Positions 1-64,000 of a stretch of DNA of 64,000 nucleotides are shown here, piece after piece. The notes beneath the pieces were generated by a model, which worked only from the letters and a program-made list of their open reading frames with translations, searched no databases and had not been told where the DNA came from. The position numbers and the translations under genes were made by a program. Numbering within the stretch: position 1 is the stretch's first letter; each line of letters begins with the position of its first letter. The DNA is taken from contig CAUJDW010000093.1 of assembly GCA_963169455.1 (NCBI GenBank), positions 1-64,000 on the forward strand. Direction: 5' to 3'. The DNA is from Bacteroidota bacterium. GTDB taxonomy: Bacteria > Bacteroidota > Bacteroidia > Chitinophagales > Saprospiraceae.

Positions 1-115
1 GTAGTCCTCAAATTTATTTGAGGAGATCTTAACTGAGGCATGTAGTCCTCAAATTTATTTGAGGAGATTTTAACTGAGGCATGTAGTCCTCAAATTTATT
101 TGAGGAGATTTTAAC
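1..115. repeat. Tandem 41-bp hairpin repeat array, family A (2.8 copies)
   Basis: Units begin at 1, 42 and 83. Each carries the inverted repeat cctcaaatttatttgagg (8-bp arms, 2-nt spacer), starting at 5, 46 and 87. A linker containing tttgaggagattttaac follows, which also occurs in the second array at 368-470. Units 1 and 2 differ at one base (gatctt versus gatttt). The array may continue upstream of the window. No coding potential is seen. Confidence 0.9.
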
Positions 116-371
116 AGCGCTAGGGGTGCAGTTGTGCTTTGTCCCCTTTTGTTTCCCGCAACGCCTGCCAGATAGGCACGTTTCCCGGGCGGCGCGTCCG
201 CTGCCGGCCAGTTTGGCATATAGCAAGCATAATGGAGTTAGGCTGCTTTTGGAGAGTTGCGCCCACTACATTGCTCAAGGGCTGCAAACTGAATATCGGC
301 CGTTGTTGCGCCGTTGCGAGAGATGAATAGGGTGTATTTCCCGGGGACAAATCGCAACTGCGCCTCAGCGC
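116..371. mobile_element. Probable 246-bp MITE-like non-autonomous insertion
   Basis: Terminal inverted repeats lie at 123-146 and 343-366 and match at 20 of 24 positions; both outer GGGG-like ends face the flanks and the inner ends read TTTGTCCCC on their own strands. The pentamer AGCGC lies immediately outside on both sides (116-120 and 367-371), consistent with a 5-bp target duplication. Removing 121-371 rejoins the hairpin array, so the linker ending in cagcgc at 115-120 continues into aaataaatttgcgc. No transposase or convincing ORF is present inside. Assignment as a MITE is inference from structure; the family is unknown. Confidence 0.6.
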
Positions 372-470
372 AAATAAATTTGCGCGTTACAGTTTGAAGA
401 GAACAGCGCAAATAAATTTGCGCGTTACAGTTTGAGGAGATTTTAACAGCGCAAATAAATTTGCGCGTTA
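368..470. repeat. Hairpin repeat array, family B (3 copies)
   Basis: Three perfect copies of gcgcaaataaatttgcgc (8-bp arms, 2-nt spacer) lie at 368-385, 406-423 and 449-466. Linkers are 20 and 25 nt and start gttacagtttga. The second linker shares tttgaggagattttaac with family A at 1-115, so the two arrays look like one mosaic array. Nothing else is seen between 471 and the gene starting at 536. Confidence 0.9.
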
Positions 471-535
471 CGGGCAGCTCAAAAACAATCATTATTTTTA
501 CGCCGGCCTGAACCCCCTTCAAATACCAGACTATC

Positions 536-1252
536 ATGCCCAAACTTCCCGAAAAAAAAAGGCAGGTGCGCATCCTCTTCATCGGCAACAGCTACACCCA
601 CACCCACGACATGCCGGCCATCCTGCAGAAGTTGGCCGAAGCGGGCGGACAGAGCCTCTCCTTCGAGATGCGCGCTCCCGGAGGCTGGTCGCTGGAACAG
701 CATTACCAGGACAAGGAAACCCGGGCCATCATCAAAAAGGGCGGCTGGGACTATATCGTGCTGCAGGACCAGAGCCAGCGCGCCGCCATGCCCATCCGAA
801 GGGTGCGGCGCCAGTTCTACCGCTACGTCCGCCGCTTCAACCGCTTCATCTGGTGGCACCTGTCGCCCAAACCGCGCATCCTGCTTTACCTCACCTGGGG
901 ACGCAAAGATGGCGACGCCGACAACCGCAGCTATTTCCCCCCGGTGGGCACTTTCGAAGGCATGACGGCCATGCTAAAGGAACGCTACCAAACCATGGCC
1001 CGGCGCATCGGCGCCTCCGTATCCCCCGTGGGCCCGGCCTGGGCCTACGTGCGCAATAACCACCCGGAAATCGAACTTTACCAGGAAGACGGCCACCACC
1101 CCAGCCCCGAAGGCTCCTACCTGGCCGCCTGCTGCTTCTACTTCGCCATCTTCAAAAAAAGCCCCGCCGGCCTGGCTTTCGATTTCACCCTGAAGCCGGA
1201 AGTGGCAGAGAAGCTGCGGGAGGCTGCAGGGATGGCCGGAATGATGGAATGA
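536..1252 (+). CDS. SGNH/GDSL-like hydrolase
   Basis: This 238-residue protein looks like an SGNH-fold esterase or acylhydrolase. Block I is IGNSYTHTHDMP near residues 16-27, with Ser19 as the candidate nucleophile. The C-terminal block EDGHHPSPEGSYLAA (about 184-198) supplies Asp185 and His188 in the Dx2HPS arrangement of the family. LQDQS at about 76-80 may be the oxyanion block. No signal peptide is evident, so a cytoplasmic location is likely. The ATG at 536 is the first in frame and lies 65 bp after the hairpin array. The substrate cannot be told from sequence. It is the first of three plus-strand genes but is separated from the next by 218 bp and may be transcribed alone. Confidence 0.75.
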   Translation: MPKLPEKKRQVRILFIGNSYTHTHDMPAILQKLAEAGGQSLSFEMRAPGGWSLEQHYQDKETRAIIKKGGWDYIVLQDQSQRAAMPIRRVRRQFYRYVRRFNRFIWWHLSPKPRILLYLTWGRKDGDADNRSYFPPVGTFEGMTAMLKERYQTMARRIGASVSPVGPAWAYVRNNHPEIELYQEDGHHPSPEGSYLAACCFYFAIFKKSPAGLAFDFTLKPEVAEKLREAAGMAGMME

Positions 1253-1297
1253 TATGCGCATCCTGCCGGGAAGCGGGGTTCAGTCGTCAGACGGCTC

Positions 1298-1316
1298 AAA
1301 GTCGTCAGACGACTTT
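1298..1316. other. 19-bp near-perfect palindrome
   Basis: The sequence aaagtcgtcagacgacttt has 9-bp arms around a single central base. A second, imperfect copy (agtcgtcagacggct) lies at 1282-1296. Both are in the 218-bp gap between the SGNH hydrolase and the M20 peptidase. It could be an operator or a small transcript-end hairpin; no T-run follows. The rest of this gap shows only a weak -7-like box (taccttag, 1452-1459) before the next start. Confidence 0.35.
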
Positions 1317-1470
1317 CCATTACCGGCCATTTCGCAGCTATATCGTGGGCATGGCAGGACAGGATATCTCAACCGTTCATAATCCGGCTGGCGGCTTGTT
1401 TTAAATGCAATTGCCCTGGCGGATGCGGAGCAGCTTCACCATTTAAGTTTTTACCTTAGCACCAAAAAAC

Positions 1471-2868
1471 ATGAAGCCATATTTCCTGCTTCTTTGCGCC
1501 ATCTCCCTCACTTTCCATCTGCCCGCCCAATCCGATCCGGTGAAAGCGCTGAAAGAGCAGGCCAGGGCGGACAGCCGCAGCCTGGAAGCAATAGGCAGCC
1601 CGATGGCGGCCGTACAAAAGGCGCTCGATGAAGATTACTCCTACCTCGATGCCCTGTACAAACACCTGCATGCCCATCCGGAGTTATCCTTCCACGAAGT
1701 GGAAACGGCCAGGCGGATGGCGGCGGAACTGCGCCGGGCCGGCTTCGAGGTGACGGAAGGCGTGGGCGGCCATGGGGTTGTTGGGGTTTTGAAAAACGGA
1801 GCAGGCCCCACCCTGCTGATCCGCGCCGACATAGACGCCTTGCCCGTGGTGGAAGAGTCCGGCCTGCCCTACTCCAGCACCGCAACCACAACCGACGAGC
1901 AGGGGAATACCGTCGGCATTATGCACGCCTGTGGCCACGACCTCCACATGGCCGTCTGGGTTGGAACAGCCCGTCGGCTGGCCGCACTGAAGAGCCAATG
2001 GTCCGGCACGCTGCTGCTCATCGCCCAGCCTGCCGAAGAGCGCGGCAGCGGAGCCAGGGCCATGCTCGACGATGGCCTGTACGGGCGCTTCCCCCTGCCT
2101 GACTTCGGGTTGGCGCTCCACGCCTCCCCTACCCTGCCGGCAGGCAAAATCGGCATCTGCACCGGCTACAGCATGGCCAACGTTGATATGATGGACATTA
2201 CCGTTTACGGAGAAGGCGGCCATGGCGCCTACCCCCACACCGCCAAAGACCCGGTCGTCCTCGCCGCCCGCATCATCACGGCCCTGCAAACCATCGTCAG
2301 CCGCGAAATATCCCCCCTGGAGCCGGCAGTGGTGACGGTGGGCTCCATCCACGGAGGGTCCAAAGGCAATGTGATCCCAGATGAAGTGAAAATGGAACTG
2401 ACCATGCGCTCTTATTCCGACGAGGTGCGCCAGGCCATCATCGACAAGATCGGGCGCATCTGCCGGGGCGAAGCGATAGCCGCCGGGCTGCCGGAAGAAA
2501 AGTACCCGAAACTGATGCTACGCCCGGAATTCACGCCGTCGGTTTTCAACGACCCCTCCCTGGCGGCCCGCCTGCAGCCGGCCTTTGCACAGATGCTTGG
2601 GCCAGACAATGTGGAAGACGTCCCCCCCAGCATGGCCGGCGAGGACTTCTCCCGCTACGGCCGCACGGAACACCGGATTCCCATCTTGCTGTTCTGGCTG
2701 GGAGCCGTCGACCCCGTTTTGTATGAATCTGCTCAAAAGGCCGGGGCCAGCCTGCCCGCCCTGCACAGCTCCCGCTTCGCTCCCCTGCCCGAACCTTCTA
2801 TCAAAACCGGCGTGCTGGCCATGGCGGCAGCTGCGCTGAAACTGCTGGGAAAGGAAAATCAGGATTGA
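1471..2868 (+). CDS. Exported M20-family metallo-amidohydrolase
   Basis: The 465-residue protein is an M20D-type amidohydrolase (N-acyl-amino-acid or hippurate hydrolase group), which removes acyl groups from amino acids. An N-terminal signal peptide ends near AQSDP (residues 19-23), so it probably acts in the periplasm or outside. Visible family blocks are HAHPELSFHE (67-76), RADIDALPVVE (118-128), the metal-binding HACGHD (152-157), PAEERGSGA (187-195) and GEDFSRYG near the C-terminus. The dimerisation segment with GHGAYPHTAKDPV is present in the middle. Length is somewhat above the usual 390-440, mostly from the leader and a helical N-terminal extension. The glutaminase gene starts 7 bp after its stop, so the two are almost certainly co-transcribed. 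Confidence 0.9.
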   Translation: MKPYFLLLCAISLTFHLPAQSDPVKALKEQARADSRSLEAIGSPMAAVQKALDEDYSYLDALYKHLHAHPELSFHEVETARRMAAELRRAGFEVTEGVGGHGVVGVLKNGAGPTLLIRADIDALPVVEESGLPYSSTATTTDEQGNTVGIMHACGHDLHMAVWVGTARRLAALKSQWSGTLLLIAQPAEERGSGARAMLDDGLYGRFPLPDFGLALHASPTLPAGKIGICTGYSMANVDMMDITVYGEGGHGAYPHTAKDPVVLAARIITALQTIVSREISPLEPAVVTVGSIHGGSKGNVIPDEVKMELTMRSYSDEVRQAIIDKIGRICRGEAIAAGLPEEKYPKLMLRPEFTPSVFNDPSLAARLQPAFAQMLGPDNVEDVPPSMAGEDFSRYGRTEHRIPILLFWLGAVDPVLYESAQKAGASLPALHSSRFAPLPEPSIKTGVLAMAAAALKLLGKENQD

Positions 2869-2875
2869 GGAAAAG

Positions 2876-3790
2876 ATGGACTACCAAAGCATTCTCGAAG
2901 ACATCGCCCATGCCGTGCAGCCGGAGTTCGGAAAAGGAAGGGTAGCGGATTATATTCCAGCCCTGGCTCGGGTGTCGCCCGCCAAATTCGGCATGGCCAT
3001 CGAAACCCTGCACGGGGAATCCTTCCTCTGGGGAGATGCCGAAGAGCCCTTCTCCATTCAAAGCATCTCCAAGGTGTTCACCCTGACCATGGCCTTCGCC
3101 CTGGAACGCGAAGGCCTCTGGCAACGGGTGGGGCTGGAGCCATCGGGCAACCCCTTCAATTCGTTGGTACAGCTGGAATATGAAAAGGGCATCCCCCGCA
3201 ACCCTTTTATCAACGCCGGCGCCCTGGTGGTGGCTGATGTACTGCTGAACCACTACCCCGGCCCCAATACGGCAGTACTGGAATTCGTCCGCAAACTGGC
3301 CGGCGCGCCGGAAATACGGTTCGACCTGGAAGTCATGCGCTCCGAGCAGGAAACGGGCTATCGCAATGCCGCCCTTGCTTATTTCATGAAAAGCCTCGGC
3401 AATATCCACAACCCCGTGGAAAAGGTGCTGGGCCTGTACTTCCATCAATGCGCCCTGGCCATGTCCTGCCGGCAACTGGCGCGGGCATTCCTGTTCTTCG
3501 CAAACCACGGCGCCCTGCCCGCCACCGGCGAGCGCATCCTGGCCCTCAGCCAGTCGAAACGCCTCAACGCCATTATGCTGACCTGCGGCTTCTACGACGA
3601 GGCCGGCGAGTTTGCTTTCCGCGTGGGCCTGCCCGGCAAAAGCGGTGTGGGCGGCGGCATCGTCGCCATCATACCCAACGAGCTGGCCATCGCCGTGTGG
3701 AGCCCGGAACTGAACGAACACGGCAACTCCCGCGCCGGCATCCTCGCTCTGGAACTGTTCACCACGATGACGGGAATGTCGATTTTTTAG
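2876..3790 (+). CDS. glsA: Glutaminase
   Basis: This is a serine-dependent beta-lactamase-fold glutaminase of 304 residues, the normal family length. It converts glutamine to glutamate and ammonia in the cytoplasm. The catalytic SxxK is at 63-66 in FSIQSISKVFTL; NPFINAGALV and the C-terminal GLPGKSGVGGGIVAIIP are family hallmarks. It follows the M20 amidohydrolase by 7 bp, and together they fit release and deamidation of amino acids. Its stop overlaps the stop of the convergent minus-strand gene by 4 bp (TTAG at 3787-3790). Confidence 0.95.
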   Translation: MDYQSILEDIAHAVQPEFGKGRVADYIPALARVSPAKFGMAIETLHGESFLWGDAEEPFSIQSISKVFTLTMAFALEREGLWQRVGLEPSGNPFNSLVQLEYEKGIPRNPFINAGALVVADVLLNHYPGPNTAVLEFVRKLAGAPEIRFDLEVMRSEQETGYRNAALAYFMKSLGNIHNPVEKVLGLYFHQCALAMSCRQLARAFLFFANHGALPATGERILALSQSKRLNAIMLTCGFYDEAGEFAFRVGLPGKSGVGGGIVAIIPNELAIAVWSPELNEHGNSRAGILALELFTTMTGMSIF

Positions 3791-5523
3791 TGGACGAGCA
3801 GGCGGCAGGTGAAGGCCTTGCCCTTACCCGTGGCCCAAAGCACATACCAGCCCGGCGGCAGCCCACCGAGGGGCAGAGGCTGAACGCCGGCTTCCAGCAT
3901 TTGCCGGCTTACCAACCGGCCCTGCATGTTCCACAATTCCAGGCGCGCCGGCTCCGGCAGTTCCACCACGGCCCGGCCATGCGCCGGATTGGGGTAGGCC
4001 TTCAGGGGCAAGGCCGGGGGAGCCGGGTCGGCGGCCGTCATGGCGGTGTTGTCGAATTTGACAAAATACAGCGCGTCGTAATCCGGAGAATCGTAGCCGG
4101 AAGAGAGCTGCCAGCCGTCGCCGAAATCCAGGCTGTTGTTGAAGGTGCCCGTGGCGTAGATGTACCCCTGCCCGTCAATGGCGATGTTGTGGTTGGTGTG
4201 CGACATGGGTTCGCCGGCGTTAGCGGGCAGCTTGCCCCACAGAGCCTGCCCCGTTTCCGAAAGTTTGAACCAGAGGCTCGTGGTGTTGGCGCCGGGAGCC
4301 TGCAGGGAATAATTTTCCGAAAGGAATATCTCGTCGCGAAACAATGCGGCCGACAGGTAGGGCTCGCCGGTGGAGGCAACGTCCAGGGCGGCGCCGGTGC
4401 AAAAAAAGGCATTGGCCCACAGGCACTGGCCCCCCGGGCTGAAACGGGCCACGCTGCTTTTGAGTATGCCGTCGTCGGGCTGAAAAAACTGCGTGACGAG
4501 GCTCCCTCCTATGCGCGCCGGGCCCACGTGGGAAAAGCCCAGGTAAATAAAGCCGGCGGCATCCGTTTTCAGCCCGAAAGGCATGTACAGGCCTTCCTCC
4601 GGTTCGATGTTCTGATGCCACAGGCGGTTGCCAGAGGTATCGTACTCCAGCAGCAACCCGCCGGCCGTGCCGCCGTTGTTGTTAAAAACCACCAAACCGT
4701 TGTCCAACAACACCCCGCCCGTGCTGTAGGCCAGGGCGATGAGGAGCTTGCCGCCGGGCGCAATGGCCGCCGCAACACCTTCGGCATTGCCGCCGTCGCC
4801 GGGCACGGGCGAAGGGAAGCTGCGCAGCCACAATCCTTCGCCATCGGCATCGAGGGCGGCGGCGTAGTAGTTCCTCTCCCGCCCGGTATGGTCTTTCAGG
4901 AGCGGCAGCCCGGCTATGTTCATCTCATTGTGGTAACTGCCGGTGAAATACACCCTGCCCTCCGGCCCCACGGCTAGCCCGTTGAGGAAATCGCCTTTTT
5001 CAAGGGCGTCGCTGTCGGCGCCCCCATAGGCCCGCGCCCAGGCCAGTTGCCCGCCGGCATCGTATTTGGCAACGAAGACGTCGCGGTGGCCTTCGGCGAA
5101 AAGGATCGCAGCCCCCTCGCCCGGCTCGCCCCGCTGTATTGACAGTAGGCCGTATTCGGAGGGAAAAACCTCGCCCCCCACATAGACGTAACCGTCGCGG
5201 TAAACCAGCTGCTTCATCACCCCCATGGTGAGCTGCCGCTGCCAGAGCATCTGCCCGTCGGGGCTGAGCTTCATGAGGAATCCCGTCTGCGCGCCGGTAT
5301 AGGGCAGGCTGGCTGCCTGTCCATCCAGCAGCAACGCAGCGCGGTGAAAGCCCAGCATGTAAAGGTTGCCCTGCTCGTCGGTATCCATGGCGGCCACATC
5401 GATGTTTTTTCCAAAAGATACAATGGGCTCGGATACGGAAAAACGGTGGGCGAAAAGGGTGGCGGGCTGGGCAATTACCTGGCTGAAAAGGGCCAGGCAA
5501 CAGAAAAGCAGTAGTTGTCGCAT
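3787..5523 (-). CDS. Secreted beta-propeller protein with T9SS type A sorting domain
   Basis: A signal peptide starts at the ATG at 5523 (MRQLLLFCCLALFSQVIAQ). An upstream in-frame ATG at 5643 would add 40 low-complexity residues encoded by the repeat region and is rejected. The body, about residues 25-500, is a series of SBBP-like blades in which GNLYMLGF, GYVYVGGEVF, GRVYFTGSYHNEM and GYIYATGTFNNSLDFGDG mark repeated strands. The last 75 residues (PNPAHGRAVVELPEPARLEL, then LPPGWYVLWATG) form a type A T9SS C-terminal domain, so the protein should be exported and possibly anchored at the cell surface. Ligand and role are unknown. It may be monocistronic, since repeats lie upstream and a convergent gene lies downstream. 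Confidence 0.85.
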   Translation of the reverse strand: MRQLLLFCCLALFSQVIAQPATLFAHRFSVSEPIVSFGKNIDVAAMDTDEQGNLYMLGFHRAALLLDGQAASLPYTGAQTGFLMKLSPDGQMLWQRQLTMGVMKQLVYRDGYVYVGGEVFPSEYGLLSIQRGEPGEGAAILFAEGHRDVFVAKYDAGGQLAWARAYGGADSDALEKGDFLNGLAVGPEGRVYFTGSYHNEMNIAGLPLLKDHTGRERNYYAAALDADGEGLWLRSFPSPVPGDGGNAEGVAAAIAPGGKLLIALAYSTGGVLLDNGLVVFNNNGGTAGGLLLEYDTSGNRLWHQNIEPEEGLYMPFGLKTDAAGFIYLGFSHVGPARIGGSLVTQFFQPDDGILKSSVARFSPGGQCLWANAFFCTGAALDVASTGEPYLSAALFRDEIFLSENYSLQAPGANTTSLWFKLSETGQALWGKLPANAGEPMSHTNHNIAIDGQGYIYATGTFNNSLDFGDGWQLSSGYDSPDYDALYFVKFDNTAMTAADPAPPALPLKAYPNPAHGRAVVELPEPARLELWNMQGRLVSRQMLEAGVQPLPLGGLPPGWYVLWATGKGKAFTCRLLVH

Positions 5524-5571
5524 GAGATCGTGTTTTTGGAATTGCGGCGGAAAGATACGGATTATGATGGA

Positions 5572-5605
5572 GACTGGGAGACTGGGTGACTGGGTGACTG
5601 GGAGA
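5572..5605. repeat. Short tandem repeat (gactgggt)n
   Basis: About four imperfect copies of gactgggt/gactggga lie immediately before the 80-bp repeats, in the upstream region of the T9SS beta-propeller gene. Confidence 0.8.
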
Positions 5606-5607
5606 GG

Positions 5608-5897
5608 GGGTGGCTGAGCCTGATTTTGCAACAGTTCAGCCACTCCGTGGCTTGTCCGTTTTCCGGTGTTGGCCAGGCGTAATCACGGGGTGGCTCGGCA
5701 TGGTTTTGCTATAGTTCAGCCACCAGGTGACCTATCCGTTTTCCGGTGTTGGCCAGGCATAGTCACGGGGTGGCTCAGCATGGTTTTGCTATAGTTCAGC
5801 TACCAGGTGACCTATCCGTTTTCCGGTGTTGGCCAGGCGTAGTCACGGGGTGGCTCAGCATGGTTTTGCTATAGTTCAGCCACCCCGTGACTCATCC
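5608..5897. repeat. 80-bp tandem repeat with internal inverted repeat
   Basis: Full units occupy 5641-5720, 5721-5800 and 5801-5880 and are over 90% identical; partial units lie on both sides. Each unit contains a hairpin motif GTCACGGGGTGGCT, a 22-nt loop and AGCCACC(A/C)(G/C)GTGAC. The last copy, 5842-5855 paired with 5878-5891, is a perfect 14-bp inverted repeat. A linker containing ccgttttccggtgttggcca separates the hairpins. A single related hairpin occurs at 37721-37770. No ORF is supported between 5524 and 5946. Confidence 0.9.
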
Positions 5898-5946
5898 TCG
5901 GACAGGTGCATACGCTACCTGAGAAATTGCTGAAAACGATGCCTTT

Positions 5947-8793
5947 TTACCGGAACAAGATACCCAGGTGGGCCGCCAGGAAGCGGCTTTTGGCTTCGTC
6001 CCTCGGGTCGTGGTAATCCAGGCCGGCGCTGAGGTACAACTCGGAGTTGATTTGCGTCATGCAGCCGATGCCGGCATTCCAGCCGTAGGTATCGGTATTG
6101 CTCTTATCGCGGTAAACGCCCGGGCCGGCCTGCAGGTAGGGCTTCATGTTGAAAGGCCGCGGCAGGATAACCTGGGCGTTGAGGTTGGCGTGCCAGAAGC
6201 GCGGGTGCGCCAGGCCGGTATTGATCTCGGCCGTGAACTGGCTGATGCCCAGCATCAGCTTCAGGTTCAGGTTGTCCTTCAGGCGGTACGTCAGGTCGGC
6301 ATGGGCGTGGATGTTGGCGTCGGACACCTCATCGAGGGCGTCCAGCGGGTGGGCGGAGCCGGCATGGGCGCTGATCCACAACCTGCGCCCCGAGCTGGCG
6401 GCGCCGATCCTGTTGTCGGGGTCCAGCCCGTCGATGATGCCGTCGTTGTCGGAATCGGTGTCACGGTGGTCGTCGATGCCGTCCTTGTCGGTATCCCGCG
6501 TGCCTTCCACTGAATCGGGCACGTCATCGCCGTCGCTGTCGCTGTCCTGGAAGGACGGCAGCCCATCGCCATCGGGGTCATCATAACCGTCCAGGCTGTT
6601 GGGGATGCCGTCGCCGTCGCAATCATCCGTATTGCAGGGCGGCGTTCCGTCGCCTGTCAGGATAAAGGCTGTGGTGGTGGTGCGGCTGAAAGGCTCCACG
6701 CTGATGGGCAGGGTCTCCGGCCCGCTGAAGATGGGCTCGCCCGGCATCAGGGTGGCCCCGGCGGAGACGTCGCAACGCACCTCCACCTCGTAAACGCCAT
6801 TGGAGGTAAACTGATTGAAGTTAGCCGAAACGGCGCGGGTGTAGGGGTCGGTGGAAAAAGTCAGGGGCGCGAAAGAGCCGTCGGGGCGTTTTACCCTGCC
6901 GGAATAAGCCACCCCGCCCTCCAGGGCTGCTCCATAGGTAGCCTTGGCGGAGATCACCACTTCCCCTGCCGGGTTGGCAATGCGCGGGCGGGCGTCGATC
7001 ATCAGGTCGGGCAGGGGGTTCTCAGCATGGGCAGCCACGTAGGTGGACTGCGGCAGGCCGTTGCCCGAAGACATAGCAAGCACCCAGCGCCCGGCGCTCG
7101 GGTTGTCGAGGCGGATCAGGATGTAATAAGGGTCTGTCGAAAGCACATCCTTGTCATTCCGGGTAAACTCTTCGCCATTGGGCCCGCGCAGGCTGAAGTC
7201 GGGCTGCCAGGTATTCACCCGGCTGTGGCGGGTGGAGAGGATGACGTCCAGGCGGCCGGAGAAGGGCTCCACATCAAAACCCACCGTATCCACCAGCGGC
7301 AGGGTTCCCTGCTGCGGGGCGTTGAAAAGGATCACATCGTCATTGTCCGTTTTGCGGCCCCGGACTGCCATGGGCGTGCGGGGCAGGTTCAGGCTTTCCC
7401 CGCGGGAGCGGGCGGCCAGTTCGAAGTAAATGGCCGGCAGTTCATCGCCGACGGGCGCGTCGAGCATCACCGCGCCGGTAGAGGAGGCGATATCCGCCAG
7501 CAGGCTGCGGTCGGCGGCGTCGCCGACGGGGATGGTGAAAATGCGGACGCCCATGCTGCGCAGGATTTGAGCGGCGGTTTCGGGGTCGGCGCCGCTGTTG
7601 TTCTGCCCGTCAGAGAGCAGGAAAGCCGTGCGGGTGCGCCCGGCTGCCTCTACCGCCTGAAAGGGGAAAATAGCGGCATTGAGGGCGGTGCCGATGGCCG
7701 TCATGCCCCCCAGGGTAAGATTGTCCACCTGGGTTTTGAAGGGGTCGCGATCGGCCAGCGGCAGGTCGGCCAGGTTGCGCACCAGGGCGGGGTTGTGGTC
7801 AAAAGACACCAGCCCCATCTGCGGCAGCGGCATGCCGTTGCCGGCGCGCAGGTCGATCAGGGCGCGGGCGGCGGCCTTGGCAAAGTCAAGCCGAGTCTGG
7901 CTGTTGGGGTCGCTGCCGTTGATGCGGCTGCCCATGCTGCCCGAGCGGTCGATAAAGAGCATGACCTGGTCGCTGCCCACGATATCCTCTATGATGGTGG
8001 GCGCGCCGCAATTGGCAGGCGGGTTGGCGTTGGGCAATCCGGCTGGCGGTGTGATCTGCGCCGGATAATTCTGGTCGAGGATCTCCCAGGCCGAGCGGCC
8101 ATTGTGCATCAGGCTGTGCTGGGTCGCTTCGAAGCGGTTCGTCGCCGAGTTCCAGTTGAGGTTGCAGTCGGCAGCGGCGCAGACGCCCATGCCTGCGCAG
8201 GTTTCAACCGTAGGGCAGCCCGTGTTGTCGCCCCGCAGGGGGTCGTGGTTGCCCGCCACGCAGAATTCCGACTGCCCGCCCGACTGCATCATCAGGTTAT
8301 CGCCGGCAGCGTCGAAGCAGGGGCCGATGCCACAGGGGCCGCCCCAGCGGCATTGTTCGTTGTACTCATCGCCCAGCCCGAAAGCCAGGTGCGCCAGCTC
8401 GTGCGCTATGGTGCCGCCGGTGATGCCACCCTGAAAGAGGGTGATGTGGTGCCCCAGAGTGCCGAAGCTGGACCCGTTGAGGAAAAAGGACACCCCCGAG
8501 CGGCCGCCTTCGGCATAGACCCAGATATCGGCCTGGTCTTCCTGGGCCCCTCCGGCCGTCAGGCGGATCGTGCCGAAGCGTAGCTGCCCGTCGGTGGCGT
8601 CGCAGATGATGTCGTTGGCCTGCTGCAACATTGCCCGCATATTCGCGATGTCGGCCGCAGTTGGCGGGTAGCGGAAGTTCACGCTGAAGTCCATAGTGCC
8701 GTCGGCATTGATCCGGCCGGTTCCGGCTTGCAAGGGCAGGGCCCCGCTCAGCAGGGCCGCAAGAAACAGGATAAAAAACACTGCTCGTTTCAT
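5947..8793 (-). CDS. CLCA-like metalloprotease/VWA protein with TSP3 repeats and C-terminal beta-barrel
   Basis: The ATG at 8793 begins a signal peptide (MKRAVFFILFLAALLSGALP); the longer frame to 8949 adds 52 implausible residues from a palindromic element. The protein is 948 residues. Residues 131-147 read HELAHLAFGLGDEYNEQ, an HExxH zinc site followed by DE as in CLCA (chloride-channel-accessory) proteases. A Cys-rich segment follows. A von Willebrand A domain then begins near 277, with MIDAS residues IDRSGSMGS (281-289). After beta-rich modules come acidic DxDxDG thrombospondin type 3 repeats at about 720-798. The last 150 residues look like an outer-membrane beta-barrel. The combination implies a calcium-binding surface protease or adhesin. 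Substrate and any self-cleavage are unknown. No T9SS domain is visible. Confidence 0.8.
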   Translation of the reverse strand: MKRAVFFILFLAALLSGALPLQAGTGRINADGTMDFSVNFRYPPTAADIANMRAMLQQANDIICDATDGQLRFGTIRLTAGGAQEDQADIWVYAEGGRSGVSFFLNGSSFGTLGHHITLFQGGITGGTIAHELAHLAFGLGDEYNEQCRWGGPCGIGPCFDAAGDNLMMQSGGQSEFCVAGNHDPLRGDNTGCPTVETCAGMGVCAAADCNLNWNSATNRFEATQHSLMHNGRSAWEILDQNYPAQITPPAGLPNANPPANCGAPTIIEDIVGSDQVMLFIDRSGSMGSRINGSDPNSQTRLDFAKAAARALIDLRAGNGMPLPQMGLVSFDHNPALVRNLADLPLADRDPFKTQVDNLTLGGMTAIGTALNAAIFPFQAVEAAGRTRTAFLLSDGQNNSGADPETAAQILRSMGVRIFTIPVGDAADRSLLADIASSTGAVMLDAPVGDELPAIYFELAARSRGESLNLPRTPMAVRGRKTDNDDVILFNAPQQGTLPLVDTVGFDVEPFSGRLDVILSTRHSRVNTWQPDFSLRGPNGEEFTRNDKDVLSTDPYYILIRLDNPSAGRWVLAMSSGNGLPQSTYVAAHAENPLPDLMIDARPRIANPAGEVVISAKATYGAALEGGVAYSGRVKRPDGSFAPLTFSTDPYTRAVSANFNQFTSNGVYEVEVRCDVSAGATLMPGEPIFSGPETLPISVEPFSRTTTTAFILTGDGTPPCNTDDCDGDGIPNSLDGYDDPDGDGLPSFQDSDSDGDDVPDSVEGTRDTDKDGIDDHRDTDSDNDGIIDGLDPDNRIGAASSGRRLWISAHAGSAHPLDALDEVSDANIHAHADLTYRLKDNLNLKLMLGISQFTAEINTGLAHPRFWHANLNAQVILPRPFNMKPYLQAGPGVYRDKSNTDTYGWNAGIGCMTQINSELYLSAGLDYHDPRDEAKSRFLAAHLGILFR

Positions 8794-8835
8794 TGCTTTG
8801 GTTTTTTGGTAAAAAATCTGCCGCGCCGAGCCTGA

Positions 8836-8997
8836 GAGTATGTTTGGAGGCCGGATTTGAAAGCGAAAAGTGTCAATTTTTCGGTGAGACAAGGCGCTTT
8901 TCGAAGGGCGTACCCTGAGGGACGGCCAAGAAAAGCAACGCAGTATCACCGAAAAAGTGGCCTATTTTAGCTCAAAGGCTGGCCTCCAAACATGCTC
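8836..8997. repeat. Long imperfect palindromic element
   Basis: Arms at 8836-8887 and 8946-8997 are inverted repeats. The outer 17 bp (gagtatgtttggaggcc versus ggcctccaaacatgctc) pair with one mismatch, and the inner ends pair as TCGGTGA/TCACCGA. About 58 nt separate the arms. This fills the gap between the CLCA-like gene and the TonB-receptor gene. It could be a MITE or a large transcript hairpin. Confidence 0.65.
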
Positions 8998-9065
8998 TGA
9001 AGTCGGCGCTGTTTATTGGTGGGGGGAAATGGGCTTTCGTTACGGGATGGGGCAAGGTTTTTTTT

Positions 9066-9101
9066 CTAGCGATGGCATCGCTTAAGGGATGCCATCGCTA
9101 G
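9066..9101 (-). terminator. Perfect 14-bp hairpin over the TonB-receptor stop codon
   Basis: The arms ctagcgatggcatc (9066-9079) and gatgccatcgctag (9088-9101) pair perfectly around an 8-nt loop. The right arm contains the stop codon of the receptor gene. On the minus strand an A-run, not a T-run, follows, so it is not a classical intrinsic terminator. It may only protect the transcript end. Confidence 0.4.
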
Positions 9102-11365
9102 AAGCGCGCCCCCACCCCCACCCACACGCTCCTTCCCGGCCCGTCGATGCCGGAGCCGTGGAAGCGGTAGGCTTCGTCCAGCAGGTTTTGCAGGCCGGCG
9201 TGGAGGTGGAAGCGGCGGAAGCGATAGCCGCCCCGGAGGTTCACCACCTCCCAGGCCGGCGTGCCGCCGGGATTGATGCGGTGGTCGGAGAGGTCGCCGG
9301 GGGCGAGGCGGCCCTGCCGGCCGGCGAAGAGCAGCTCGGCCTGGCCGAACCAGCCCCTGTTTTGTTCGTATGTCAGCGCCAGCCGCCCGAACTTCGGGGG
9401 GATGCGGCGCATGGGGGTATCGGCGCTGGTGTTGTGCCCGAAGGTGGAGGTAAAGTTGACGGCCGCCGACAGGCCTTCCGACAGGCGGTATATCAGCTCC
9501 AGCTCGTAGCCCTCGATGAAGGATTCTTCGATGTTTTCCTTTTTATAGACGTCCTCCCCGTTATAGGTGGGCTGCCCCTGATAGCTGGCCGGCACGCGGG
9601 CGATGAGGTTGGACAGCCAGGCCCGGTAGAGGGCCAGCCCGCCGGCCAGCCGCCCGCTTGTGAGCTTGTAACCTGCCTCTGCCGTCAGGCTCCGCTCCGG
9701 CGACAAGCCCTGGCTGGGGACTTCGATACCGAAATCGAAGGAGCCGAAACTGCTCAGGTCGTTGATGTTCGGGCTGCGGAAGCCGGTGTTCAGGGAAGCT
9801 GAAATGGCGTGCCTGTCGTTGAGGCGGTAGGTGGCGGCGGCATTGCCCACCAGGGCGGAAGGGCTGATGCGGGTGTCGCCGAAAGTGGGGTCTTCAATCG
9901 CAATGCGGAAGGCATTGTAGCGCAGGCCCAGCCGGAGGCTGAGCTGCTCCCAGGCGATGGTATGGGCCGTAAAGGCGGCGGCGCTGGCCTGCCGGGCGCC
10001 GTCGGGGTACAGCCCGCGCAGCATGCTTGCCGCTCCGCTTTCCTGGTCCACATCGCGGGCCTGGCTGCCCACCTTGTCGGCGTAAAATTCGAGCCCGGAG
10101 ATGGCGGACCAGCGGGCGCCGAAGCGGGAATGCACTTCCACCGACAGCCCCAGCACGCGCACATCGTCCTCTTCTTCGCGCTTCAGCTTGCTGCCGGTTT
10201 TCTGCGACTGCCGCCCTTCCAGCGATTGCTGCGCGGAGGCGGTTATCTGAAACTGCTGCATCCAGGGGCTGCCGCCCTGCAGTTGCAGGCGCGCATAGCC
10301 CAGCTGCAGGTTCTGGGGGCTGAACTGTGACAACTGAAAGCCGCGCTGCGCCACCTGGTCGTAGCGGCCCACACCGGCCTGGAACAGCCCGTTGTAGGCC
10401 AGGGTGAGCAGGGCGCGCCGCCCCACCTTTGCCAGGGCCTTGAAGCCGGCGGCCATCTCGCGGTAGGCGGAAGGGGCCTGAAGGCCCAGGCTCCCGCCCG
10501 CGTACATGTCGCCGAAGTTGCGGTAGCTGAAACCCGCCCGCATGGCCTGCTTCTCGCCGGAGAGCTCCAGGGCGGCGCGCCCGCTCTGCTCCATATCGCG
10601 GCTCACCCAGCGGGCCAGCGCTTCGGGGCGCCAGCGCCAGCCGCCCGGCGAGAAGGCCGGGTTCTTCGTCAGCACCTGTATGGCGCCGCCCAGGGCGTCG
10701 CTGCCGTGCAGCACCGACCCGCCGCCACGCTGCACTTCCACCTGCTCCACATTCAGCACATCGATGGTGTTGAAGTACTGGTTGGGGCCGTAGCGGTAAG
10801 TGGAATTGTTAAGCCTGATGCCGTCCAGTAACAGCAGCACCTGGTTGCCGGTGAGGCCCCGCACGAAGGGGGAGCCGCCGCCGTGGTTGGTCTTCTGCAT
10901 CCACACGCCTGCCGTGCCCATGAGGGCCTCGGGCATGGCGCGCGCGCCGCTGCGCGCTATCTCCGATGCCGTCAGGACCGAAATGGCTTCCGGCGCTAGG
11001 AACTGGTGCTCGGGGCTCCGGCGGGCCGTCACAACCACCGCGGCGTTCAACAACTGCGCGGCGGGCCGGAGCTCCAGAACGCCGATATCGGCAACCGCCC
11101 CTTCCTTAACTTCCACCTCCCGCCACAGGGCTTCATAGCCGATGTGGGAAAAAATGAGGCGATAGCGGCCGGGTGCAGATAGCAGAAGGGAAAAACGGCC
11201 CTCCACATCGCTCGCCGCTCCGGCCAGCGCGCCTTCCGGCACGATATTCACCCCAGGCATGGGCTCCAGGCTGCCTCCATCGACAACGCGGCCGGTAATG
11301 GACTGGGCCCGGGCATGAATGCCCAAAGGCAGCAGGAAAATGAGGGTGAGGATTGAAATCTTCAT
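9098..11365 (-). CDS. TonB-dependent outer-membrane receptor
   Basis: The start is taken at the ATG at 11365, which begins a signal peptide (MKISILTLIFLLPLGIHARA); the frame extends to 11401 without signal-like character. The 755-residue protein has a carboxypeptidase-regulatory-like domain at about 22-105 (GRVVDGG, then GRFSLLLSAPGRYRLIFSHI). A plug domain at about 110-240 contains SPFVRGLTGNQVLLLLDGIR and the block VEVQRGGGSVLHGSDALGGA. A 22-strand-type barrel ends in a terminal aromatic (VGVGARF). It imports a ligand across the outer membrane using TonB energy. Its layout resembles catecholate siderophore or haem receptors, but the ligand is not determined. It lies 83 bp downstream of the YncE/phosphatase lipoprotein and may belong to the same transcript. 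Confidence 0.88.
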   Translation of the reverse strand: MKISILTLIFLLPLGIHARAQSITGRVVDGGSLEPMPGVNIVPEGALAGAASDVEGRFSLLLSAPGRYRLIFSHIGYEALWREVEVKEGAVADIGVLELRPAAQLLNAAVVVTARRSPEHQFLAPEAISVLTASEIARSGARAMPEALMGTAGVWMQKTNHGGGSPFVRGLTGNQVLLLLDGIRLNNSTYRYGPNQYFNTIDVLNVEQVEVQRGGGSVLHGSDALGGAIQVLTKNPAFSPGGWRWRPEALARWVSRDMEQSGRAALELSGEKQAMRAGFSYRNFGDMYAGGSLGLQAPSAYREMAAGFKALAKVGRRALLTLAYNGLFQAGVGRYDQVAQRGFQLSQFSPQNLQLGYARLQLQGGSPWMQQFQITASAQQSLEGRQSQKTGSKLKREEEDDVRVLGLSVEVHSRFGARWSAISGLEFYADKVGSQARDVDQESGAASMLRGLYPDGARQASAAAFTAHTIAWEQLSLRLGLRYNAFRIAIEDPTFGDTRISPSALVGNAAATYRLNDRHAISASLNTGFRSPNINDLSSFGSFDFGIEVPSQGLSPERSLTAEAGYKLTSGRLAGGLALYRAWLSNLIARVPASYQGQPTYNGEDVYKKENIEESFIEGYELELIYRLSEGLSAAVNFTSTFGHNTSADTPMRRIPPKFGRLALTYEQNRGWFGQAELLFAGRQGRLAPGDLSDHRINPGGTPAWEVVNLRGGYRFRRFHLHAGLQNLLDEAYRFHGSGIDGPGRSVWVGVGARF

Positions 11366-11448
11366 GCTTCGTTTTTGGAACGTGGGCCTAAAGCCCCGCA
11401 AACCCGGCTGTTTTTATCCCGCTTGAGGGCCTATGCCCGTGTTCCGGG

Positions 11449-14193
11449 CTACTCCCAATTCTCCTGAATGTACTCCACATCGTCCATGGCCGGCCCCTGC
11501 TGCAGGCTTTGCCAGTCGAAAGCCTCGTGCAGGGGGCCATAGGCTTTTTCCGGGTCGAACAGGCGGGGGTCGGGGGTTATGGCCTGATAGGGGGTGAAAT
11601 CGGGAGTTGCCGAAAACAGAGCCCCCATGTCGGTGGCGCCGGCGTCGTACTGGTTCAAATAGGGGATGCCCAGGATGTGCCAGAAAGTTTTGAAAATGCT
11701 GCCGAAGCTGTAATGGGTAGTGGCCACCTGCCCCTTGTTGGCGTATGGGGAGATCACCATCAGCAGGCTGCGGTGGGCGTCAATGTGGTCGACGCCGCCC
11801 TGGGCGTCGTCTTCGGTGACGACGATAGCCATGCTCTTCCAGTAGGGCGTCCGGGAGAGGAATTCTACGATGCGCCCCAGGGCCAGGTCGTTATCGGCCA
11901 TATAACTTTCCCGGAAGGGGAAACCTGCTTCGGGCCGCTCGCCGGCGCCGTGGTCGTTGCTGATGATGATGGTTACCATCGGCGGCATGGTGTCCTTGCC
12001 GGACAGCCACTTCTCCTTGAATTCCTGCTCGAACTGATCGACGCGGTACTGGTCGGGAATGGCCATGTTGTAGGTTGGGAAGCGCTTTGAACTGTTCTCG
12101 TACAGGGCCTGGGTGACCGGGTAATTGATGGCGTAGCCATAGCCCTTATAAGCCAGATCATCGGAAAGGTGGGGGGCGAACATGAGCCCGCAGCCGAAGT
12201 TGTAAAAGCCGACTTTGTGGCGGGCCAGATGGTCCCACAGCGAGCCGGCCTCGTTGTAGTCTTCCGGGTAGATGGCGCCGGAGGCGCCTTCGAAGGCCAG
12301 GTTCCCGGGCGCTTTGGAATCCCAGCGCATGCTGCGGTTGCCGCCGTAGGCCGCCGCGACGCTGCTCTCGACCCATTCGTTGGGATAGGTGCAGGCCAGC
12401 CAGCGGTGCCCGTCGGCAGAGACGTCGGAATCGACGTAGAAGTTGTCGGCCATGGCGAAACGCTCCGCCATAGCCAGGTGGTTGGGCATGACTGTCACGC
12501 TGTCGAGCGACCTGGCGCCCGCCTGGTTGCGGAAGGATGCGTGGTAGCCGTAGCGAGCCAGGGCGGCCTCTCCCCTGCCCTTTTGCAACTGGCCGAAGAC
12601 CTCGTCGTAGGTGCGGTTTTCTTTGGAAATGAAAACGATGTGGCGGATGGGGCTCTGCCGCTCGCCGGGATAAACGGGGATGGGATGCCCGGCGGGGCGG
12701 CGGGCAGCGGCGGCGGCCGCATTTTCAAAGGCGAAATTGTTGTCCAGCACCTTTTGCGTCAGTTTTTTCAGCTCTTTGTCGGTGGGAACGTCCATCACGC
12801 AAACGCTGCCTTTCATCAGGCCTCCGATGTAGCTGCCTTCCGGGCCGGGCTCGAAAGTGGAGCCGCCGTTGGGGCCGCTGCCGAATCCCTTGGCATTGGC
12901 CACCACCAGCTTTTTGCCGTCGGGCGTAACTTTGAGTTTGGAAGGAAACCAGCCGGCAGGGATGTGGCCCTTAACTTCCAGGCTGCCTACATCGATCACC
13001 GCCACAGCATTGATGCCGGCTTCGGCCACATACAGCCGCCTGCCGTCGGGCGAGAGGGCCAAGCCGAATGGGATGACGCCCCGCAGATTGCCCAGCCTGC
13101 CGTCGGGCCGCAGCCAGATGGTGTGCGCCACCGTATCGGTTTCGGTGCTGATTACCGAAATGCAGTCGTTGTTGCCGTTGCTGACGAAGACGTACTTGTC
13201 GGTAGCCACCACGGAATTGGGGCTTGCGCCGCCCACCGCGGGAATGTCCTCTATCTTTTCACCGACCAGGATGCCGGTCTTGACTTTGGCCGCCACCTTG
13301 TTCTGCTCCAGGTCCACTGCCCATACCGAGAAGGATTCGGGCCCATTCGGATCACCCAGCCCCGGCACGCTGAAGCTGTCCGTCCGGATGCCCCGGATGG
13401 ATTCCTCCGACAGATAGGCGAAGGGGGGGAAATCCAGGGCGGTGGCTTCGGGCTTTTGTTTGTCGAAAGAAGGGAGCCAACTGTATTCGTACATGCCCAC
13501 ATTGGCCACATAGGCCGTCTTTTCATCGGGCGAAAGGGTGATGCCGAAGGGGTAGCGCCCTACCGGCACGTTGGCCAGGAGCTTCTTCTGTTCCGCATCC
13601 ACCACGATCATGCGGAAGTTGATCTGGTCAACGGCGTACAGCCGCCGGCCGTCCCGGCTCAGCACCATGTCGCCGATGTACCCGTGGGTGAAATCGACGG
13701 TGTCGTTTTTCTGGCTGCAGGAAATAGAGTCCAGCTTCGCGCCGTCGGCCAGGCGGAAGCGGTAGATGCAGTTCTCCTGCCCGCCGGCGACGTAAACCAC
13801 CTGGTTGTCGGGGGACACGGCCAGCCCCATGAACACGGCGCCGAGCACGCCCTTATCGGTGCGGGCGCCTTCCGGGATTTGCTGCACCTGCGGATTGCCT
13901 GACTGCAGGCCACGGATGATGGATATGGATAAGGGGCTGGTGCCCGAATTGGCGGTAATGGCGGCGTCGCCGTCCGGGCTCAGCACCAGCCCGAAGGGAT
14001 GGGGCGCCACCATGATGGTTTGCCCGTAAGGCGTGATCAGGCGGCCATTGGGCAGCACCGTCTCTCCCGCCCTGTCGATCTGCGTGAGGCGCTCGCCGGC
14101 AGGGGCGTTTACAAGCCAGGGGCCTTCGGGTTTGGGGGCGCAGCGAAAGAGGAACAGGGCCGAAACGGCCAGGAGGAGGAGCTGGTTTTTCAT
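11449..14193 (-). CDS. YncE-like beta-propeller / phosphoesterase fusion lipoprotein
   Basis: The 914-residue protein starts with a lipoprotein signal (LFLFRC, Cys18). Residues about 30-450 form YVTN-type beta-propeller blades, shown by LSPDEKTAYVANVG, LSPDGRRLYVAEAG and VTPDGKKLVVANAKG. The C-terminal half is a phosphoesterase-family alkaline-phosphatase-fold domain with SKENRTYDEVFGQL (about 520), NFYVDSDVSADGHRW, ISNDHGAGERPEAG, VVTEDDAQGGVDHIDAHRS and PYANKG. These are the metal-site blocks of phospholipase-C-like/acid-phosphatase relatives. It probably hydrolyses phosphate esters at the cell surface or periplasm. It sits between a metallophosphoesterase and a TonB receptor, downstream of SusCD, with gaps of 50 and 83 bp that suggest co-transcription. 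Confidence 0.88.
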   Translation of the reverse strand: MKNQLLLLAVSALFLFRCAPKPEGPWLVNAPAGERLTQIDRAGETVLPNGRLITPYGQTIMVAPHPFGLVLSPDGDAAITANSGTSPLSISIIRGLQSGNPQVQQIPEGARTDKGVLGAVFMGLAVSPDNQVVYVAGGQENCIYRFRLADGAKLDSISCSQKNDTVDFTHGYIGDMVLSRDGRRLYAVDQINFRMIVVDAEQKKLLANVPVGRYPFGITLSPDEKTAYVANVGMYEYSWLPSFDKQKPEATALDFPPFAYLSEESIRGIRTDSFSVPGLGDPNGPESFSVWAVDLEQNKVAAKVKTGILVGEKIEDIPAVGGASPNSVVATDKYVFVSNGNNDCISVISTETDTVAHTIWLRPDGRLGNLRGVIPFGLALSPDGRRLYVAEAGINAVAVIDVGSLEVKGHIPAGWFPSKLKVTPDGKKLVVANAKGFGSGPNGGSTFEPGPEGSYIGGLMKGSVCVMDVPTDKELKKLTQKVLDNNFAFENAAAAAARRPAGHPIPVYPGERQSPIRHIVFISKENRTYDEVFGQLQKGRGEAALARYGYHASFRNQAGARSLDSVTVMPNHLAMAERFAMADNFYVDSDVSADGHRWLACTYPNEWVESSVAAAYGGNRSMRWDSKAPGNLAFEGASGAIYPEDYNEAGSLWDHLARHKVGFYNFGCGLMFAPHLSDDLAYKGYGYAINYPVTQALYENSSKRFPTYNMAIPDQYRVDQFEQEFKEKWLSGKDTMPPMVTIIISNDHGAGERPEAGFPFRESYMADNDLALGRIVEFLSRTPYWKSMAIVVTEDDAQGGVDHIDAHRSLLMVISPYANKGQVATTHYSFGSIFKTFWHILGIPYLNQYDAGATDMGALFSATPDFTPYQAITPDPRLFDPEKAYGPLHEAFDWQSLQQGPAMDDVEYIQENWE

Positions 14194-14243
14194 GTTTTTT
14201 GTTGTTTACAGGGGCCGCAGGCCCGCGTTCCAATATCCGCAAT

Positions 14244-16673
14244 TTATCTTAAAACCGCCAATCTCATAACGTTTTCCCCCCTCGCCCCCACCCTCAGCAG
14301 GTAAAGGCCCGGCGGCAAGGCGGCAGTGGATATTTCCAGCCGATCGGCTCCCACCGGCTCGTATAACTTCAGCAGCCGGCCCGATACATCGCAAAGGGCA
14401 ACCCTTTTCAGAGGCACACCAGAGGACTGTACAACCACCCGGCTGTCTGCGGGATTGGGGTACAGCACCAGGCCTGATCCCTCCCCCGCTTCCCCGGCAG
14501 AGGATACGATGCCTACGGTAAAAAAGGCCCGCTCGCCCGGCTCGAAGTACTGGTCGTCGAGGAAGTAGTTGGCGAAGTAATGGCCGTCGGTGAGGTTGCT
14601 GAAATAGGCCGTGCCCTCGCCGCTGTCCACATACGTCCATTGGGTGGAGGCCTGCTGCCCGGGGGTGTCCCCGATGCGGTACACCCCGATCCAGTCGAGG
14701 CTGTTGCCGGGGCCGTTCTCAAAATGGACATCCACCTGCTGCCCGGCGCCGTAATCGGGCTGGCCGGTGGACACCAGGGGGATCGCCCCGATATACAACT
14801 CAACGCGCTCCGCAATCTCGGTATAACCGTCCAGCTCGAAAAAGGCGACGAAATATTCGCCCGGGGTGGACATGTTGAAAGTAACCGTCCCTTCCGGGCC
14901 GCTGACGTATGCCCAGTCGGTGCTCGCAACCTGGCCCGGCGCCTGGCCTTTCCGGTAAATGCCGATCCAGTCGGTTGGATTGCCCGGCCCGTTGACGTAG
15001 GACACTACGATGTCCTCGCCGGGCTCATAGGCGCTTTTTTCCGTCGAGATCGCGGGCGGGCCATCCGTGCTGTTGATGACTTCAAAGAAAACTGCTTCCG
15101 ACCAGGGCGACCACTGCAGGTTCCGGTCGCGGTGGCGCACCCGCGCAAAGTGGGGGCCGTTTACCAGGCGGTTGGCGCCTATCGTCAGTTCGAAGAGGTT
15201 CAGCCCGGCATGGATGTCCACGGGGGCATAATCCGGCGGCCCGGTTGTGCCATAGAGGTTTTCGTAGTCTCTGATCCTGTCGTACTCCAGCTCCTCAAAT
15301 GCGGAGTCGGCGGCGACCTGGAAGTGTATGCTGTTGAACAACTCGCCGCCGGCGGTGGCGTAAGGCGAACTGTGTAGCGCCAGCGGCAACTCCACCGGCT
15401 GCGGGAAGGCGTCGAGCAGTTGGGGCTGCTCCGGAGCGGGCGGGCCGAAACGGCGGTGGAAGACATCGATCAGTTCGTTGTCGAAAACCATGCCCAGGCG
15501 GGGGCTGCCGATGGCGTAGGTTTCCACCGTCATTTCCTGTTGCTCCAGGTTGATGTCCACGATCTGGTACGCCCAGTAATCGATGGTTTTCTGCACATCG
15601 TCGAAGTCCAGTTCGGTGCTCTGCCCCCAGTACTGGTCCCAGGCCGTGCCGCCGGAGATGATGTGGTACATGGGGAAGTGGCGCAACTGGCCGCGGGCGT
15701 AGAGATGGTGATGCCCGCCGGTGTGCATCACGGCTTTGGGAGTTTCGGCGAGCTTGGGGATGGCGTTGTCGCGTATCCAGGGCGAAATATCCCCCACGTA
15801 TTGTTCCGCCTGTATGGGGCGGTGCCCGAAGCTGAATATCCAGTCCACGGAATCGTCCGCTTTGGCGGCGTCCACCACGCTGTTCAGCCAGGACAACTGC
15901 TGCGGGCCGGGATGCTCGCTGCTGAGCATCACGAACAGCACATTGGCGAGCTGAAAGGCGTAGTAGTCTTCCGTGCCGGAACTGATACCGTTATAGCTCA
16001 GGCCGTCGTAGAAGAAATGGCCGTAGTAGGCCTCCAGCCCCAGGCTGCCGTAGGTTTCGTGGTTGCCCACGATGGTCATGATGGGCAGGTTGGGAGAGAC
16101 TTCCGCCGATTTGGCGAAGTGCAGGAACTCGTAGTGCTCAAGTGTCCCCACGTCCACCTGGTCGCCGGCATTAGCCAGCAGGCGGATATGGTCCTCGATG
16201 GGAGCGCCGTATTTTTCCTCTGCTTTGGCCTTGGCCGCCGCCACCAGCCGCTCGTAGCGGCCGGTATCGAGTATTTGGTTGTCACCCAGGATCAGGAAGC
16301 GGAAATGGCCGGTATCCGTACCGGGCAGGGGCTGCGTGCGAAAGCGGTGCACTTCCGACTGCAGGCTGCCGGTGCGAACCTGATAGTAATAGGGCGTATC
16401 GGGCAACAGCCCGGCAAGCTGCGCGCGGTGGTAAAAATAGTTGCCCGGATACCCCACATCGCTGAACACCTCGCAACTGCCGGTGACGGTGAAGCTGAGG
16501 TTGTCGGGCGAAAGCCCGTACTCCACGATCGTCTCCGGGTTGGAACTGGTCTTCCAGCTCACCCAGATGGATTCATGGGTGGGGGTTTGGAGGTAGGGGC
16601 GGATATCCTGGGCCTGAGTGCTTAGCGCAAAAAAATTCAGGATCAGAAGTGGAAGGCTGATTTTGAAATACAT
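14244..16673 (-). CDS. Purple-acid-phosphatase-like metallophosphoesterase with two DWIGIY domains and T9SS domain
   Basis: The start is the ATG at 16673 before the signal peptide (MYFKISLPLLILNFFALSTQAQ); the longer frame from 16751 is rejected. The mature 809-residue protein has a purple-acid-phosphatase-type FN3 domain (about 24-115). A calcineurin-like metallophosphoesterase follows (about 120-400), with LGDNQI, AGDQVD, VGNHETYG, FGHRPI and TGGHHHLYARG supplying metal ligands. An FN3-like module comes next. Then come two copies of a domain marked YEPGEDIVVSY and DWIGIY (near 545-725), shared with the protein encoded at 21521-23245. A type A T9SS sorting domain (about 735-809, PNPADSRVVVQSSGVPLKRV) ends the protein. 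It should be a secreted phosphatase. Confidence 0.88.
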   Translation of the reverse strand: MYFKISLPLLILNFFALSTQAQDIRPYLQTPTHESIWVSWKTSSNPETIVEYGLSPDNLSFTVTGSCEVFSDVGYPGNYFYHRAQLAGLLPDTPYYYQVRTGSLQSEVHRFRTQPLPGTDTGHFRFLILGDNQILDTGRYERLVAAAKAKAEEKYGAPIEDHIRLLANAGDQVDVGTLEHYEFLHFAKSAEVSPNLPIMTIVGNHETYGSLGLEAYYGHFFYDGLSYNGISSGTEDYYAFQLANVLFVMLSSEHPGPQQLSWLNSVVDAAKADDSVDWIFSFGHRPIQAEQYVGDISPWIRDNAIPKLAETPKAVMHTGGHHHLYARGQLRHFPMYHIISGGTAWDQYWGQSTELDFDDVQKTIDYWAYQIVDINLEQQEMTVETYAIGSPRLGMVFDNELIDVFHRRFGPPAPEQPQLLDAFPQPVELPLALHSSPYATAGGELFNSIHFQVAADSAFEELEYDRIRDYENLYGTTGPPDYAPVDIHAGLNLFELTIGANRLVNGPHFARVRHRDRNLQWSPWSEAVFFEVINSTDGPPAISTEKSAYEPGEDIVVSYVNGPGNPTDWIGIYRKGQAPGQVASTDWAYVSGPEGTVTFNMSTPGEYFVAFFELDGYTEIAERVELYIGAIPLVSTGQPDYGAGQQVDVHFENGPGNSLDWIGVYRIGDTPGQQASTQWTYVDSGEGTAYFSNLTDGHYFANYFLDDQYFEPGERAFFTVGIVSSAGEAGEGSGLVLYPNPADSRVVVQSSGVPLKRVALCDVSGRLLKLYEPVGADRLEISTAALPPGLYLLRVGARGENVMRLAVLR

Positions 16674-16707
16674 TCGCGTTATTTTCTGTTTGTTTCCGAT
16701 TTTGAAT

Positions 16708-16783
16708 GCAAAATGTAAAAGGAGCCGGCAGGCAGTCTTTAGCTCCCGCACAAGCCCCTTTTACATTTTACATTTTACATTTT
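16708..16783 (-). terminator. Weak hairpin downstream of susD
   Basis: The sequence aaaatgtaaaagg near 16709-16721 pairs with ccttttacatttt near 16758-16770, with extra tandem tacattt copies beside the susD stop. The loop is long, so its role as a terminator is uncertain. Confidence 0.25.
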
Positions 16784-18256
16784 TCACTCTTCCACCAGCA
16801 GCCACATCACTGCATTGACGTTGTCGTTTCCGCTGAACTGCCTGTTGATGGCGGCGGAGACATTGTCGAGGTTGTACAGCAGTTCTTCCTGCGGGTACAT
16901 CCAGCGTTTGGGTATCTGGCCGTTGTTCAGTGTGCCGGGGCCTACTACAAATTCGGGGAAGCCGGTTCTGCGTTGGTTGTAGAAGGGCTCCCAGCCGGAG
17001 TTGAAGAAAAAGGCCAGGTATTTCTGCGTGAGGATCATTTCGACGGCCTTGCCGGCGTCGAAGACGACCTTGGGGTGGTTGAGGTAAGTGGTGATCCGGG
17101 CATTGGGCACGCCATAGAACTCCAAGGAAGCGCGGATGCCCTTCTGGTAGAAGCTGTTGGCGTCGGCCGTTATCCAGCCGCGGGCGGCGGCTTCTGCCAG
17201 GTTGAACATCAGCTCGGGGTAGCCCACGGCGATGGAGGGTTCTCCGACGGGGTCGCTGTGGTAGCGGGGGTCAACCGGGGAGCCGATGCCCTGGGTGCTG
17301 GCCGTGAGGACGTTGTCGGTCAGCTGGGCGCCGCCGTCGAGGCCGCCGTAGGAGCCGAAGTTGAGCTGGTAGCCCGGCTGGCCGTTTTCCACGGCGCGGC
17401 GCTCCGGCTCGGCAAAAACGAACAGCCGCGGGTCTTCCCGCTCGCGGAGGAGGTTGGTAAAGGTGGCCTCCATGTAATAGGCCGTCTGCAGGCTGCGGTT
17501 ATTGTAGTTCGGATAGCGGTTGCCGTCGCGGTCGAAGAACTCCAGCTGAGCCTGGTCGGCCAGGCTGGTGAAGATGGGGTAGGTTGCGGGGTCATTGAAG
17601 ATGCGGCTGAACTGCCCCTTCACGTCCAGGCGGCTGTTGCCCTCCTTGGCCGAAAGGTCTATCAGTACGCGCAGGCGGAAACTGTTAACCAGCTTCTTCC
17701 ACTTCTGCAGGTCGCCGCCGTAAACGATGTCCCCGCCGATCTCGCCCTTGTCGTCGCCGAGCAGGCTGTTGGCTTCCTCCAGCTCCTCCAGTATGGCGGC
17801 GTAAACGTCTTCCTGCAGGTCGTAAGCCGGGAAGTATGCGGCGCCCGTTTCTCCCGCGAGGGCCCCGGAATAGGGAATATCACCGAAAGTGCGGGTGAGG
17901 CCGTGGAAGAAGTAGGCCCGGAAAAACCTGCCGAGGGCAATATAGTTGTCGTTGCCGATGCGCTCGGCCTCTTCAATCATTTTGCTCACCTGCCGCAGGT
18001 CGGCATAAGGGCCGAAGCCGGAGCGCTGCCAGCCGTAATACTGCTCATCGGCGATGCCGTCGGTAAAGACCAGGTAACGGGAAGCCAGGGCAGCGCCGTC
18101 GGAAATCTCGTTGAAGGCGCTCACCTCGATGCCCGTCAGCAAAAGGCTGGGGTTTACCTCGGTGGCGCGGTTGGGGTCCTGCCCCAGCTCGTCGATGCCG
18201 TCGCAGGCCGCGAAAAGCAGGAGAGCAGGCACAAGGAAAAGGATATATTTTTTCAT
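16784..18256 (-). CDS. susD: SusD/RagB-family nutrient-binding lipoprotein
   Basis: The ATG at 18256 begins a lipoprotein signal with the lipobox LLFAAC (Cys18); an in-frame start at 18298 adds 14 residues and is less likely. The 490-residue length and the blocks ALGRFFRAYFFHGLTRTFGD, YPELMFNLAEAAARG and LTQKYLAFFFNSGWEPFYNQ (helical TPR-like scaffold) match SusD-like proteins, probably the SusD-like_2 branch. It caps the SusC channel encoded 56 bp upstream and binds the ligand at the cell surface. The ligand is unknown; the downstream phosphatases suggest a phosphorylated substrate. Confidence 0.93.
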   Translation of the reverse strand: MKKYILFLVPALLLFAACDGIDELGQDPNRATEVNPSLLLTGIEVSAFNEISDGAALASRYLVFTDGIADEQYYGWQRSGFGPYADLRQVSKMIEEAERIGNDNYIALGRFFRAYFFHGLTRTFGDIPYSGALAGETGAAYFPAYDLQEDVYAAILEELEEANSLLGDDKGEIGGDIVYGGDLQKWKKLVNSFRLRVLIDLSAKEGNSRLDVKGQFSRIFNDPATYPIFTSLADQAQLEFFDRDGNRYPNYNNRSLQTAYYMEATFTNLLREREDPRLFVFAEPERRAVENGQPGYQLNFGSYGGLDGGAQLTDNVLTASTQGIGSPVDPRYHSDPVGEPSIAVGYPELMFNLAEAAARGWITADANSFYQKGIRASLEFYGVPNARITTYLNHPKVVFDAGKAVEMILTQKYLAFFFNSGWEPFYNQRRTGFPEFVVGPGTLNNGQIPKRWMYPQEELLYNLDNVSAAINRQFSGNDNVNAVMWLLVEE

Positions 18257-18312
18257 AATGATTTTATTTGGAAGGCGGCGCCGGAGCGCCGGCCTCATGT
18301 TGTCAGCGGTTA

Positions 18313-21300
18313 TTAGAATTTCAGGTTTACATTAAAGCCCAGGTTGCGCGATGGCGGTGTCTGCAGGTATTCCTCACCGCCCGTCGGCGTGCCGTAGGGG
18401 TCGGGGTCCACGTAGTCGTTCTCCGTCCAGAGGAAAAGGTTGCGGCCGACGAAGGCGATGGAGGCCTCGCTCAGCCCGATGGCGGAAATCCACCGGCGGG
18501 GCAACTGGTAAGTCAGCGTCACTTCGCGCAGCTTGACGAAAGAGGCGTCGTAGAGGTTCGACTCTTCCGATGCGCCGTGATAGTAGGAGTTCAGCCAGTT
18601 GGACCAGAACACCGGCGTTTCGTTGGGGGCGAATACGCGGGTGTCTTCCACGATGTTGCCGTTCTCATCGTACACGATCTGCCCTTCGGTTACGACCACG
18701 CCCTGGCCAACGTAGGACTTGACGCCTTCATTTTCCATATCGCGGTCGGGGGTCACCGAACCGGGGTGAGTACCGCCCCACCACATCTTGCGGATGGTCT
18801 GGGAGTAAAAAATGCCGCCCTGCCGGGTATCGACGGAAAGCCCCAGCGTCACTGGCCCCACGGTGAGGAGGCTGTTGACGCCGGCCACCCAGTCGGGGTC
18901 CGTATAACCCAGCGTCTGCCGGTTGGGGTCGATCAGGGGCAGCCCGGAGTTGCCGTCAATGATGATCTGCCCGTCGGGCGCGCGCAGGAAAACATCGCCG
19001 CGGTAAACATCAGTGCGATCGCCGACGGCCACCCCGTCCAGCTCGGTGATCTCCTCCTCGGAACCGAAGGGGCTGGTGATCTCATCGAGGTAGCGGCGGT
19101 AGCGGGCCCAGTTGAAGTTCAGCCCCCAGTTCACCTTGCCGGCGCGGATGGGGGTGGTGTTGAGCACGAACTCGAGGCCGGTGCGGCGGTACACGTTGGC
19201 GTTCTGAGAGACCGCCGAGAAGCCGGAAGCCTGGGAAACCGGGAAATTGATGATGTTGTTGTCGTCGATAGTCCGGTAGTAGCTCACATCCAGCCCCAGG
19301 CGGTTGTTGAAGAAACGGGCGTCGCCGCCGACTTCCAGGGTGGTGGCCCGGAATGGGTTGATCTGCTGGTTGGCGATGGTCCCGGGATAGAAAACCGAGG
19401 CCGTCCCGTCCCAGTTGACCCCGCTTTCGTAGGTGGCCAGGTAATCGTATGCGCCCAGGTCGCCGGCGCCTTCGCTGCCGAGGTCGCCGGACACCTGCGC
19501 CCAGGAGGCCCGCAGCTTGAGGAAGGAAACGGCGGAGGGCAGCTCAACCAGCTCCGAAATGACAGTGCTGAGCGATACCGAGGGGTAGAAGTAGGAATTG
19601 TTGTCCGGGGGCAGGGAAGAAGACCAGTCGTTGCGGCCCGTAAGCCCCAGATAGACGGCGCGGCTGATGCCGAAGTCGACGGTGGCGAAAAGGCTGTTGA
19701 CCCGCTTGCGGCCGCGGAAGTTGCCCGTCGTCACGTCATTCATGGAGTTGGACAGGTTGTACAGCCCGGGGATGTTCAGGCCCGAGGTGTTGCCGTACAG
19801 GCTGTTCCTGGTGCGGAAACGGGAAGAGCCGCCCACCATGGCATTGATCTCGAAGTTGTCGCCGAAAGACTTGTCGTAGTTCAGGAAGAGGTCATTGGTG
19901 ACCTGGAAGTCATAGCTGTTGGACACGTAATAATTGCCGTTGACGTCATCGGAGTAGAGGATGTAGCTCTTGGGCGTTTTCAGCTCGTACTCGTCGAGGC
20001 GGGCGTCGATGCCGGAACGCACTTTGAGGGAAAGCCCTTCCGCCAGTTCGTAGCCCAGCGCCAGGTAGCCGTAGGTGTTGTCGGCTTTGTAGGGCTGCAG
20101 GTTTTCAAAGGCGGCGAAATAGGGGTTGTTGTACCAGGCCAGGTTGTAGTGGCGCTGTTGCAGGCCTTCCTGGCCGGGCATCCAGTAGTTTCTGAGGTCG
20201 CGCACGTCCACGTCGGGGCCCGTCCAGAGCAGCAGGTTATAGACGTAGTTCTGGGGGCCATAGCCGCGGCGGGGGTAGTTGTCGGTATACTGCTTATTGT
20301 AGGTCAGCGATGCGTCGGCGCGCAGGCGCTGGCCGAAGTTGTAGCCCCCGGCGATGGTGAAAGTCGTGGAATTGAGGTCGGTGTTGGGTTCCTGGCCGTT
20401 CTGGTACATGTGGGAAGCGGACAGTCGGAAGTCTCCGGCTTCGTTTTTACCGCTCACGCTGAGGTTGTGGGTGGTGATGACGCCCGTTTCCAGGAAGTTC
20501 TTCAGGTTGTCCTTTCCCCGGGGTATCCAGGGGGTGGGAATGCGCTCGCCCGTCTCGGGGTCGAGGGGGCTGTCGTACTGCGGCAGCAGCCGCCCGTCGA
20601 GCTTGGGGCCCCATATCCAGCCCGAGCCGTCCTGTATGCCGCCGCCCTTGCCATCGACATAGGCGTACTGGCCGCCGTAGCCGGCGCCGTACTGGCTTTG
20701 CACTTCGGGCAGGATCGGCCAGCCCGCCTGGAACATGGTGCTGGAGTTGTAATCGACCGAAAAGCCGTCCTGGCGGGCGCGGCGCGTGGTGATCATGATG
20801 GCGCCGTCGCGCCCGATGGAGCCGTAGAGGGCCGAGGCGGCAGTGCCTTTCAGCACGTTGACCGACTCCACATCATCGGGGTTGATGTCCCAGAAATCAG
20901 TATTGACCGGAACGCCGTCCACTACGATGAGCGGGCTGCGGCCGCGCAGCTGGATGCTGCTGTTTTCGAAAAGGCCCGTGGCGTTGTAGATCGTCAGCCC
21001 GGCCACCTTGCCCGTGAGGTTGCTGAGCACGTTGGGCTCGCGGGCCTGCTGCAGGCTCGCACCGTCCACTTCCTGGGTGGCGTAGCCTACTTTTTTCTGC
21101 GATTTTTCGATACCCAGGGCCGTGACGACCACTTCCTCGAGCACGCTCTGGTCGAGCCCCAGCACCACCGCCACCGTCGAAAGCCCGGCGATGGAAACTT
21201 CCAGGGGCAGGTAGCCGACGTAGCTGACCTGCAGAGCCTGAGCATTTTCTTTTACCTCGAGGGCGAACTGGCCATCGATGTCGGTGGATGTTCCGTTGGT

Positions 21301-21462
21301 TGTGCCTTTCTCAATGACGTTGGCGCCGATGAGCGGCTCGCCTTTGTCATCACGCACCGTACCGGTGATGAGGCGCTGAGCCGAAGCCGGCATGGCCAGA
21401 GCAAGGAGCAGGGCCAGCGCAGCCGCCAGGCGGATAAATTGTGTAAAGTTGGAAGATCTCAT
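18313..21462 (-). CDS. susC: SusC/RagA-family TonB-linked outer-membrane protein
   Basis: This is a 1049-residue SusC-type receptor. It has a signal peptide (LALLLALAMPASAQ), a carboxypeptidase-regulatory-like domain (GTVRDDKGEPLIGANVIEKG at about 35-54) and the SusC-typical linker VLEEVVVTALGIEKSQKKVG. A plug follows with LVVDGVPVN-type and VESVNVLKGTAASALYG blocks. The barrel ends in PPSRNLGFNVNLKF. Together with SusD it forms the outer-membrane import complex. It is 58 bp downstream of the DWIGIY-repeat gene and directly upstream of susD. No neighbouring glycoside hydrolase is seen, so a glycan ligand is not implied. Confidence 0.95.
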   Translation of the reverse strand: MRSSNFTQFIRLAAALALLLALAMPASAQRLITGTVRDDKGEPLIGANVIEKGTTNGTSTDIDGQFALEVKENAQALQVSYVGYLPLEVSIAGLSTVAVVLGLDQSVLEEVVVTALGIEKSQKKVGYATQEVDGASLQQAREPNVLSNLTGKVAGLTIYNATGLFENSSIQLRGRSPLIVVDGVPVNTDFWDINPDDVESVNVLKGTAASALYGSIGRDGAIMITTRRARQDGFSVDYNSSTMFQAGWPILPEVQSQYGAGYGGQYAYVDGKGGGIQDGSGWIWGPKLDGRLLPQYDSPLDPETGERIPTPWIPRGKDNLKNFLETGVITTHNLSVSGKNEAGDFRLSASHMYQNGQEPNTDLNSTTFTIAGGYNFGQRLRADASLTYNKQYTDNYPRRGYGPQNYVYNLLLWTGPDVDVRDLRNYWMPGQEGLQQRHYNLAWYNNPYFAAFENLQPYKADNTYGYLALGYELAEGLSLKVRSGIDARLDEYELKTPKSYILYSDDVNGNYYVSNSYDFQVTNDLFLNYDKSFGDNFEINAMVGGSSRFRTRNSLYGNTSGLNIPGLYNLSNSMNDVTTGNFRGRKRVNSLFATVDFGISRAVYLGLTGRNDWSSSLPPDNNSYFYPSVSLSTVISELVELPSAVSFLKLRASWAQVSGDLGSEGAGDLGAYDYLATYESGVNWDGTASVFYPGTIANQQINPFRATTLEVGGDARFFNNRLGLDVSYYRTIDDNNIINFPVSQASGFSAVSQNANVYRRTGLEFVLNTTPIRAGKVNWGLNFNWARYRRYLDEITSPFGSEEEITELDGVAVGDRTDVYRGDVFLRAPDGQIIIDGNSGLPLIDPNRQTLGYTDPDWVAGVNSLLTVGPVTLGLSVDTRQGGIFYSQTIRKMWWGGTHPGSVTPDRDMENEGVKSYVGQGVVVTEGQIVYDENGNIVEDTRVFAPNETPVFWSNWLNSYYHGASEESNLYDASFVKLREVTLTYQLPRRWISAIGLSEASIAFVGRNLFLWTENDYVDPDPYGTPTGGEEYLQTPPSRNLGFNVNLKF

Positions 21463-21520
21463 GTTTGTTATGGATTAAAATTAAGAGGGAGGGGGTGTTA
21501 TGCACACACCCCTTCCGGCA

Positions 21521-23245
21521 TTACTGAAGAATTACTTTTCCGATATAGCTCTTTTCGCGGCCGTGCAGCAGGATGGTGTACAGCCCCGGCGCCTGCCGGC
21601 CGAGGTCGGCGGCATTGCGGCCGGGCTCCACGCGCTCCTGCTGAACCAGTTGGCCCATGGCGTTGCGCACTTCCAGAAGCATGGCCCCTTCTTCCTGCGG
21701 CAGTTCGAACTGCACCCAGGCAGTAGCAGGGTTGGGATACAGCGCGAGCTGCGCGATGGCCTCCCGCTGGCCGGATGTCATGGTGACATCGAATTCCGCG
21801 CTGGCGTATATGTCATAGCCGTCGCAGCAGAGGAGGTGGGCGATCCAGCGGCCTTCGTCAAGCGTGCCCGCAAAGGTGGCCTGCCCGGAGGCGGCCGGGA
21901 TATACTGCCAATCCGTAGAGCCCACATCGCCGGGCACATCGCCGGGAGCGTAGATGCCAATCCAGTCGGTATCCGTATATTCCGGGCTGTTGTAGGTGAA
22001 CACGATGTCTTCGCCCGGCGTATAGAAAAGATTCGAAGCAACAAGGCTGGCCACCGTTTCATCCCCGACGGTGAAATTGACAAAAGCATACACGGAGTAG
22101 CTGTCGCAGCAGAGCAGGTAGGCGGTGTAGTCTCCCGGCGGGAGGGTTCCTTCAAAGGTGATGTAACCGCTTGCGCCGGGTATGTACTGCCAGATGATCG
22201 AGTTTGCCTCACCGGGCGCCTGCCCCCGTTCATAGATGCCGATCCAGTCGGTGGAAAAATACTCGGGGCTGGTATAGGAAAAAATCATGTTGCTGCCCAC
22301 CGGATAAACGGAGGCATTGGACGAGAGGGCTGCGCCGGGCACGCCTTCGGTAATTTCAAAGGGAGCCGACTGGGCGTAAACCGTGTAGCTGTCGCAACAG
22401 AACAGGTATGCTTTGTAGAGCCCCGGCTCGAGGGTGCCGGCGAAAGTGGCCGTTCCGCTTTCCTGCGGGATGTACTGCCAGATTATGGAAAGTACCGTAT
22501 TAGGGTTGTCGCCCACATGGTAGATGCCGATCCAGTCGTTCTCCGCAAAAGCCGGGCTGGTGTATTCGAGCTGGATGGGCTCGCCCTGCCCGTACTGGGC
22601 CTGGCTGGCGAGCAGGTTGCCCTGCGGCACGTCGTCGTCCTGTATCTGGAAAGCTACCTGAGCATAAACCTGGTAGCCGTCGCAGCACAACAGATAGGCC
22701 ACATAATCACCCGGCGGCAGGGCATCGGTGAAAACAGCCACCCCGGAAGTGTCGGTGATGTACTGGTAGGTCAGGGAAGGCGGGTCGCCATCGGGTATTT
22801 CACCCGCCGGATAGATGCCGATCCAGTCGGTGGAGGAAAAAGCAGGGCTGAAGTAGGAAAACTCCAGCGCTTCTCCTTCAATGTAGATGGATTGCGGTGT
22901 AGTGAGGGTGGGCGCCGCACTGACCACAAATTCTTCGCTGAACGCCAGGATGTCATAGCCATCGCAGCACAACAGGTAAGCGATGTAAGTGCCCGGTTCC
23001 AGTTCTTCTTCAAAAACCACGGCGCCCGAAGGGGACGGTATGTACTGCCAGGTTGTCGAAGCCGAAGTTCCGGGCGCCACATCCGGAGGGAAAATGCCGA
23101 TCCAGTCCGTATCGGTGTAATCGGGGCTATCGTAGGTGAAGCTGATGGGCTCTCCACTGTAGAAAGCCGTGCCGGATACCGTCAGCGACTGGGCTGCCAG
23201 CGCCAGTGGCAGGAATAACAGGAAAAAGGAGTAGCATTTTTTCAT
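21521..23245 (-). CDS. Secreted protein of five DWIGIY repeats with T9SS sorting domain
   Basis: The 574-residue protein starts with a signal peptide (MKKCYSFFLLFLPLALAAQ). Five consecutive repeats of about 95-98 residues follow, with the block (T/N)DWIGI(Y/F) near residues 46, 140, 236, 335 and 427. Each repeat runs as (Y)xxGExxxFxYxSPxY, DWIGIYxxGxxPG, WQYIPxxSGxxxF, LxPGxYxAYLLCCDGY. A pair of adjacent cysteines closes every repeat. A type A T9SS domain occupies about 495-574. The pattern of a beta-sandwich with YxPGxD and DWIGIF resembles the eukaryotic SKICH domain (my recall, not a search). Being first in the susC-susD gene run suggests a surface-binding accessory role; its function is not known. 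Confidence 0.75.
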   Translation of the reverse strand: MKKCYSFFLLFLPLALAAQSLTVSGTAFYSGEPISFTYDSPDYTDTDWIGIFPPDVAPGTSASTTWQYIPSPSGAVVFEEELEPGTYIAYLLCCDGYDILAFSEEFVVSAAPTLTTPQSIYIEGEALEFSYFSPAFSSTDWIGIYPAGEIPDGDPPSLTYQYITDTSGVAVFTDALPPGDYVAYLLCCDGYQVYAQVAFQIQDDDVPQGNLLASQAQYGQGEPIQLEYTSPAFAENDWIGIYHVGDNPNTVLSIIWQYIPQESGTATFAGTLEPGLYKAYLFCCDSYTVYAQSAPFEITEGVPGAALSSNASVYPVGSNMIFSYTSPEYFSTDWIGIYERGQAPGEANSIIWQYIPGASGYITFEGTLPPGDYTAYLLCCDSYSVYAFVNFTVGDETVASLVASNLFYTPGEDIVFTYNSPEYTDTDWIGIYAPGDVPGDVGSTDWQYIPAASGQATFAGTLDEGRWIAHLLCCDGYDIYASAEFDVTMTSGQREAIAQLALYPNPATAWVQFELPQEEGAMLLEVRNAMGQLVQQERVEPGRNAADLGRQAPGLYTILLHGREKSYIGKVILQ

Positions 23246-23459
23246 AGTAAGGGGATTTTAATCCATATAAAGATAATAATGTCTGAATCAGGGACTGCCA
23301 AACGGGAGAGGATTTATTCGGGGCCACATTGGGATGCCTCAAAAGTACGATAACGGATGCTGCGGCCCAAAGGGGCCCAGCCTAAGTTTTTGTTACCCCT
23401 GCGTTAAGTGATTGTAAACAGGCCGGTGCGCCGGGATGCGTTCAAAAGCGGAAAATGTT

Positions 23460-23467
23460 TACTTTTG
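23460..23467 (+). promoter_or_regulatory. Bacteroidota -7 promoter box
   Basis: TACTTTTG matches TAnnTTTG exactly and lies 19 bp before the ATG at 23487. It decides the start of the next gene, because the longer frame from 23436 would begin upstream of the box. No clear -33 TTTG is seen. The rest of the 241-bp gap back to 23246 shows nothing else. Confidence 0.45.
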
Positions 23468-23486
23468 CCGAATCCAACGCTCGAAT

Positions 23487-24005
23487 ATGCTTTATCCGAT
23501 ACTCCGCTACCTCGTCATAGCCCTTTTCCTCATCCTGGGCGCGCTCCTGCACTGGCAACTCGGGCCGGGGCAGGCCTGGTATCTTTATCTGGCGGCCATG
23601 GTGCTGCTGGCTACGCACCTCTTGTTCGGCAGCGTGTGGCAGGCCTTCAGCCTGCTGCGGCGCGGGCAGCCGGCCAGGGCGGAGGCCGTGCTGCGCCACA
23701 CCTGGGCTCCCGGGCTGCTGATGCGCCGCAACCGGGCTTATTACCACTTCGTCAAAGGCATGATCCTGCTGCAACAGAAACAACTGGAGGCCGGAGCCGG
23801 CCATTTGGAACAGGCCGTCCGGCTGGGGTTGCAGCGCCCCAACGACAACGCCCTGGCCTACCTCAACCTGGCGCACATCGCTTATGTGCAGAAGGATTAC
23901 ACCCGCAGCCGCAAAGCCCTCGAGTCCGCCAAATCCTTCCAGCCCGGCGACCTGATGATCCAGGATAAGCTGAAGGAATTGGAGTCGGCGCTGGCGCAGA
24001 ATTGA
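23487..24005 (+). CDS. Membrane-anchored TPR-like protein (paralogue 1)
   Basis: The 172-residue protein starts with two hydrophobic segments (about 3-22 and 29-50). A soluble helical domain follows with the blocks NRAYYHFVKGMILL, DNALAYLNLAHIAYVQKDY and RKALESAKSFQPGD, typical of TPR-like helix pairs. The ATG at 23487 is preferred over 23436 because a -7 promoter box at 23460 overlaps the longer version. It is a clear paralogue of the following gene; both share the two-helix anchor and the NRAYYxxxKGxI block. Function is unknown; a scaffolding role at the inner membrane is possible. Confidence 0.7.
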   Translation: MLYPILRYLVIALFLILGALLHWQLGPGQAWYLYLAAMVLLATHLLFGSVWQAFSLLRRGQPARAEAVLRHTWAPGLLMRRNRAYYHFVKGMILLQQKQLEAGAGHLEQAVRLGLQRPNDNALAYLNLAHIAYVQKDYTRSRKALESAKSFQPGDLMIQDKLKELESALAQN

Positions 24006-24027
24006 ATGCTTTGACAAAACTATTCCC

Positions 24028-24035
24028 TACCTTTG
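24028..24035 (+). promoter_or_regulatory. Bacteroidota -7 promoter box
   Basis: TACCTTTG fits TAnnTTTG. A TTTG lies at 24010-24013, though only 14 bp upstream, shorter than usual spacing. It suggests the second paralogue has its own promoter with a leader of about 65 nt. Confidence 0.35.
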
Positions 24036-24106
24036 CCCTGTTTTTGGAAATGGAAAAGGAGCGCCTGCATTCCGGTAAAAAACGAGAATAAAAAACGATA
24101 CGACGC

Positions 24107-24715
24107 ATGTTCACCATCAATATTTACCTGAAACTGGCCCTTATCGCGGTGGGGCTGATCGGCGGGGCCGCTTTGTGGGCCGCCATGGGCATCTGGTACG
24201 GCATCTGGTTCGTGCTGCTGGGCATCTTTATGCTTGTGGCCTACCTGCTGCTGGGCACCGTGCAATCGGCAGCCCTCATCATGCAGGGCGGCGATTTCGA
24301 CGCCTGCGAAAAGCGCCTCAACCTGACCCTCAGCCCAAGGCTGCTCTACGCCACCAACCGGGCCTACTACTACATGATCAAAGGCTCCATCGCCTTGGCC
24401 CGCAAAAATGTGGAGGAAGGGGAAATGTGGCTCAAAATGGCCGAAGGGGTCAAGGTGCCCACCGATAACGAAAGGGCTATGCTGCAACTGCAACTGGCTA
24501 ATATCGCCGCCTCCAAAAACAAGTGGAAACAGGCCGAAATCCACTTCCGCAACGCCAAACAGTGCAAAATCACAGACCCCAACGTCAAGGAACAGTTCAA
24601 GCAGTTCGAAAAGGCCTTCGCCAACCGCGGCCAGATGAAACAGGCCCAGATGGGCGGCCAGCAAGGCGTGGCCATGCGCCCGGGCGGGAAAAGAAGGCGC
24701 CCGAAGATGCGGTAG
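24107..24715 (+). CDS. Membrane-anchored TPR-like protein (paralogue 2)
   Basis: The 202-residue protein has two N-terminal transmembrane segments (about 5-26 and 30-54). A TPR-like helical domain follows, with NRAYYYMIKGSIALARKNVE, NERAMLQLQLANIAASKNKW and AEIHFRNAKQCK. The tail is basic (KRRRPKMR). It aligns along its length with the product of the preceding gene. The two are separated by 101 bp containing a separate promoter box. Function is not recognisable. Confidence 0.72.
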   Translation: MFTINIYLKLALIAVGLIGGAALWAAMGIWYGIWFVLLGIFMLVAYLLLGTVQSAALIMQGGDFDACEKRLNLTLSPRLLYATNRAYYYMIKGSIALARKNVEEGEMWLKMAEGVKVPTDNERAMLQLQLANIAASKNKWKQAEIHFRNAKQCKITDPNVKEQFKQFEKAFANRGQMKQAQMGGQQGVAMRPGGKRRRPKMR

Positions 24716-24739
24716 CATAGGGCATCCCTATGCCCTATG
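24716..24739. terminator. Bidirectional hairpin between convergent genes
   Basis: The arms catagggcat (24716-24725) and atgccctatg (24730-24739) pair perfectly with a 4-nt loop, directly between the plus-strand TPR gene and the lnt stop. The right arm is extended by tandem ccctatg copies to about 24748. No strong T-run follows on either strand. Confidence 0.4.
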
Positions 24740-26506
24740 CCCTATGCCTTTCGCCACCGTATTGAGCAGCAGGATAATAGCCGCGAAAAGAGCGATGCGC
24801 CCGATGATATCGCCCCAGCGGGCGTAGAAGGTGAAGGCCTCGTTGAATCGCACGGGGCCTTTGATCACGGCGGCTTCGCCGTAGCGCGCGGGCTGCAGTA
24901 TGTCGCCCCGCTGGTTGATGAAGGCGGAGATGCCGGTATTGGCCGAGCGGGCGATGTCGCGGCGGGTTTCGATAGCCCGCAGGGAAGCGAAGTAGAGGTG
25001 CTGGCGGTGCCCGGCGGTATTGTCCCACCAGCCGTCGTTGGTCATGATGAAAATAGCCTGAGCGCCTTTTCGGATGTAACCGGTGACGTACTCCCCGAAG
25101 ATGGACTCATAACAGATGGCCGGCGCCACCTTGCCGGCCTGGCTGCTCAGCACCGAGCGCTCGGGCTGCGTGCCCACGCCGGCAATGGTGCCTTCCAGGC
25201 GGTCAACCAGCGGTTTCAAAAAGAAGAAAAAGCCGGGGTAAGGGAATATCTCCGGGCCGGGCACTAGTTTGGATTTGCGGTACAACGGCGTCTCTTCCGA
25301 GCCCATGCTCAGCTGGATGGCGGCGTTGAGCACCTCGTAGTACATGGTGTCGCCGGGCGCCCGCACGCTTTCCCGCACGGCTCGGCTGCGGGGCTCGCCG
25401 GGGCGGAATACGTGGTAGGCGTCGACCCCCGCCACGACATGCAGCAGGGGGTAATCGCGGAAAAACTGCCGGATGCGCTGCACGGCGGCATAACTGTTGA
25501 TGTTGCCGGTTTCCACGAAGCCGAAGCTGGTCTCGGGGAAAAGCAAATAGTCGGTATCCTCGTCAACGGCCTGGCCCGACAGTTCCAGAAAGCGATCCAT
25601 TTGCACCCGCTCCGGGATGTCGAACTTTTCGTAATGGGGTTCGAAATTGGGCTGCACCACCACCACCTGCCGGATGGGGCCCTGCTCCTGGTAACGGCTG
25701 TAGATCAGCAGGGAAGCGGCGATGGGGATGGCTACGAGGCCAAGCAGCCGCAGGGCGGGCCGCTGCAGAGGCGCCGCCTTGCCGCGCCAGGTGTCCCACA
25801 GGCGCAGCACCAGCAGGTTGGCGCCAAGTATCCACAGGCTGCCGCCGAAAACGCCGGTGTATTCGTACCACTGCACCCAGGAGGGGAACTCCGCAAAGCT
25901 GTTGCCCAGCGTAAGCCAGGGCCAGGTGAGCTCCCAGCGCTGATGCAGATACTCGAAAACGATCCAGTAGGCGATGAAGGCCAGATAGCCCAGCCTGGGC
26001 ATCACCTGCCGCGCCTGATGGTACAGCACAAATGGAATGCACATCAGCAGGGCGTTCACCCAAATGGCGAAAATGCCCGCAACAAATGCCGTATTGGCCA
26101 CCCAGTAAGTGGAAATGATATTCCACAGTACAAAGGCGTGATACGCAAAACGCATCACCTCACCCCGGGCCGGCCCCTGCCGGGCTTCGGCCACCTCCCG
26201 CTCCACGACCAGCAAGGGCACGAATGCGAAAAACATCAGCCAGGGAAGGGGAAGGATGCCGGGAAAACCCACCCCCAGCAGCAGCCCGCTCAGGGTGGAC
26301 AACGCCAGCCAGCGCCACCGCTGCGGCCATTTCGCATAGCGGTAGGCGCGCAACAACACGATGGCGCCCCAGCCGGCCAGGAAACAGAACAGCGGGCGAT
26401 ACCCCCACAATTGCTCAGCCTGGCTACGGCGCAACATGTCAAAGCCAAACCAGCCGGCAACAAGCGCCAAAATGATGATGAAGGGAATGCGGATGTTGTT
26501 TTTCAT
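24728..26506 (-). CDS. lnt: Apolipoprotein N-acyltransferase
   Basis: Lnt adds the third acyl chain to the N-terminal cysteine of lipoproteins in the inner membrane, in keeping with the lipoproteins in this window. The 592-residue protein has eight or so hydrophobic segments in the first 270 residues. A nitrilase-like catalytic domain follows, with Glu325 (LLFPETSFG), Lys411 (YRKSKLVPGPE) and Cys465 (APAICYESIFGEY) as the expected Glu-Lys-Cys triad. It is longer than the E. coli enzyme (512), mainly in the N-terminal membrane region. Tandem 31-bp repeats begin about 5 bp before its ATG. Confidence 0.93.
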   Translation of the reverse strand: MKNNIRIPFIIILALVAGWFGFDMLRRSQAEQLWGYRPLFCFLAGWGAIVLLRAYRYAKWPQRWRWLALSTLSGLLLGVGFPGILPLPWLMFFAFVPLLVVEREVAEARQGPARGEVMRFAYHAFVLWNIISTYWVANTAFVAGIFAIWVNALLMCIPFVLYHQARQVMPRLGYLAFIAYWIVFEYLHQRWELTWPWLTLGNSFAEFPSWVQWYEYTGVFGGSLWILGANLLVLRLWDTWRGKAAPLQRPALRLLGLVAIPIAASLLIYSRYQEQGPIRQVVVVQPNFEPHYEKFDIPERVQMDRFLELSGQAVDEDTDYLLFPETSFGFVETGNINSYAAVQRIRQFFRDYPLLHVVAGVDAYHVFRPGEPRSRAVRESVRAPGDTMYYEVLNAAIQLSMGSEETPLYRKSKLVPGPEIFPYPGFFFFLKPLVDRLEGTIAGVGTQPERSVLSSQAGKVAPAICYESIFGEYVTGYIRKGAQAIFIMTNDGWWDNTAGHRQHLYFASLRAIETRRDIARSANTGISAFINQRGDILQPARYGEAAVIKGPVRFNEAFTFYARWGDIIGRIALFAAIILLLNTVAKGIGHRA

Positions 26507-26510
26507 GGGT

Positions 26511-26592
26511 GGTCGTAAGGCTTACCCGGCTCGCAGAGACGGGTCGTAAGGCTTGCCCGGCTCGCAGAGACGGGTCGTAAGGCTTGCCCGGC
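26511..26592. repeat. 31-bp tandem repeat (2.6 copies) upstream of lnt
   Basis: Units start at 26511, 26542 and 26573 (partial). The core is aaggcttgcccggctcgcag. A diverged single copy lies at 39144-39172 after rimO. Here the repeats occupy the position of the lnt leader and ribosome-binding region. A further short run of ctatgc-type repeats follows at 26603-26630 before the valS stop. Confidence 0.85.
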
Positions 26593-26632
26593 AAAACCAG
26601 GCTCTATGCCCTATGCTCTATGCTCTATGCCC

Positions 26633-29347
<2,715 letters not shown>

Positions 29348-29480
29348 TGTGCTGTTGCGGGTTATTCGAGAATCCGTTATTCGCCAAAGGCCAGGCCCTT
29401 GCACCTCGATCCTTTGTACTTTGTACCTCGTACCGAAAATACCCATCTTCCGCCGCAACCGGCCAGGCCTCCGCCCCGCC

Positions 29481-30374
29481 TCAGTCCCGGCTAATGAGTA
29501 TTTTAAAGTGCTGCAAAGATAAATTTTTATTCGTTTCTACTGCCTGAAAAAGGTATAAGCCGGGAGATAATTCGCCGGCATCAAAGCTGTGCTGCCCGCC
29601 GGCAAAGGGCCCGTACTGGCCGGCCAGCTGGCCATGAAGGTTGAAAGCGCGCAACAGGACGGATTCCGAAAGTGGGTTGGTGAACTGCAGCGCCCCGCTG
29701 CCGAGGGTGGGGAATAGCTGCATGGCCGCCCCGGGCTGCGGCTCCGGCTCCACTTCGGTGAGCATGCAGTCGTATTCGAAAGCGCATTCCACCTCGTCCG
29801 CCGCATGATACAACAGTTCTCCGCCTTTGCGGAAGCAATGCAGTTCCCCCAGCGCGTCGATGGCGATCAGCCCCCTGTTGATGGGGCCCAGCGTGCTGCC
29901 GACGCCCTGTATCCAGGCTTCCGAGATGCCGTTTCTGGGTTTGAAATGGATGATGCGGTAGGCGCCGCCGCCCTGCCCCACGACTTCCACGCTGTCCACC
30001 TGAAGGGTAACCTGATCGGGCAGGCCGACATAGTCCACCGTTATCTCTTCCCCGGCCTGCAGCCCGAAGTCATACAGCAGCCGCTCCTGCGACTGCCCCA
30101 TATACACGAACCACACCCGCTCGCCGTCAACCCGCAGGGCCAATTGATACGTAAGCGCATCCCCCTGCCCGGGGATCGTCGTGTAATTGTAAAAGCGGCT
30201 GTAGTGCAAACCGTTGATGAGGGTGTCGCCACACAACACCTGCCGCATCGGCACCGGCCCTATGAAACTATACAGCACCCCCTGCCAGGTGGCGTCGTTG
30301 GCGGGAAAGGATTGCGCCGGCGCCAGGCACGGCAGGAGGGCAAGGCCCAGATAAAGGAATACGTGTTTTTTCAT
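29481..30374 (-). CDS. Secreted protein with probable T9SS sorting domain
   Basis: The ATG at 30374 starts a signal peptide (MKKHVFLYLGLALLPCLAPA); the upstream extension to 30455 is rejected. The 297-residue protein has an extracellular beta-rich body with no recognised domain. A C-terminal segment of about 75 residues (LFPTLGSGALQFTNPLSES to SPGLYLFQAVE) has the strand pattern of a type A T9SS domain. The family of such bodies is common in Saprospiria genomes but I cannot assign a role. It lies 133 bp upstream of valS and has no clear operon partner. Confidence 0.75.
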   Translation of the reverse strand: MKKHVFLYLGLALLPCLAPAQSFPANDATWQGVLYSFIGPVPMRQVLCGDTLINGLHYSRFYNYTTIPGQGDALTYQLALRVDGERVWFVYMGQSQERLLYDFGLQAGEEITVDYVGLPDQVTLQVDSVEVVGQGGGAYRIIHFKPRNGISEAWIQGVGSTLGPINRGLIAIDALGELHCFRKGGELLYHAADEVECAFEYDCMLTEVEPEPQPGAAMQLFPTLGSGALQFTNPLSESVLLRAFNLHGQLAGQYGPFAGGQHSFDAGELSPGLYLFQAVETNKNLSLQHFKILISRD

Positions 30375-30568
30375 GTGTAAGGAGATTTTTTTGTTGAAGA
30401 CGTAATTCGTATTGGATGCGTTGGAAGGGCGGCAGGTTGCAGCCCGGCGAGCCAAATGCCTGGTGCAGCAGCGAAAGCAATTTAAATTGTAAAGTGTGCA
30501 CGTAGCGGTGGAATAGCCGCGGATGACAAAACCCCGGCAGATTCAAGGCGAGCCCCGGCAACTGGCCT

Positions 30569-30593
30569 GCATGCCTTCAGCTTTCCGGCATGC
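30569..30593 (-). terminator. Short hairpin downstream of the histidine-phosphatase gene
   Basis: Seven-base arms gcatgcc and ggcatgc surround an 11-nt loop, 18 bp past the stop at 30611. No T-run follows. The remainder of the 236-bp gap down to 30375 shows nothing identifiable. Confidence 0.25.
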
Positions 30594-30610
30594 GGCGTTT
30601 CAGGCTGCCC

Positions 30611-31234
30611 TCAATCCACATTCTCCGGTTCGAGCTGGAAGTTGAGTTGCAACAGTTCCTTGTGTTTATCGCTGTTGATGGCCATTACGAAGAGGTGGTC
30701 GTATTCGTATTCGGGGATGCGTTCCACAATTTCCTTTCCGGCCAGGATGTTGAGCAGTTCGGGCGTGGTGTCCGAGTGGCCGACTACGAGAACGGCTTTC
30801 CCTTTGTAGCGCGTGGTAAGCTTGTATGCCAGGGTCACGAGGTTGGAGGGCTCGTACTGTTTCATCGGCACGTTGTGGCGCAGGGCCGTGGGCTGGGCGG
30901 TCTGCTTGGTGCGTTTGAAGTTGGTCGTGTAAACCGTTTCCAGAGGCAGGTTCAGCAGGATGTCGGACAACAGGAAAGCCCGGCGGACGCCCGGGGGGGC
31001 GAGGTTGGGGTCGTCGCCGCTCAGCTTTTCGGCGTGCCGGACCAGAATGAGCAGGGTGGAATTCGGATCCTTGGCGTAGGGGATATTCAAACGCCGGCCG
31101 TCGCGCAGGTCGATATGGTCGCGGCCGATGGAACGCACGGGGCTCCCGGCTTCTTTGGCCAACTGGCAGGGCGTATGGCAGGCGCCGAGCCCCAGCAACA
31201 GGGCGAAAAAGAAGATTGTGTAAAAACGGGCCAT
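30611..31234 (-). CDS. Histidine-phosphatase-superfamily lipoprotein
   Basis: The 207-residue protein has a lipoprotein signal (LLGLGAC, Cys19). A branch-1 histidine phosphatase domain follows, with the nucleophile motif LVRHAEK (His67) and the second histidine in VLVVGHSDTTPELL (about 163). It should remove phosphate from a small molecule or protein in the periplasm, or be a structural relative. It is 58 bp downstream of lysA on the same strand and could be co-transcribed, although no functional link is apparent. Confidence 0.85.
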   Translation of the reverse strand: MARFYTIFFFALLLGLGACHTPCQLAKEAGSPVRSIGRDHIDLRDGRRLNIPYAKDPNSTLLILVRHAEKLSGDDPNLAPPGVRRAFLLSDILLNLPLETVYTTNFKRTKQTAQPTALRHNVPMKQYEPSNLVTLAYKLTTRYKGKAVLVVGHSDTTPELLNILAGKEIVERIPEYEYDHLFVMAINSDKHKELLQLNFQLEPENVD

Positions 31235-31292
31235 CTTTTCTGAGGTTAGGGCAGCTATTGTAAATAGGGTTATCGCAGCGAAGTATAAATGA

Positions 31293-32552
31293 TCACCTGC
31301 TTCCCACTCCGTTCTGTGAGAAAACCGGCGCCTCCACCTGGTTGCGCAGCAGGTCGTCGATCGTTTCCCGTTTGCGGATCAGGTAGGCCTGGCCTTCGTG
31401 CACCAGCACTTCGGCGGGGCGGAAGCGCGAGTTGTAGTTAGAAGACATGGAGAAGCAGTAGGCGCCGGCATTGTGCAGGCAGAGCACATCACCCTCGTGG
31501 ATCTCCGCAATCCGGCGGTTGATGCCGAAGGTGTCCGTTTCACAAATGTACCCGACCACGGTATAAAAGCGGGGCTTGCCCATCGGCTTCGACACGTTGG
31601 TAATCCGGTGATAGGCATTGTAAAACATAGGCCGGATCAGGTGGTTGAGCCCCGAATCGACCCCGGCGAAAACCGTTGAGGTGGTCTGCTTGATCACATT
31701 GACCCGCACAAAGAAGTGGCCCGCCTCGCTGACCAGGAATTTGCCGGGCTCGAACATCAGCGAGAGGTCGCGGCCATAGTCGCGGCAAAACTCATTGAAG
31801 CGCTCCGACAATTTCTCGCCCAGCTCTTCGATGTTCGTTTCGATGTCCCCTTCCTTGTACGGCACCTTGAAGCCGCTTCCGAAATCGATGTATTCCAGAG
31901 CGGGAAACTCCCGGGCGATGCGCAGCAGGATTTCCGCCCCGAAGAGGAATACGTCGGGGTCCAGAATGTCGGAGCCGGTGTGCATGTGGATGCCCTCCAC
32001 CTTCAGCCCCGTGGCTTCGATGACGCGGTGCACCAGCGGCATCTGGTGGATGGAAATGCCGAACTTGGAGTCGATATGCCCCACCGAAGTCTTGTTGTTG
32101 CCTCCCGCCATGATGTGCGGGTTGATGCGCACGCACACCGGGACGTGCGGGTGGGACAGCCCGAACTGCTCCAGAATGGAGATGTTGTCGATGTTGATCC
32201 GCACGCCGAACTCCACGGCTTCCTCGATCTCATCGATGCCCACGCAGTTGGGGGTGTAGATGATGTCCTGCGGCTTGAAACCTGCACGGATGCCCAGCTC
32301 CACTTCCTGGACGGAAACGGTGTCGAGCCCGGCCCCCAGGTTCTTGAATACGCGCAGGATGTTGATGTTGGACAAAGCCTTGCAGGCGTAGTTGATCTTC
32401 AGGTTTTTGACCTGGAAGGCATTAATGATGCGTTTGTACTGCCGCTCCATGATCGCGCTGTCATAAACATACAGCGGGCAGCCGTACTGTTCTATCAGTT
32501 CAAGGGGGTCAACACCCCCGCTCAGGAAATAGCGGTTGTCTTCCAGTACCAT
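31293..32552 (-). CDS. lysA: Diaminopimelate decarboxylase
   Basis: LysA removes CO2 from meso-diaminopimelate to give lysine, using PLP. The 419-residue protein has the PLP lysine Lys58 in NYACKALSN, the phosphate-binding glycine region GSGFKVPY, and the substrate-contact block VGYICETDTFG with the active-site cysteine. Fold-type III features and length match the family. The start is the ATG at 32552, preceded by an A-rich leader. A -7 box and alternative hairpins lie upstream (32566-32625). Confidence 0.95.
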   Translation of the reverse strand: MVLEDNRYFLSGGVDPLELIEQYGCPLYVYDSAIMERQYKRIINAFQVKNLKINYACKALSNINILRVFKNLGAGLDTVSVQEVELGIRAGFKPQDIIYTPNCVGIDEIEEAVEFGVRINIDNISILEQFGLSHPHVPVCVRINPHIMAGGNNKTSVGHIDSKFGISIHQMPLVHRVIEATGLKVEGIHMHTGSDILDPDVFLFGAEILLRIAREFPALEYIDFGSGFKVPYKEGDIETNIEELGEKLSERFNEFCRDYGRDLSLMFEPGKFLVSEAGHFFVRVNVIKQTTSTVFAGVDSGLNHLIRPMFYNAYHRITNVSKPMGKPRFYTVVGYICETDTFGINRRIAEIHEGDVLCLHNAGAYCFSMSSNYNSRFRPAEVLVHEGQAYLIRKRETIDDLLRNQVEAPVFSQNGVGSR

Positions 32553-32565
32553 TTTTTTCTTTTTT

Positions 32566-32616
32566 AACCCGTGAGGTTTTTCAAAACCTCACGGGTTTGA
32601 AAAACCTCACGGGTTT
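32566..32616 (-). promoter_or_regulatory. Leader hairpin with alternative partners upstream of lysA
   Basis: The segment at 32566-32580 (aacccgtgaggtttt) pairs with 32583-32598 (aaaacctcacgggttt). A second copy of the same right arm lies at 32600-32616, so two mutually exclusive hairpins can form in the lysA leader. It may be an attenuator-like structure or simply a dispersed GTGAGG repeat. Confidence 0.4.
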
Positions 32617-32617
32617 G

Positions 32618-32625
32618 CAAATATA
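32618..32625 (-). promoter_or_regulatory. Bacteroidota -7 promoter box for lysA
   Basis: The minus strand reads TATATTTG, an exact TAnnTTTG, 66-73 bp upstream of the lysA ATG. The hairpin at 32566-32616 would lie in the transcribed leader. The -33 element is not clear. For asnS on the plus strand only an imperfect box (taatttcg, 32666-32673) is seen. Confidence 0.4.
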
Positions 32626-32714
32626 CGGGATTTCGCTGTTTGTTGCTCATTGTCGGGAAAAGCCTTAATTTCGCGCACTCAAGTTAAACAGCCAATTAGA
32701 AATCGAAAAAAACC

Positions 32715-34169
32715 ATGAGCAAGCGAACGGAGATCAAGAGCATTCTCACCGATTTTTCAGGCCTGCTGGGGCAGGAGGCCACCGTCATGGGCTGGGTGCG
32801 GGCCTTCCGCTCCAACCGGTTTATCGCCCTGAACGACGGCACCTGTATGAACAACCTGCAGGTGGTGGTCAATTTCGAACAATTCGATGAAGCGCTGCTG
32901 AAAAAGGTCTCCTTCCACGCCTGCATCAGGGTGGTGGGCCAATTGGTGGAATCTCAGGGCGCCGGCCAGGCCGTCGAGTTGATCGCCAGAGAACTGGAGA
33001 TACTCGGCGAAGCCAACCCGGAACTGTACCCCATGCAGCCCAAGGCCCAGTCGATGGAATTCATGCGCGAACACGCCCATTTCCGTATGCGCACCAACAC
33101 CTTCAGCGCGGTGTTCCGCATCCGCCACGGGCTGGCCTACGCCATCCACAAGTATTTCAACGACCAGGGATACTACTACATGCACACCCCCATCATCACC
33201 GGCAGCGACGCCGAAGGAGCCGGCGAGATGTTCCGCGTGACGGCCCTCGACCTCGACAAACTGCCGCGCACCGAAGAAGGTAAAATCGACTTTAAGCAGG
33301 ACTTTTTCGAAAAGCCCACCAACCTGACCGTTTCCGGGCAACTGCAGGCCGAGATCGGCGCCCTCGCCCTGGGCAAAGTCTATACCTTCGGCCCCACCTT
33401 CCGCGCCGAAAACTCCAACACCTCCCGCCACCTGGCCGAGTTCTGGATGATCGAACCGGAAGTGGCCTTCTTCGACATTTTCGACGACATGAACCTGGCC
33501 GAGGACTTCTGCAAATACCTCATCAACTACATCCTGGACAACTACCCCGACGACCTGGCCTTCCTCGATCAGCGCCTCCAAGGCCAGGAGAAGAACCTGC
33601 CGCAGGACCAGCGCCGCCCCATGGGCCTGACGGACACCCTGCGCTTCGTGGTGGACAACGACTTCGAGCGCATCACCTACACCGAGGCGGTCAACATCCT
33701 GCGCAATTCCAAGCCCTACAAAAAAGGCAAATTCGAATACCCCGTGGAATGGGGTAAGGACCTTCAGGCCGAACACGAGCGCTATCTGGTGGAAAAACAC
33801 TTCCAGAAGCCGGTCATCGTTCGCAACTACCCGGCGAACATCAAGGCCTTCTATATGCGCCTCAACGAACCCGAAGAAGGCCTGCCCGGGCCTACCGTCG
33901 CCGCCATGGACGTGCTTTTCCCCGGCATCGGCGAAGTGATCGGCGGCTCGCAGCGCGAAGAACGCCACGATGTGCTGGTGCAGCGCATGAAGGATATGAA
34001 CGTGGCCGAGGAGGAATTGTGGTGGTACCTGGAGCTGCGCAAATTCGGCGGCGCGCCACACGCCGGCTTCGGCCTGGGTTTCGAGCGCATGGTGCAGTTC
34101 ATCACCGGCATGGGCAACATCCGCGATGTGATCGCTTTCCCGCGTACGCCGGGCAATGCGGAGTTTTGA
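32715..34169 (+). CDS. asnS: Asparaginyl-tRNA synthetase
   Basis: AsnS is a class IIb synthetase for tRNA-Asn. The 484-residue protein has the OB-fold anticodon domain (GWVRAFRSNRFIALNDGT, about 25-42). Class II motif 2 is GPTFRAENSNTSRHLAEFWM (about 226-245) and motif 3 is GFGLGFERMVQF (about 452-463), ending in FPRTPGNAEF. The Asn-type EFWMIEPE block separates it from AspRS. It is divergent from lysA across a 162-bp intergenic region. Intact. Confidence 0.97.
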   Translation: MSKRTEIKSILTDFSGLLGQEATVMGWVRAFRSNRFIALNDGTCMNNLQVVVNFEQFDEALLKKVSFHACIRVVGQLVESQGAGQAVELIARELEILGEANPELYPMQPKAQSMEFMREHAHFRMRTNTFSAVFRIRHGLAYAIHKYFNDQGYYYMHTPIITGSDAEGAGEMFRVTALDLDKLPRTEEGKIDFKQDFFEKPTNLTVSGQLQAEIGALALGKVYTFGPTFRAENSNTSRHLAEFWMIEPEVAFFDIFDDMNLAEDFCKYLINYILDNYPDDLAFLDQRLQGQEKNLPQDQRRPMGLTDTLRFVVDNDFERITYTEAVNILRNSKPYKKGKFEYPVEWGKDLQAEHERYLVEKHFQKPVIVRNYPANIKAFYMRLNEPEEGLPGPTVAAMDVLFPGIGEVIGGSQREERHDVLVQRMKDMNVAEEELWWYLELRKFGGAPHAGFGLGFERMVQFITGMGNIRDVIAFPRTPGNAEF

Positions 34170-34227
34170 TGTTCCCTGCTGAAATATAAACCGCAGAGAC
34201 GCGGAGAACGCGGAGGTTTTACGCAGA

Positions 34228-34258
34228 AAAGTCACCACGTCACACGTCACCACGTCAC
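34228..34258. repeat. 15-bp tandem repeat
   Basis: Two copies of gtcaccacgtcacac lie after asnS, following a ccgcagagacgcggag-like stretch. The 117-bp gap to the ATPase remnant holds nothing else. Confidence 0.7.
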
Positions 34259-34286
34259 ACTTTGCGGTTATTGTCCTCAACGCCCC

Positions 34287-35040
34287 TTACCGTCCACTTT
34301 TCCCCCAATCACCATTCCGCCACCGAACGCCGGGGTAAAACCGATAAGCCGGAGGAACGCTCCTGCGGTAAAATGGCGGGAGCAGGAAGATGATATAGCA
34401 GGCCTGCAGTACGCCGAGCCAGGCCTGCATGGTTTTGGCATCCAAACCGGTTTCAACTGCGAGATTGGAGTAATTGGGCTGTTGGCCGATCCGCCCTGCG
34501 CATAAGGCAAGCAGGCGCTCGAATAACAGGAGGTTTTCAATATTGCGAATCTGCCGGACGTCCCGCTCAACGTACGTTCGAACGCAAGCAGCAAACCAAT
34601 CGCCGGGCGTAATGCCCTCGGCCTGTAAAGAGGGGGTAGCATCCCTTAAAGATGAAATTGTCCAAATCGGAAAGGGCGTCACCTTCTCCTTTCAATTCGG
34701 ATATGGAAAATGGCAGGAGTTCCAGGTTCGCCGCCCTGCCTGCTAATGTTTGGATGATTTTTTCCAGCAACAATAAGTTATTGAACCCCGTGAGGATAAT
34801 TTTTCCTTTCTCCCCGCTTTCGTCCAGGATCTGTTGCAGGTAATAGAGCAAATCCGGGGCCCTTTCTCCTTCCTGGTATTGTTTTAAAAAGCCCTGAGGG
34901 CCTTCAAGGGCAAAGGTGCGCGTTGCCGGGTTTTCCAGGGAAACGTATGCCTTGTCCGGAAAACAAAGGCGCGCCAGGGTGGTCTTCCCGCTTTGCCATG
35001 GCCTGTGGGATAGCAGAAGAATTCGGGTTGCCGGGCCAGG
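34287..35040 (-). pseudogene. Decayed AAA ATPase of the DUF4143 type
   Basis: Minus-strand translation gives ILLLSHRPWQSGKTTLARLC (Walker A, near 34980-35030). The same frame then gives YVSLENPATRTFALEGPQGF and GKIILTGFNNLLLLEKI, ending in KGCYP. The homology then continues in another frame with SLQAEGITPGDWF and VRTYVERDVRQIRNIENLLL. The switch maps to the G5 run at 34632-34636, where losing one base would restore the frame. The N-terminus lacks a start and the normal leader (a stop lies just upstream). The usual C-terminal 120 or so residues are missing after LLPPFYRR. It is therefore truncated at both ends in addition to the frameshift. Confidence 0.75.
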
Positions 35041-35196
35041 TTGAAATGAAATTAAAAAATTGTTAACGCATAGGGGTCACCCCCCGATGTTTGGTATCTA
35101 TTGGAAAAATCACCCGAGGCAACGGTAACCTGACACACTTAAAACAAATAGAAAAACTGAAACAGCCGATTGCCTAACTGCTAAAACCCGACTGTC

Positions 35197-36372
35197 ATGG
35201 AAACCATAACACTGATCACCCAGGGGAACAGAAGCGACGTCCAGCCTTTTATGGCATTGGCTGCGGCGCTGGAGGAAGAAGGCTACCAGGCGCGGCTGGC
35301 GGCCCCGGCGGCATTCGCCCACTATGCCCGGCGGACGGGGCTGAAGTTCTTCCCCATTCCCGAAACCCAAAGCGCACCGGCATTCGAAGCACAACGCGCC
35401 ATGCTGGCCGCCGCCGAAGGCGCGCAGCTGGTCATCGCCCACCTCAACGTGCTGGACTGGGTGCAGGCTATTGCCGAAAAGCTGGAATGCCCTCTGCAGG
35501 TCGCCGCCCTGCAACCCCACGCCCCCTACCTGCCCACCACCTCCGGCTGGAGCCGCATGGAACAGTTGCTGGCTACCGCCCGCCACTTCCGCGACTGGAA
35601 GCGCCGCATGAGGCTGGCCAACGCATGGCGCCGTGAGCTGGGCCTGCCGGGCCAGCTCGGCTGCCCCATGCGCAAAGCCCTGAAGTCGGGTACGCCCTTC
35701 CTGCACGCCTACAGCCCTGCGCTGGCGGGAGATGGAGAAAAATACGGCCCCCAACACCACCTGACCGGCCAATGGGTGCTGCCCGACCGCTTCCGCTTCC
35801 GCCTGCCCGGCAACACGCCCTCCACGGAATTGTCGGAATGGCTGTACCGCGGCGGCCGCCCGGTCTTCTTCGGGCTGAACGATTTGCCGGAGGCCCGCCG
35901 GGAATCTGCCCTGCAGAGCATCAGGCAGCTGTCTCAACGCCACGGTTTCCGCGCCATCATCAGCGCCGGCTGGCTGGAAAAAGAAGGCTTGCAAGAAAGA
36001 GATATCTTCTTCCTGAAAGGCATCGACCACGAGTGGCTGTTCCGGCATTGCGCGCTCATCGCGCACCATGGCGGCAGCGGCACCATCCATGCCGGCGTGC
36101 GCGCCGGCGTGCCGAACCTGCTGTGCTCCACCGGCGCCAGCCAGGCCTACTGGGGCCGCCAACTGGAAAAACGCGGCATCGGCGTCCACCTGCCTTACAG
36201 CCAGCTGAATGAGGCAAGCCTGGAATCAGCCCTGCAAAAAGCCCTGCAACTGTCAACCATCGCCAAAGCCAAAGCCGCCGGGGAAATGCTGCGTGAAGAG
36301 AACGGGCTGGAATACGTAGTGAGCCTGGTAATGCGCCAACTGGGCCGCAAAAAGGCTGCCATGGCGGTTTAA
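35197..36372 (+). CDS. GT1-like (sterol-glucosyltransferase type) glycosyltransferase
   Basis: The 391-residue protein has the GT-B fold of GT1/GT28-like enzymes that transfer sugars from nucleotide donors. The N-terminal Rossmann strand ITLITQGNRSDVQPFMALA (4-22) has the glycine/Asp arrangement of sterol 3-beta-glucosyltransferases and antibiotic glycosyltransferases. The C-terminal donor site is FRHCALIAHHGGSGTIHAGV, with the HHGGSGT signature near 290. It has no signal peptide. The next gene starts 43 bp later on the same strand. The acceptor is unknown; a lipid or secondary metabolite is typical for this group. Confidence 0.85.
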   Translation: METITLITQGNRSDVQPFMALAAALEEEGYQARLAAPAAFAHYARRTGLKFFPIPETQSAPAFEAQRAMLAAAEGAQLVIAHLNVLDWVQAIAEKLECPLQVAALQPHAPYLPTTSGWSRMEQLLATARHFRDWKRRMRLANAWRRELGLPGQLGCPMRKALKSGTPFLHAYSPALAGDGEKYGPQHHLTGQWVLPDRFRFRLPGNTPSTELSEWLYRGGRPVFFGLNDLPEARRESALQSIRQLSQRHGFRAIISAGWLEKEGLQERDIFFLKGIDHEWLFRHCALIAHHGGSGTIHAGVRAGVPNLLCSTGASQAYWGRQLEKRGIGVHLPYSQLNEASLESALQKALQLSTIAKAKAAGEMLREENGLEYVVSLVMRQLGRKKAAMAV

Positions 36373-36415
36373 GGCCGGCGCCGCCAATGATAAAAATCAT
36401 CATGGGCCCTGGGAA

Positions 36416-36847
36416 ATGTTACACCCGCTCCGGCTGGCAATGCGTACTTTCGGCATAAAAGGACGCACCATGGAAGGCAGGAATTTCGAAGTCAGCATCA
36501 TCAGCACCGTCACCTCCGGCAATAAAATGGACGGCGATTTCATGGAGGACTGGCTGAACCGGAACTTCCGCCTCGCCGACTACGGCCCGGGCGTGGAGGA
36601 AATGTTCATCCTCTTCCAGGCCGAAAAGGAAGAAAAACCTCCTCACTACCTCTTCCACCCCGAGGAACAGTTCCTCGAACTGACCGTCCCGATCCAGGAA
36701 TCCGGCCTGCGCGACGCCAGCCGCGAAGCTACCATCATCCGCATGGCCGTGGCGCTGGCCAGGGCGCTGAAAACCATCCCCGCCCGCGCCCTCGAACCAT
36801 TCGGACTGGAAGCATTCCGCCATGAGGTGGAGGAAATGATCGAATAG
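36416..36847 (+). CDS. Uncharacterised protein
   Basis: The 143-residue product has no domain I recognise. It is soluble and acidic, with no signal peptide. Three in-frame ATGs (36416, 36440 and 36470) are possible; the region after 36470 (MEGRNFEVSIISTVTSG) looks most like folded protein. It follows the GT1-like gene by 43 bp and may be co-transcribed. Coding is supported by an uninterrupted frame and codon usage similar to the neighbours. Confidence 0.5.
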   Translation: MLHPLRLAMRTFGIKGRTMEGRNFEVSIISTVTSGNKMDGDFMEDWLNRNFRLADYGPGVEEMFILFQAEKEEKPPHYLFHPEEQFLELTVPIQESGLRDASREATIIRMAVALARALKTIPARALEPFGLEAFRHEVEEMIE

Positions 36848-36878
36848 ATTACTGTAAAACCGAAAACCGGCCTACTGA

Positions 36879-37562
36879 TCACTGCAACCGGACTCCCACC
36901 CGCAATCCCGCGTAAATCTGCCGGATACTACTCTCCTCGCTTTTCAGGTAAGTTTCCTTGATGCCGCCGTTTTCCTGCAGCAGTTCCAGGCTATCCCACC
37001 GGGCGGGCAGGTAATAGCGCAGGCCGGCGAAAGGCGTGATAGTCAGCAGGTCGGACAGCCCAAAGTCCAGCCCGAGGCCGGCGGCAATGCTGAAGGCCAT
37101 CTCATCGGAATCCAGGCTCTGCCCTTCTGCTTCCACCTGATTGCGCATCCAGGTGGCGCCGGGGGAGAGCTGCAGGAAAAGACCCTTTTCCAGCAAGCCG
37201 CCCGATTTGGAGAAGGTCGGGCAGTCGCAGTCGCCTTCCAGGTTCAAAAAGTAAATGTTGGTGTTGAGAAAAAGGCTCAGCCAGGTATTGTCGAACTGCG
37301 TGTTGGCCCGGCTGTCCAGGCTGTTGGACATCCTGCTGAAGTTGAGCTCAGGGAGCAGGTCGATGCGCACGGCCTTCAGCGGTATCCAGTAATCAAGCCC
37401 GATAGCGATGGCGGAGGCCGGCAAAAGCGCCTCCTCTTCAAAAAAGTGGACAAACTGCCAGTCCGGCGCGGCATTGCTCCGGTACGTGGCGTTCAGGCCG
37501 AACTGGGCGGAGGCCGCTCCGCTCAGGAACAGCACGAGAGAGAGTGTAAGGAGGTATTTCAT
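36879..37562 (-). CDS. Outer-membrane beta-barrel protein
   Basis: The ATG at 37562 starts a signal peptide (MKYLLTLSLVLFLSGAASAQ); the frame open to 37658 adds Cys/Arg-rich residues and is rejected. The 227-residue mature protein is made of alternating strands (FGLNATYRSN, GLDYWIPLKAVRIDLLPELN, LTITPFAGLRYYLP) and ends in IYAGLRVGVRLQ. This is typical of small porin/OprF-like outer-membrane barrels of Bacteroidota. No peptidoglycan-binding domain is present. The role is unknown. It converges with the uncharacterised gene ending at 36847. Confidence 0.75.
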   Translation of the reverse strand: MKYLLTLSLVLFLSGAASAQFGLNATYRSNAAPDWQFVHFFEEEALLPASAIAIGLDYWIPLKAVRIDLLPELNFSRMSNSLDSRANTQFDNTWLSLFLNTNIYFLNLEGDCDCPTFSKSGGLLEKGLFLQLSPGATWMRNQVEAEGQSLDSDEMAFSIAAGLGLDFGLSDLLTITPFAGLRYYLPARWDSLELLQENGGIKETYLKSEESSIRQIYAGLRVGVRLQ

Positions 37563-37720
37563 TATAGGACGTTTTTTGATTTTTATTGCTGCCTGGTATC
37601 GCCGGCGACTGGCCCGGCCGGATTTTGCCCGGCAGGCCGCGCACCGGCAACACACCAACTAAAACGGCCGCTGCTTGTTTGAAGTATTGTCTTTAAATTT
37701 ACACGCCCAAATGGGGAACA

Positions 37721-37770
37721 GTCAGAGGGTGGCTCGCCCGGGTTTAACTTTGCTTCAGCCACCCCCTGAC
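37721..37770. repeat. Single copy of the dispersed GTCA-GGTGGCT hairpin
   Basis: The arms gtcagagggtggct (37721-37734) and agccaccccctgac (37757-37770) pair at 13 of 14 positions around a 22-nt loop. The same architecture occurs in each 80-bp repeat at 5641-5891. It ends 31 bp before the rimO start. Confidence 0.75.
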
Positions 37771-37801
37771 TTCGAACCGCCCGTTTTGAAGAGGGAAAAA
37801 T

Positions 37802-39118
37802 ATGAAAACCAGAACATTAAAACGCGATAAAGTTAACGTCATCACCCTGGGTTGTTCGAAAAACCTGGTGGACTCGGAGAACATCATTACCCAACTGCGG
37901 GGCAATGACTACGAGGTGGTGCACGACAGCAACGAGGATGGCGCCAACATCGTCATCATCAACACCTGCGGGTTCATCGACCTGGCCAAGGAGGAATCTA
38001 TCAATACCATCCTGGAATATGCCGATGTGAAAAAGCAGGGCGGCATCGAAAAACTCTACGTCACCGGCTGCCTTTCACAGCGCTACAAGGACGACCTGGA
38101 GCAGGAAATACCCGAGGTGGACGCCTACTTCGGCACCCTCGAACTGCCCGGGCTGCTGGCCAAACTAAACGCCGACTACAAACACGAACTCATCGGCGAA
38201 CGCGCCATCACCACGCCGAATCACTACGCCTACCTGAAAATATCGGAGGGCTGCAACCGCACCTGCTCCTTCTGCGCCATCCCGCTCATGCGCGGCAAAC
38301 ACGTTTCCCGCCCCATCGAGGAGCTGGTGAAGGAGGCCAGAAACCTGGCCCGCCTCGGGGTAAAAGAGCTTATGCTCATCGCCCAGGAGCTGACCTACTA
38401 CGGCCTGGATATCTACAAACAACGGGAACTGCCCAGGCTGCTCCACGCCCTGGCCGATGTGGACGGCATAGAGTGGATCCGCCTGCACTATGCCTACCCC
38501 AGCAAGTTCCCCACCGAAGTCTTCGACGTCATGGCCGGGCGCCCCGAAATCTGCAGCTACCTCGATATGCCCCTGCAGCACGCCAACAACGCCGTCCTGG
38601 AACGCATGCGCCGGCAGATCACCCGCGAAGAAACGGTGGAACTGGTAGCGCTGGCCCGCCGGAAAATCCCCAACCTCACCCTGCGCACCACCATGCTCGT
38701 CGGCTTCCCCGGCGAAACGGAGGAGGAATTTCAGGATTTGTGCAACTTCGTGGAGGAAATGCAGTTCGACCGCCTCGGCGTGTTCCAGTACTCCCACGAA
38801 GAGAATACCCGCGCCTACGAACTGGCCGACGACGTGCCGGCCGAAGTGAAACAGGAGCGCGCCAACCGCCTGATGGAAATCCAGCAGGGCATCTCTCTTG
38901 CGAAAAACCAGGCGAAAATCGGCCAAACCATGAAAGTGCTCTTCGACCGAAAAGAGGGCGAATACTTCGTCGGCCGCACCGAAGGCGACAGCCCCGAAGT
39001 GGACAACGAAGTCCTCGTGCCCGCTGCCGGCAACTACGCCCGCATCGGCGATTTCGCCCAGGTGCGCATCACGGATGCAACGGAGTACGATCTGTTCGGG
39101 GAAGTGGCCGGACAGTAG
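37802..39118 (+). CDS. rimO: Ribosomal protein S12 methylthiotransferase
   Basis: RimO adds a methylthio group to an aspartate of ribosomal protein S12. The 438-residue protein has the N-terminal cluster-binding domain with Cys18 (LGCSKNLVDSE, the RimO hallmark), Cys56 and Cys90. The radical SAM CxxxCxxC is at 151-158 (GCNRTCSFC), and a C-terminal TRAM domain (about 370-438) contains VGRTEGDSPEVDNEV. GCSKNLVDSE separates it from the tRNA-modifying MiaB. The short leader carries the hairpin at 37721-37770. Confidence 0.95.
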   Translation: MKTRTLKRDKVNVITLGCSKNLVDSENIITQLRGNDYEVVHDSNEDGANIVIINTCGFIDLAKEESINTILEYADVKKQGGIEKLYVTGCLSQRYKDDLEQEIPEVDAYFGTLELPGLLAKLNADYKHELIGERAITTPNHYAYLKISEGCNRTCSFCAIPLMRGKHVSRPIEELVKEARNLARLGVKELMLIAQELTYYGLDIYKQRELPRLLHALADVDGIEWIRLHYAYPSKFPTEVFDVMAGRPEICSYLDMPLQHANNAVLERMRRQITREETVELVALARRKIPNLTLRTTMLVGFPGETEEEFQDLCNFVEEMQFDRLGVFQYSHEENTRAYELADDVPAEVKQERANRLMEIQQGISLAKNQAKIGQTMKVLFDRKEGEYFVGRTEGDSPEVDNEVLVPAAGNYARIGDFAQVRITDATEYDLFGEVAGQ

Positions 39119-39143
39119 CGCGGGCTTTAGCTTGCATCAGGAA

Positions 39144-39172
39144 GGTCGGAAGGCTTGCCCGGCTCGCAGAGC
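39144..39172. repeat. Diverged copy of the 31-bp repeat
   Basis: This stretch shares aaggcttgcccggctcgcag with the tandem array upstream of lnt (26511-26592). It sits between the convergent rimO and polysaccharide-operon ends. Confidence 0.8.
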
Positions 39173-39176
39173 CAGA

Positions 39177-40532
39177 TCACAGCTCGGGCGTCAGCCTTTC
39201 AACCAGCCTTTCCACATCCTGCCAAAGGCCCCAGCTGCGGTCGCCGAAATGGTGGTAGATATGCAGGAAAAAAGGGCGTATCACCCTGCCGGAGCCGTGG
39301 AACTGAAACGCAAAATCCCCCAGGTACTGAATCCGGGGATGGTAATAATCGGCGATGAAATTGTATTCGATGGGCAGGGTGGGATGATCCTGGAGCCCGA
39401 ATTTCCAGGCCGTGGCGATGAGGGCGCCCTGGTCGCGGGTTTTCCACAGAGGGTCTTCGAAAATATCCAGGCACCAGGCGCGCCATTGCTCCATGAAGGG
39501 CATGGATCTTTTATCGAAAAGGAACACTCCCCCATTCCAGTGCTGCCAGTTCTTCTGCGGGATCGCCACCCCGAATTTCTGCCGGATCAGCTGCCGCAAA
39601 GCGTCGGACTGAGGCCAGCTGACCCGGCGGCCCGACTGGTTTTTCCAATAGAACTGCGCCCGGTCCCAACGGAATTCCGAATGCTTTTCAATGGCTTTCA
39701 CCAGGACGTTGTCGTCGAACACAAAATTGCCGGCTGCATCGTACCAAAGCTGCTCTTTGGGATCGTAGCGGTACTGGTATCGGCGGGCGAAGTACTGGAA
39801 ATGGAAAGGCGCATTGAAAACCGCCTGATGCAGTTGTTCGAACCAATCTTCAAACTGGCTTTTCCTGAAGGGCAGCAATGGAAGCGCCGCCAGGAAGCAC
39901 CCCCAGTAAAGGGCCTTGAACAGCAGTTTGCTGGCCAGCAACTTCGCCTTGCCCCCCGGGCTGTAATAGCTGGAGAACCCCCGGGAATGCCTGGGGCGCG
40001 CCTGGTTGAATGCTTCCTTGACCTGTTTTATCCGTTCGTAATGCGCCCCTGCAGCCTGCTGGTGGGCCCGCTCCAGCTCCAGAAAGCGCGCCCGGAGCTT
40101 GTCCAGTTCCCGCTGCTCTTCCAGCAAAGCCTCCGTTCCGGGATGGTACACGCAACTGGGGCTGAACATGGGCATCCGGCAGTGGTCGGTGCAGAAAGTG
40201 ACGGGCGGGTGGAAATGGTCAAAAACCCCGTCCACCTCCGGGCTTATGGCCAGAACGTCCGTATCCAGGTAACAATACAGGCCATCCATGTCCAGGTAGC
40301 GGTGCAGGCTGGTTTTCAGGTAAATAGCCGCCTCGTGGTGCGTCAGGTGGCGCGGCGCCTCCACATCGATGACCACATCGTGCTCGATGGGAATGGCGTT
40401 CCTGCTCAGGTCCGTGACCACGACGACGCCCCGCCGGGAAAAGCGGCGAAGCAGGGGCAGGGAATAATTCAGGGTGCGAATGTGCACATCCTCGCCGCAG
40501 GCTACGAATACGAATCGTCCAAGCTGTTCCAT
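39177..40532 (-). CDS. DxD-containing glycosyltransferase-like protein (operon gene 13)
   Basis: The 451-residue protein looks like a GT-A-fold glycosyltransferase. CYLDTDVLAI (about 87-96) has a DxD metal motif (Asp90-Thr-Asp92), and WNGGVFLFDKRSMPFMEQW with TRDQGALIATA resembles the C-terminal acceptor and donor blocks of GT8/nucleotide-diphospho-sugar transferases. A long helical insert at about 130-260 is unusual. The ATG at 40532, 5 bp after the stop of the upstream gene, is chosen over a TTG at 40541. It is the last gene of the minus-strand polysaccharide-like operon. Confidence 0.65.
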   Translation of the reverse strand: MEQLGRFVFVACGEDVHIRTLNYSLPLLRRFSRRGVVVVTDLSRNAIPIEHDVVIDVEAPRHLTHHEAAIYLKTSLHRYLDMDGLYCYLDTDVLAISPEVDGVFDHFHPPVTFCTDHCRMPMFSPSCVYHPGTEALLEEQRELDKLRARFLELERAHQQAAGAHYERIKQVKEAFNQARPRHSRGFSSYYSPGGKAKLLASKLLFKALYWGCFLAALPLLPFRKSQFEDWFEQLHQAVFNAPFHFQYFARRYQYRYDPKEQLWYDAAGNFVFDDNVLVKAIEKHSEFRWDRAQFYWKNQSGRRVSWPQSDALRQLIRQKFGVAIPQKNWQHWNGGVFLFDKRSMPFMEQWRAWCLDIFEDPLWKTRDQGALIATAWKFGLQDHPTLPIEYNFIADYYHPRIQYLGDFAFQFHGSGRVIRPFFLHIYHHFGDRSWGLWQDVERLVERLTPEL

Positions 40533-40537
40533 AAACT

Positions 40538-41941
40538 TCAAAGCGCCAGGCTTTCCAGAAAGGCGGCCAGCTCCGAAAGGCCGATATCCCGGCTGAAATA
40601 CTCCAGGGCCAGCAGCAAAAATACGGGGTTTCGGATTATCCGCTCTTCCACATCCGGATGTTGCCGGATCACTTGTTCAGCTACCGAAAAGCGCTCCTGA
40701 AAGGCCTTCCTGCGCTGCTCCAGCTCGGCAGGCGGCGTATTTTTCAAAAGCAGATAGGCGTGGAAAAAATCCGGCAGCCCATCCAGCCCGCCCAGTTTGG
40801 GCAGCCTCGGCAGAACGCCGTGGACAAAAGCTTCCAGTTCATCGGACTGCAGGAGCCGCCGCCTGAGATCATCGAGGGTAAGGGGCGCCGCCGGGGCGGG
40901 CCCTTCCAGGGGGAACAGGCTGAGGGCGAGCTGCTCCGTCCGCAGCCCGGACAGGGTAAAGCGGTTTTGTTCCTGCAGCCCGGGCAGGAAGGGGTTGACA
41001 TGGTAGAAAACGAACAGGGTATCCGCAGTTGGGTTGTGGATGTCGGCTTCGGAGTACAGGCTGTCGTTCCGTGGAAAAACCGATTTCAGGCCTTCGGGCG
41101 CTTCGGCCAGCACCAGCGGGATATGCAGCCTGCCCTCGCTGTACGGCGGCAATTGCACGCTGGCGTAACGCTGCCCCTGCCCACCGGGGCTGCAGCAGCT
41201 CAGGCGGGCGCCCGGCGGAAGCACGAAGGCGGTATCGGGGATGAAAGAGCCGGACAGGTACCAGCCGGAAAGCCGGTTATCCTCCCGGCTCATGAATTTG
41301 TCCAGAAACAGCAGCACCCCTTTTTCCGGAGTGATGGGAAAAACCTGGCCTCCGAACGAGAAAAAGCGGGCCTGCCCCCCGGCAATTCCCTCAACCGAAC
41401 AGACAACAGTGGAATCTTTCAGCAGGAAGGCCCCCGTTTCCGGGTCGAACATCTGCCAGCGGCCGCCGAGTTTGACTTCCGGAACCGCATGCCCCTCCAG
41501 GTTCCATATCCGGGCGGGCAGCCCGGCCTGTTGCCAAATCCGGCACAGGCTGGCCGCCCGGTCGTCGCAAAAGCCCTTCCCGAGGGAATTGAGCAGCACT
41601 TCGGGGCTGTGCAGCCACCTTTCCGCACTGATGGGCGGCGCATTGCGCGACAAACGGTGCACATACTCCAGGCTGTTCCGTACAAAGGCGCTGTCATCGG
41701 CGCTTTCCTGCCTCAGCCGGGCCGCGATCTCAGCGGTGCTCGCCCAGAAGCCGCCGTTGATGTCGAGGGTGAATACGGCATCCCGCCGCCCCTGGTTGGT
41801 GATGGCCCAGCCGGTGCGCCCGGGCTCCGTGGCCGCCATGACGGCAACCTTTTCCCCGGCCTCCGGCCTGCAGCCGCCAAGGGCCAGCAGGGCCAGCCAG
41901 AGCCAGGCGCTACTATTCTTGTTCCGCGAGCCTAAGCGCAT
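40538..41941 (-). CDS. Transglutaminase-like lipoprotein (operon gene 12)
   Basis: The lipobox LALLALGGC (Cys24) predicts a lipoprotein. A transglutaminase-like cysteine-protease fold follows, with Cys125 (GKGFCDDRA), His151 (LEGHAVPEV) and Asp166 (WQMFDPETG) as a plausible triad. The remaining 290 residues are beta-rich and then helical, with no family I recognise. Its start overlaps the radical SAM gene by 29 bp, implying translational coupling. A secreted peptidase or ligase acting on the exported product or its surface attachment is a guess. Confidence 0.7.
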   Translation of the reverse strand: MRLGSRNKNSSAWLWLALLALGGCRPEAGEKVAVMAATEPGRTGWAITNQGRRDAVFTLDINGGFWASTAEIAARLRQESADDSAFVRNSLEYVHRLSRNAPPISAERWLHSPEVLLNSLGKGFCDDRAASLCRIWQQAGLPARIWNLEGHAVPEVKLGGRWQMFDPETGAFLLKDSTVVCSVEGIAGGQARFFSFGGQVFPITPEKGVLLFLDKFMSREDNRLSGWYLSGSFIPDTAFVLPPGARLSCCSPGGQGQRYASVQLPPYSEGRLHIPLVLAEAPEGLKSVFPRNDSLYSEADIHNPTADTLFVFYHVNPFLPGLQEQNRFTLSGLRTEQLALSLFPLEGPAPAAPLTLDDLRRRLLQSDELEAFVHGVLPRLPKLGGLDGLPDFFHAYLLLKNTPPAELEQRRKAFQERFSVAEQVIRQHPDVEERIIRNPVFLLLALEYFSRDIGLSELAAFLESLAL

Positions 41942-43253
41942 GATTGTGCCAGTTTTTGAGCTGGTTCAGCAGCCCGTCAAATGCTTCCATATTCCTTTTG
42001 GCCAAGGGGCCTTCGGCGGAGGGATAATGGCTTTCGTAGTACCGGATAACCTGCCCCAGTTCCGTGGCCGGCAGTTTCCGAAGGGATAGCTCCTCGGGAA
42101 ACCAGACGGTGTTGAAAAAAACGTTGAACCCCCTGCGGTTGCAGGTTTCCACCATCTCGGGCATTTCCATGGCATTCAGGATCATGGGGCAGATCGCGAC
42201 AGACAGATCGGACTGCTGCCGGCGGTTGACTTCGGCGAAGTAATCGATGCTTTCCATCACTTTCTCAAACCGGGCGTTCTGCCGGATGGCCTCATAGGTT
42301 TCCTTGCGGAAGGAATCGACGGAGACGATGAGGTGGGTTCTCACTTTTTCCAGCACATCGCGCACCCGCTTGTTGAAAATGGTCCCGTTGGTGGTGATAT
42401 GGGCGGCCAGGGCGGGGTTGAGGCGGGCCATGCGTTCCCAGATTTCATAATAAATGGAGACGAGGAAGGGCTCGCCGCCGTAAAACTTGGCCTGCCAGAG
42501 GTATGGGATAAAAGCTTCCAGTTGGCGGGCAAACTCGATGCCGTAAAGTTCGGGATAAGGCTCCAGCCCTTCCCTGTTTTTGCGGATGGAAGAGGAAAAT
42601 TCGCCGGTGCACATCACGCACTCCAGGTTGCAGGTGCTGCTGAGCTCGAACTCCATGCCCCGGGGGTAGGTATCTGCAGCTTTCGGAGTGTTCCGGGATA
42701 GCACTTTTGCCTTGAACTGCCCTACCTCCTGGCGCAAAACCCGGCGAAGGGAAATGCCCGGCTGTTGCGCCGCCAGCATCTCGCGTATCTTCCGTGCGTA
42801 GAAGGCGCCGCCGGACCGCAGGCGGAACCTCAATTCTCCCAGAGAAACGGGCTGGGTAAACAATTGCCAGAGTTGTTTGGACAGGCCTGCGATAGGCGCA
42901 TCGGCGTATTTGTCGAAATGCCGGGCGGGCATGTTGAAAAAGTTGCCCGCATCCAGTATCTGATGGCAGTAATAACATCCGCCGGCCAGGGTGTTTTCGG
43001 TAATGGCCTGCCGCAAGGCCTCCGCTTCGGCGCTGGCCCAGATCGCGGCAATGGACTGTGCCGGCCAGCGGCCCAGCACCTCCGTGCGGTTGTAACAGCA
43101 GGCCAGCACCTTCCCGTCGCGCCCGAAATACATATTCTGGAAGGGCGCATGGCACAGCTTCCGCCGGGCGTTCAGGCTGCGGGTATGCTGGTGTGCTTTC
43201 AATGTGGAAGCATCAACGGGTATGCGCTTTATCTCATCCATCTTTTCCACCAT
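41913..43253 (-). CDS. N-twitch radical SAM protein (operon gene 11)
   Basis: This 446-residue radical SAM enzyme has an unusual order. A SPASM/twitch-like Cys domain comes first: Cys34 (LCHAPFQNMYFG), Cys52-Cys53 (ACCYNRTEV), Cys93 and Cys96 (GGCYYCHQ). The radical SAM core follows, with Cys208, Cys212 and Cys215 in SSTCNLECVMC. This matches the N-terminal-twitch radical SAM group found in glycan and natural-product loci. It reductively cleaves SAM to start radical chemistry; the substrate is unknown. Its start overlaps asnB by 25 bp and its end overlaps the next gene by 29 bp. Confidence 0.85.
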   Translation of the reverse strand: MVEKMDEIKRIPVDASTLKAHQHTRSLNARRKLCHAPFQNMYFGRDGKVLACCYNRTEVLGRWPAQSIAAIWASAEAEALRQAITENTLAGGCYYCHQILDAGNFFNMPARHFDKYADAPIAGLSKQLWQLFTQPVSLGELRFRLRSGGAFYARKIREMLAAQQPGISLRRVLRQEVGQFKAKVLSRNTPKAADTYPRGMEFELSSTCNLECVMCTGEFSSSIRKNREGLEPYPELYGIEFARQLEAFIPYLWQAKFYGGEPFLVSIYYEIWERMARLNPALAAHITTNGTIFNKRVRDVLEKVRTHLIVSVDSFRKETYEAIRQNARFEKVMESIDYFAEVNRRQQSDLSVAICPMILNAMEMPEMVETCNRRGFNVFFNTVWFPEELSLRKLPATELGQVIRYYESHYPSAEGPLAKRNMEAFDGLLNQLKNWHNHALRLAEQE

Positions 43254-45019
43254 TTTTCCAAAACGATCAATTTCCAGAGCTGCCAGTGGCTCTTCTGCCG
43301 GAAGAGCTCTTCCAGGCCTTTTCCGGAAAGGATTTCATCCTGTATCAGGCAGCCCTTGTGAAGGTGTTGGTGATACCATGCCAGGCCCATGTAGTAGGAA
43401 TCGGGCCCCACAAAGCCCTGTTTGGGGCGGCCCAGGATGGCCTCCGGGAGGTGTCGCCTGATATTTTCCCGGAGCAGAAATTTCGTCTCGCCCTGCCGAA
43501 AATACACAGAAGGGTGCAATTGAAAAAGGTATTCCACCAGTTCGTGGCCCAGAAAGGGGACGCGGACTTCCAGGGAGTGCGCCATGCTGGCCCGGTCGAT
43601 CTTGGTGAGCACCAGTTCTGCCATAAAGGTTTTGATGTCCAGGTATTGAAAGGCCTTCAGTGGCCATTCGCCGGGACGGTAGTGGCTGGCGTAGAACCAC
43701 TCGCTGAAGGGCGGAATGCTGCCGTGCAGCCGGGGATGCAAAATGCCGGGGAGGTTTCCGGAGTGGAAGCGGCCCATGGCCATGGCCTCGGCGTAGCGTT
43801 CGACGAAGTGGTTCTTCGGGGAGCCGCTCAGCCGCTGCAGGGCGGAAGCGGCCCATGCCTGCCAGGGGCGGAAGCGGGCGATCTCTTTTTGCCAGGTATA
43901 GCCGCCGAATATTTCATCGGCGCCTTCCCCCGAGAGCACGGCCTTGTTGTAGCGGCTGGCCAGTTGGCTGACCATGTAGGTGGGAATGATGGAGATGTCG
44001 GCAATGGGCTCATCGTAGTGGTAGGCCAGGGTGTCCAGCACTTCCAGTTGTTCGGCGCCCACGATGGTGGTGTGTATGGGAACGCCCAGGTGCTTCGCCA
44101 CGGTTTCGGCATACCGATGCTCACTTTGGGCCCAGCCCTCAAATCCTATCGAAAAGGTTTCCGGCTGCTTGCCCAACATGGTGGAAAAGGCCGCCAGTGC
44201 GCTGCTGTCATAGCCGCCGCTCAGGAAGTTTCCTATCGGAACCTCACTGCGCAGGTGCTCCTGTACGCTGCGCCGCAGTATGTGGCCCACCCGTTCAATG
44301 GCTTCTTCCGGGCGGATTTTCCGGTTGGCAGGCTCCAGGCTCCAGTATGCCTGCGGCTTTGGGTAATTCCACGCTTCCTTCGGAGACAAGAGCAGATAAT
44401 GGGCCGGCGGAAGTTTATACAGCCCTTCCCAAATGGTGTGCGGGCTGGGCACATACCTGTAGGTGAGGTATTCACTGATGGCGCCGAGGCGCAGGGCCGG
44501 GCGGCCCGGCAATCCCTTGATGATGGCTTTCAGTTCGGAGGCGAAGTAAAAATTGCCGTCGATCCAGCCGTAGTATAAGGGTTTAATACCGAAGCGGTCG
44601 CGGGCAAGAAACAGTTCGTGTTTTTCCTCATCCCAGATACCAAAGGCGAACATGCCTTTGATTTTTTCCAACAGCCTCACCCCCCATTCCTCATAGCCGT
44701 GGAGCAATACCTCTGTATCGGTTTGGGATTTGAACCGATGCCCCCGGGCTTCCAATTCGGCGCGCAACTCCAGGTAGTTGTAGATTTCGCCATTGAGCAC
44801 GAGCCAGAGGTTTCCCCTTTCATTGCACATGGGCTGATGCCCGGCGGGCGTCAGGTCGAGAAATGAAAGCCGGCGGTGGCCCAGGGCCACTCTCCCGTCC
44901 TCGCTCAGCCAGCTTCCCGCATCGTCGGGGCCGCGGTGCGCCAGGGTATCGCGCATGCCTTCGAAGGTTGCCAGATGGATGGGGGCGCGGGTATTGGCCT
45001 GCCCTACGATTCCGCACAT
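43229..45019 (-). CDS. asnB: AsnB-type asparagine synthase / amidotransferase (operon gene 10)
   Basis: The ATG at 45019 places the catalytic cysteine at position 2 (MCGIVGQ), as required for the N-terminal glutaminase nucleophile; the frame extension to 45127 is rejected. The 596-residue protein keeps the glutaminase blocks HRGPDDAG and NGEIYNY. The ATP-pyrophosphatase loop is FLSGGYDSSALAAF, and SGEGADEIFGGY is also present. It could make asparagine or, more likely in this context, amidate a carboxyl group such as a uronic acid. Overlaps of 16 bp with the UbiA gene and 25 bp with the radical SAM gene indicate one transcript. Confidence 0.9.
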   Translation of the reverse strand: MCGIVGQANTRAPIHLATFEGMRDTLAHRGPDDAGSWLSEDGRVALGHRRLSFLDLTPAGHQPMCNERGNLWLVLNGEIYNYLELRAELEARGHRFKSQTDTEVLLHGYEEWGVRLLEKIKGMFAFGIWDEEKHELFLARDRFGIKPLYYGWIDGNFYFASELKAIIKGLPGRPALRLGAISEYLTYRYVPSPHTIWEGLYKLPPAHYLLLSPKEAWNYPKPQAYWSLEPANRKIRPEEAIERVGHILRRSVQEHLRSEVPIGNFLSGGYDSSALAAFSTMLGKQPETFSIGFEGWAQSEHRYAETVAKHLGVPIHTTIVGAEQLEVLDTLAYHYDEPIADISIIPTYMVSQLASRYNKAVLSGEGADEIFGGYTWQKEIARFRPWQAWAASALQRLSGSPKNHFVERYAEAMAMGRFHSGNLPGILHPRLHGSIPPFSEWFYASHYRPGEWPLKAFQYLDIKTFMAELVLTKIDRASMAHSLEVRVPFLGHELVEYLFQLHPSVYFRQGETKFLLRENIRRHLPEAILGRPKQGFVGPDSYYMGLAWYHQHLHKGCLIQDEILSGKGLEELFRQKSHWQLWKLIVLEKWWKRWMR

Positions 45020-46254
45020 TCGTCCTCGGGTTTTACAGCCTTCCCGCGTTCCAGGTAGGGTAACAACCTGGCGTACTGCTTCAAAAGCCAATGGTAATAG
45101 AATAAGAGCACCTTTTCCCGGGCCCACCCGAAAAGCGGCTTCGTGCGGATGAGATAATAGTAGAGGCGCCGCGTGGAGGGTTCGAAAAACACCAGCAGGT
45201 GAAAAGCCAGGAGCAACCAGTATCCGCTGTTTTCTCCGATCAGCATGAGCAGGAATGCCAGGGGGAGCCAGGTGTCGAATACTTCATTGAACAGCAGAAG
45301 CAGGCTGGTTTTTCTGGAGGGTTTCAGGTTTTTACCCGGGCGAGGCACGAGGACGGGCCAGGTTCCACGTTTTAAGTTGCTTTGAGAATCTGCCGTTTGG
45401 CTTGTTTTCGGCTCATTTTTTTTGAAAGGCCTGCTTTTATCTTCGTTCTCCCGCCGGATGGCCGTCAGCAAGTGGGCCAGCACCAGGGGGATGAGGGCCG
45501 GCAGTATCGGCGCCCGGCTGAGAACCGACAGGAATAACAGGAAAACCAGAAGCCCGGCGCCTTCCAGTGGCAACAGCCACCGAAGGCCCAGGGCTTGCGC
45601 CCTGCTTTTACCCCTAACCACGACGAAGGTGCGGGCTCCTGCGGCTTTATCCCGCTCAATATCTTCGATCTGATGGAAAAGGATGTTGTTGAGGCCCGAA
45701 ATAAACTGGAGCCCTGCTATGGCCAACACCACTGGAAAGAATGCGATGCTGCGCTCGGCTCCTTCCAAAACTGCAAATGCAAAAGCCCATCCGATAACCG
45801 CCGGCATTGCGTGGCCATAGGCTGCATCCGCCAGCACGCCGCCCAGGCTCCGGTTTTTCAACCGGATGGGGGGAGTTGAGTAAAGCAGGTAGAACAGGTG
45901 TTGCAATCCCATCAGCCCATACAGGTAAGGAGGGGCTTTCAGGATGGCCAGGATCAGCAGGATGAAAACGGTGGCCAGCACAGGGATCATTCCCCTCCAG
46001 AAAGGAGAAACCCGGCCTGCCAGGTTGAACTTCCCCCCTTTGGCGTCGGCTGCCAAATCGAAGAGGTCGTTGTAAAAACGGACGAAAACGCCACTGCCGG
46101 CAAAGGCGAGCAGCATCAGGGCGGCTGCCGCCATCACCCGGCCAACGGGCGGCGCGCCGGCAGCCCACAACCCCAGGTAGAAAAACCCCATGGCAATCGG
46201 CAACTTGGTCGTAAACCAGTCGGCCTTGCGCAGCAGTTGTGGTGTCAGCTTCAT
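45004..46254 (-). CDS. UbiA-family prenyltransferase (operon gene 9)
   Basis: UbiA enzymes join a polyprenyl diphosphate or lipid carrier to an aromatic or sugar-phosphate acceptor in the membrane. The 416-residue protein has many transmembrane segments and the two Asp-rich motifs NDLFDLAAD (62-70) and DIERD (198-202, in IEDIERDKAAGARTF). STPPIRLKNR (about 126-135) is typical. A long polar insert at about 275-325 is atypical. A second hydrophobic pair near the C-terminus and a charged tail complete it. Acceptor and prenyl chain are unknown. The start lies 1 bp after the stop of the P-loop gene. Confidence 0.88.
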   Translation of the reverse strand: MKLTPQLLRKADWFTTKLPIAMGFFYLGLWAAGAPPVGRVMAAAALMLLAFAGSGVFVRFYNDLFDLAADAKGGKFNLAGRVSPFWRGMIPVLATVFILLILAILKAPPYLYGLMGLQHLFYLLYSTPPIRLKNRSLGGVLADAAYGHAMPAVIGWAFAFAVLEGAERSIAFFPVVLAIAGLQFISGLNNILFHQIEDIERDKAAGARTFVVVRGKSRAQALGLRWLLPLEGAGLLVFLLFLSVLSRAPILPALIPLVLAHLLTAIRRENEDKSRPFKKNEPKTSQTADSQSNLKRGTWPVLVPRPGKNLKPSRKTSLLLLFNEVFDTWLPLAFLLMLIGENSGYWLLLAFHLLVFFEPSTRRLYYYLIRTKPLFGWAREKVLLFYYHWLLKQYARLLPYLERGKAVKPEDECAES

Positions 46255-46255
46255 C

Positions 46256-47059
46256 TCAATCCGTTAGAAAAGCGAGGATTTCCCTCCGGCTTTCCGGATC
46301 CAAGGTATGTACTATTTCCTTTACCTCCATCCGGGGGGCGATATTTACCGCCGCATCCAGGCAGGAACGGAATTCCTGCCGCAGGGTTTCCAGATAGGCA
46401 GCCCGTTCGTGGATCTCCGGAGCAGCGCCTTCCCGCCCCCGCAGGTTTTGCTGTACCTGCCGGATGTCCGGGTTCAGAAAGAGTATCCTGCCGGGCAGGG
46501 GGGCGCCGAAGATATGTGCATAGGCCCGGATCTGCTCCTCCACGCTCCGCCGGCCGACGGCCAGGATGAGGGCTTCCAGGCTGCCTCCGGAACCATGGCT
46601 TCCCACTTCCTTCAGAAATGCCTCCAGCTGCAGCCATTCTTCTTCCTCCAGCAACTTTCGGGCCCGCAACAGGTGGTTTTCTTCTGCCGGGCGCCCCAGT
46701 GGGATGTGCCGGAGAAAAAGACGGCTGTACACCACCGTATCGATGGCCGGATGGCGGGTGGATAGGATGGTGGAGGCCCCAAACCGGCTTTCCAGATGCC
46801 GGCATTCTGCAGAGAACATCATCATTTTCAGGAAGAGGCTCATGGCTTTGAGCGCGGCGTCTTCTTCCTGGTCGGCCCGCGCGCCCAGTTTGTACAGCAG
46901 CCTCGACAGGGCCGGGGCGCCGCAATATGGCGACAGGTGGTAATGGGTGCAGGGCAGGGGATAAAAACCGGAGCCCCCGGGCAGATGCCTGAAACATTCC
47001 TGCAGCCAGAAATCCTTGCCGCTGCCGTCCACGCCGATGATGCTGTATAAGTTTGCCAT
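46256..47059 (-). CDS. Thymidylate-kinase-like P-loop protein (operon gene 8)
   Basis: The frame starting at the ATG at 47059 gives a 267-residue protein with a P-loop IIGVDGSGKD (8-16). The DGSGK core matches thymidylate-kinase-like enzymes, but the usual Ser/Thr after Lys15 is Asp16. TRHPAIDTVVYSR (about 95-107) resembles the DR-type lid/substrate block. It could phosphorylate a nucleotide, sugar or lipid, or be inactive. Longer frames here (46251-47189, and the extension to 47362) are shadows. It fits tightly between the PEP-utilising gene (2-bp gap) and UbiA (1-bp gap). Confidence 0.65.
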   Translation of the reverse strand: MANLYSIIGVDGSGKDFWLQECFRHLPGGSGFYPLPCTHYHLSPYCGAPALSRLLYKLGARADQEEDAALKAMSLFLKMMMFSAECRHLESRFGASTILSTRHPAIDTVVYSRLFLRHIPLGRPAEENHLLRARKLLEEEEWLQLEAFLKEVGSHGSGGSLEALILAVGRRSVEEQIRAYAHIFGAPLPGRILFLNPDIRQVQQNLRGREGAAPEIHERAAYLETLRQEFRSCLDAAVNIAPRMEVKEIVHTLDPESRREILAFLTD

Positions 47060-47061
47060 GC

Positions 47062-49524
47062 TCAGAGGTATTTGACCTGCCCGCTGCTGCCGTCCACTTC
47101 CAGCATCCGGCCCGTTTCCAGCCCGGGCAGCAGGTTGGGGACGCCGAAAACGGCGGGAATGCCGAATTCCCGGCACATGATGGCCGCATGGGACAAGAGC
47201 CCGCCGTTGGCCGTGACGATGGCTTTCAGCCCGGAAAAAAAAGGAATATGGGAAGGGTTGATGTAATCCGTCACCAGTATGCTGCCGGCGCCCAGCCCAG
47301 GCGGCTTTTCGCCGTCCAGATTGGGAATGACAAGCGCTCTGCCCCGGGCCAGGCCGGGGCAAACGCCAATGCCCTGGAATGCCGCCTGCCCTTTGGGAAC
47401 AGGCTGCAGCACAGGCGTGGAAGACGGAAAAATGATGTCGGGCTTGGCAAAATGGCGAAAACTCCGCCGCAGCCGCCGATTATACTCCACCTGCTCGCGG
47501 CTGCGGGCCGCGTCACCGCCCGCAGCCAGCCCGATCAGGCTGGAAAAGTCCAGAAAAAACACATCATCGGGGCGCCCGAGGGCTCCTTCATCCGACAATT
47601 TTCGCCCCAGTTCCAGGGCGGTTTGCCGGATGAGGTGGTAGAGGTGGGTGGTGATGTCCCGGATCTCTTCTTTCCACCACAACAGTTTGCGCTGCCGCTC
47701 CATTTTCCTCACCAGAGCAGGCGAGCGCAGGGAAGCCCGGAGCTGCATGTAGCTTTCCCGCTGCCTGGCGAGCTGGCCTTTCAGTGGCGCCTGCTCCTCC
47801 CGGAGGTATTGCCGGATAGCCAGTATGGGCACTTCGGGGCTTTCCACCCAGTTGGGGCTGAGGATTTCCAGTTCGAAATCGCTCTTGTAGCCGTACTCGT
47901 CCAGAAACCGGCCCAGGGCTTCCCGGAAGGGGAAGGAACGCCCCGCGCGGTAGCTTTCCGCCAATTCCGCTTCGCCCGCCCCGGCCCAGAAGGCCAGCGC
48001 TTCCGGGGCCTGCCGGATGCCTGCGGCAATTTCCCACAAATGCAACATGGGGCGGATGTGGGCAATATCCTCAATGCCGGCCGTAAGCGCGCTGTAAGGG
48101 ATGTTTTGCCTGTTACGCCGGTTGTAACGCGCCAGCGCATTCTGCGCAAAAGTGCTGACGAAGGTGTTGTCGTAAATGATGTTCCAGTAGTTGGAGTAAA
48201 TATAAAGCAGGTGCTGGTTGGCCAGCCTGTCAAAATATTCCCCCAGGGCCTTGCTGCCGGATTCGGCAAAAGGGAAAGCCCGGAATTCGGGCAGCACCAC
48301 CCGGTAGAAATAATCTTTAGTCTTCCTGCATTCCTCAAAGCGGGCCCGGATGGAGCGCTGAATGGAGGCCAGGGCTTTCAGGGAAGTCAGCAGGCGCCTG
48401 AATGAAAAACGCGCTACGTACCCGTCCCCTTCATAATAGGGGTTGACGCCCTGGCCCTCGTCGAACTGCCGCTCTACATAACCCAACACCTTGCTGGCCC
48501 CGCTTTTGGTGGCGCTGAGGTTCCAGTAGGGGTAACCCAGGAAGGTGGTGCTCCAGGCCGAAGGCATGGGCTCCGGCCGGAGGTGGTAACGGTAGGCGAA
48601 GGCTTCGATCGACTGGTTGAAAGTGAAACTGTAGAGGCTCCACATAAGAGGAGAAGGCATCTGCGCCCCGATGCCGCCGTCCCGGAAATTGGCGTTCGTC
48701 CAGATGTATTCGGTAGGGAAGAAGATGCGGGTGATGGGGCGGGATTGCAGCAGGTATATCTCGCCGCCCGCCATGGCCCATTCCACATCCTGCGGGCTGC
48801 CGAAGTGCTCCTGCACCTGAAGGAGGAGCCGGCCCAGTTGGCGGAGTTGCTCTTCGGGCGGAAGCAGGCCGGAGGTGTTTTCCTCCATGATGATCCGCTC
48901 CGCCCGCCAGTCGTAAACCAGCCGGGCGTCAACCCGGCGGCCGCCGGTCAGGGTTTCGCAGTTTCCCTGCGCCAGTTCAATCAGCATCTCCTGCTCTACT
49001 GGCCTGACCGGCGATACGGTGAAGGCCACCCCGGCATAATCGGCTTCCACGTATTCCTGAAGCAGAAAAGAGAGCCGCCCGCCTTCGGGCTGCAGGCGCC
49101 CGGTTTCCTGTGCTTTCTGCCAGCAGGCGGCGATGGCGGATGCCAGTTGCGATGCATTGGCGATGCCGGTAACGGAAGCGTACAAACCGGCCAGCGCATG
49201 GCGGTGGTGGTCTTCGCCCTCCGCGCTCGTCCGTAGGATGAGGGTATGGAATGGCTTTAGGGCGCCGATCAGGCCTTCCAGCCAGGGCATAAGGCCGGGA
49301 GCTGCCGTCAGTTTCTGCACGAGTTGCGAAAGGCTGTCATCCGGATGCAGCGAGGCCAGGGCGCTGAGGCGGGCTACGGTTTCAAAAGGCAATATGATGC
49401 CCTTCGGCGCCTGAAAGCCGGCCTGCCTGAGCCGGTGCAGGTTACGGGCCTTTGGGCCGCATTGCCCCGACGGCAATTCCCCCGCGCCCAGCAGGTAATA
49501 AGCGGCTGGTATTTGCTGGCTCAT
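47062..49524 (-). CDS. PEP-utilising / rifampin-phosphotransferase-like enzyme (operon gene 7)
   Basis: The 820-residue protein has an N-terminal PPDK/PEP-synthase ATP-binding domain (GPKARNLHRLRQAGFQAPKG at about 23-42; LILRTSAEGEDHHRHALAG; VEWAMAGGEIYLLQSRPIT). It also has the C-terminal swivelling phosphohistidine domain, with NGGLLSHAAIMCREFGIPAV and the catalytic His near 778. The PEP/pyruvate barrel is absent, as in rifampin phosphotransferases. It probably moves a phosphate from ATP to a small acceptor through a phosphohistidine. The acceptor is unknown. It overlaps the SDR gene by 4 bp. Confidence 0.85.
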   Translation of the reverse strand: MSQQIPAAYYLLGAGELPSGQCGPKARNLHRLRQAGFQAPKGIILPFETVARLSALASLHPDDSLSQLVQKLTAAPGLMPWLEGLIGALKPFHTLILRTSAEGEDHHRHALAGLYASVTGIANASQLASAIAACWQKAQETGRLQPEGGRLSFLLQEYVEADYAGVAFTVSPVRPVEQEMLIELAQGNCETLTGGRRVDARLVYDWRAERIIMEENTSGLLPPEEQLRQLGRLLLQVQEHFGSPQDVEWAMAGGEIYLLQSRPITRIFFPTEYIWTNANFRDGGIGAQMPSPLMWSLYSFTFNQSIEAFAYRYHLRPEPMPSAWSTTFLGYPYWNLSATKSGASKVLGYVERQFDEGQGVNPYYEGDGYVARFSFRRLLTSLKALASIQRSIRARFEECRKTKDYFYRVVLPEFRAFPFAESGSKALGEYFDRLANQHLLYIYSNYWNIIYDNTFVSTFAQNALARYNRRNRQNIPYSALTAGIEDIAHIRPMLHLWEIAAGIRQAPEALAFWAGAGEAELAESYRAGRSFPFREALGRFLDEYGYKSDFELEILSPNWVESPEVPILAIRQYLREEQAPLKGQLARQRESYMQLRASLRSPALVRKMERQRKLLWWKEEIRDITTHLYHLIRQTALELGRKLSDEGALGRPDDVFFLDFSSLIGLAAGGDAARSREQVEYNRRLRRSFRHFAKPDIIFPSSTPVLQPVPKGQAAFQGIGVCPGLARGRALVIPNLDGEKPPGLGAGSILVTDYINPSHIPFFSGLKAIVTANGGLLSHAAIMCREFGIPAVFGVPNLLPGLETGRMLEVDGSSGQVKYL

Positions 49525-50693
49525 TCCAAACCGAAGTTGTGCTGCCGGGCATAGCCGAGCAGCGTGGCCAAATTTCCCCCCTCAGCCGGGGGGCATTCCG
49601 GGAATCCCTCCGGCAGGTGGGCGTGCAGGCTGCCCACATCGAAGTCCATGGTGTTGCTGCTGATGTAGGGGGTGTATATCCTGCCCACGGATTTTTCATA
49701 ATACAGGCGCTCCAGAGGGGTGCGTTCGCCGGGAATGCTGTCCACAAAGGGCGGAAGGGCCACTTTGATGAAATCGAACATCAGGGGAATGCCCGTGCTG
49801 TTGGCCGATTCCCGGGGCGCTGCCAGATGGAAGCCCTGCTCGGCCGTACCGCTCGCGGCCACTGCCAGCAGCGCTTTGGCCGCGTAATCGGCGGGCACGA
49901 CGTTCAGCCCGGCATGGGGGTTGAAGCAGACGCGGATGTCGAGCCGGGTGGTTTGCTCATAATCAATCCGGCCCAGCTCTTTGGCCTTGAGGCGCAGGAA
50001 AAAAGCCAGCCAGGCGTAAAAGATATCGAACTTGCTGACCTGGCCGGGCAGCGGCTCCAGCAGCCTGCCGCATATCGTGGACGGGCGGAAAATTTTGAGC
50101 CCGGGCAGCTTCCCGCGGGCCCCCGCTTCCCGGACAAGCACCTCCCCCTCCAGCTTGGAGCGCTCGTATGGGTTGCGGAATTCCACCCCGAAATCAACGA
50201 GCCCGGGTGCAATGCGCCCTTCCCGCTTCCCACAGGAATATGCCGTGCCGACGTAAACGAACTGCGCGATGTCCAGGCCTTCGCATAAAGCGATCACTTC
50301 TTTCGTGCCTTCCACATTGATCCGGTGCAAAGTTTCCCGCACCATGGGGCTGTCCCGGAAATCGACGGTAGCCGCGGCGTGGATAAAGAGCCCGATGCGA
50401 TAGGAGCGCAGGGTTTTGATATCCTGCGGGCTGAGCCCCAGGCCTTTTTCACCCAACTGCCAGTTGATGCAGACGGCCCTTTCGGCGAAGGGAGCGACAT
50501 CGGAGGTTTGCAGGTAGTGCCTGCCGTCCTGTTCCAGCATTTCCCGGATCCGGCCCTGCAGGCTCAGGCCGCCTTCCGCCTTTCCGAAGGCCAGCACGGT
50601 CAGTTCCGGCAAATTATGCCGGTGCAGCCGGAACAATTCGAAAAGGATATTTCTCCCCAGCAAGCCGGTTATACCTGTGATAGCGACGACCAT
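49521..50693 (-). CDS. Extended SDR, reductase-type (operon gene 6)
   Basis: The 390-residue protein has the nucleotide-binding ITGITGLLGRN (5-15, TGxxGxxG). It also has VYVGTAYSCG and the catalytic YxxxK in NPYERSKLEGE, placing it in the extended short-chain dehydrogenase group. The size and the FIHAAATVDF and INVEGTKEVI blocks are like NAD-binding_4 (thioester/acyl reductase) or sugar epimerase domains. Its neighbours (PEP-utilising enzyme, UbiA) favour small-molecule or lipid chemistry, but this is inference. It begins 1 bp downstream of the ABC ATPase stop. Confidence 0.8.
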   Translation of the reverse strand: MVVAITGITGLLGRNILFELFRLHRHNLPELTVLAFGKAEGGLSLQGRIREMLEQDGRHYLQTSDVAPFAERAVCINWQLGEKGLGLSPQDIKTLRSYRIGLFIHAAATVDFRDSPMVRETLHRINVEGTKEVIALCEGLDIAQFVYVGTAYSCGKREGRIAPGLVDFGVEFRNPYERSKLEGEVLVREAGARGKLPGLKIFRPSTICGRLLEPLPGQVSKFDIFYAWLAFFLRLKAKELGRIDYEQTTRLDIRVCFNPHAGLNVVPADYAAKALLAVAASGTAEQGFHLAAPRESANSTGIPLMFDFIKVALPPFVDSIPGERTPLERLYYEKSVGRIYTPYISSNTMDFDVGSLHAHLPEGFPECPPAEGGNLATLLGYARQHNFGLE

Positions 50694-50694
50694 A

Positions 50695-51840
50695 CTACTT
50701 CAATGTTTCAATATGCAGCCCTCCCGGAATGTGAAGGGCGTGGAATCGGCTTTCCACCTGCCTGGCCAGGTTTCCGAATGGCGGTATTTCGAACTTCCCG
50801 ATTTTTGGAAAATGTTCCTCCAGCGTTTCATTGCCAATGACATACAGGTTGGCCCAGAACAAGCCGGAGTTCAGGATGTCGGGGGGAAGCTTCCAGCACA
50901 GGCGGAGGGCCCCGGCCCGGGGGGGAAGCTCGCGTTCGAGGGTATTGGCGCTGAACAGGATGTTGTGGTGGCTGTCCATCAGGGCCAGAGCCAGATGGGG
51001 CGGGCTCTGGCCTGGCTTGAACTCCACTTCCACCTCTATGTCGATGGCGCCGCCGGCATGGGGTGCGGCATCCGCGCCGGGGGCCGTCATCCGGATCGCC
51101 CTGAAGTAGGCCGACTGGCTGAGGGGCAGCGGAACGCCTGGAGCGAAATGCCGGGCGTAATAGGCCAGTGATTCCTGCACGCCGCCGGCGAAGGCAACCC
51201 GCCCTTCCGCCAGCACCATGGCCCGGTTGCACATCTGCGCCAGTTTTCCGGGCTCGTGGCTGGCGATGAGCATCGTCTTGCCCGCTTTTTTCAGCGACTG
51301 CAGTTTCAGAAAACACTTTTCCTGGAATGCAGCGTCGCCGACGGCCAGCACTTCATCCAGCAGCAGGATGTCGCAATCGATGTGGATGGCCGTGGCGAAG
51401 GCCAGGCGGAGGAACATGCCGGAAGAATAAAACTTGACCGGCGTTTCCAGGTGTTTTTCCAGCCCGCTGAAGGCGACGATCTCCTCCAGGTGTGCGGCCG
51501 CCTGCCGGCGGCTGAGCCCCGCCAGCCTGCCGGCGAAGTAGATATTCTCCCTGCCCGTCAGTTCGGGGTGAAAACCCGAGCCTATTTCCAGAATGGCCCC
51601 TACCCTGCCCCGGAGAACAGCCCTGCCCGAGTCGGGCTGGTAAATGCCCGCCAGTATTTTCAGCAAGGTGCTCTTCCCCGCCCCGTTGGGCCCGATGATG
51701 CCCATGGACTCCCCGCCCTCCAGCTGAAAACTGACATCCTTTAATGCCCAGAAATCATCGCCCCGGGAGGCGGCAAACACCCCCGCCGCCCCTTCGCCGG
51801 CCCGCCAGAAAGACTTGGACAATGCTTCTGCTGTTATCAT
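50695..51840 (-). CDS. Wzt-like polysaccharide ABC transporter ATPase (operon gene 5)
   Basis: The 381-residue protein has Walker A GPNGAGKST (50-58), the unusual signature YSSGM (138-142) of the O-antigen/teichoic-acid exporter subfamily, and Walker B CDILLLDE (156-163). After residue 240 a beta-sandwich tail like the Wzt glycan-binding domain follows (IDIEVEVEF, LALALMDSHH, LYVIGNET). It powers export of an undecaprenyl-linked glycan together with the permease encoded upstream. A tail of this type usually recognises the chain terminus, so the product may be capped. Confidence 0.92.
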   Translation of the reverse strand: MITAEALSKSFWRAGEGAAGVFAASRGDDFWALKDVSFQLEGGESMGIIGPNGAGKSTLLKILAGIYQPDSGRAVLRGRVGAILEIGSGFHPELTGRENIYFAGRLAGLSRRQAAAHLEEIVAFSGLEKHLETPVKFYSSGMFLRLAFATAIHIDCDILLLDEVLAVGDAAFQEKCFLKLQSLKKAGKTMLIASHEPGKLAQMCNRAMVLAEGRVAFAGGVQESLAYYARHFAPGVPLPLSQSAYFRAIRMTAPGADAAPHAGGAIDIEVEVEFKPGQSPPHLALALMDSHHNILFSANTLERELPPRAGALRLCWKLPPDILNSGLFWANLYVIGNETLEEHFPKIGKFEIPPFGNLARQVESRFHALHIPGGLHIETLK

Positions 51841-51880
51841 GTTCTCTTACTGCTTCTGTTTTTTGCACCACCTGCCCGTT

Positions 51881-52699
51881 TCAGGCAAAATCGACGAGTT
51901 TGTGCTGCCGGATGAAGAACAGCCTGAGCCCGGCCGGTAATAATACTAAAAAAAACGCCACGCCGGCCCAGGCGAAAAGAGGCGGCCCCTGGGCGCCCAG
52001 CAGTATCCAGCGGTATGCTTCGACCACCGTGGCCATGGGGTTGAGGTATAAAAAAGGCCGGAAACCGGCGGGTATCAGCGAGGGCAGATAGAAAACCGGC
52101 GTTAGCCAGATCGCTACGTTCAGGGCGGAGGCGGTGAGGTAAAAAAAATCGCGCCGACGGCCGCTCAGGCTGCAGGCCCAGATGGCCACGGTAAAGCCCG
52201 TCAGGAAATTCAGGCAGATGACGAACGGCAGCAGGAGGGCCCTGGCCGAAAAAGGGAAACCGAAGGCGGCCAGCAGAACGAAGAGCAAAAGGACGGAAAT
52301 GGACAATTCGACCAGCCCCAGCAGGCTCTTGTAGAGGGGGATGATCAACCTCGGCACGACGTTCCGCTTCAGGAACTGCCCCTCATTGGCGATCGAAGGC
52401 GCCGCATTATAAATGATGTCCTTGAAATAGTTCCAGCCAATCAGCCCCGAAAGGGCGACCAGGGGGTAAGGAATTGCCGTTTCGACCTTCAGCAACACCG
52501 AAAAGAAAAGGGAGTAGATGGCTACGTATGCCGCCAGGGGAATGACGGCCCACACCAACCCCATGGCCGTATGGGCGTATTTGGCTTTCCACTCGCGCCG
52601 GGCCAGCATCCAGGCGACGGGCAGGGCCCGCCATACTTCTTCCAGTTCCGCCAGCATGCTTTTCGGCTTGTTTTCGATCACCCTGTACATGGCCCTCAT
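51881..52699 (-). CDS. ABC-2 type polysaccharide export permease (operon gene 4)
   Basis: The 272-residue Wzm/TagG-like protein has the amphipathic REWKAKYAHTAMGLVWAVIP block (39-58) and six predicted membrane spans. GWNYFKDIIYNAAPSIANEG (about 88-107) is the characteristic cytoplasmic loop of ABC-2 O-antigen permeases. It forms the inner-membrane channel with the Wzt-like ATPase. It overlaps the O-antigen-ligase-like gene by 4 bp and lies 40 bp before the ATPase gene. Confidence 0.9.
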   Translation of the reverse strand: MRAMYRVIENKPKSMLAELEEVWRALPVAWMLARREWKAKYAHTAMGLVWAVIPLAAYVAIYSLFFSVLLKVETAIPYPLVALSGLIGWNYFKDIIYNAAPSIANEGQFLKRNVVPRLIIPLYKSLLGLVELSISVLLLFVLLAAFGFPFSARALLLPFVICLNFLTGFTVAIWACSLSGRRRDFFYLTASALNVAIWLTPVFYLPSLIPAGFRPFLYLNPMATVVEAYRWILLGAQGPPLFAWAGVAFFLVLLPAGLRLFFIRQHKLVDFA

Positions 52700-54993
52700 T
52701 CGTTCACCGGGAATAAAATGCCGCCGCTCCCATCCCTCTCATCAGGCGGCGGATTCAGGAGCAGGGCCAGCGTGCGGTAATGGTCGTTGCGGAGTATGCC
52801 CCGGGCTGCTTCCGCTGCGGAGCTCCCGGCCAGCAGGGCATCGCAGGCCGCTTCGGCGTGGCGGCCAAGAGCCTGAACCGCTTCGGGAGAATCCCCCCGC
52901 TGCCAGGCCCTGGCCCGGCAATATGCCGCCAGGGTGCTGAAGTAATCCCGGACGAAGGCTTCGTCGGAGGCGCGCTGATCATACAGGGCGCGGGCGGCGG
53001 CGAACCCGCCGGCGCGGCTGCCGGCCCGCAATTCGGGCAGGAGTTGGCGCCCCAGCTGATACATGGGGTTACCCTCCAACGCCGCCATTTCCATTTTAAA
53101 GCCGGCATCGGCGCGGATGAGCTTTAGCTTCGGGTTCTCTTCCAGGCTGATTTTTTCCAGTGTCTGCAGGCAAGCCTCATACTGGTCGGTGCGGTACAGG
53201 CAATACGCCAGGTTGGTGAGCGCCGGTTCGTAATTCGGAGCGAGTTCCACGGCTTTCTGAAGCACGGGCAGCGCATCGGCGTAGCGCTCCATGCCCATCA
53301 GGATGCTCGCCCTGGTGTTTAGCACCCGGTGGCTGTTGGGCTGGTATCGTTCTGCTTCCTCCGCCTTGTCCAGGGCCTTGTCCAGTTGCTGAAGTTGTTT
53401 GTACGCGTTGGCGCTATGCCACTGAATGGGGTCGCCGATGGGGTCCAGGCTGAAGAAAAGGCGCTCGGCTTCCACCGACAGGCGGGCGGCCTGCTCGAAG
53501 TTTCCCCGGGTTTCAAGCCGGAGTATTTCCTGCAGCCTGCGGTCGAGCTGCCGTTTTTCCCACCCCATCCAAAGGCTGAAGCCGATCAGGGCGAAGAGCC
53601 CGGCGGCCAGGGCGGTGCGGCGGCCGCCTGAAAGCGCCGGCGGCGCTGCGCCGCCGGCCAGGTTCAGCGCCATGGCTGCGTAAAGCAATAAAAGCAAATT
53701 GTGCTCGGGGCGCTCGGTGGGAAAGCTGAAGCCCATATCGATGGCGGCGGCCAGCAGCCCGCTGAACAACAGTATGGCCAGCAGGGCGCCGTTTTCACTG
53801 CCGGCCCGCCGGGCCGCCACCCAGGCGGCGGCCAACGCCAGCCCGCCCATGGCCAGATACAGCAGCAGGGCCGCCAGCCCGGCTTCGGCGGCGATGCCCA
53901 GATAAACGTTGTGGGGGCGGATGCGCATCTGGTCGATGCCCTCGAAACTGGGCGCGCTGCTGCCGCCGTATTCCGGGAAACGGACGCGCCAGTTGCCGGC
54001 GCCGACGCCCAGCACGGGGTGATCCGCAATCATTTGAACCGTATGTTTCCAGACGTATATCCGCTCGCGGGCGTTGCGCTCTGCTTCATTGGCCGGCTCG
54101 GCATCGGCGGCGGGCAGGCGGACAAAGGTTTGAACACGCCATTTCAGGGAACTGGCCAACTGGCTGCCTTTACCGCCGGCAAAGGCCAGCCCGACGGCCA
54201 GAAACACCCCCAGCAGGCCGGCAAGCACGGCATAGCGCCACTGCTTCCGGAAAGTGGGCGAAAACTGCTGCCGCTTCAGCAGCAACAAGGCCTGAAAAGC
54301 CAGGAACATGAGCGCAAAGGCCAGCCAGGCGGAACGCGTCTGGGAAAGCACCAGGGCAATGCCGCCGAGCGCCAGCCCGGCCAGGGCCAGAACGCGCCAG
54401 GCGCCTTTGTTCTGGAAAAAACAGAAACCCGCCCATGGCGTCAGCAACACCAGCAAAGACCCGAACAGGTTGCGGTTGCCGCTGAAACCGGTGGGCGGCA
54501 GCGAACCGGGAATACCGAAAACCGACAATCCATAATACTGGGTGATGCCGGCCAGGGCGCAAACCGCCAGAGCCGCCGTCAGGAACATGGACAGAAGCCG
54601 CGCCTGGCGAAGGGGTTCGGCCAGCAGGGCCAGCAACAGAAAGGCCAGCGCCAGGTGCAGCCCGTAGCGCGCCACAAACAGCATGCCCTCCCGAATATTA
54701 ACCGCCGGCCAGAGGCTGGCCAGGTTGACGAGCAAAAACCCCAGCCCCAGCCACAAAAACAAGCGCCCCAGGCCGGCGGGAACCCACAGCGGCCGGCGGG
54801 AAACCCAAAGCCAGGCCAGCACGCCAGCCGCCCAAACCGACAGCCCAAGCATACGAATTGCAAGGAATGGGTCGCGGGCGCCGCTGTCGAACAGCAGCAT
54901 GGCGAGCCCGAATGCCAGCATGACAAACAGGCTTGCCGCGTCCATCCCGGAAGAGGAAGAGGCCCTGGATCGTGTTTTTTTATTTTGCGCCAT
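52696..54993 (-). CDS. Wzy/WaaL-type O-antigen ligase-like protein with TPR tail (operon gene 3)
   Basis: The 765-residue protein has about twelve hydrophobic segments up to residue 480. The periplasmic loop of the Wzy_C family is visible in ADHPVLGVGAGNWRVRFPEY and MRIRPHNVYLGIAAEAGL (about 310-365). Polar residues there, Arg and His, are the usual catalytic ones. The last 250 residues form TPR repeats (EEAERYQPNSHRVLNTRASI, LQKAVELAPNYEPALTNLAY). It may polymerise or ligate glycan chains. A ligase beside an ABC exporter suggests transfer of the finished chain to lipid A or protein. Confidence 0.85.
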   Translation of the reverse strand: MAQNKKTRSRASSSSGMDAASLFVMLAFGLAMLLFDSGARDPFLAIRMLGLSVWAAGVLAWLWVSRRPLWVPAGLGRLFLWLGLGFLLVNLASLWPAVNIREGMLFVARYGLHLALAFLLLALLAEPLRQARLLSMFLTAALAVCALAGITQYYGLSVFGIPGSLPPTGFSGNRNLFGSLLVLLTPWAGFCFFQNKGAWRVLALAGLALGGIALVLSQTRSAWLAFALMFLAFQALLLLKRQQFSPTFRKQWRYAVLAGLLGVFLAVGLAFAGGKGSQLASSLKWRVQTFVRLPAADAEPANEAERNARERIYVWKHTVQMIADHPVLGVGAGNWRVRFPEYGGSSAPSFEGIDQMRIRPHNVYLGIAAEAGLAALLLYLAMGGLALAAAWVAARRAGSENGALLAILLFSGLLAAAIDMGFSFPTERPEHNLLLLLYAAMALNLAGGAAPPALSGGRRTALAAGLFALIGFSLWMGWEKRQLDRRLQEILRLETRGNFEQAARLSVEAERLFFSLDPIGDPIQWHSANAYKQLQQLDKALDKAEEAERYQPNSHRVLNTRASILMGMERYADALPVLQKAVELAPNYEPALTNLAYCLYRTDQYEACLQTLEKISLEENPKLKLIRADAGFKMEMAALEGNPMYQLGRQLLPELRAGSRAGGFAAARALYDQRASDEAFVRDYFSTLAAYCRARAWQRGDSPEAVQALGRHAEAACDALLAGSSAAEAARGILRNDHYRTLALLLNPPPDERDGSGGILFPVNE

Positions 54994-55011
54994 CGTTCTT
55001 GCACATTAAAC

Positions 55012-56190
55012 TCAGCACCCTACCGGGACGACAGGGCAGGCGGGCTCCTCCTTTTCCGGCGATTCCACCCCCAGCCCCAGCTGTTCCAGGTACTGCCCGA
55101 TGATATATTTTTCGTCGAACCTTTCCAGCACCAGTTGCCGGCCCGCCAAACCCATCTGCAACCTGGCGGAGCCGGGCAGCTCCAGCAACAGGCGCATTTT
55201 TTCGGCCAGCCCTTCCGCCTGTTTTTTCTCACAAAGGTAGCCGTTGTATCCTTCCAGTACGATTTCCCGGCAACCTACATTATCGGTGGCGACAATGGGG
55301 CGGCCCATGCTGGCGGCCTCGAGCAGGATGCGGGGCACGCCTTCCCGATAGTAGGTGGGCAACACCACCGCGTCGGCCCTGGCCAGAAAAGGGCGGATGT
55401 CCTCGTGGGCGCCGACGTATTCGATCAGCCCCTGGGCCTGCCACTGCTGAAGTTCCGAAATGCGGACGGCATTGGGAAAATGTTCTTCGATGAAACCGGC
55501 CACCAGGAAGCGGGCGCGGCATCCGGCGGCGCGCAGCAGGCGCGCCGCCTCCACATATTCAAAAATGCCCTTTTCCTTCATCAGCCGCCCGGCGAACAGA
55601 AAGCGGAAGGGCCTTCCCGGAGGCCCCGGCGAAGGAGCCGGGGAAAAATAACCCGTATCCACTCCCTCGCCCGGCAACAGCCCCGCCTGCCCGGGCCGGA
55701 TGATGCGCTTATCGAGGAAAAAATCACGGTCGTCCCGGTTGAGGAACCAGGCGCGGGCCGCGCGCCGCAGCCCCAGGCGGTAGAGCCGGATGGCAGCCCT
55801 GGTCTTCCAGGAATGGCTGGTGAACAGATGCCCCAGGCCCGTAATCACCGCCAGGGCCGGGATGCCCAGCAGCCGGGCGGCCAGTTGCCCGAAGATATTG
55901 GGCTTGATCGTGAAAGAAAGCGCATAATCGATCCGCCATTTTTTCATCAGGCGGTATGCAACGAGCATGTAGCGGAGGCAATCCAGGGGGTTGAGGCTGT
56001 AGTTCATAACGGGCGCCGGCTCAAAAATGCAGCCCATAGCCTGGAGCTTCCTGCTGAATTTGTCTTCCGGTGCTATGACGACAACGCGCGCGCCCCGCTG
56101 CAACAACTGCCGGATAAGGCCCCGGCGGAAGTTGTAAACGCTCCAGCTGGTATTGGAGAGGATGGCTATATTTCCGGGTGCTTTGAGCAT
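55012..56190 (-). CDS. GT4-family glycosyltransferase (operon gene 2)
   Basis: The 392-residue GT-B protein has the N-terminal acceptor domain (NIAILSNTSWSVYNFRRGLI). The C-terminal donor domain has RFLFAGRLMKEKGIFEYVEA (about 195-215) and the EX7E motif in YREGVPRILLEAASMGRPIV (about 285-305). Blocks SFTIKPNIFGQLAA and VITGLGHLFTS resemble WcfI/galactosyltransferase-type enzymes of capsule loci. It would add a sugar to the lipid-linked chain on the cytoplasmic side. It is 18 bp before the ligase gene. Confidence 0.9.
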   Translation of the reverse strand: MLKAPGNIAILSNTSWSVYNFRRGLIRQLLQRGARVVVIAPEDKFSRKLQAMGCIFEPAPVMNYSLNPLDCLRYMLVAYRLMKKWRIDYALSFTIKPNIFGQLAARLLGIPALAVITGLGHLFTSHSWKTRAAIRLYRLGLRRAARAWFLNRDDRDFFLDKRIIRPGQAGLLPGEGVDTGYFSPAPSPGPPGRPFRFLFAGRLMKEKGIFEYVEAARLLRAAGCRARFLVAGFIEEHFPNAVRISELQQWQAQGLIEYVGAHEDIRPFLARADAVVLPTYYREGVPRILLEAASMGRPIVATDNVGCREIVLEGYNGYLCEKKQAEGLAEKMRLLLELPGSARLQMGLAGRQLVLERFDEKYIIGQYLEQLGLGVESPEKEEPACPVVPVGC

Positions 56191-56215
56191 AGGTGTTTTT
56201 TACTTTTCAAAGGCT

Positions 56216-57121
56216 TCAAAGGGTTGCGCCTCCGGCATGGCGCCGAAGGCGGCCCGGAGCCAGCAAGGCGCTTTTGGCGGCCAGCCGCAGCCGGTGAGGA
56301 ATGCGGGGCAACAGCTCCATTTTCAGCCGCCGCCAGAGGCGGGGCGCCCGGAAAAAGGGACGCGGCGAATACGCCGCCTCGATACCGTGCAAGGCCAGCA
56401 GGCGCCCCAGCGCCGACCCTTCGGGAACGGCTTTCTTATCCAGCCCGCGGCTCCGCCATTCCTCGTTCATCCAGTGAAAGGCGCACCACCGGGGCGCAAA
56501 AGAAGGGGCGTGGTAAAGGTAATACTCCACGGTTTCCCAGCGGTCTTTATTTGTTATGTCAACGATATAAGGTTCCAGTTGGAACTGCCGGACGTATTTA
56601 TTGAGTATCCGCACCGGCAGCAGCCAGTCGCGGTTAGCGGCATTGACCCGCTCCCGGGCTTCCAGATAACAGGCCTCCATCAGCGGGCTGCCCTGGGGGC
56701 ACTTCATCAGGTTGCCCACCACCGGCAGCACATCGTGCCGGCGAAATATATAGGGCGCTTCAAAGTCCAGCGGCCGCAGGCAGGTGACGTCCATATCGGA
56801 CCACCAGCCGCCCTCCTCATACAAAAGCTTGTACCGGAACAGGTCGGCAAAACCCGCCAGGCTGCCCTTGCCGTGGCCGAACTGATTGCCGTGCCGGTAG
56901 CGGAAAATGTCCCCGGCCGGCAGAATATCAGCCGCCGGGCGCTGGATAACGCCTTCCGGCAGCCCATGGCTCAGCGGTTCGTACAGCCAAAGGTGGAACT
57001 CGTGCCCCATGGCCACAAAAGACCGAAGGCACAATTCCTCCAATGGGCTCAGGGAAGAACCCACCCACAAGCCATGAACGACCTTATTCTGGGCTTCCAT
57101 CTTTTGGTGAAGTTTGTTCAT
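56216..57121 (-). CDS. GT32-like glycosyltransferase (operon gene 1)
   Basis: The 301-residue protein starts at the ATG at 57121 (MNKLHQKMEAQNKVVHGLWVG); an extension to 57244 in AT-rich DNA is rejected. KVVHGLWVG, FADLFRYKLLYEEGGWWSDM with Asp109-Met-Asp111, and the following CLRPLDF are hallmarks of GT32 (OCH1/DXD sugar-binding) enzymes. A helical C-terminal tail with many Arg residues follows. It is the first gene of the operon, so its promoter should lie in the AT-rich stretch at 57122-57400. Confidence 0.88.
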   Translation of the reverse strand: MNKLHQKMEAQNKVVHGLWVGSSLSPLEELCLRSFVAMGHEFHLWLYEPLSHGLPEGVIQRPAADILPAGDIFRYRHGNQFGHGKGSLAGFADLFRYKLLYEEGGWWSDMDVTCLRPLDFEAPYIFRRHDVLPVVGNLMKCPQGSPLMEACYLEARERVNAANRDWLLPVRILNKYVRQFQLEPYIVDITNKDRWETVEYYLYHAPSFAPRWCAFHWMNEEWRSRGLDKKAVPEGSALGRLLALHGIEAAYSPRPFFRAPRLWRRLKMELLPRIPHRLRLAAKSALLAPGRLRRHAGGATL

Positions 57122-57543
57122 TGACGGTTTCCGGGTAAGCTGTCTGGTCCGGCAAGCGCCTGCCTGTTTCAGGAAAGAAAAAAACTTGCCTCCGAGGGTA
57201 AAGCTAGACGAAAATTTCAAAAAAGTATATGAGCTGAAAGCCAAACAGTAAAGAAAAAAACTAAAACAAAAATGAAAAAAGCACAGATAATAAAAAATCC
57301 TTTAGATTTGTGTACCGAAAATAAACTGTTCTTGATTCCCTCTTTTAAAGAATTCTTTTCTGCCCCAACCAAATGCCCGATGTCTGTTCCATAGCCTGCT
57401 CCCCGGTTTGACTGACTGGTATGTGAATGGAAGCAGGGTGTTCCTCTGACGAGTAAACGGCAAATACCAAACCCCTGGGGTCCTGCGCCTTGCCTGGATT
57501 CCCGAAGGGCGCTAAAGTACGTATATAACAAACTGTACATCTC
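57122..57543. other. AT-rich divergent intergenic region
   Basis: This 422-bp stretch separates the operon start (minus strand) from the giant secreted-protein gene (plus strand). The part at 57190-57350 is strikingly AT-rich (runs of A and aaaaaactaaaac-like sequence) compared with the GC-rich surroundings, as expected for divergent promoters. A frame of 111 codons on the minus strand here is judged non-coding. A Bacteroidota-like box is listed separately. Confidence 0.6.
57303..57310 (+). promoter_or_regulatory. Possible -7 box upstream of the giant secreted protein
   Basis: TAGATTTG fits TAnnTTTG. It lies 234 bp before the ATG, which would make a long leader, and no -33 element is seen, so confidence is low. 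Confidence 0.25.
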
Positions 57544-60500
57544 ATGATCCACCGGACCCTAGTTACGCTGGCATTCGCCTGCCTGTTCCTCTCCAATGCT
57601 CAGGCGCAGTTTTCCGCCACCACCAACGCCAACGATGCCTACATCGATGTCTCCTGGAACCTCGCCCAGGTTTGTTTCCAGGATGCGGGCAACAACAACC
57701 AGGCCTACCCCGACGGCGTACACCTGGAACTTTTTGCCGACGGCGCCTCCGTTTACATCGAAGTGCTCGACGACCCGGCGCCCACAGCGGTCAGCAATAC
57801 TTTCCGGCATTACGTCGGGCCGGGCCGCAGCGTCAACTACGGACTGATGCTCTATATCATTGGCCCGGGCGACGAGGTGTCGGTGATCAACTGTTCCAGC
57901 CTGACGGCCTCGGGCTCCACCCTCGGCTTCCAGCCGCCGGTAAACGTCGCGGCTACCGACGCCACCAGGGCCGATGCCGTCGTGCTCAGCTGGCAGAACA
58001 AATCGCTGCTCAGCTCCTCTTTCCAGGTCATCAGGAAGCTGGGGGCCCAGGAAACGCTCGTGGCTACCATTCCCGGCTCAACGGCAGTGGATTCCGTCTT
58101 CACCTATGTGGACGCCTTCCGCCTGGACAACGCCCTGAGCCTCGAAAACGGCGCCCAGTACGAATATTGCATCCGCACTTACAGCGAACTGGTGGATTCC
58201 ACTTTCGGGGAGCCGGATTTCGCAGTCTGCGACATGGGCAGCACCTACGACATCAACCTGCAGGCCACCGACTTCACCTTCACCGACAGGGTGAACCTGA
58301 CGTGGAACGATGTTTCCGCCTTTGCTGAAAAGATCGTGATCAAAAGAGACAGGGAGGTGGTTGCTACGCTGGAAGATGAGGCCTTGACTATTTATTCCGA
58401 TACGGACCCTACCTACGGCCTCAACAGCCTGTATTCCATCGACCTGATAAACGCCCAGGGCGTCATTACCGTGCAGGATACCGAAAGAGGCGGAGCGGAC
58501 CCCATCGGGGCCATCTCGGGTTTCGTACGCAGCAAGGAGGGCGTCGGCGTACCGGGTGTAAAGGTCAAATACGAAGTGGAAGTCCTCGACTCCCTGATCC
58601 GGGATTCCACCCTGACGGATTTCACGGGCCGTTATTCCTTCGAAGATGTCTTTTACGCCCGCCAGGGCAGCTTCACCCTCCGGGCCGAAAGAGCGGGGGC
58701 ATCCATCAAACCCGCCAAGCTGGTTTTCATACTCAACAACGAGAACCCCGTGAAGGAGGAGGCCAACTTCCTGTTCAACACCAGCCTGGCTATGAGCAGT
58801 GACTCCATCGCCCTGCAGCAGTTCGAAGGGGCGCCTGGCGTGGATAGGCTGAATTTTACCTGGAACTACTTCTCCACCGCCGATACCACCCATTTCCAAC
58901 TCTACCGCGAAGGCACGCTGGTCACTATTGGCGATGACGCTACAGCGCCGCCCGCAGGCCTCAGTGACCTGACAGGCAAGCCCAACTACTACTATGCCTA
59001 TGAGTTGCGGGCCTACGCCATCCGGAACGATTCCATCGCACTGGTGTCCGTCAAGGATACCGTGCAGTTCCCCGCAGTCGAAAAACCCACTAACCTGGCC
59101 ATACAGGACAACTTCGACAGCAACAGCATGGGCGTGCTGACCCTGTCCTGGGACCACAGCTCCGATAATTTCAGCGGCTTCCGCATATACCGGGACAATG
59201 TGCTGCTTGCCGTGCTGGGCTCCGCCCCGCGCCGCTTTTCGGACTACACCGGCCTGCCGGGGGCAACCTATGAATATTCGATCACGGCCTTCCGGAATAT
59301 CGATGGCGAGATTTTCGAATCCGAACGGGTTAACGGAGCGCCAAACCTGTTTCCCGCTTTCTTCGAACCAACCAACGTAGTGGCTACACCGATGGCAAAT
59401 GACAATGCTGTCATCGTGAGCTGGGATATCCCCGGCGGCTTCGGCGGGCAGGACTATTTCTCCGGCTTCAAAATCATGCGCAACGGCCAGGAGATCGGCG
59501 AGATCATGAAGGGCGACACCACGGCCTTTAAAGACCTGCTGGGCATTCCGGGTGTTTCCTATACCTATATGGTGAAAACCTTCGTTGACCAGCCGGACAC
59601 GGTTTACGCCAGCACGGGCGTGATGGCTGCTCCGGTAAACTTCCCCGCGATCGCCACCCCGGTGCTCAGCAGCGTTACGCCGTCCACCGGCAAAGCGCTG
59701 GCCAGCATCGACAACACCTATAATACCACCCACAACAACTTCGACGGTTTCATCATAACGGCCAACGGAGCGGCCTTCGACACCCTGCAAAGGCATCAAA
59801 CCAGCGCCGCTTACTTCCCCAATATACGGGGCGCCGCGCCGGTGAACGTCACCATCGGGCTGCAAGCCTACCGCAATATCAACGGGCAGATATTCACCTC
59901 CGCGGCCGCTACCCAGGCCGTCGCCATTCCGCTGGCCAACAACAGCCTGGAAGCGCCGGGCAACATCAATGCATCGGAGGAGTTCCCCATGCACGTTGCT
60001 GTTACCTGGACTTACCCTACCTTCAAACTTTCCCGCTTCGTCGTGTACAGAGACAACGCCGTCCTGGACACCCTGCCGACGACGGCCCGCGCCTACTACG
60101 ACTATGATACCGACCCGGGCCAGACGCACGAATACAGCGTCAAGGCCATCTACAACGGCGCCGAATCCATCGTCGTGTCGGATGTCGGCCGCAGGCGCAA
60201 CCTGGGCGTATTGCAGGGGCAACTGGTGTCCGGCAGCAACGGCCGCAATGTGGACAGCCTCGAATTGCGCCTGCTCAACGGCGCACAGACGGTTGGCCGC
60301 ACCTTCTCCAACCGGGCCGGCTACTATCTCTTTGAAAACCTGCCCATCGACGGCGGGCAGTCCAGCCTCGCGCTCAACCTGCAGACGATGGGGCGCAGCG
60401 TCGAAGTAACGGCTCCGCAGCAAAGCGTACCGGAAGCGCCCATCCGCAACCGGACGATAACCGACAACTTTGCCGACGAATTCGTACCGGGTGATTATCC

Positions 60501-63500
60501 CCCACTACCCCAGCGCGACACGCTGGTGGAATTGCTGGAAGTGGTGGCCCAACCCTTCCGTTTTCAGCAGCGCGTGGCCATTAGCTGGACAACCACCGAA
60601 GGCCTGTTCGACGGCTTCGAAGTGTACCGCGGCCTTGCCAGGCTCGGCTCCGTGCGCAAGGGAGCGCCGATGTTCTTTATCGACAGCACCGGCGTTGGCG
60701 GCTTCGACTACATCTATGTCGTAAAACCGTACTTCGAAAGGAACGGGGTCCGCATCATTTCCGAAGGAAAAGGGGCAGGCACGACCTATCCCGCCTTCCC
60801 GCCCGTCGAGAACCTCACCGCCACGGCAGGCTATTTCGGGCAGAACAACACCATCAACCTCAACTGGAGCCACCGCACCGGGAAGGTATCCTACTATCAG
60901 GTTGAACGCAACGAACAGATCCTCGGCCTGGCGCCTGCCAGCGGTAATCTGAGGTTTGAGGACAACCAGGGCAAACCGGACCAGAGTTATGTTTACACGG
61001 TAAAAGCCGTGCTGCAGCAGGGAACCCAGCTGTTCGTTTCCGACCCGCGTTCGGTAACCGTGAGATACCCCAAGGTAGGCGACCCGCAGATATCACTGAC
61101 AGCCGTGCAGGACAGCAACGCCGTTAAAATAGACTGGACGTATAAAGGAGAATACGTGGATGGCTACCGCATTTACCGCGACGGGCAGCTCATCGCCACC
61201 CTCGCCGCGGCCGACAGCTCCTATTACGATCTCGAAGGCCAGCCGGAAACCAACCACGAATACAGCGTCGTGGCCCTGCTGGACCGCAACGATATGGACT
61301 TCCAGTCGGAAGGCGACCGCGACACCATCACGTTCCCCAAACTCAGGCCGGTGCTCAACCTGACGGCCACCAGCGTGGATTCGCTGGGCAACGCCAACCT
61401 GGCTTTCGATTACTACGCCAGAGGGGTGGACTACTTCGAGATGATGTACACGATCAACTACCTGGATGCGAACAACATGCCCCAGGACTCCACCCTGATG
61501 TTCACGCTTTTCTACAACGAACTGAAAAACAACAAACTCACCTTTGTCGATGAGCTGGCCATACCCACAGCATCCATTGATTATATGGTTCGGGCCGTAT
61601 CGGTTCGGCAGGGCGTAACGTATTATTCCGACAACGCAACGGCCTCGCTGGCCAGCTACCCACGCCCGCCCATGCCTATGAACTTTACGGCTTCGGACGG
61701 CACGTACGACAACCGCGTCGAACTGCGGTGGTATATCCCGCTGGAGGCCAATGTGGACAGCTTCGAAATCCAGCGCAACAACGTGAAAATAGCCATGGTG
61801 GAGGGCGGCCGGCGCACCTATTCCGATGTGTTCAACGATATCGGCAATATGCCTTTCGGGCAATTCACCTACAAAGTGATTGCCTACCGGCGAGACTATA
61901 ACTTCAACTTCCAGTCGGTGGCGGCGACGGATACCGGCTGGCCGGGAATTTACCGGCAGGGCTACAATGTCCTGGCCTCGCCAACCTTCCCCAGCCCCAC
62001 CTTCGGCTGGTCGGTATCGATGTACGGCGATAAGGCAGCGGTCGGCGCTCCGGAATCTTATGGTGGCGTAGGGTCGGTATCGTACCTGAGAAAGGAATCG
62101 GGGAACTGGAACCTGAAAGGGGTTACCGTGTTTGGCAACACCCTGGAATTCGGCTTTGCCACCGACCTGTATGAGAACGAAACGGCTGTGGGAGAACCAG
62201 GCTTTGATTCGGAAAGTGGTTTTCTGGGTGTGTTTAAAAATGGATTTGTCAACCCCTATGATTACAATGCCTACGGGGGCACGCCCGGCTCCCGCCTGGG
62301 CCAGGACGTCGCTATTTTCGGCGCCCATGCCTACGGCAGCCAGCAAAAGCTGAAAAACATCTACCATCTGGTCAAATCCGGCGGCAACTGGGTCTTCAGC
62401 AACGTGATCACTCAACCTGGCGCGCCGGCTGACCTGAAGGAGTATATCTCGCTCGATGCTTCCGACACCTACGTAGTTGCGGGAGCCGCTTCCGGCATCG
62501 CCGCCAATGAAAACGGGTTTGTTGACGTGTACCAAAGGAGCGGGAACAGTTTTACCCGCACCCAGCGGCTTGAAGGCGAGGGCCTGGCTGAGAATTTTGG
62601 CATCGCCCTGAGCATTGACAACAACCTCATGGCTATCGGCGCCGACGGCAAGGAGTCCGGCTCGGTCTATATTTACCAGTTGTCAAACAACACCTGGAAT
62701 AAAGCTGAACGCATCGACGAGCCCCTGCTGAATAATAACACCAACACCGACCAGTTCGGGTGCTCCGTATCCCTGGGAGGAAACTGGCTGGTAGTGGGGG
62801 CCCGAAAACACCATGATGAAGGGGTTACGAACCGACGAACGGGCCTGGCTTTCCTGTATAGAAAATTCGGAGGCAGTTTCGAGTATGTCGACTACATGGC
62901 CATTCCGGACGGGCAGGGAGCAGCCGATGACGATTTCGGGTTTTCCGTTGCTGCTTCGTCGGAAGGCATATTAATTGGAGCGCCCTTCCACAAGAACACA
63001 GGAGCCGTTTTTTACTTCTCCCCCGACCTGCTCGAACTCTGGAACCAAAAGCTCAAATCCGTCACCGCCAGCGACGGCGAATTCAGCAGCCGGACGCGGG
63101 TGGAATGGACATTTACGGGCAACCGCGACTATATCAACGGCTTCAACATCTACCGCGATGACGAGCTCCTCGCCACGGCCGACCCCAACCAATCCGTCTA
63201 TCAGGATACGGAAGGCATCCCGGGCAAGGAATACACCTACAAAGTAACGGTAGTGACCACCCAAAACCGGGAATCCCTGCCCAAATCCGATAAAGGCTTC
63301 CGCAAAGGGGCCGGGGTGCTGGAAGGTGACGTAGTCACCGCGATCGGCAACGCGCCCGTGCCGGGGGTACAGATCGAAGCCGAAGCAGTTGTGGGCGGCG
63401 AAAAATTCAACTATTCCACCGTCACGGACGTGAACGGGCACTTCTATATCGACGGCGTCTATTTTGCCGACGAAACGGTCACCTATTCGGTTATGGCCGT

Positions 63501-64000
63501 TTTCGAAGGGCACGATTTCGTGACCAACCCGATCCCCGCTTCCATTTCGCCGGAAAACAGCGTGAAGTCCAACATCATCTTTATCGATAAAACGGCCTAC
63601 ATCGCCAGAGGCGCCGTCCGCTACAAAGACGTCACCTGCGGCCTGGACAGCATACAGCTCAGGCTGGTCAACGTGTTCAACAACAACTCCACCACCGAAG
63701 AAACGGTGATGACCAATGCCGATGGCGAATATAGCTTCGTGCTGCGCCCCGACCAGGCCGGGCTGGCGGAGATCAGGATAGAAATCGATTCCATCAGCTA
63801 CAGCGTGGATATGATGGGAACGCCCAGGGACACCGTCCTGCACCACTTTGCAACTTCTGATCAGGTATCCTTTACCAACTTTATCAACTTCCCGAGAGAG
63901 GTTATCATCGACTTTGAGGATACCCTCACCTACGATGTGGAGTTCTTCGTGACCACCGTTTGCGGCGGCCCTGCTTCCAGCAACGGCAGCTTCGATATCG
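57544..64000 (+). CDS. Giant secreted multidomain FN3/FG-GAP protein (5' part)
   Basis: An uninterrupted frame of 2152 codons runs from the ATG at 57544 to the window end without a stop, so the C-terminus is missing. An in-frame TAA lies at 57526, and a signal peptide follows the ATG (LVTLAFACLFLSNAQAQ). About twelve FN3-like modules share the pattern VxLSWxxxxxxFxGFxIYRDG, then YxYxVxA (for example VDGYRIYRDGQLIATL near residue 1206). Four carboxypeptidase-regulatory/SdrD-like modules occur near 319-386, 882-939, 1923-1993 and 2019-2083. Residues about 1481-1829 form an FG-GAP beta-propeller (TFGWSVSMYGDKAAVGAPE, DFGFSVAASSEGILIGAP). It is probably a surface adhesin or filament component exported by T9SS, but any C-terminal sorting domain lies outside the window. 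Confidence 0.85.
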   Translation, partial: MIHRTLVTLAFACLFLSNAQAQFSATTNANDAYIDVSWNLAQVCFQDAGNNNQAYPDGVHLELFADGASVYIEVLDDPAPTAVSNTFRHYVGPGRSVNYGLMLYIIGPGDEVSVINCSSLTASGSTLGFQPPVNVAATDATRADAVVLSWQNKSLLSSSFQVIRKLGAQETLVATIPGSTAVDSVFTYVDAFRLDNALSLENGAQYEYCIRTYSELVDSTFGEPDFAVCDMGSTYDINLQATDFTFTDRVNLTWNDVSAFAEKIVIKRDREVVATLEDEALTIYSDTDPTYGLNSLYSIDLINAQGVITVQDTERGGADPIGAISGFVRSKEGVGVPGVKVKYEVEVLDSLIRDSTLTDFTGRYSFEDVFYARQGSFTLRAERAGASIKPAKLVFILNNENPVKEEANFLFNTSLAMSSDSIALQQFEGAPGVDRLNFTWNYFSTADTTHFQLYREGTLVTIGDDATAPPAGLSDLTGKPNYYYAYELRAYAIRNDSIALVSVKDTVQFPAVEKPTNLAIQDNFDSNSMGVLTLSWDHSSDNFSGFRIYRDNVLLAVLGSAPRRFSDYTGLPGATYEYSITAFRNIDGEIFESERVNGAPNLFPAFFEPTNVVATPMANDNAVIVSWDIPGGFGGQDYFSGFKIMRNGQEIGEIMKGDTTAFKDLLGIPGVSYTYMVKTFVDQPDTVYASTGVMAAPVNFPAIATPVLSSVTPSTGKALASIDNTYNTTHNNFDGFIITANGAAFDTLQRHQTSAAYFPNIRGAAPVNVTIGLQAYRNINGQIFTSAAATQAVAIPLANNSLEAPGNINASEEFPMHVAVTWTYPTFKLSRFVVYRDNAVLDTLPTTARAYYDYDTDPGQTHEYSVKAIYNGAESIVVSDVGRRRNLGVLQGQLVSGSNGRNVDSLELRLLNGAQTVGRTFSNRAGYYLFENLPIDGGQSSLALNLQTMGRSVEVTAPQQSVPEAPIRNRTITDNFADEFVPGDYPPLPQRDTLVELLEVVAQPFRFQQRVAISWTTTEGLFDGFEVYRGLARLGSVRKGAPMFFIDSTGVGGFDYIYVVKPYFERNGVRIISEGKGAGTTYPAFPPVENLTATAGYFGQNNTINLNWSHRTGKVSYYQVERNEQILGLAPASGNLRFEDNQGKPDQSYVYTVKAVLQQGTQLFVSDPRSVTVRYPKVGDPQISLTAVQDSNAVKIDWTYKGEYVDGYRIYRDGQLIATLAAADSSYYDLEGQPETNHEYSVVALLDRNDMDFQSEGDRDTITFPKLRPVLNLTATSVDSLGNANLAFDYYARGVDYFEMMYTINYLDANNMPQDSTLMFTLFYNELKNNKLTFVDELAIPTASIDYMVRAVSVRQGVTYYSDNATASLASYPRPPMPMNFTASDGTYDNRVELRWYIPLEANVDSFEIQRNNVKIAMVEGGRRTYSDVFNDIGNMPFGQFTYKVIAYRRDYNFNFQSVAATDTGWPGIYRQGYNVLASPTFPSPTFGWSVSMYGDKAAVGAPESYGGVGSVSYLRKESGNWNLKGVTVFGNTLEFGFATDLYENETAVGEPGFDSESGFLGVFKNGFVNPYDYNAYGGTPGSRLGQDVAIFGAHAYGSQQKLKNIYHLVKSGGNWVFSNVITQPGAPADLKEYISLDASDTYVVAGAASGIAANENGFVDVYQRSGNSFTRTQRLEGEGLAENFGIALSIDNNLMAIGADGKESGSVYIYQLSNNTWNKAERIDEPLLNNNTNTDQFGCSVSLGGNWLVVGARKHHDEGVTNRRTGLAFLYRKFGGSFEYVDYMAIPDGQGAADDDFGFSVAASSEGILIGAPFHKNTGAVFYFSPDLLELWNQKLKSVTASDGEFSSRTRVEWTFTGNRDYINGFNIYRDDELLATADPNQSVYQDTEGIPGKEYTYKVTVVTTQNRESLPKSDKGFRKGAGVLEGDVVTAIGNAPVPGVQIEAEAVVGGEKFNYSTVTDVNGHFYIDGVYFADETVTYSVMAVFEGHDFVTNPIPASISPENSVKSNIIFIDKTAYIARGAVRYKDVTCGLDSIQLRLVNVFNNNSTTEETVMTNADGEYSFVLRPDQAGLAEIRIEIDSISYSVDMMGTPRDTVLHHFATSDQVSFTNFINFPREVIIDFEDTLTYDVEFFVTTVCGGPASSNGSFDI

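Follow-up and report, generated by a model that had tools for sequence, protein, structure and literature searches.

The locus lies on the minus strand of the window, by which we mean the whole 64,000-nucleotide stretch of Bacteroidota DNA that was analysed. In order along that strand come a gene for an array of five repeats, a SusC, a SusD, a PAP-like phosphatase that carries two more of the repeats, a PF04185 phosphoesterase and a second TonB receptor, with gaps of 58, 14, 110, 50 and 47 bases between them. The TonB-dependent receptor (9098-11401, minus strand, 47 bases past the PF04185 gene) is nearest to heme/siderophore receptor models. Elsewhere in the window (40538-49524, minus strand), a run of adjoining genes whose products carry transglutaminase, radical SAM/SPASM, asparagine synthase, UbiA prenyltransferase and PPDK/PEP-utiliser domains has the look of a biosynthetic cluster. 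The features of the locus are these:

21521..23245, minus strand: secreted SKICH-like array protein, 574 aa (open reading frame, five repeats, T9SS tail)
23192..23245, minus strand: probable signal peptide of the array protein, MKKCYSFFLLFLPLALAA (read from sequence)
22919..23188, minus strand: SKICH-like repeat 1 of the array (profile E 1e-39)
22640..22912, minus strand: SKICH-like repeat 2 of the array (profile E 8e-38)
22349..22618, minus strand: SKICH-like repeat 3 of the array (profile E 1e-40)
22064..22330, minus strand: SKICH-like repeat 4 of the array (profile E 2e-39)
21782..22048, minus strand: SKICH-like repeat 5 of the array (profile E 2e-40; AF2 model; fold match)
22964..22969, minus strand: CC pair of repeat 1, residues 93-94 (all mature cysteines paired)
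22682-22687, 22394-22399, 22106-22111 and 21824-21829, minus strand: CC pairs of repeats 2-5 (all mature cysteines paired)
21524..21742, minus strand: T9SS type A C-terminal sorting domain, array residues 502-574 (TIGR04183 27 bits, cut-off 23)
18313..21462, minus strand: SusC/RagA TonB-dependent outer-membrane transporter (TIGR04056, 555 bits)
16784..18298, minus strand: SusD-like lipoprotein (PF12771, E 8e-81; lipobox LLFAAC)
14244..16673, minus strand: PAP-like metallophosphoesterase with two SKICH-like repeats and a T9SS tail (PF16656, PF00149, TIGR04183)
14787..15056, minus strand: SKICH-like repeat 1 of the phosphatase (profile E 1e-36)
14511..14777, minus strand: SKICH-like repeat 2 of the phosphatase (profile E 8e-35)
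11449..14193, minus strand: beta-propeller plus PF04185 phosphoesterase (phospholipase C/acid phosphatase superfamily), probable lipoprotein (63% identity to its positional counterpart in L040, a Prolixibacteraceae locus)

The motif DWIG(I)(Y/F) stands at residues 47, 140, 237, 333 and 427 of the array protein, once per repeat of about 93 amino acids, and at residues 568 and 660 of the phosphatase, where the repeats lie ahead of the T9SS tail. Any two of the array repeats share 44-57% amino-acid identity, and their closing strand reads L-x-x-G-x-Y-x-A-Y-L-L-C-C-D-G-Y. When a profile of the seven repeats was run over the whole 6.8-Mb genome, it found these seven places only, at E values of 1e-34 to 1e-40; the next match came at 0.39, which excludes a chance origin of the set. 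Both secreted proteins pass the NCBIfam model for T9SS type A tails (TIGR04183, cut-off 23) with 27 bits for the array and 32 for the phosphatase, and the same genome holds a full PorU sortase (1243 bits). The array has no lipobox, because Cys4 precedes the hydrophobic core of the signal peptide. The earlier note's description of five repeats here and two in the phosphatase with a shared motif and a closing tyrosine strand, in a T9SS-secreted array with paired cysteines, is borne out.

The mature array protein has ten cysteines, all in five CC pairs, one per repeat, and in the L040 orthologue the mature cysteines are likewise just five CC pairs. In the AF2 model of repeat 5 the pair sits at the end of the F strand, ahead of a D-G-Y turn; in the phosphatase repeats and in the repeats of other phyla, N-D mostly takes its place. 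Each pair probably gives the binding loop its shape, either as a vicinal disulfide or as a metal site. The repeats of the window and L040 arrays could not be matched position by position, except for a hint at repeats 4 and 5, and position-specific roles are therefore unsupported.

What kind of domain is it? AF2, given an 81-row alignment, modelled repeat 5 (taken as 21764-22051) as seven strands with pLDDT 95 and pTM 0.86, and another model, built for a Rheinheimera repeat that is linked to an EEP domain, was also confident (pLDDT 95). The repeats are, as modelled, seven-stranded Ig-like sandwiches of about 93 residues with a D-W-I-G-I core strand. By VIA-align, in which we treat Z gaps under 1 as ties, the window repeat matched the N-domain of plant PPD1 (3zk4) best, with Z 11.6 and rmsd 1.9 over 92 residues, in a tie with SKICH, of which eight entries from NDP52 and TAX1BP1 gave Z 10.6-11.2 and rmsd 1.7-2.5 over 86-93 aa. 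The Ig-like domains of complement/MG2, TEP and dextranase followed, reaching at most Z 9.9, mostly with rmsd 2.5-3.2, and HECW2 stood at 9.4. With the Rheinheimera repeat, SKICH or HECW2 took ranks 1-7, 9 and 10; over both models together, SKICH structures gave Z 9.6-11.2. Foldseek placed NDP52 SKICH first among 350,542 chains for the Rheinheimera repeat (E 3e-4); for the window repeat it put other Ig-like domains first, and SKICH had no place in the best 50 matches listed. The NDP52 SKICH domain is built of seven strands, its two termini lie on opposite sides and its W55-I-G-I58 is buried (PMC3510444), and W30IGI33 of our model falls in register with W55IGI58 (residues 1..96 aligned with 23..133, with a three-residue insertion). 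When that first SKICH structure was described, its nearest structural relative was complement C3, at DALI Z 8.3 (PMC3510444); by that measure, the bacterial repeats seem to be nearer relatives of SKICH than any described in that paper.

The sequences point the same way, less forcefully when repeats are taken singly. Taken whole, the array reaches 44.3 bits with Pfam SKICH (PF17751), past the gathering cut-off of 23.4, which proteins of L040, L047, L051, L071 and L031 also pass as whole proteins; single window repeats score 12.8-17.1 bits, under the cut-off, and we accordingly class them as a SKICH-like sister family rather than as plain members of PF17751. Among 81 repeats, SKICH is the Pfam family matched by most (50), with HECW_N next (24). 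Besides SKICH, Pfam matched HECW_N and fn3_PAP; the plant PAP fn3-like family, PF17808, reached 19.9 bits against a gathering cut-off of 33, despite giving the best structural match. Weak matches to SpaA, Y_Y_Y, PPC and viral capsid P domains were taken as chance or shared fold. Against all PDB sequences (177,635), a 7-row profile put NDP52 SKICH (E 0.007) and HECW2 (0.045) on top, and with the 81-row profile TAX1BP1 SKICH joined them, the E values ranging from 0.007 to 0.11 over both profiles. Aligned to NDP52 by HMMER, the 81-row profile spans the domain, through Y-x-P-G, DWIGI, GxY, DG and a closing F.

How much of this is the hexamer alone? Human SKICH sequences were shuffled 3000 times each with DWIGI(F/Y) held fixed, and the shuffles equalled the real score in 5/3000 cases for NDP52 and 20/3000 for TAX1BP1; in a column-shuffle test with hhalign, 3/300 did so. 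With the hexamer masked, neither hhalign nor the shuffle comparison left any SKICH signal, so that the flanks add a signal that is real and modest. The match beyond DWIGIY, whose absence the earlier note would have counted against its idea, is there as a weak flanking signal, and it does not stand without the hexamer. The note's suggestion that these are bacterial relatives of SKICH is supported. The predicted fold is not one unrelated to SKICH, since the two models, of repeats from separate phyla, both fit SKICH structures best (with PPD1 tied for the window repeat), and the PDB profile ranking and the whole-protein Pfam score agree with it. We regard it as highly probable that the repeats are related to SKICH.

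SKICH, found in human lipid phosphatases and autophagy receptors (NDP52/CALCOCO2, TAX1BP1, INPP5K/SKIP and INPP5J/PIPP), shares with the repeats the seven-strand Ig-like fold, the DW(I/V)GIF/Y core strand, a Y-x-P-G-(D/E) first strand, G/D-x-Y, a closing F strand and, in SKIP and PIPP, an association with an EEP-type phosphatase. Unlike SKICH, the bacterial repeats are secreted, tandem and, in Bacteroidota, T9SS-sorted; they keep the G and lack the W of the VGW that follows DWVGIF, score below the cut-off as single domains, and have CC pairs that are new relative to SKICH, whereas the SKICH of SKIP is C-terminal and intracellular. The fn3-like domain of plant PAPs (PF17808; lupin PPD1) superposes best on the window repeat and also sits on a PAP-class enzyme, and yet it is a lone N-terminal copy that sends a 26-residue loop into the active site, where the bacterial copies are C-terminal and tandem. 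The N-terminal domain of HECW1/2 (PF16562, 2lfe) is the second-ranked family in the profile searches, with fold matches at Z 8.7-9.4, and differs from the repeats as a single domain of an intracellular ubiquitin ligase. Fold and profile show the repeats to be a sister family of the SKICH of metazoans, of the HECW N-domains and of the fn3 domain in plant PAPs; that all of them share an ancestor we infer.

The family is broad and patchy, with members in several bacterial phyla. Relatives occur in Prolixibacteraceae, Verrucomicrobia, Rheinheimera, Sulfurovum, a clostridial MAG, Embleya, Burkholderia and an Enterobacter plasmid; carriers make up 11 of 296 Bacteroidota genomes in a spread sample and 3 of 61 genomes of the window's own family. 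Fusions to PAP-like enzymes are found in the window, in L040, in L071 (from the window's family, with five repeats), in other Bacteroidota and in the verrucomicrobial L041, which L042 and L044 resemble by sequence; the repeat count in related phosphatases ranges from 2 to 5, and in L041 and L042 a repeat-only gene adjoins the PAP gene. Fusions to EEP domains (PF03372) occur in Rheinheimera, in the verrucomicrobial L047, which L048 and L050 resemble, and in the Enterobacter plasmid protein. Phosphoesterases of the PAP-like or EEP type are a recurrent partner of the repeats, by fusion or in a neighbouring gene. The inositol 5-phosphatase domain of SKIP/INPP5K belongs to the EEP superfamily. In SKIP the C-terminal SKICH is joined to that domain (PMC13047053), and in PPD1 the like-folded domain is joined to a DNA-cleaving PAP and has been proposed to select DNA (PMC4062093).

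Several of these relatives have arrangements of their own. L047, L048 and L050 have two or three successive array genes, the last fused to the EEP domain. A Sulfurovum MAG (L051:55-2800) encodes a four-repeat protein and then a one-repeat probable lipoprotein, with a similar C-terminal domain in both; the Enterobacter plasmid gene (L073:3908-5344), whose EEP protein has a divergent N-terminal repeat, adjoins Tn3-family transposase and recombinase genes; and a protein of a distant Bacteroidota (L069:10535-12766) has a single C-terminal SKICH-like domain behind a middle part that looks FecR-like.

The enzyme of our own locus matches PF16656, the PAP N-domain, with 66 bits and PF00149, the metallophosphatase domain, with 43. 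Its metal-ligand motifs (GD, GD, GNHE, H and HxH) are kept in nine homologues, and the window phosphatase and all homologues read GDQVD where GDxxY would supply a tyrosine ligand; lacking that tyrosine, the phosphatase is unlikely to be purple. A comparison of the window phosphatase with viral contigs found no match. In L040 the gene order is SusC, SusD, array, PAP, PF04185, and identity to the window is 63% for PF04185, 49% for the PAP and 39% for the array, against 29% for SusC and 23% for SusD, both in partial alignments, with different SusD families. Array, PAP and PF04185 are therefore a conserved core, the SusCD pairs seem to have been exchanged, and the three core genes are tied to one another more closely than to uptake. 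Gene content, and recurrence in a second family of Bacteroidota, make it likely that array, SusC/SusD, PAP-like phosphoesterase and PF04185 form a phosphoester-scavenging locus.

What, then, would the array do there? As an account of the whole, we lean toward a surface capture or docking module of such a locus. On the cell surface, to which T9SS exports the five-repeat array, its domains would hold substrate, or hold the phosphatase through contacts between like domains, near the SusCD transporter, and products released by the phosphatase would be taken up through SusCD. The array would then stand where SusE/F stand in glycan loci. Like the glycan-binding SusE and SusF, it is a multi-Ig-like surface protein encoded with SusC/SusD, and in L040 it comes directly after SusD, as they do; in the window it lies upstream of SusC. 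Unlike them, it is no lipoprotein and has a T9SS tail instead, its neighbours are phosphoesterases, and no sequence match to the SusE/F families was seen.

Capture or docking, as opposed to mere spacing, is for us close to an even call, and we stop a little short of endorsing it. The main rival takes the repeats as rigid Ig-like rods, without a ligand of their own, that lift enzymes off the surface, and we hold this possible if not probable. Ig-like folds are common and often serve as spacers; termini on opposite sides, as seen in the NDP52 SKICH (PMC3510444), suit end-to-end arrays; a spacer role has been proposed for the PUL domain DUF1735 (PMC11216935); and the variation from 2 to 5 repeats in related phosphatases fits a matter of length. 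A repeat-only protein without an enzyme would, however, hold up nothing, and the conserved CC pairs and D-G-Y turn of the array suggest more than length. We rank lower, as unlikely, the analogy by which the repeats would bind nucleic acids or nucleotides and feed the phosphatases, much as the PPD1 domain overhangs its active site. That domain heads the structural matches for the window repeat, it belongs to a DNA-cleaving enzyme for which it is the proposed selector (PMC4062093), and elsewhere in the family the repeats are joined to EEP nuclease/phosphatase domains; but the role in PPD1 is itself a proposal that rests partly on the 26-residue loop, for which repeats of about 93 aa have no room. 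The window array, moreover, has 62 D/E against 4 K/R in 477 aa, a net charge of -58, which makes simple DNA binding unlikely here; the L040 array stands at just -15, so that acidity is no family trait.

A doubt of another kind concerns descent rather than function: an unrelated Ig-like family might have gained the DWIGI core strand independently and owe nothing to SKICH. The loss of sequence signal on masking the hexamer would sit well with such convergence, as would the many Ig-like domains that reach Z 8-10. Yet the same hexamer lies on the same strand in register with SKICH, the lowest rmsd values of the first model are to SKICH and PPD1, SKICH is at the top for both models, and the flanks give a signal that so few shuffles equal (5/3000 and 20/3000). 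We think convergence very improbable, and return to kinship with SKICH.

A literature search found no paper on bacterial SKICH-like domains or a DWIGIY-type motif, which is weak evidence of absence. Pfam already picks out proteins of this sort by their whole-protein score, and their fold is a known one; what is new is that the domain is secreted in tandem, that it has CC pairs and that it is linked repeatedly to phosphoesterases of two classes. SKICH, the HECW N-domain, the plant PAP fn3 domain and the bacterial repeats could even be, and we offer this tentatively, a single superfamily that predates autophagy and reaches beyond it, with a phosphoesterase as its usual partner: PAP in plants and bacteria, EEP in SKIP/PIPP and bacteria. 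If that is true, a domain of animal autophagy receptors would come from an extracellular, phosphatase-associated module of bacteria or early eukaryotes. The papers cited here treat SKICH as a eukaryotic domain, and a closer, widespread bacterial family offers a possible origin for it, links three Pfam families (SKICH, HECW_N and fn3_PAP) and supplies many natural SKICH variants for structure-function work. For the Bacteroidota themselves, it gives a candidate phosphoester-scavenging locus and a conserved vicinal-cysteine surface array that is open to direct test.
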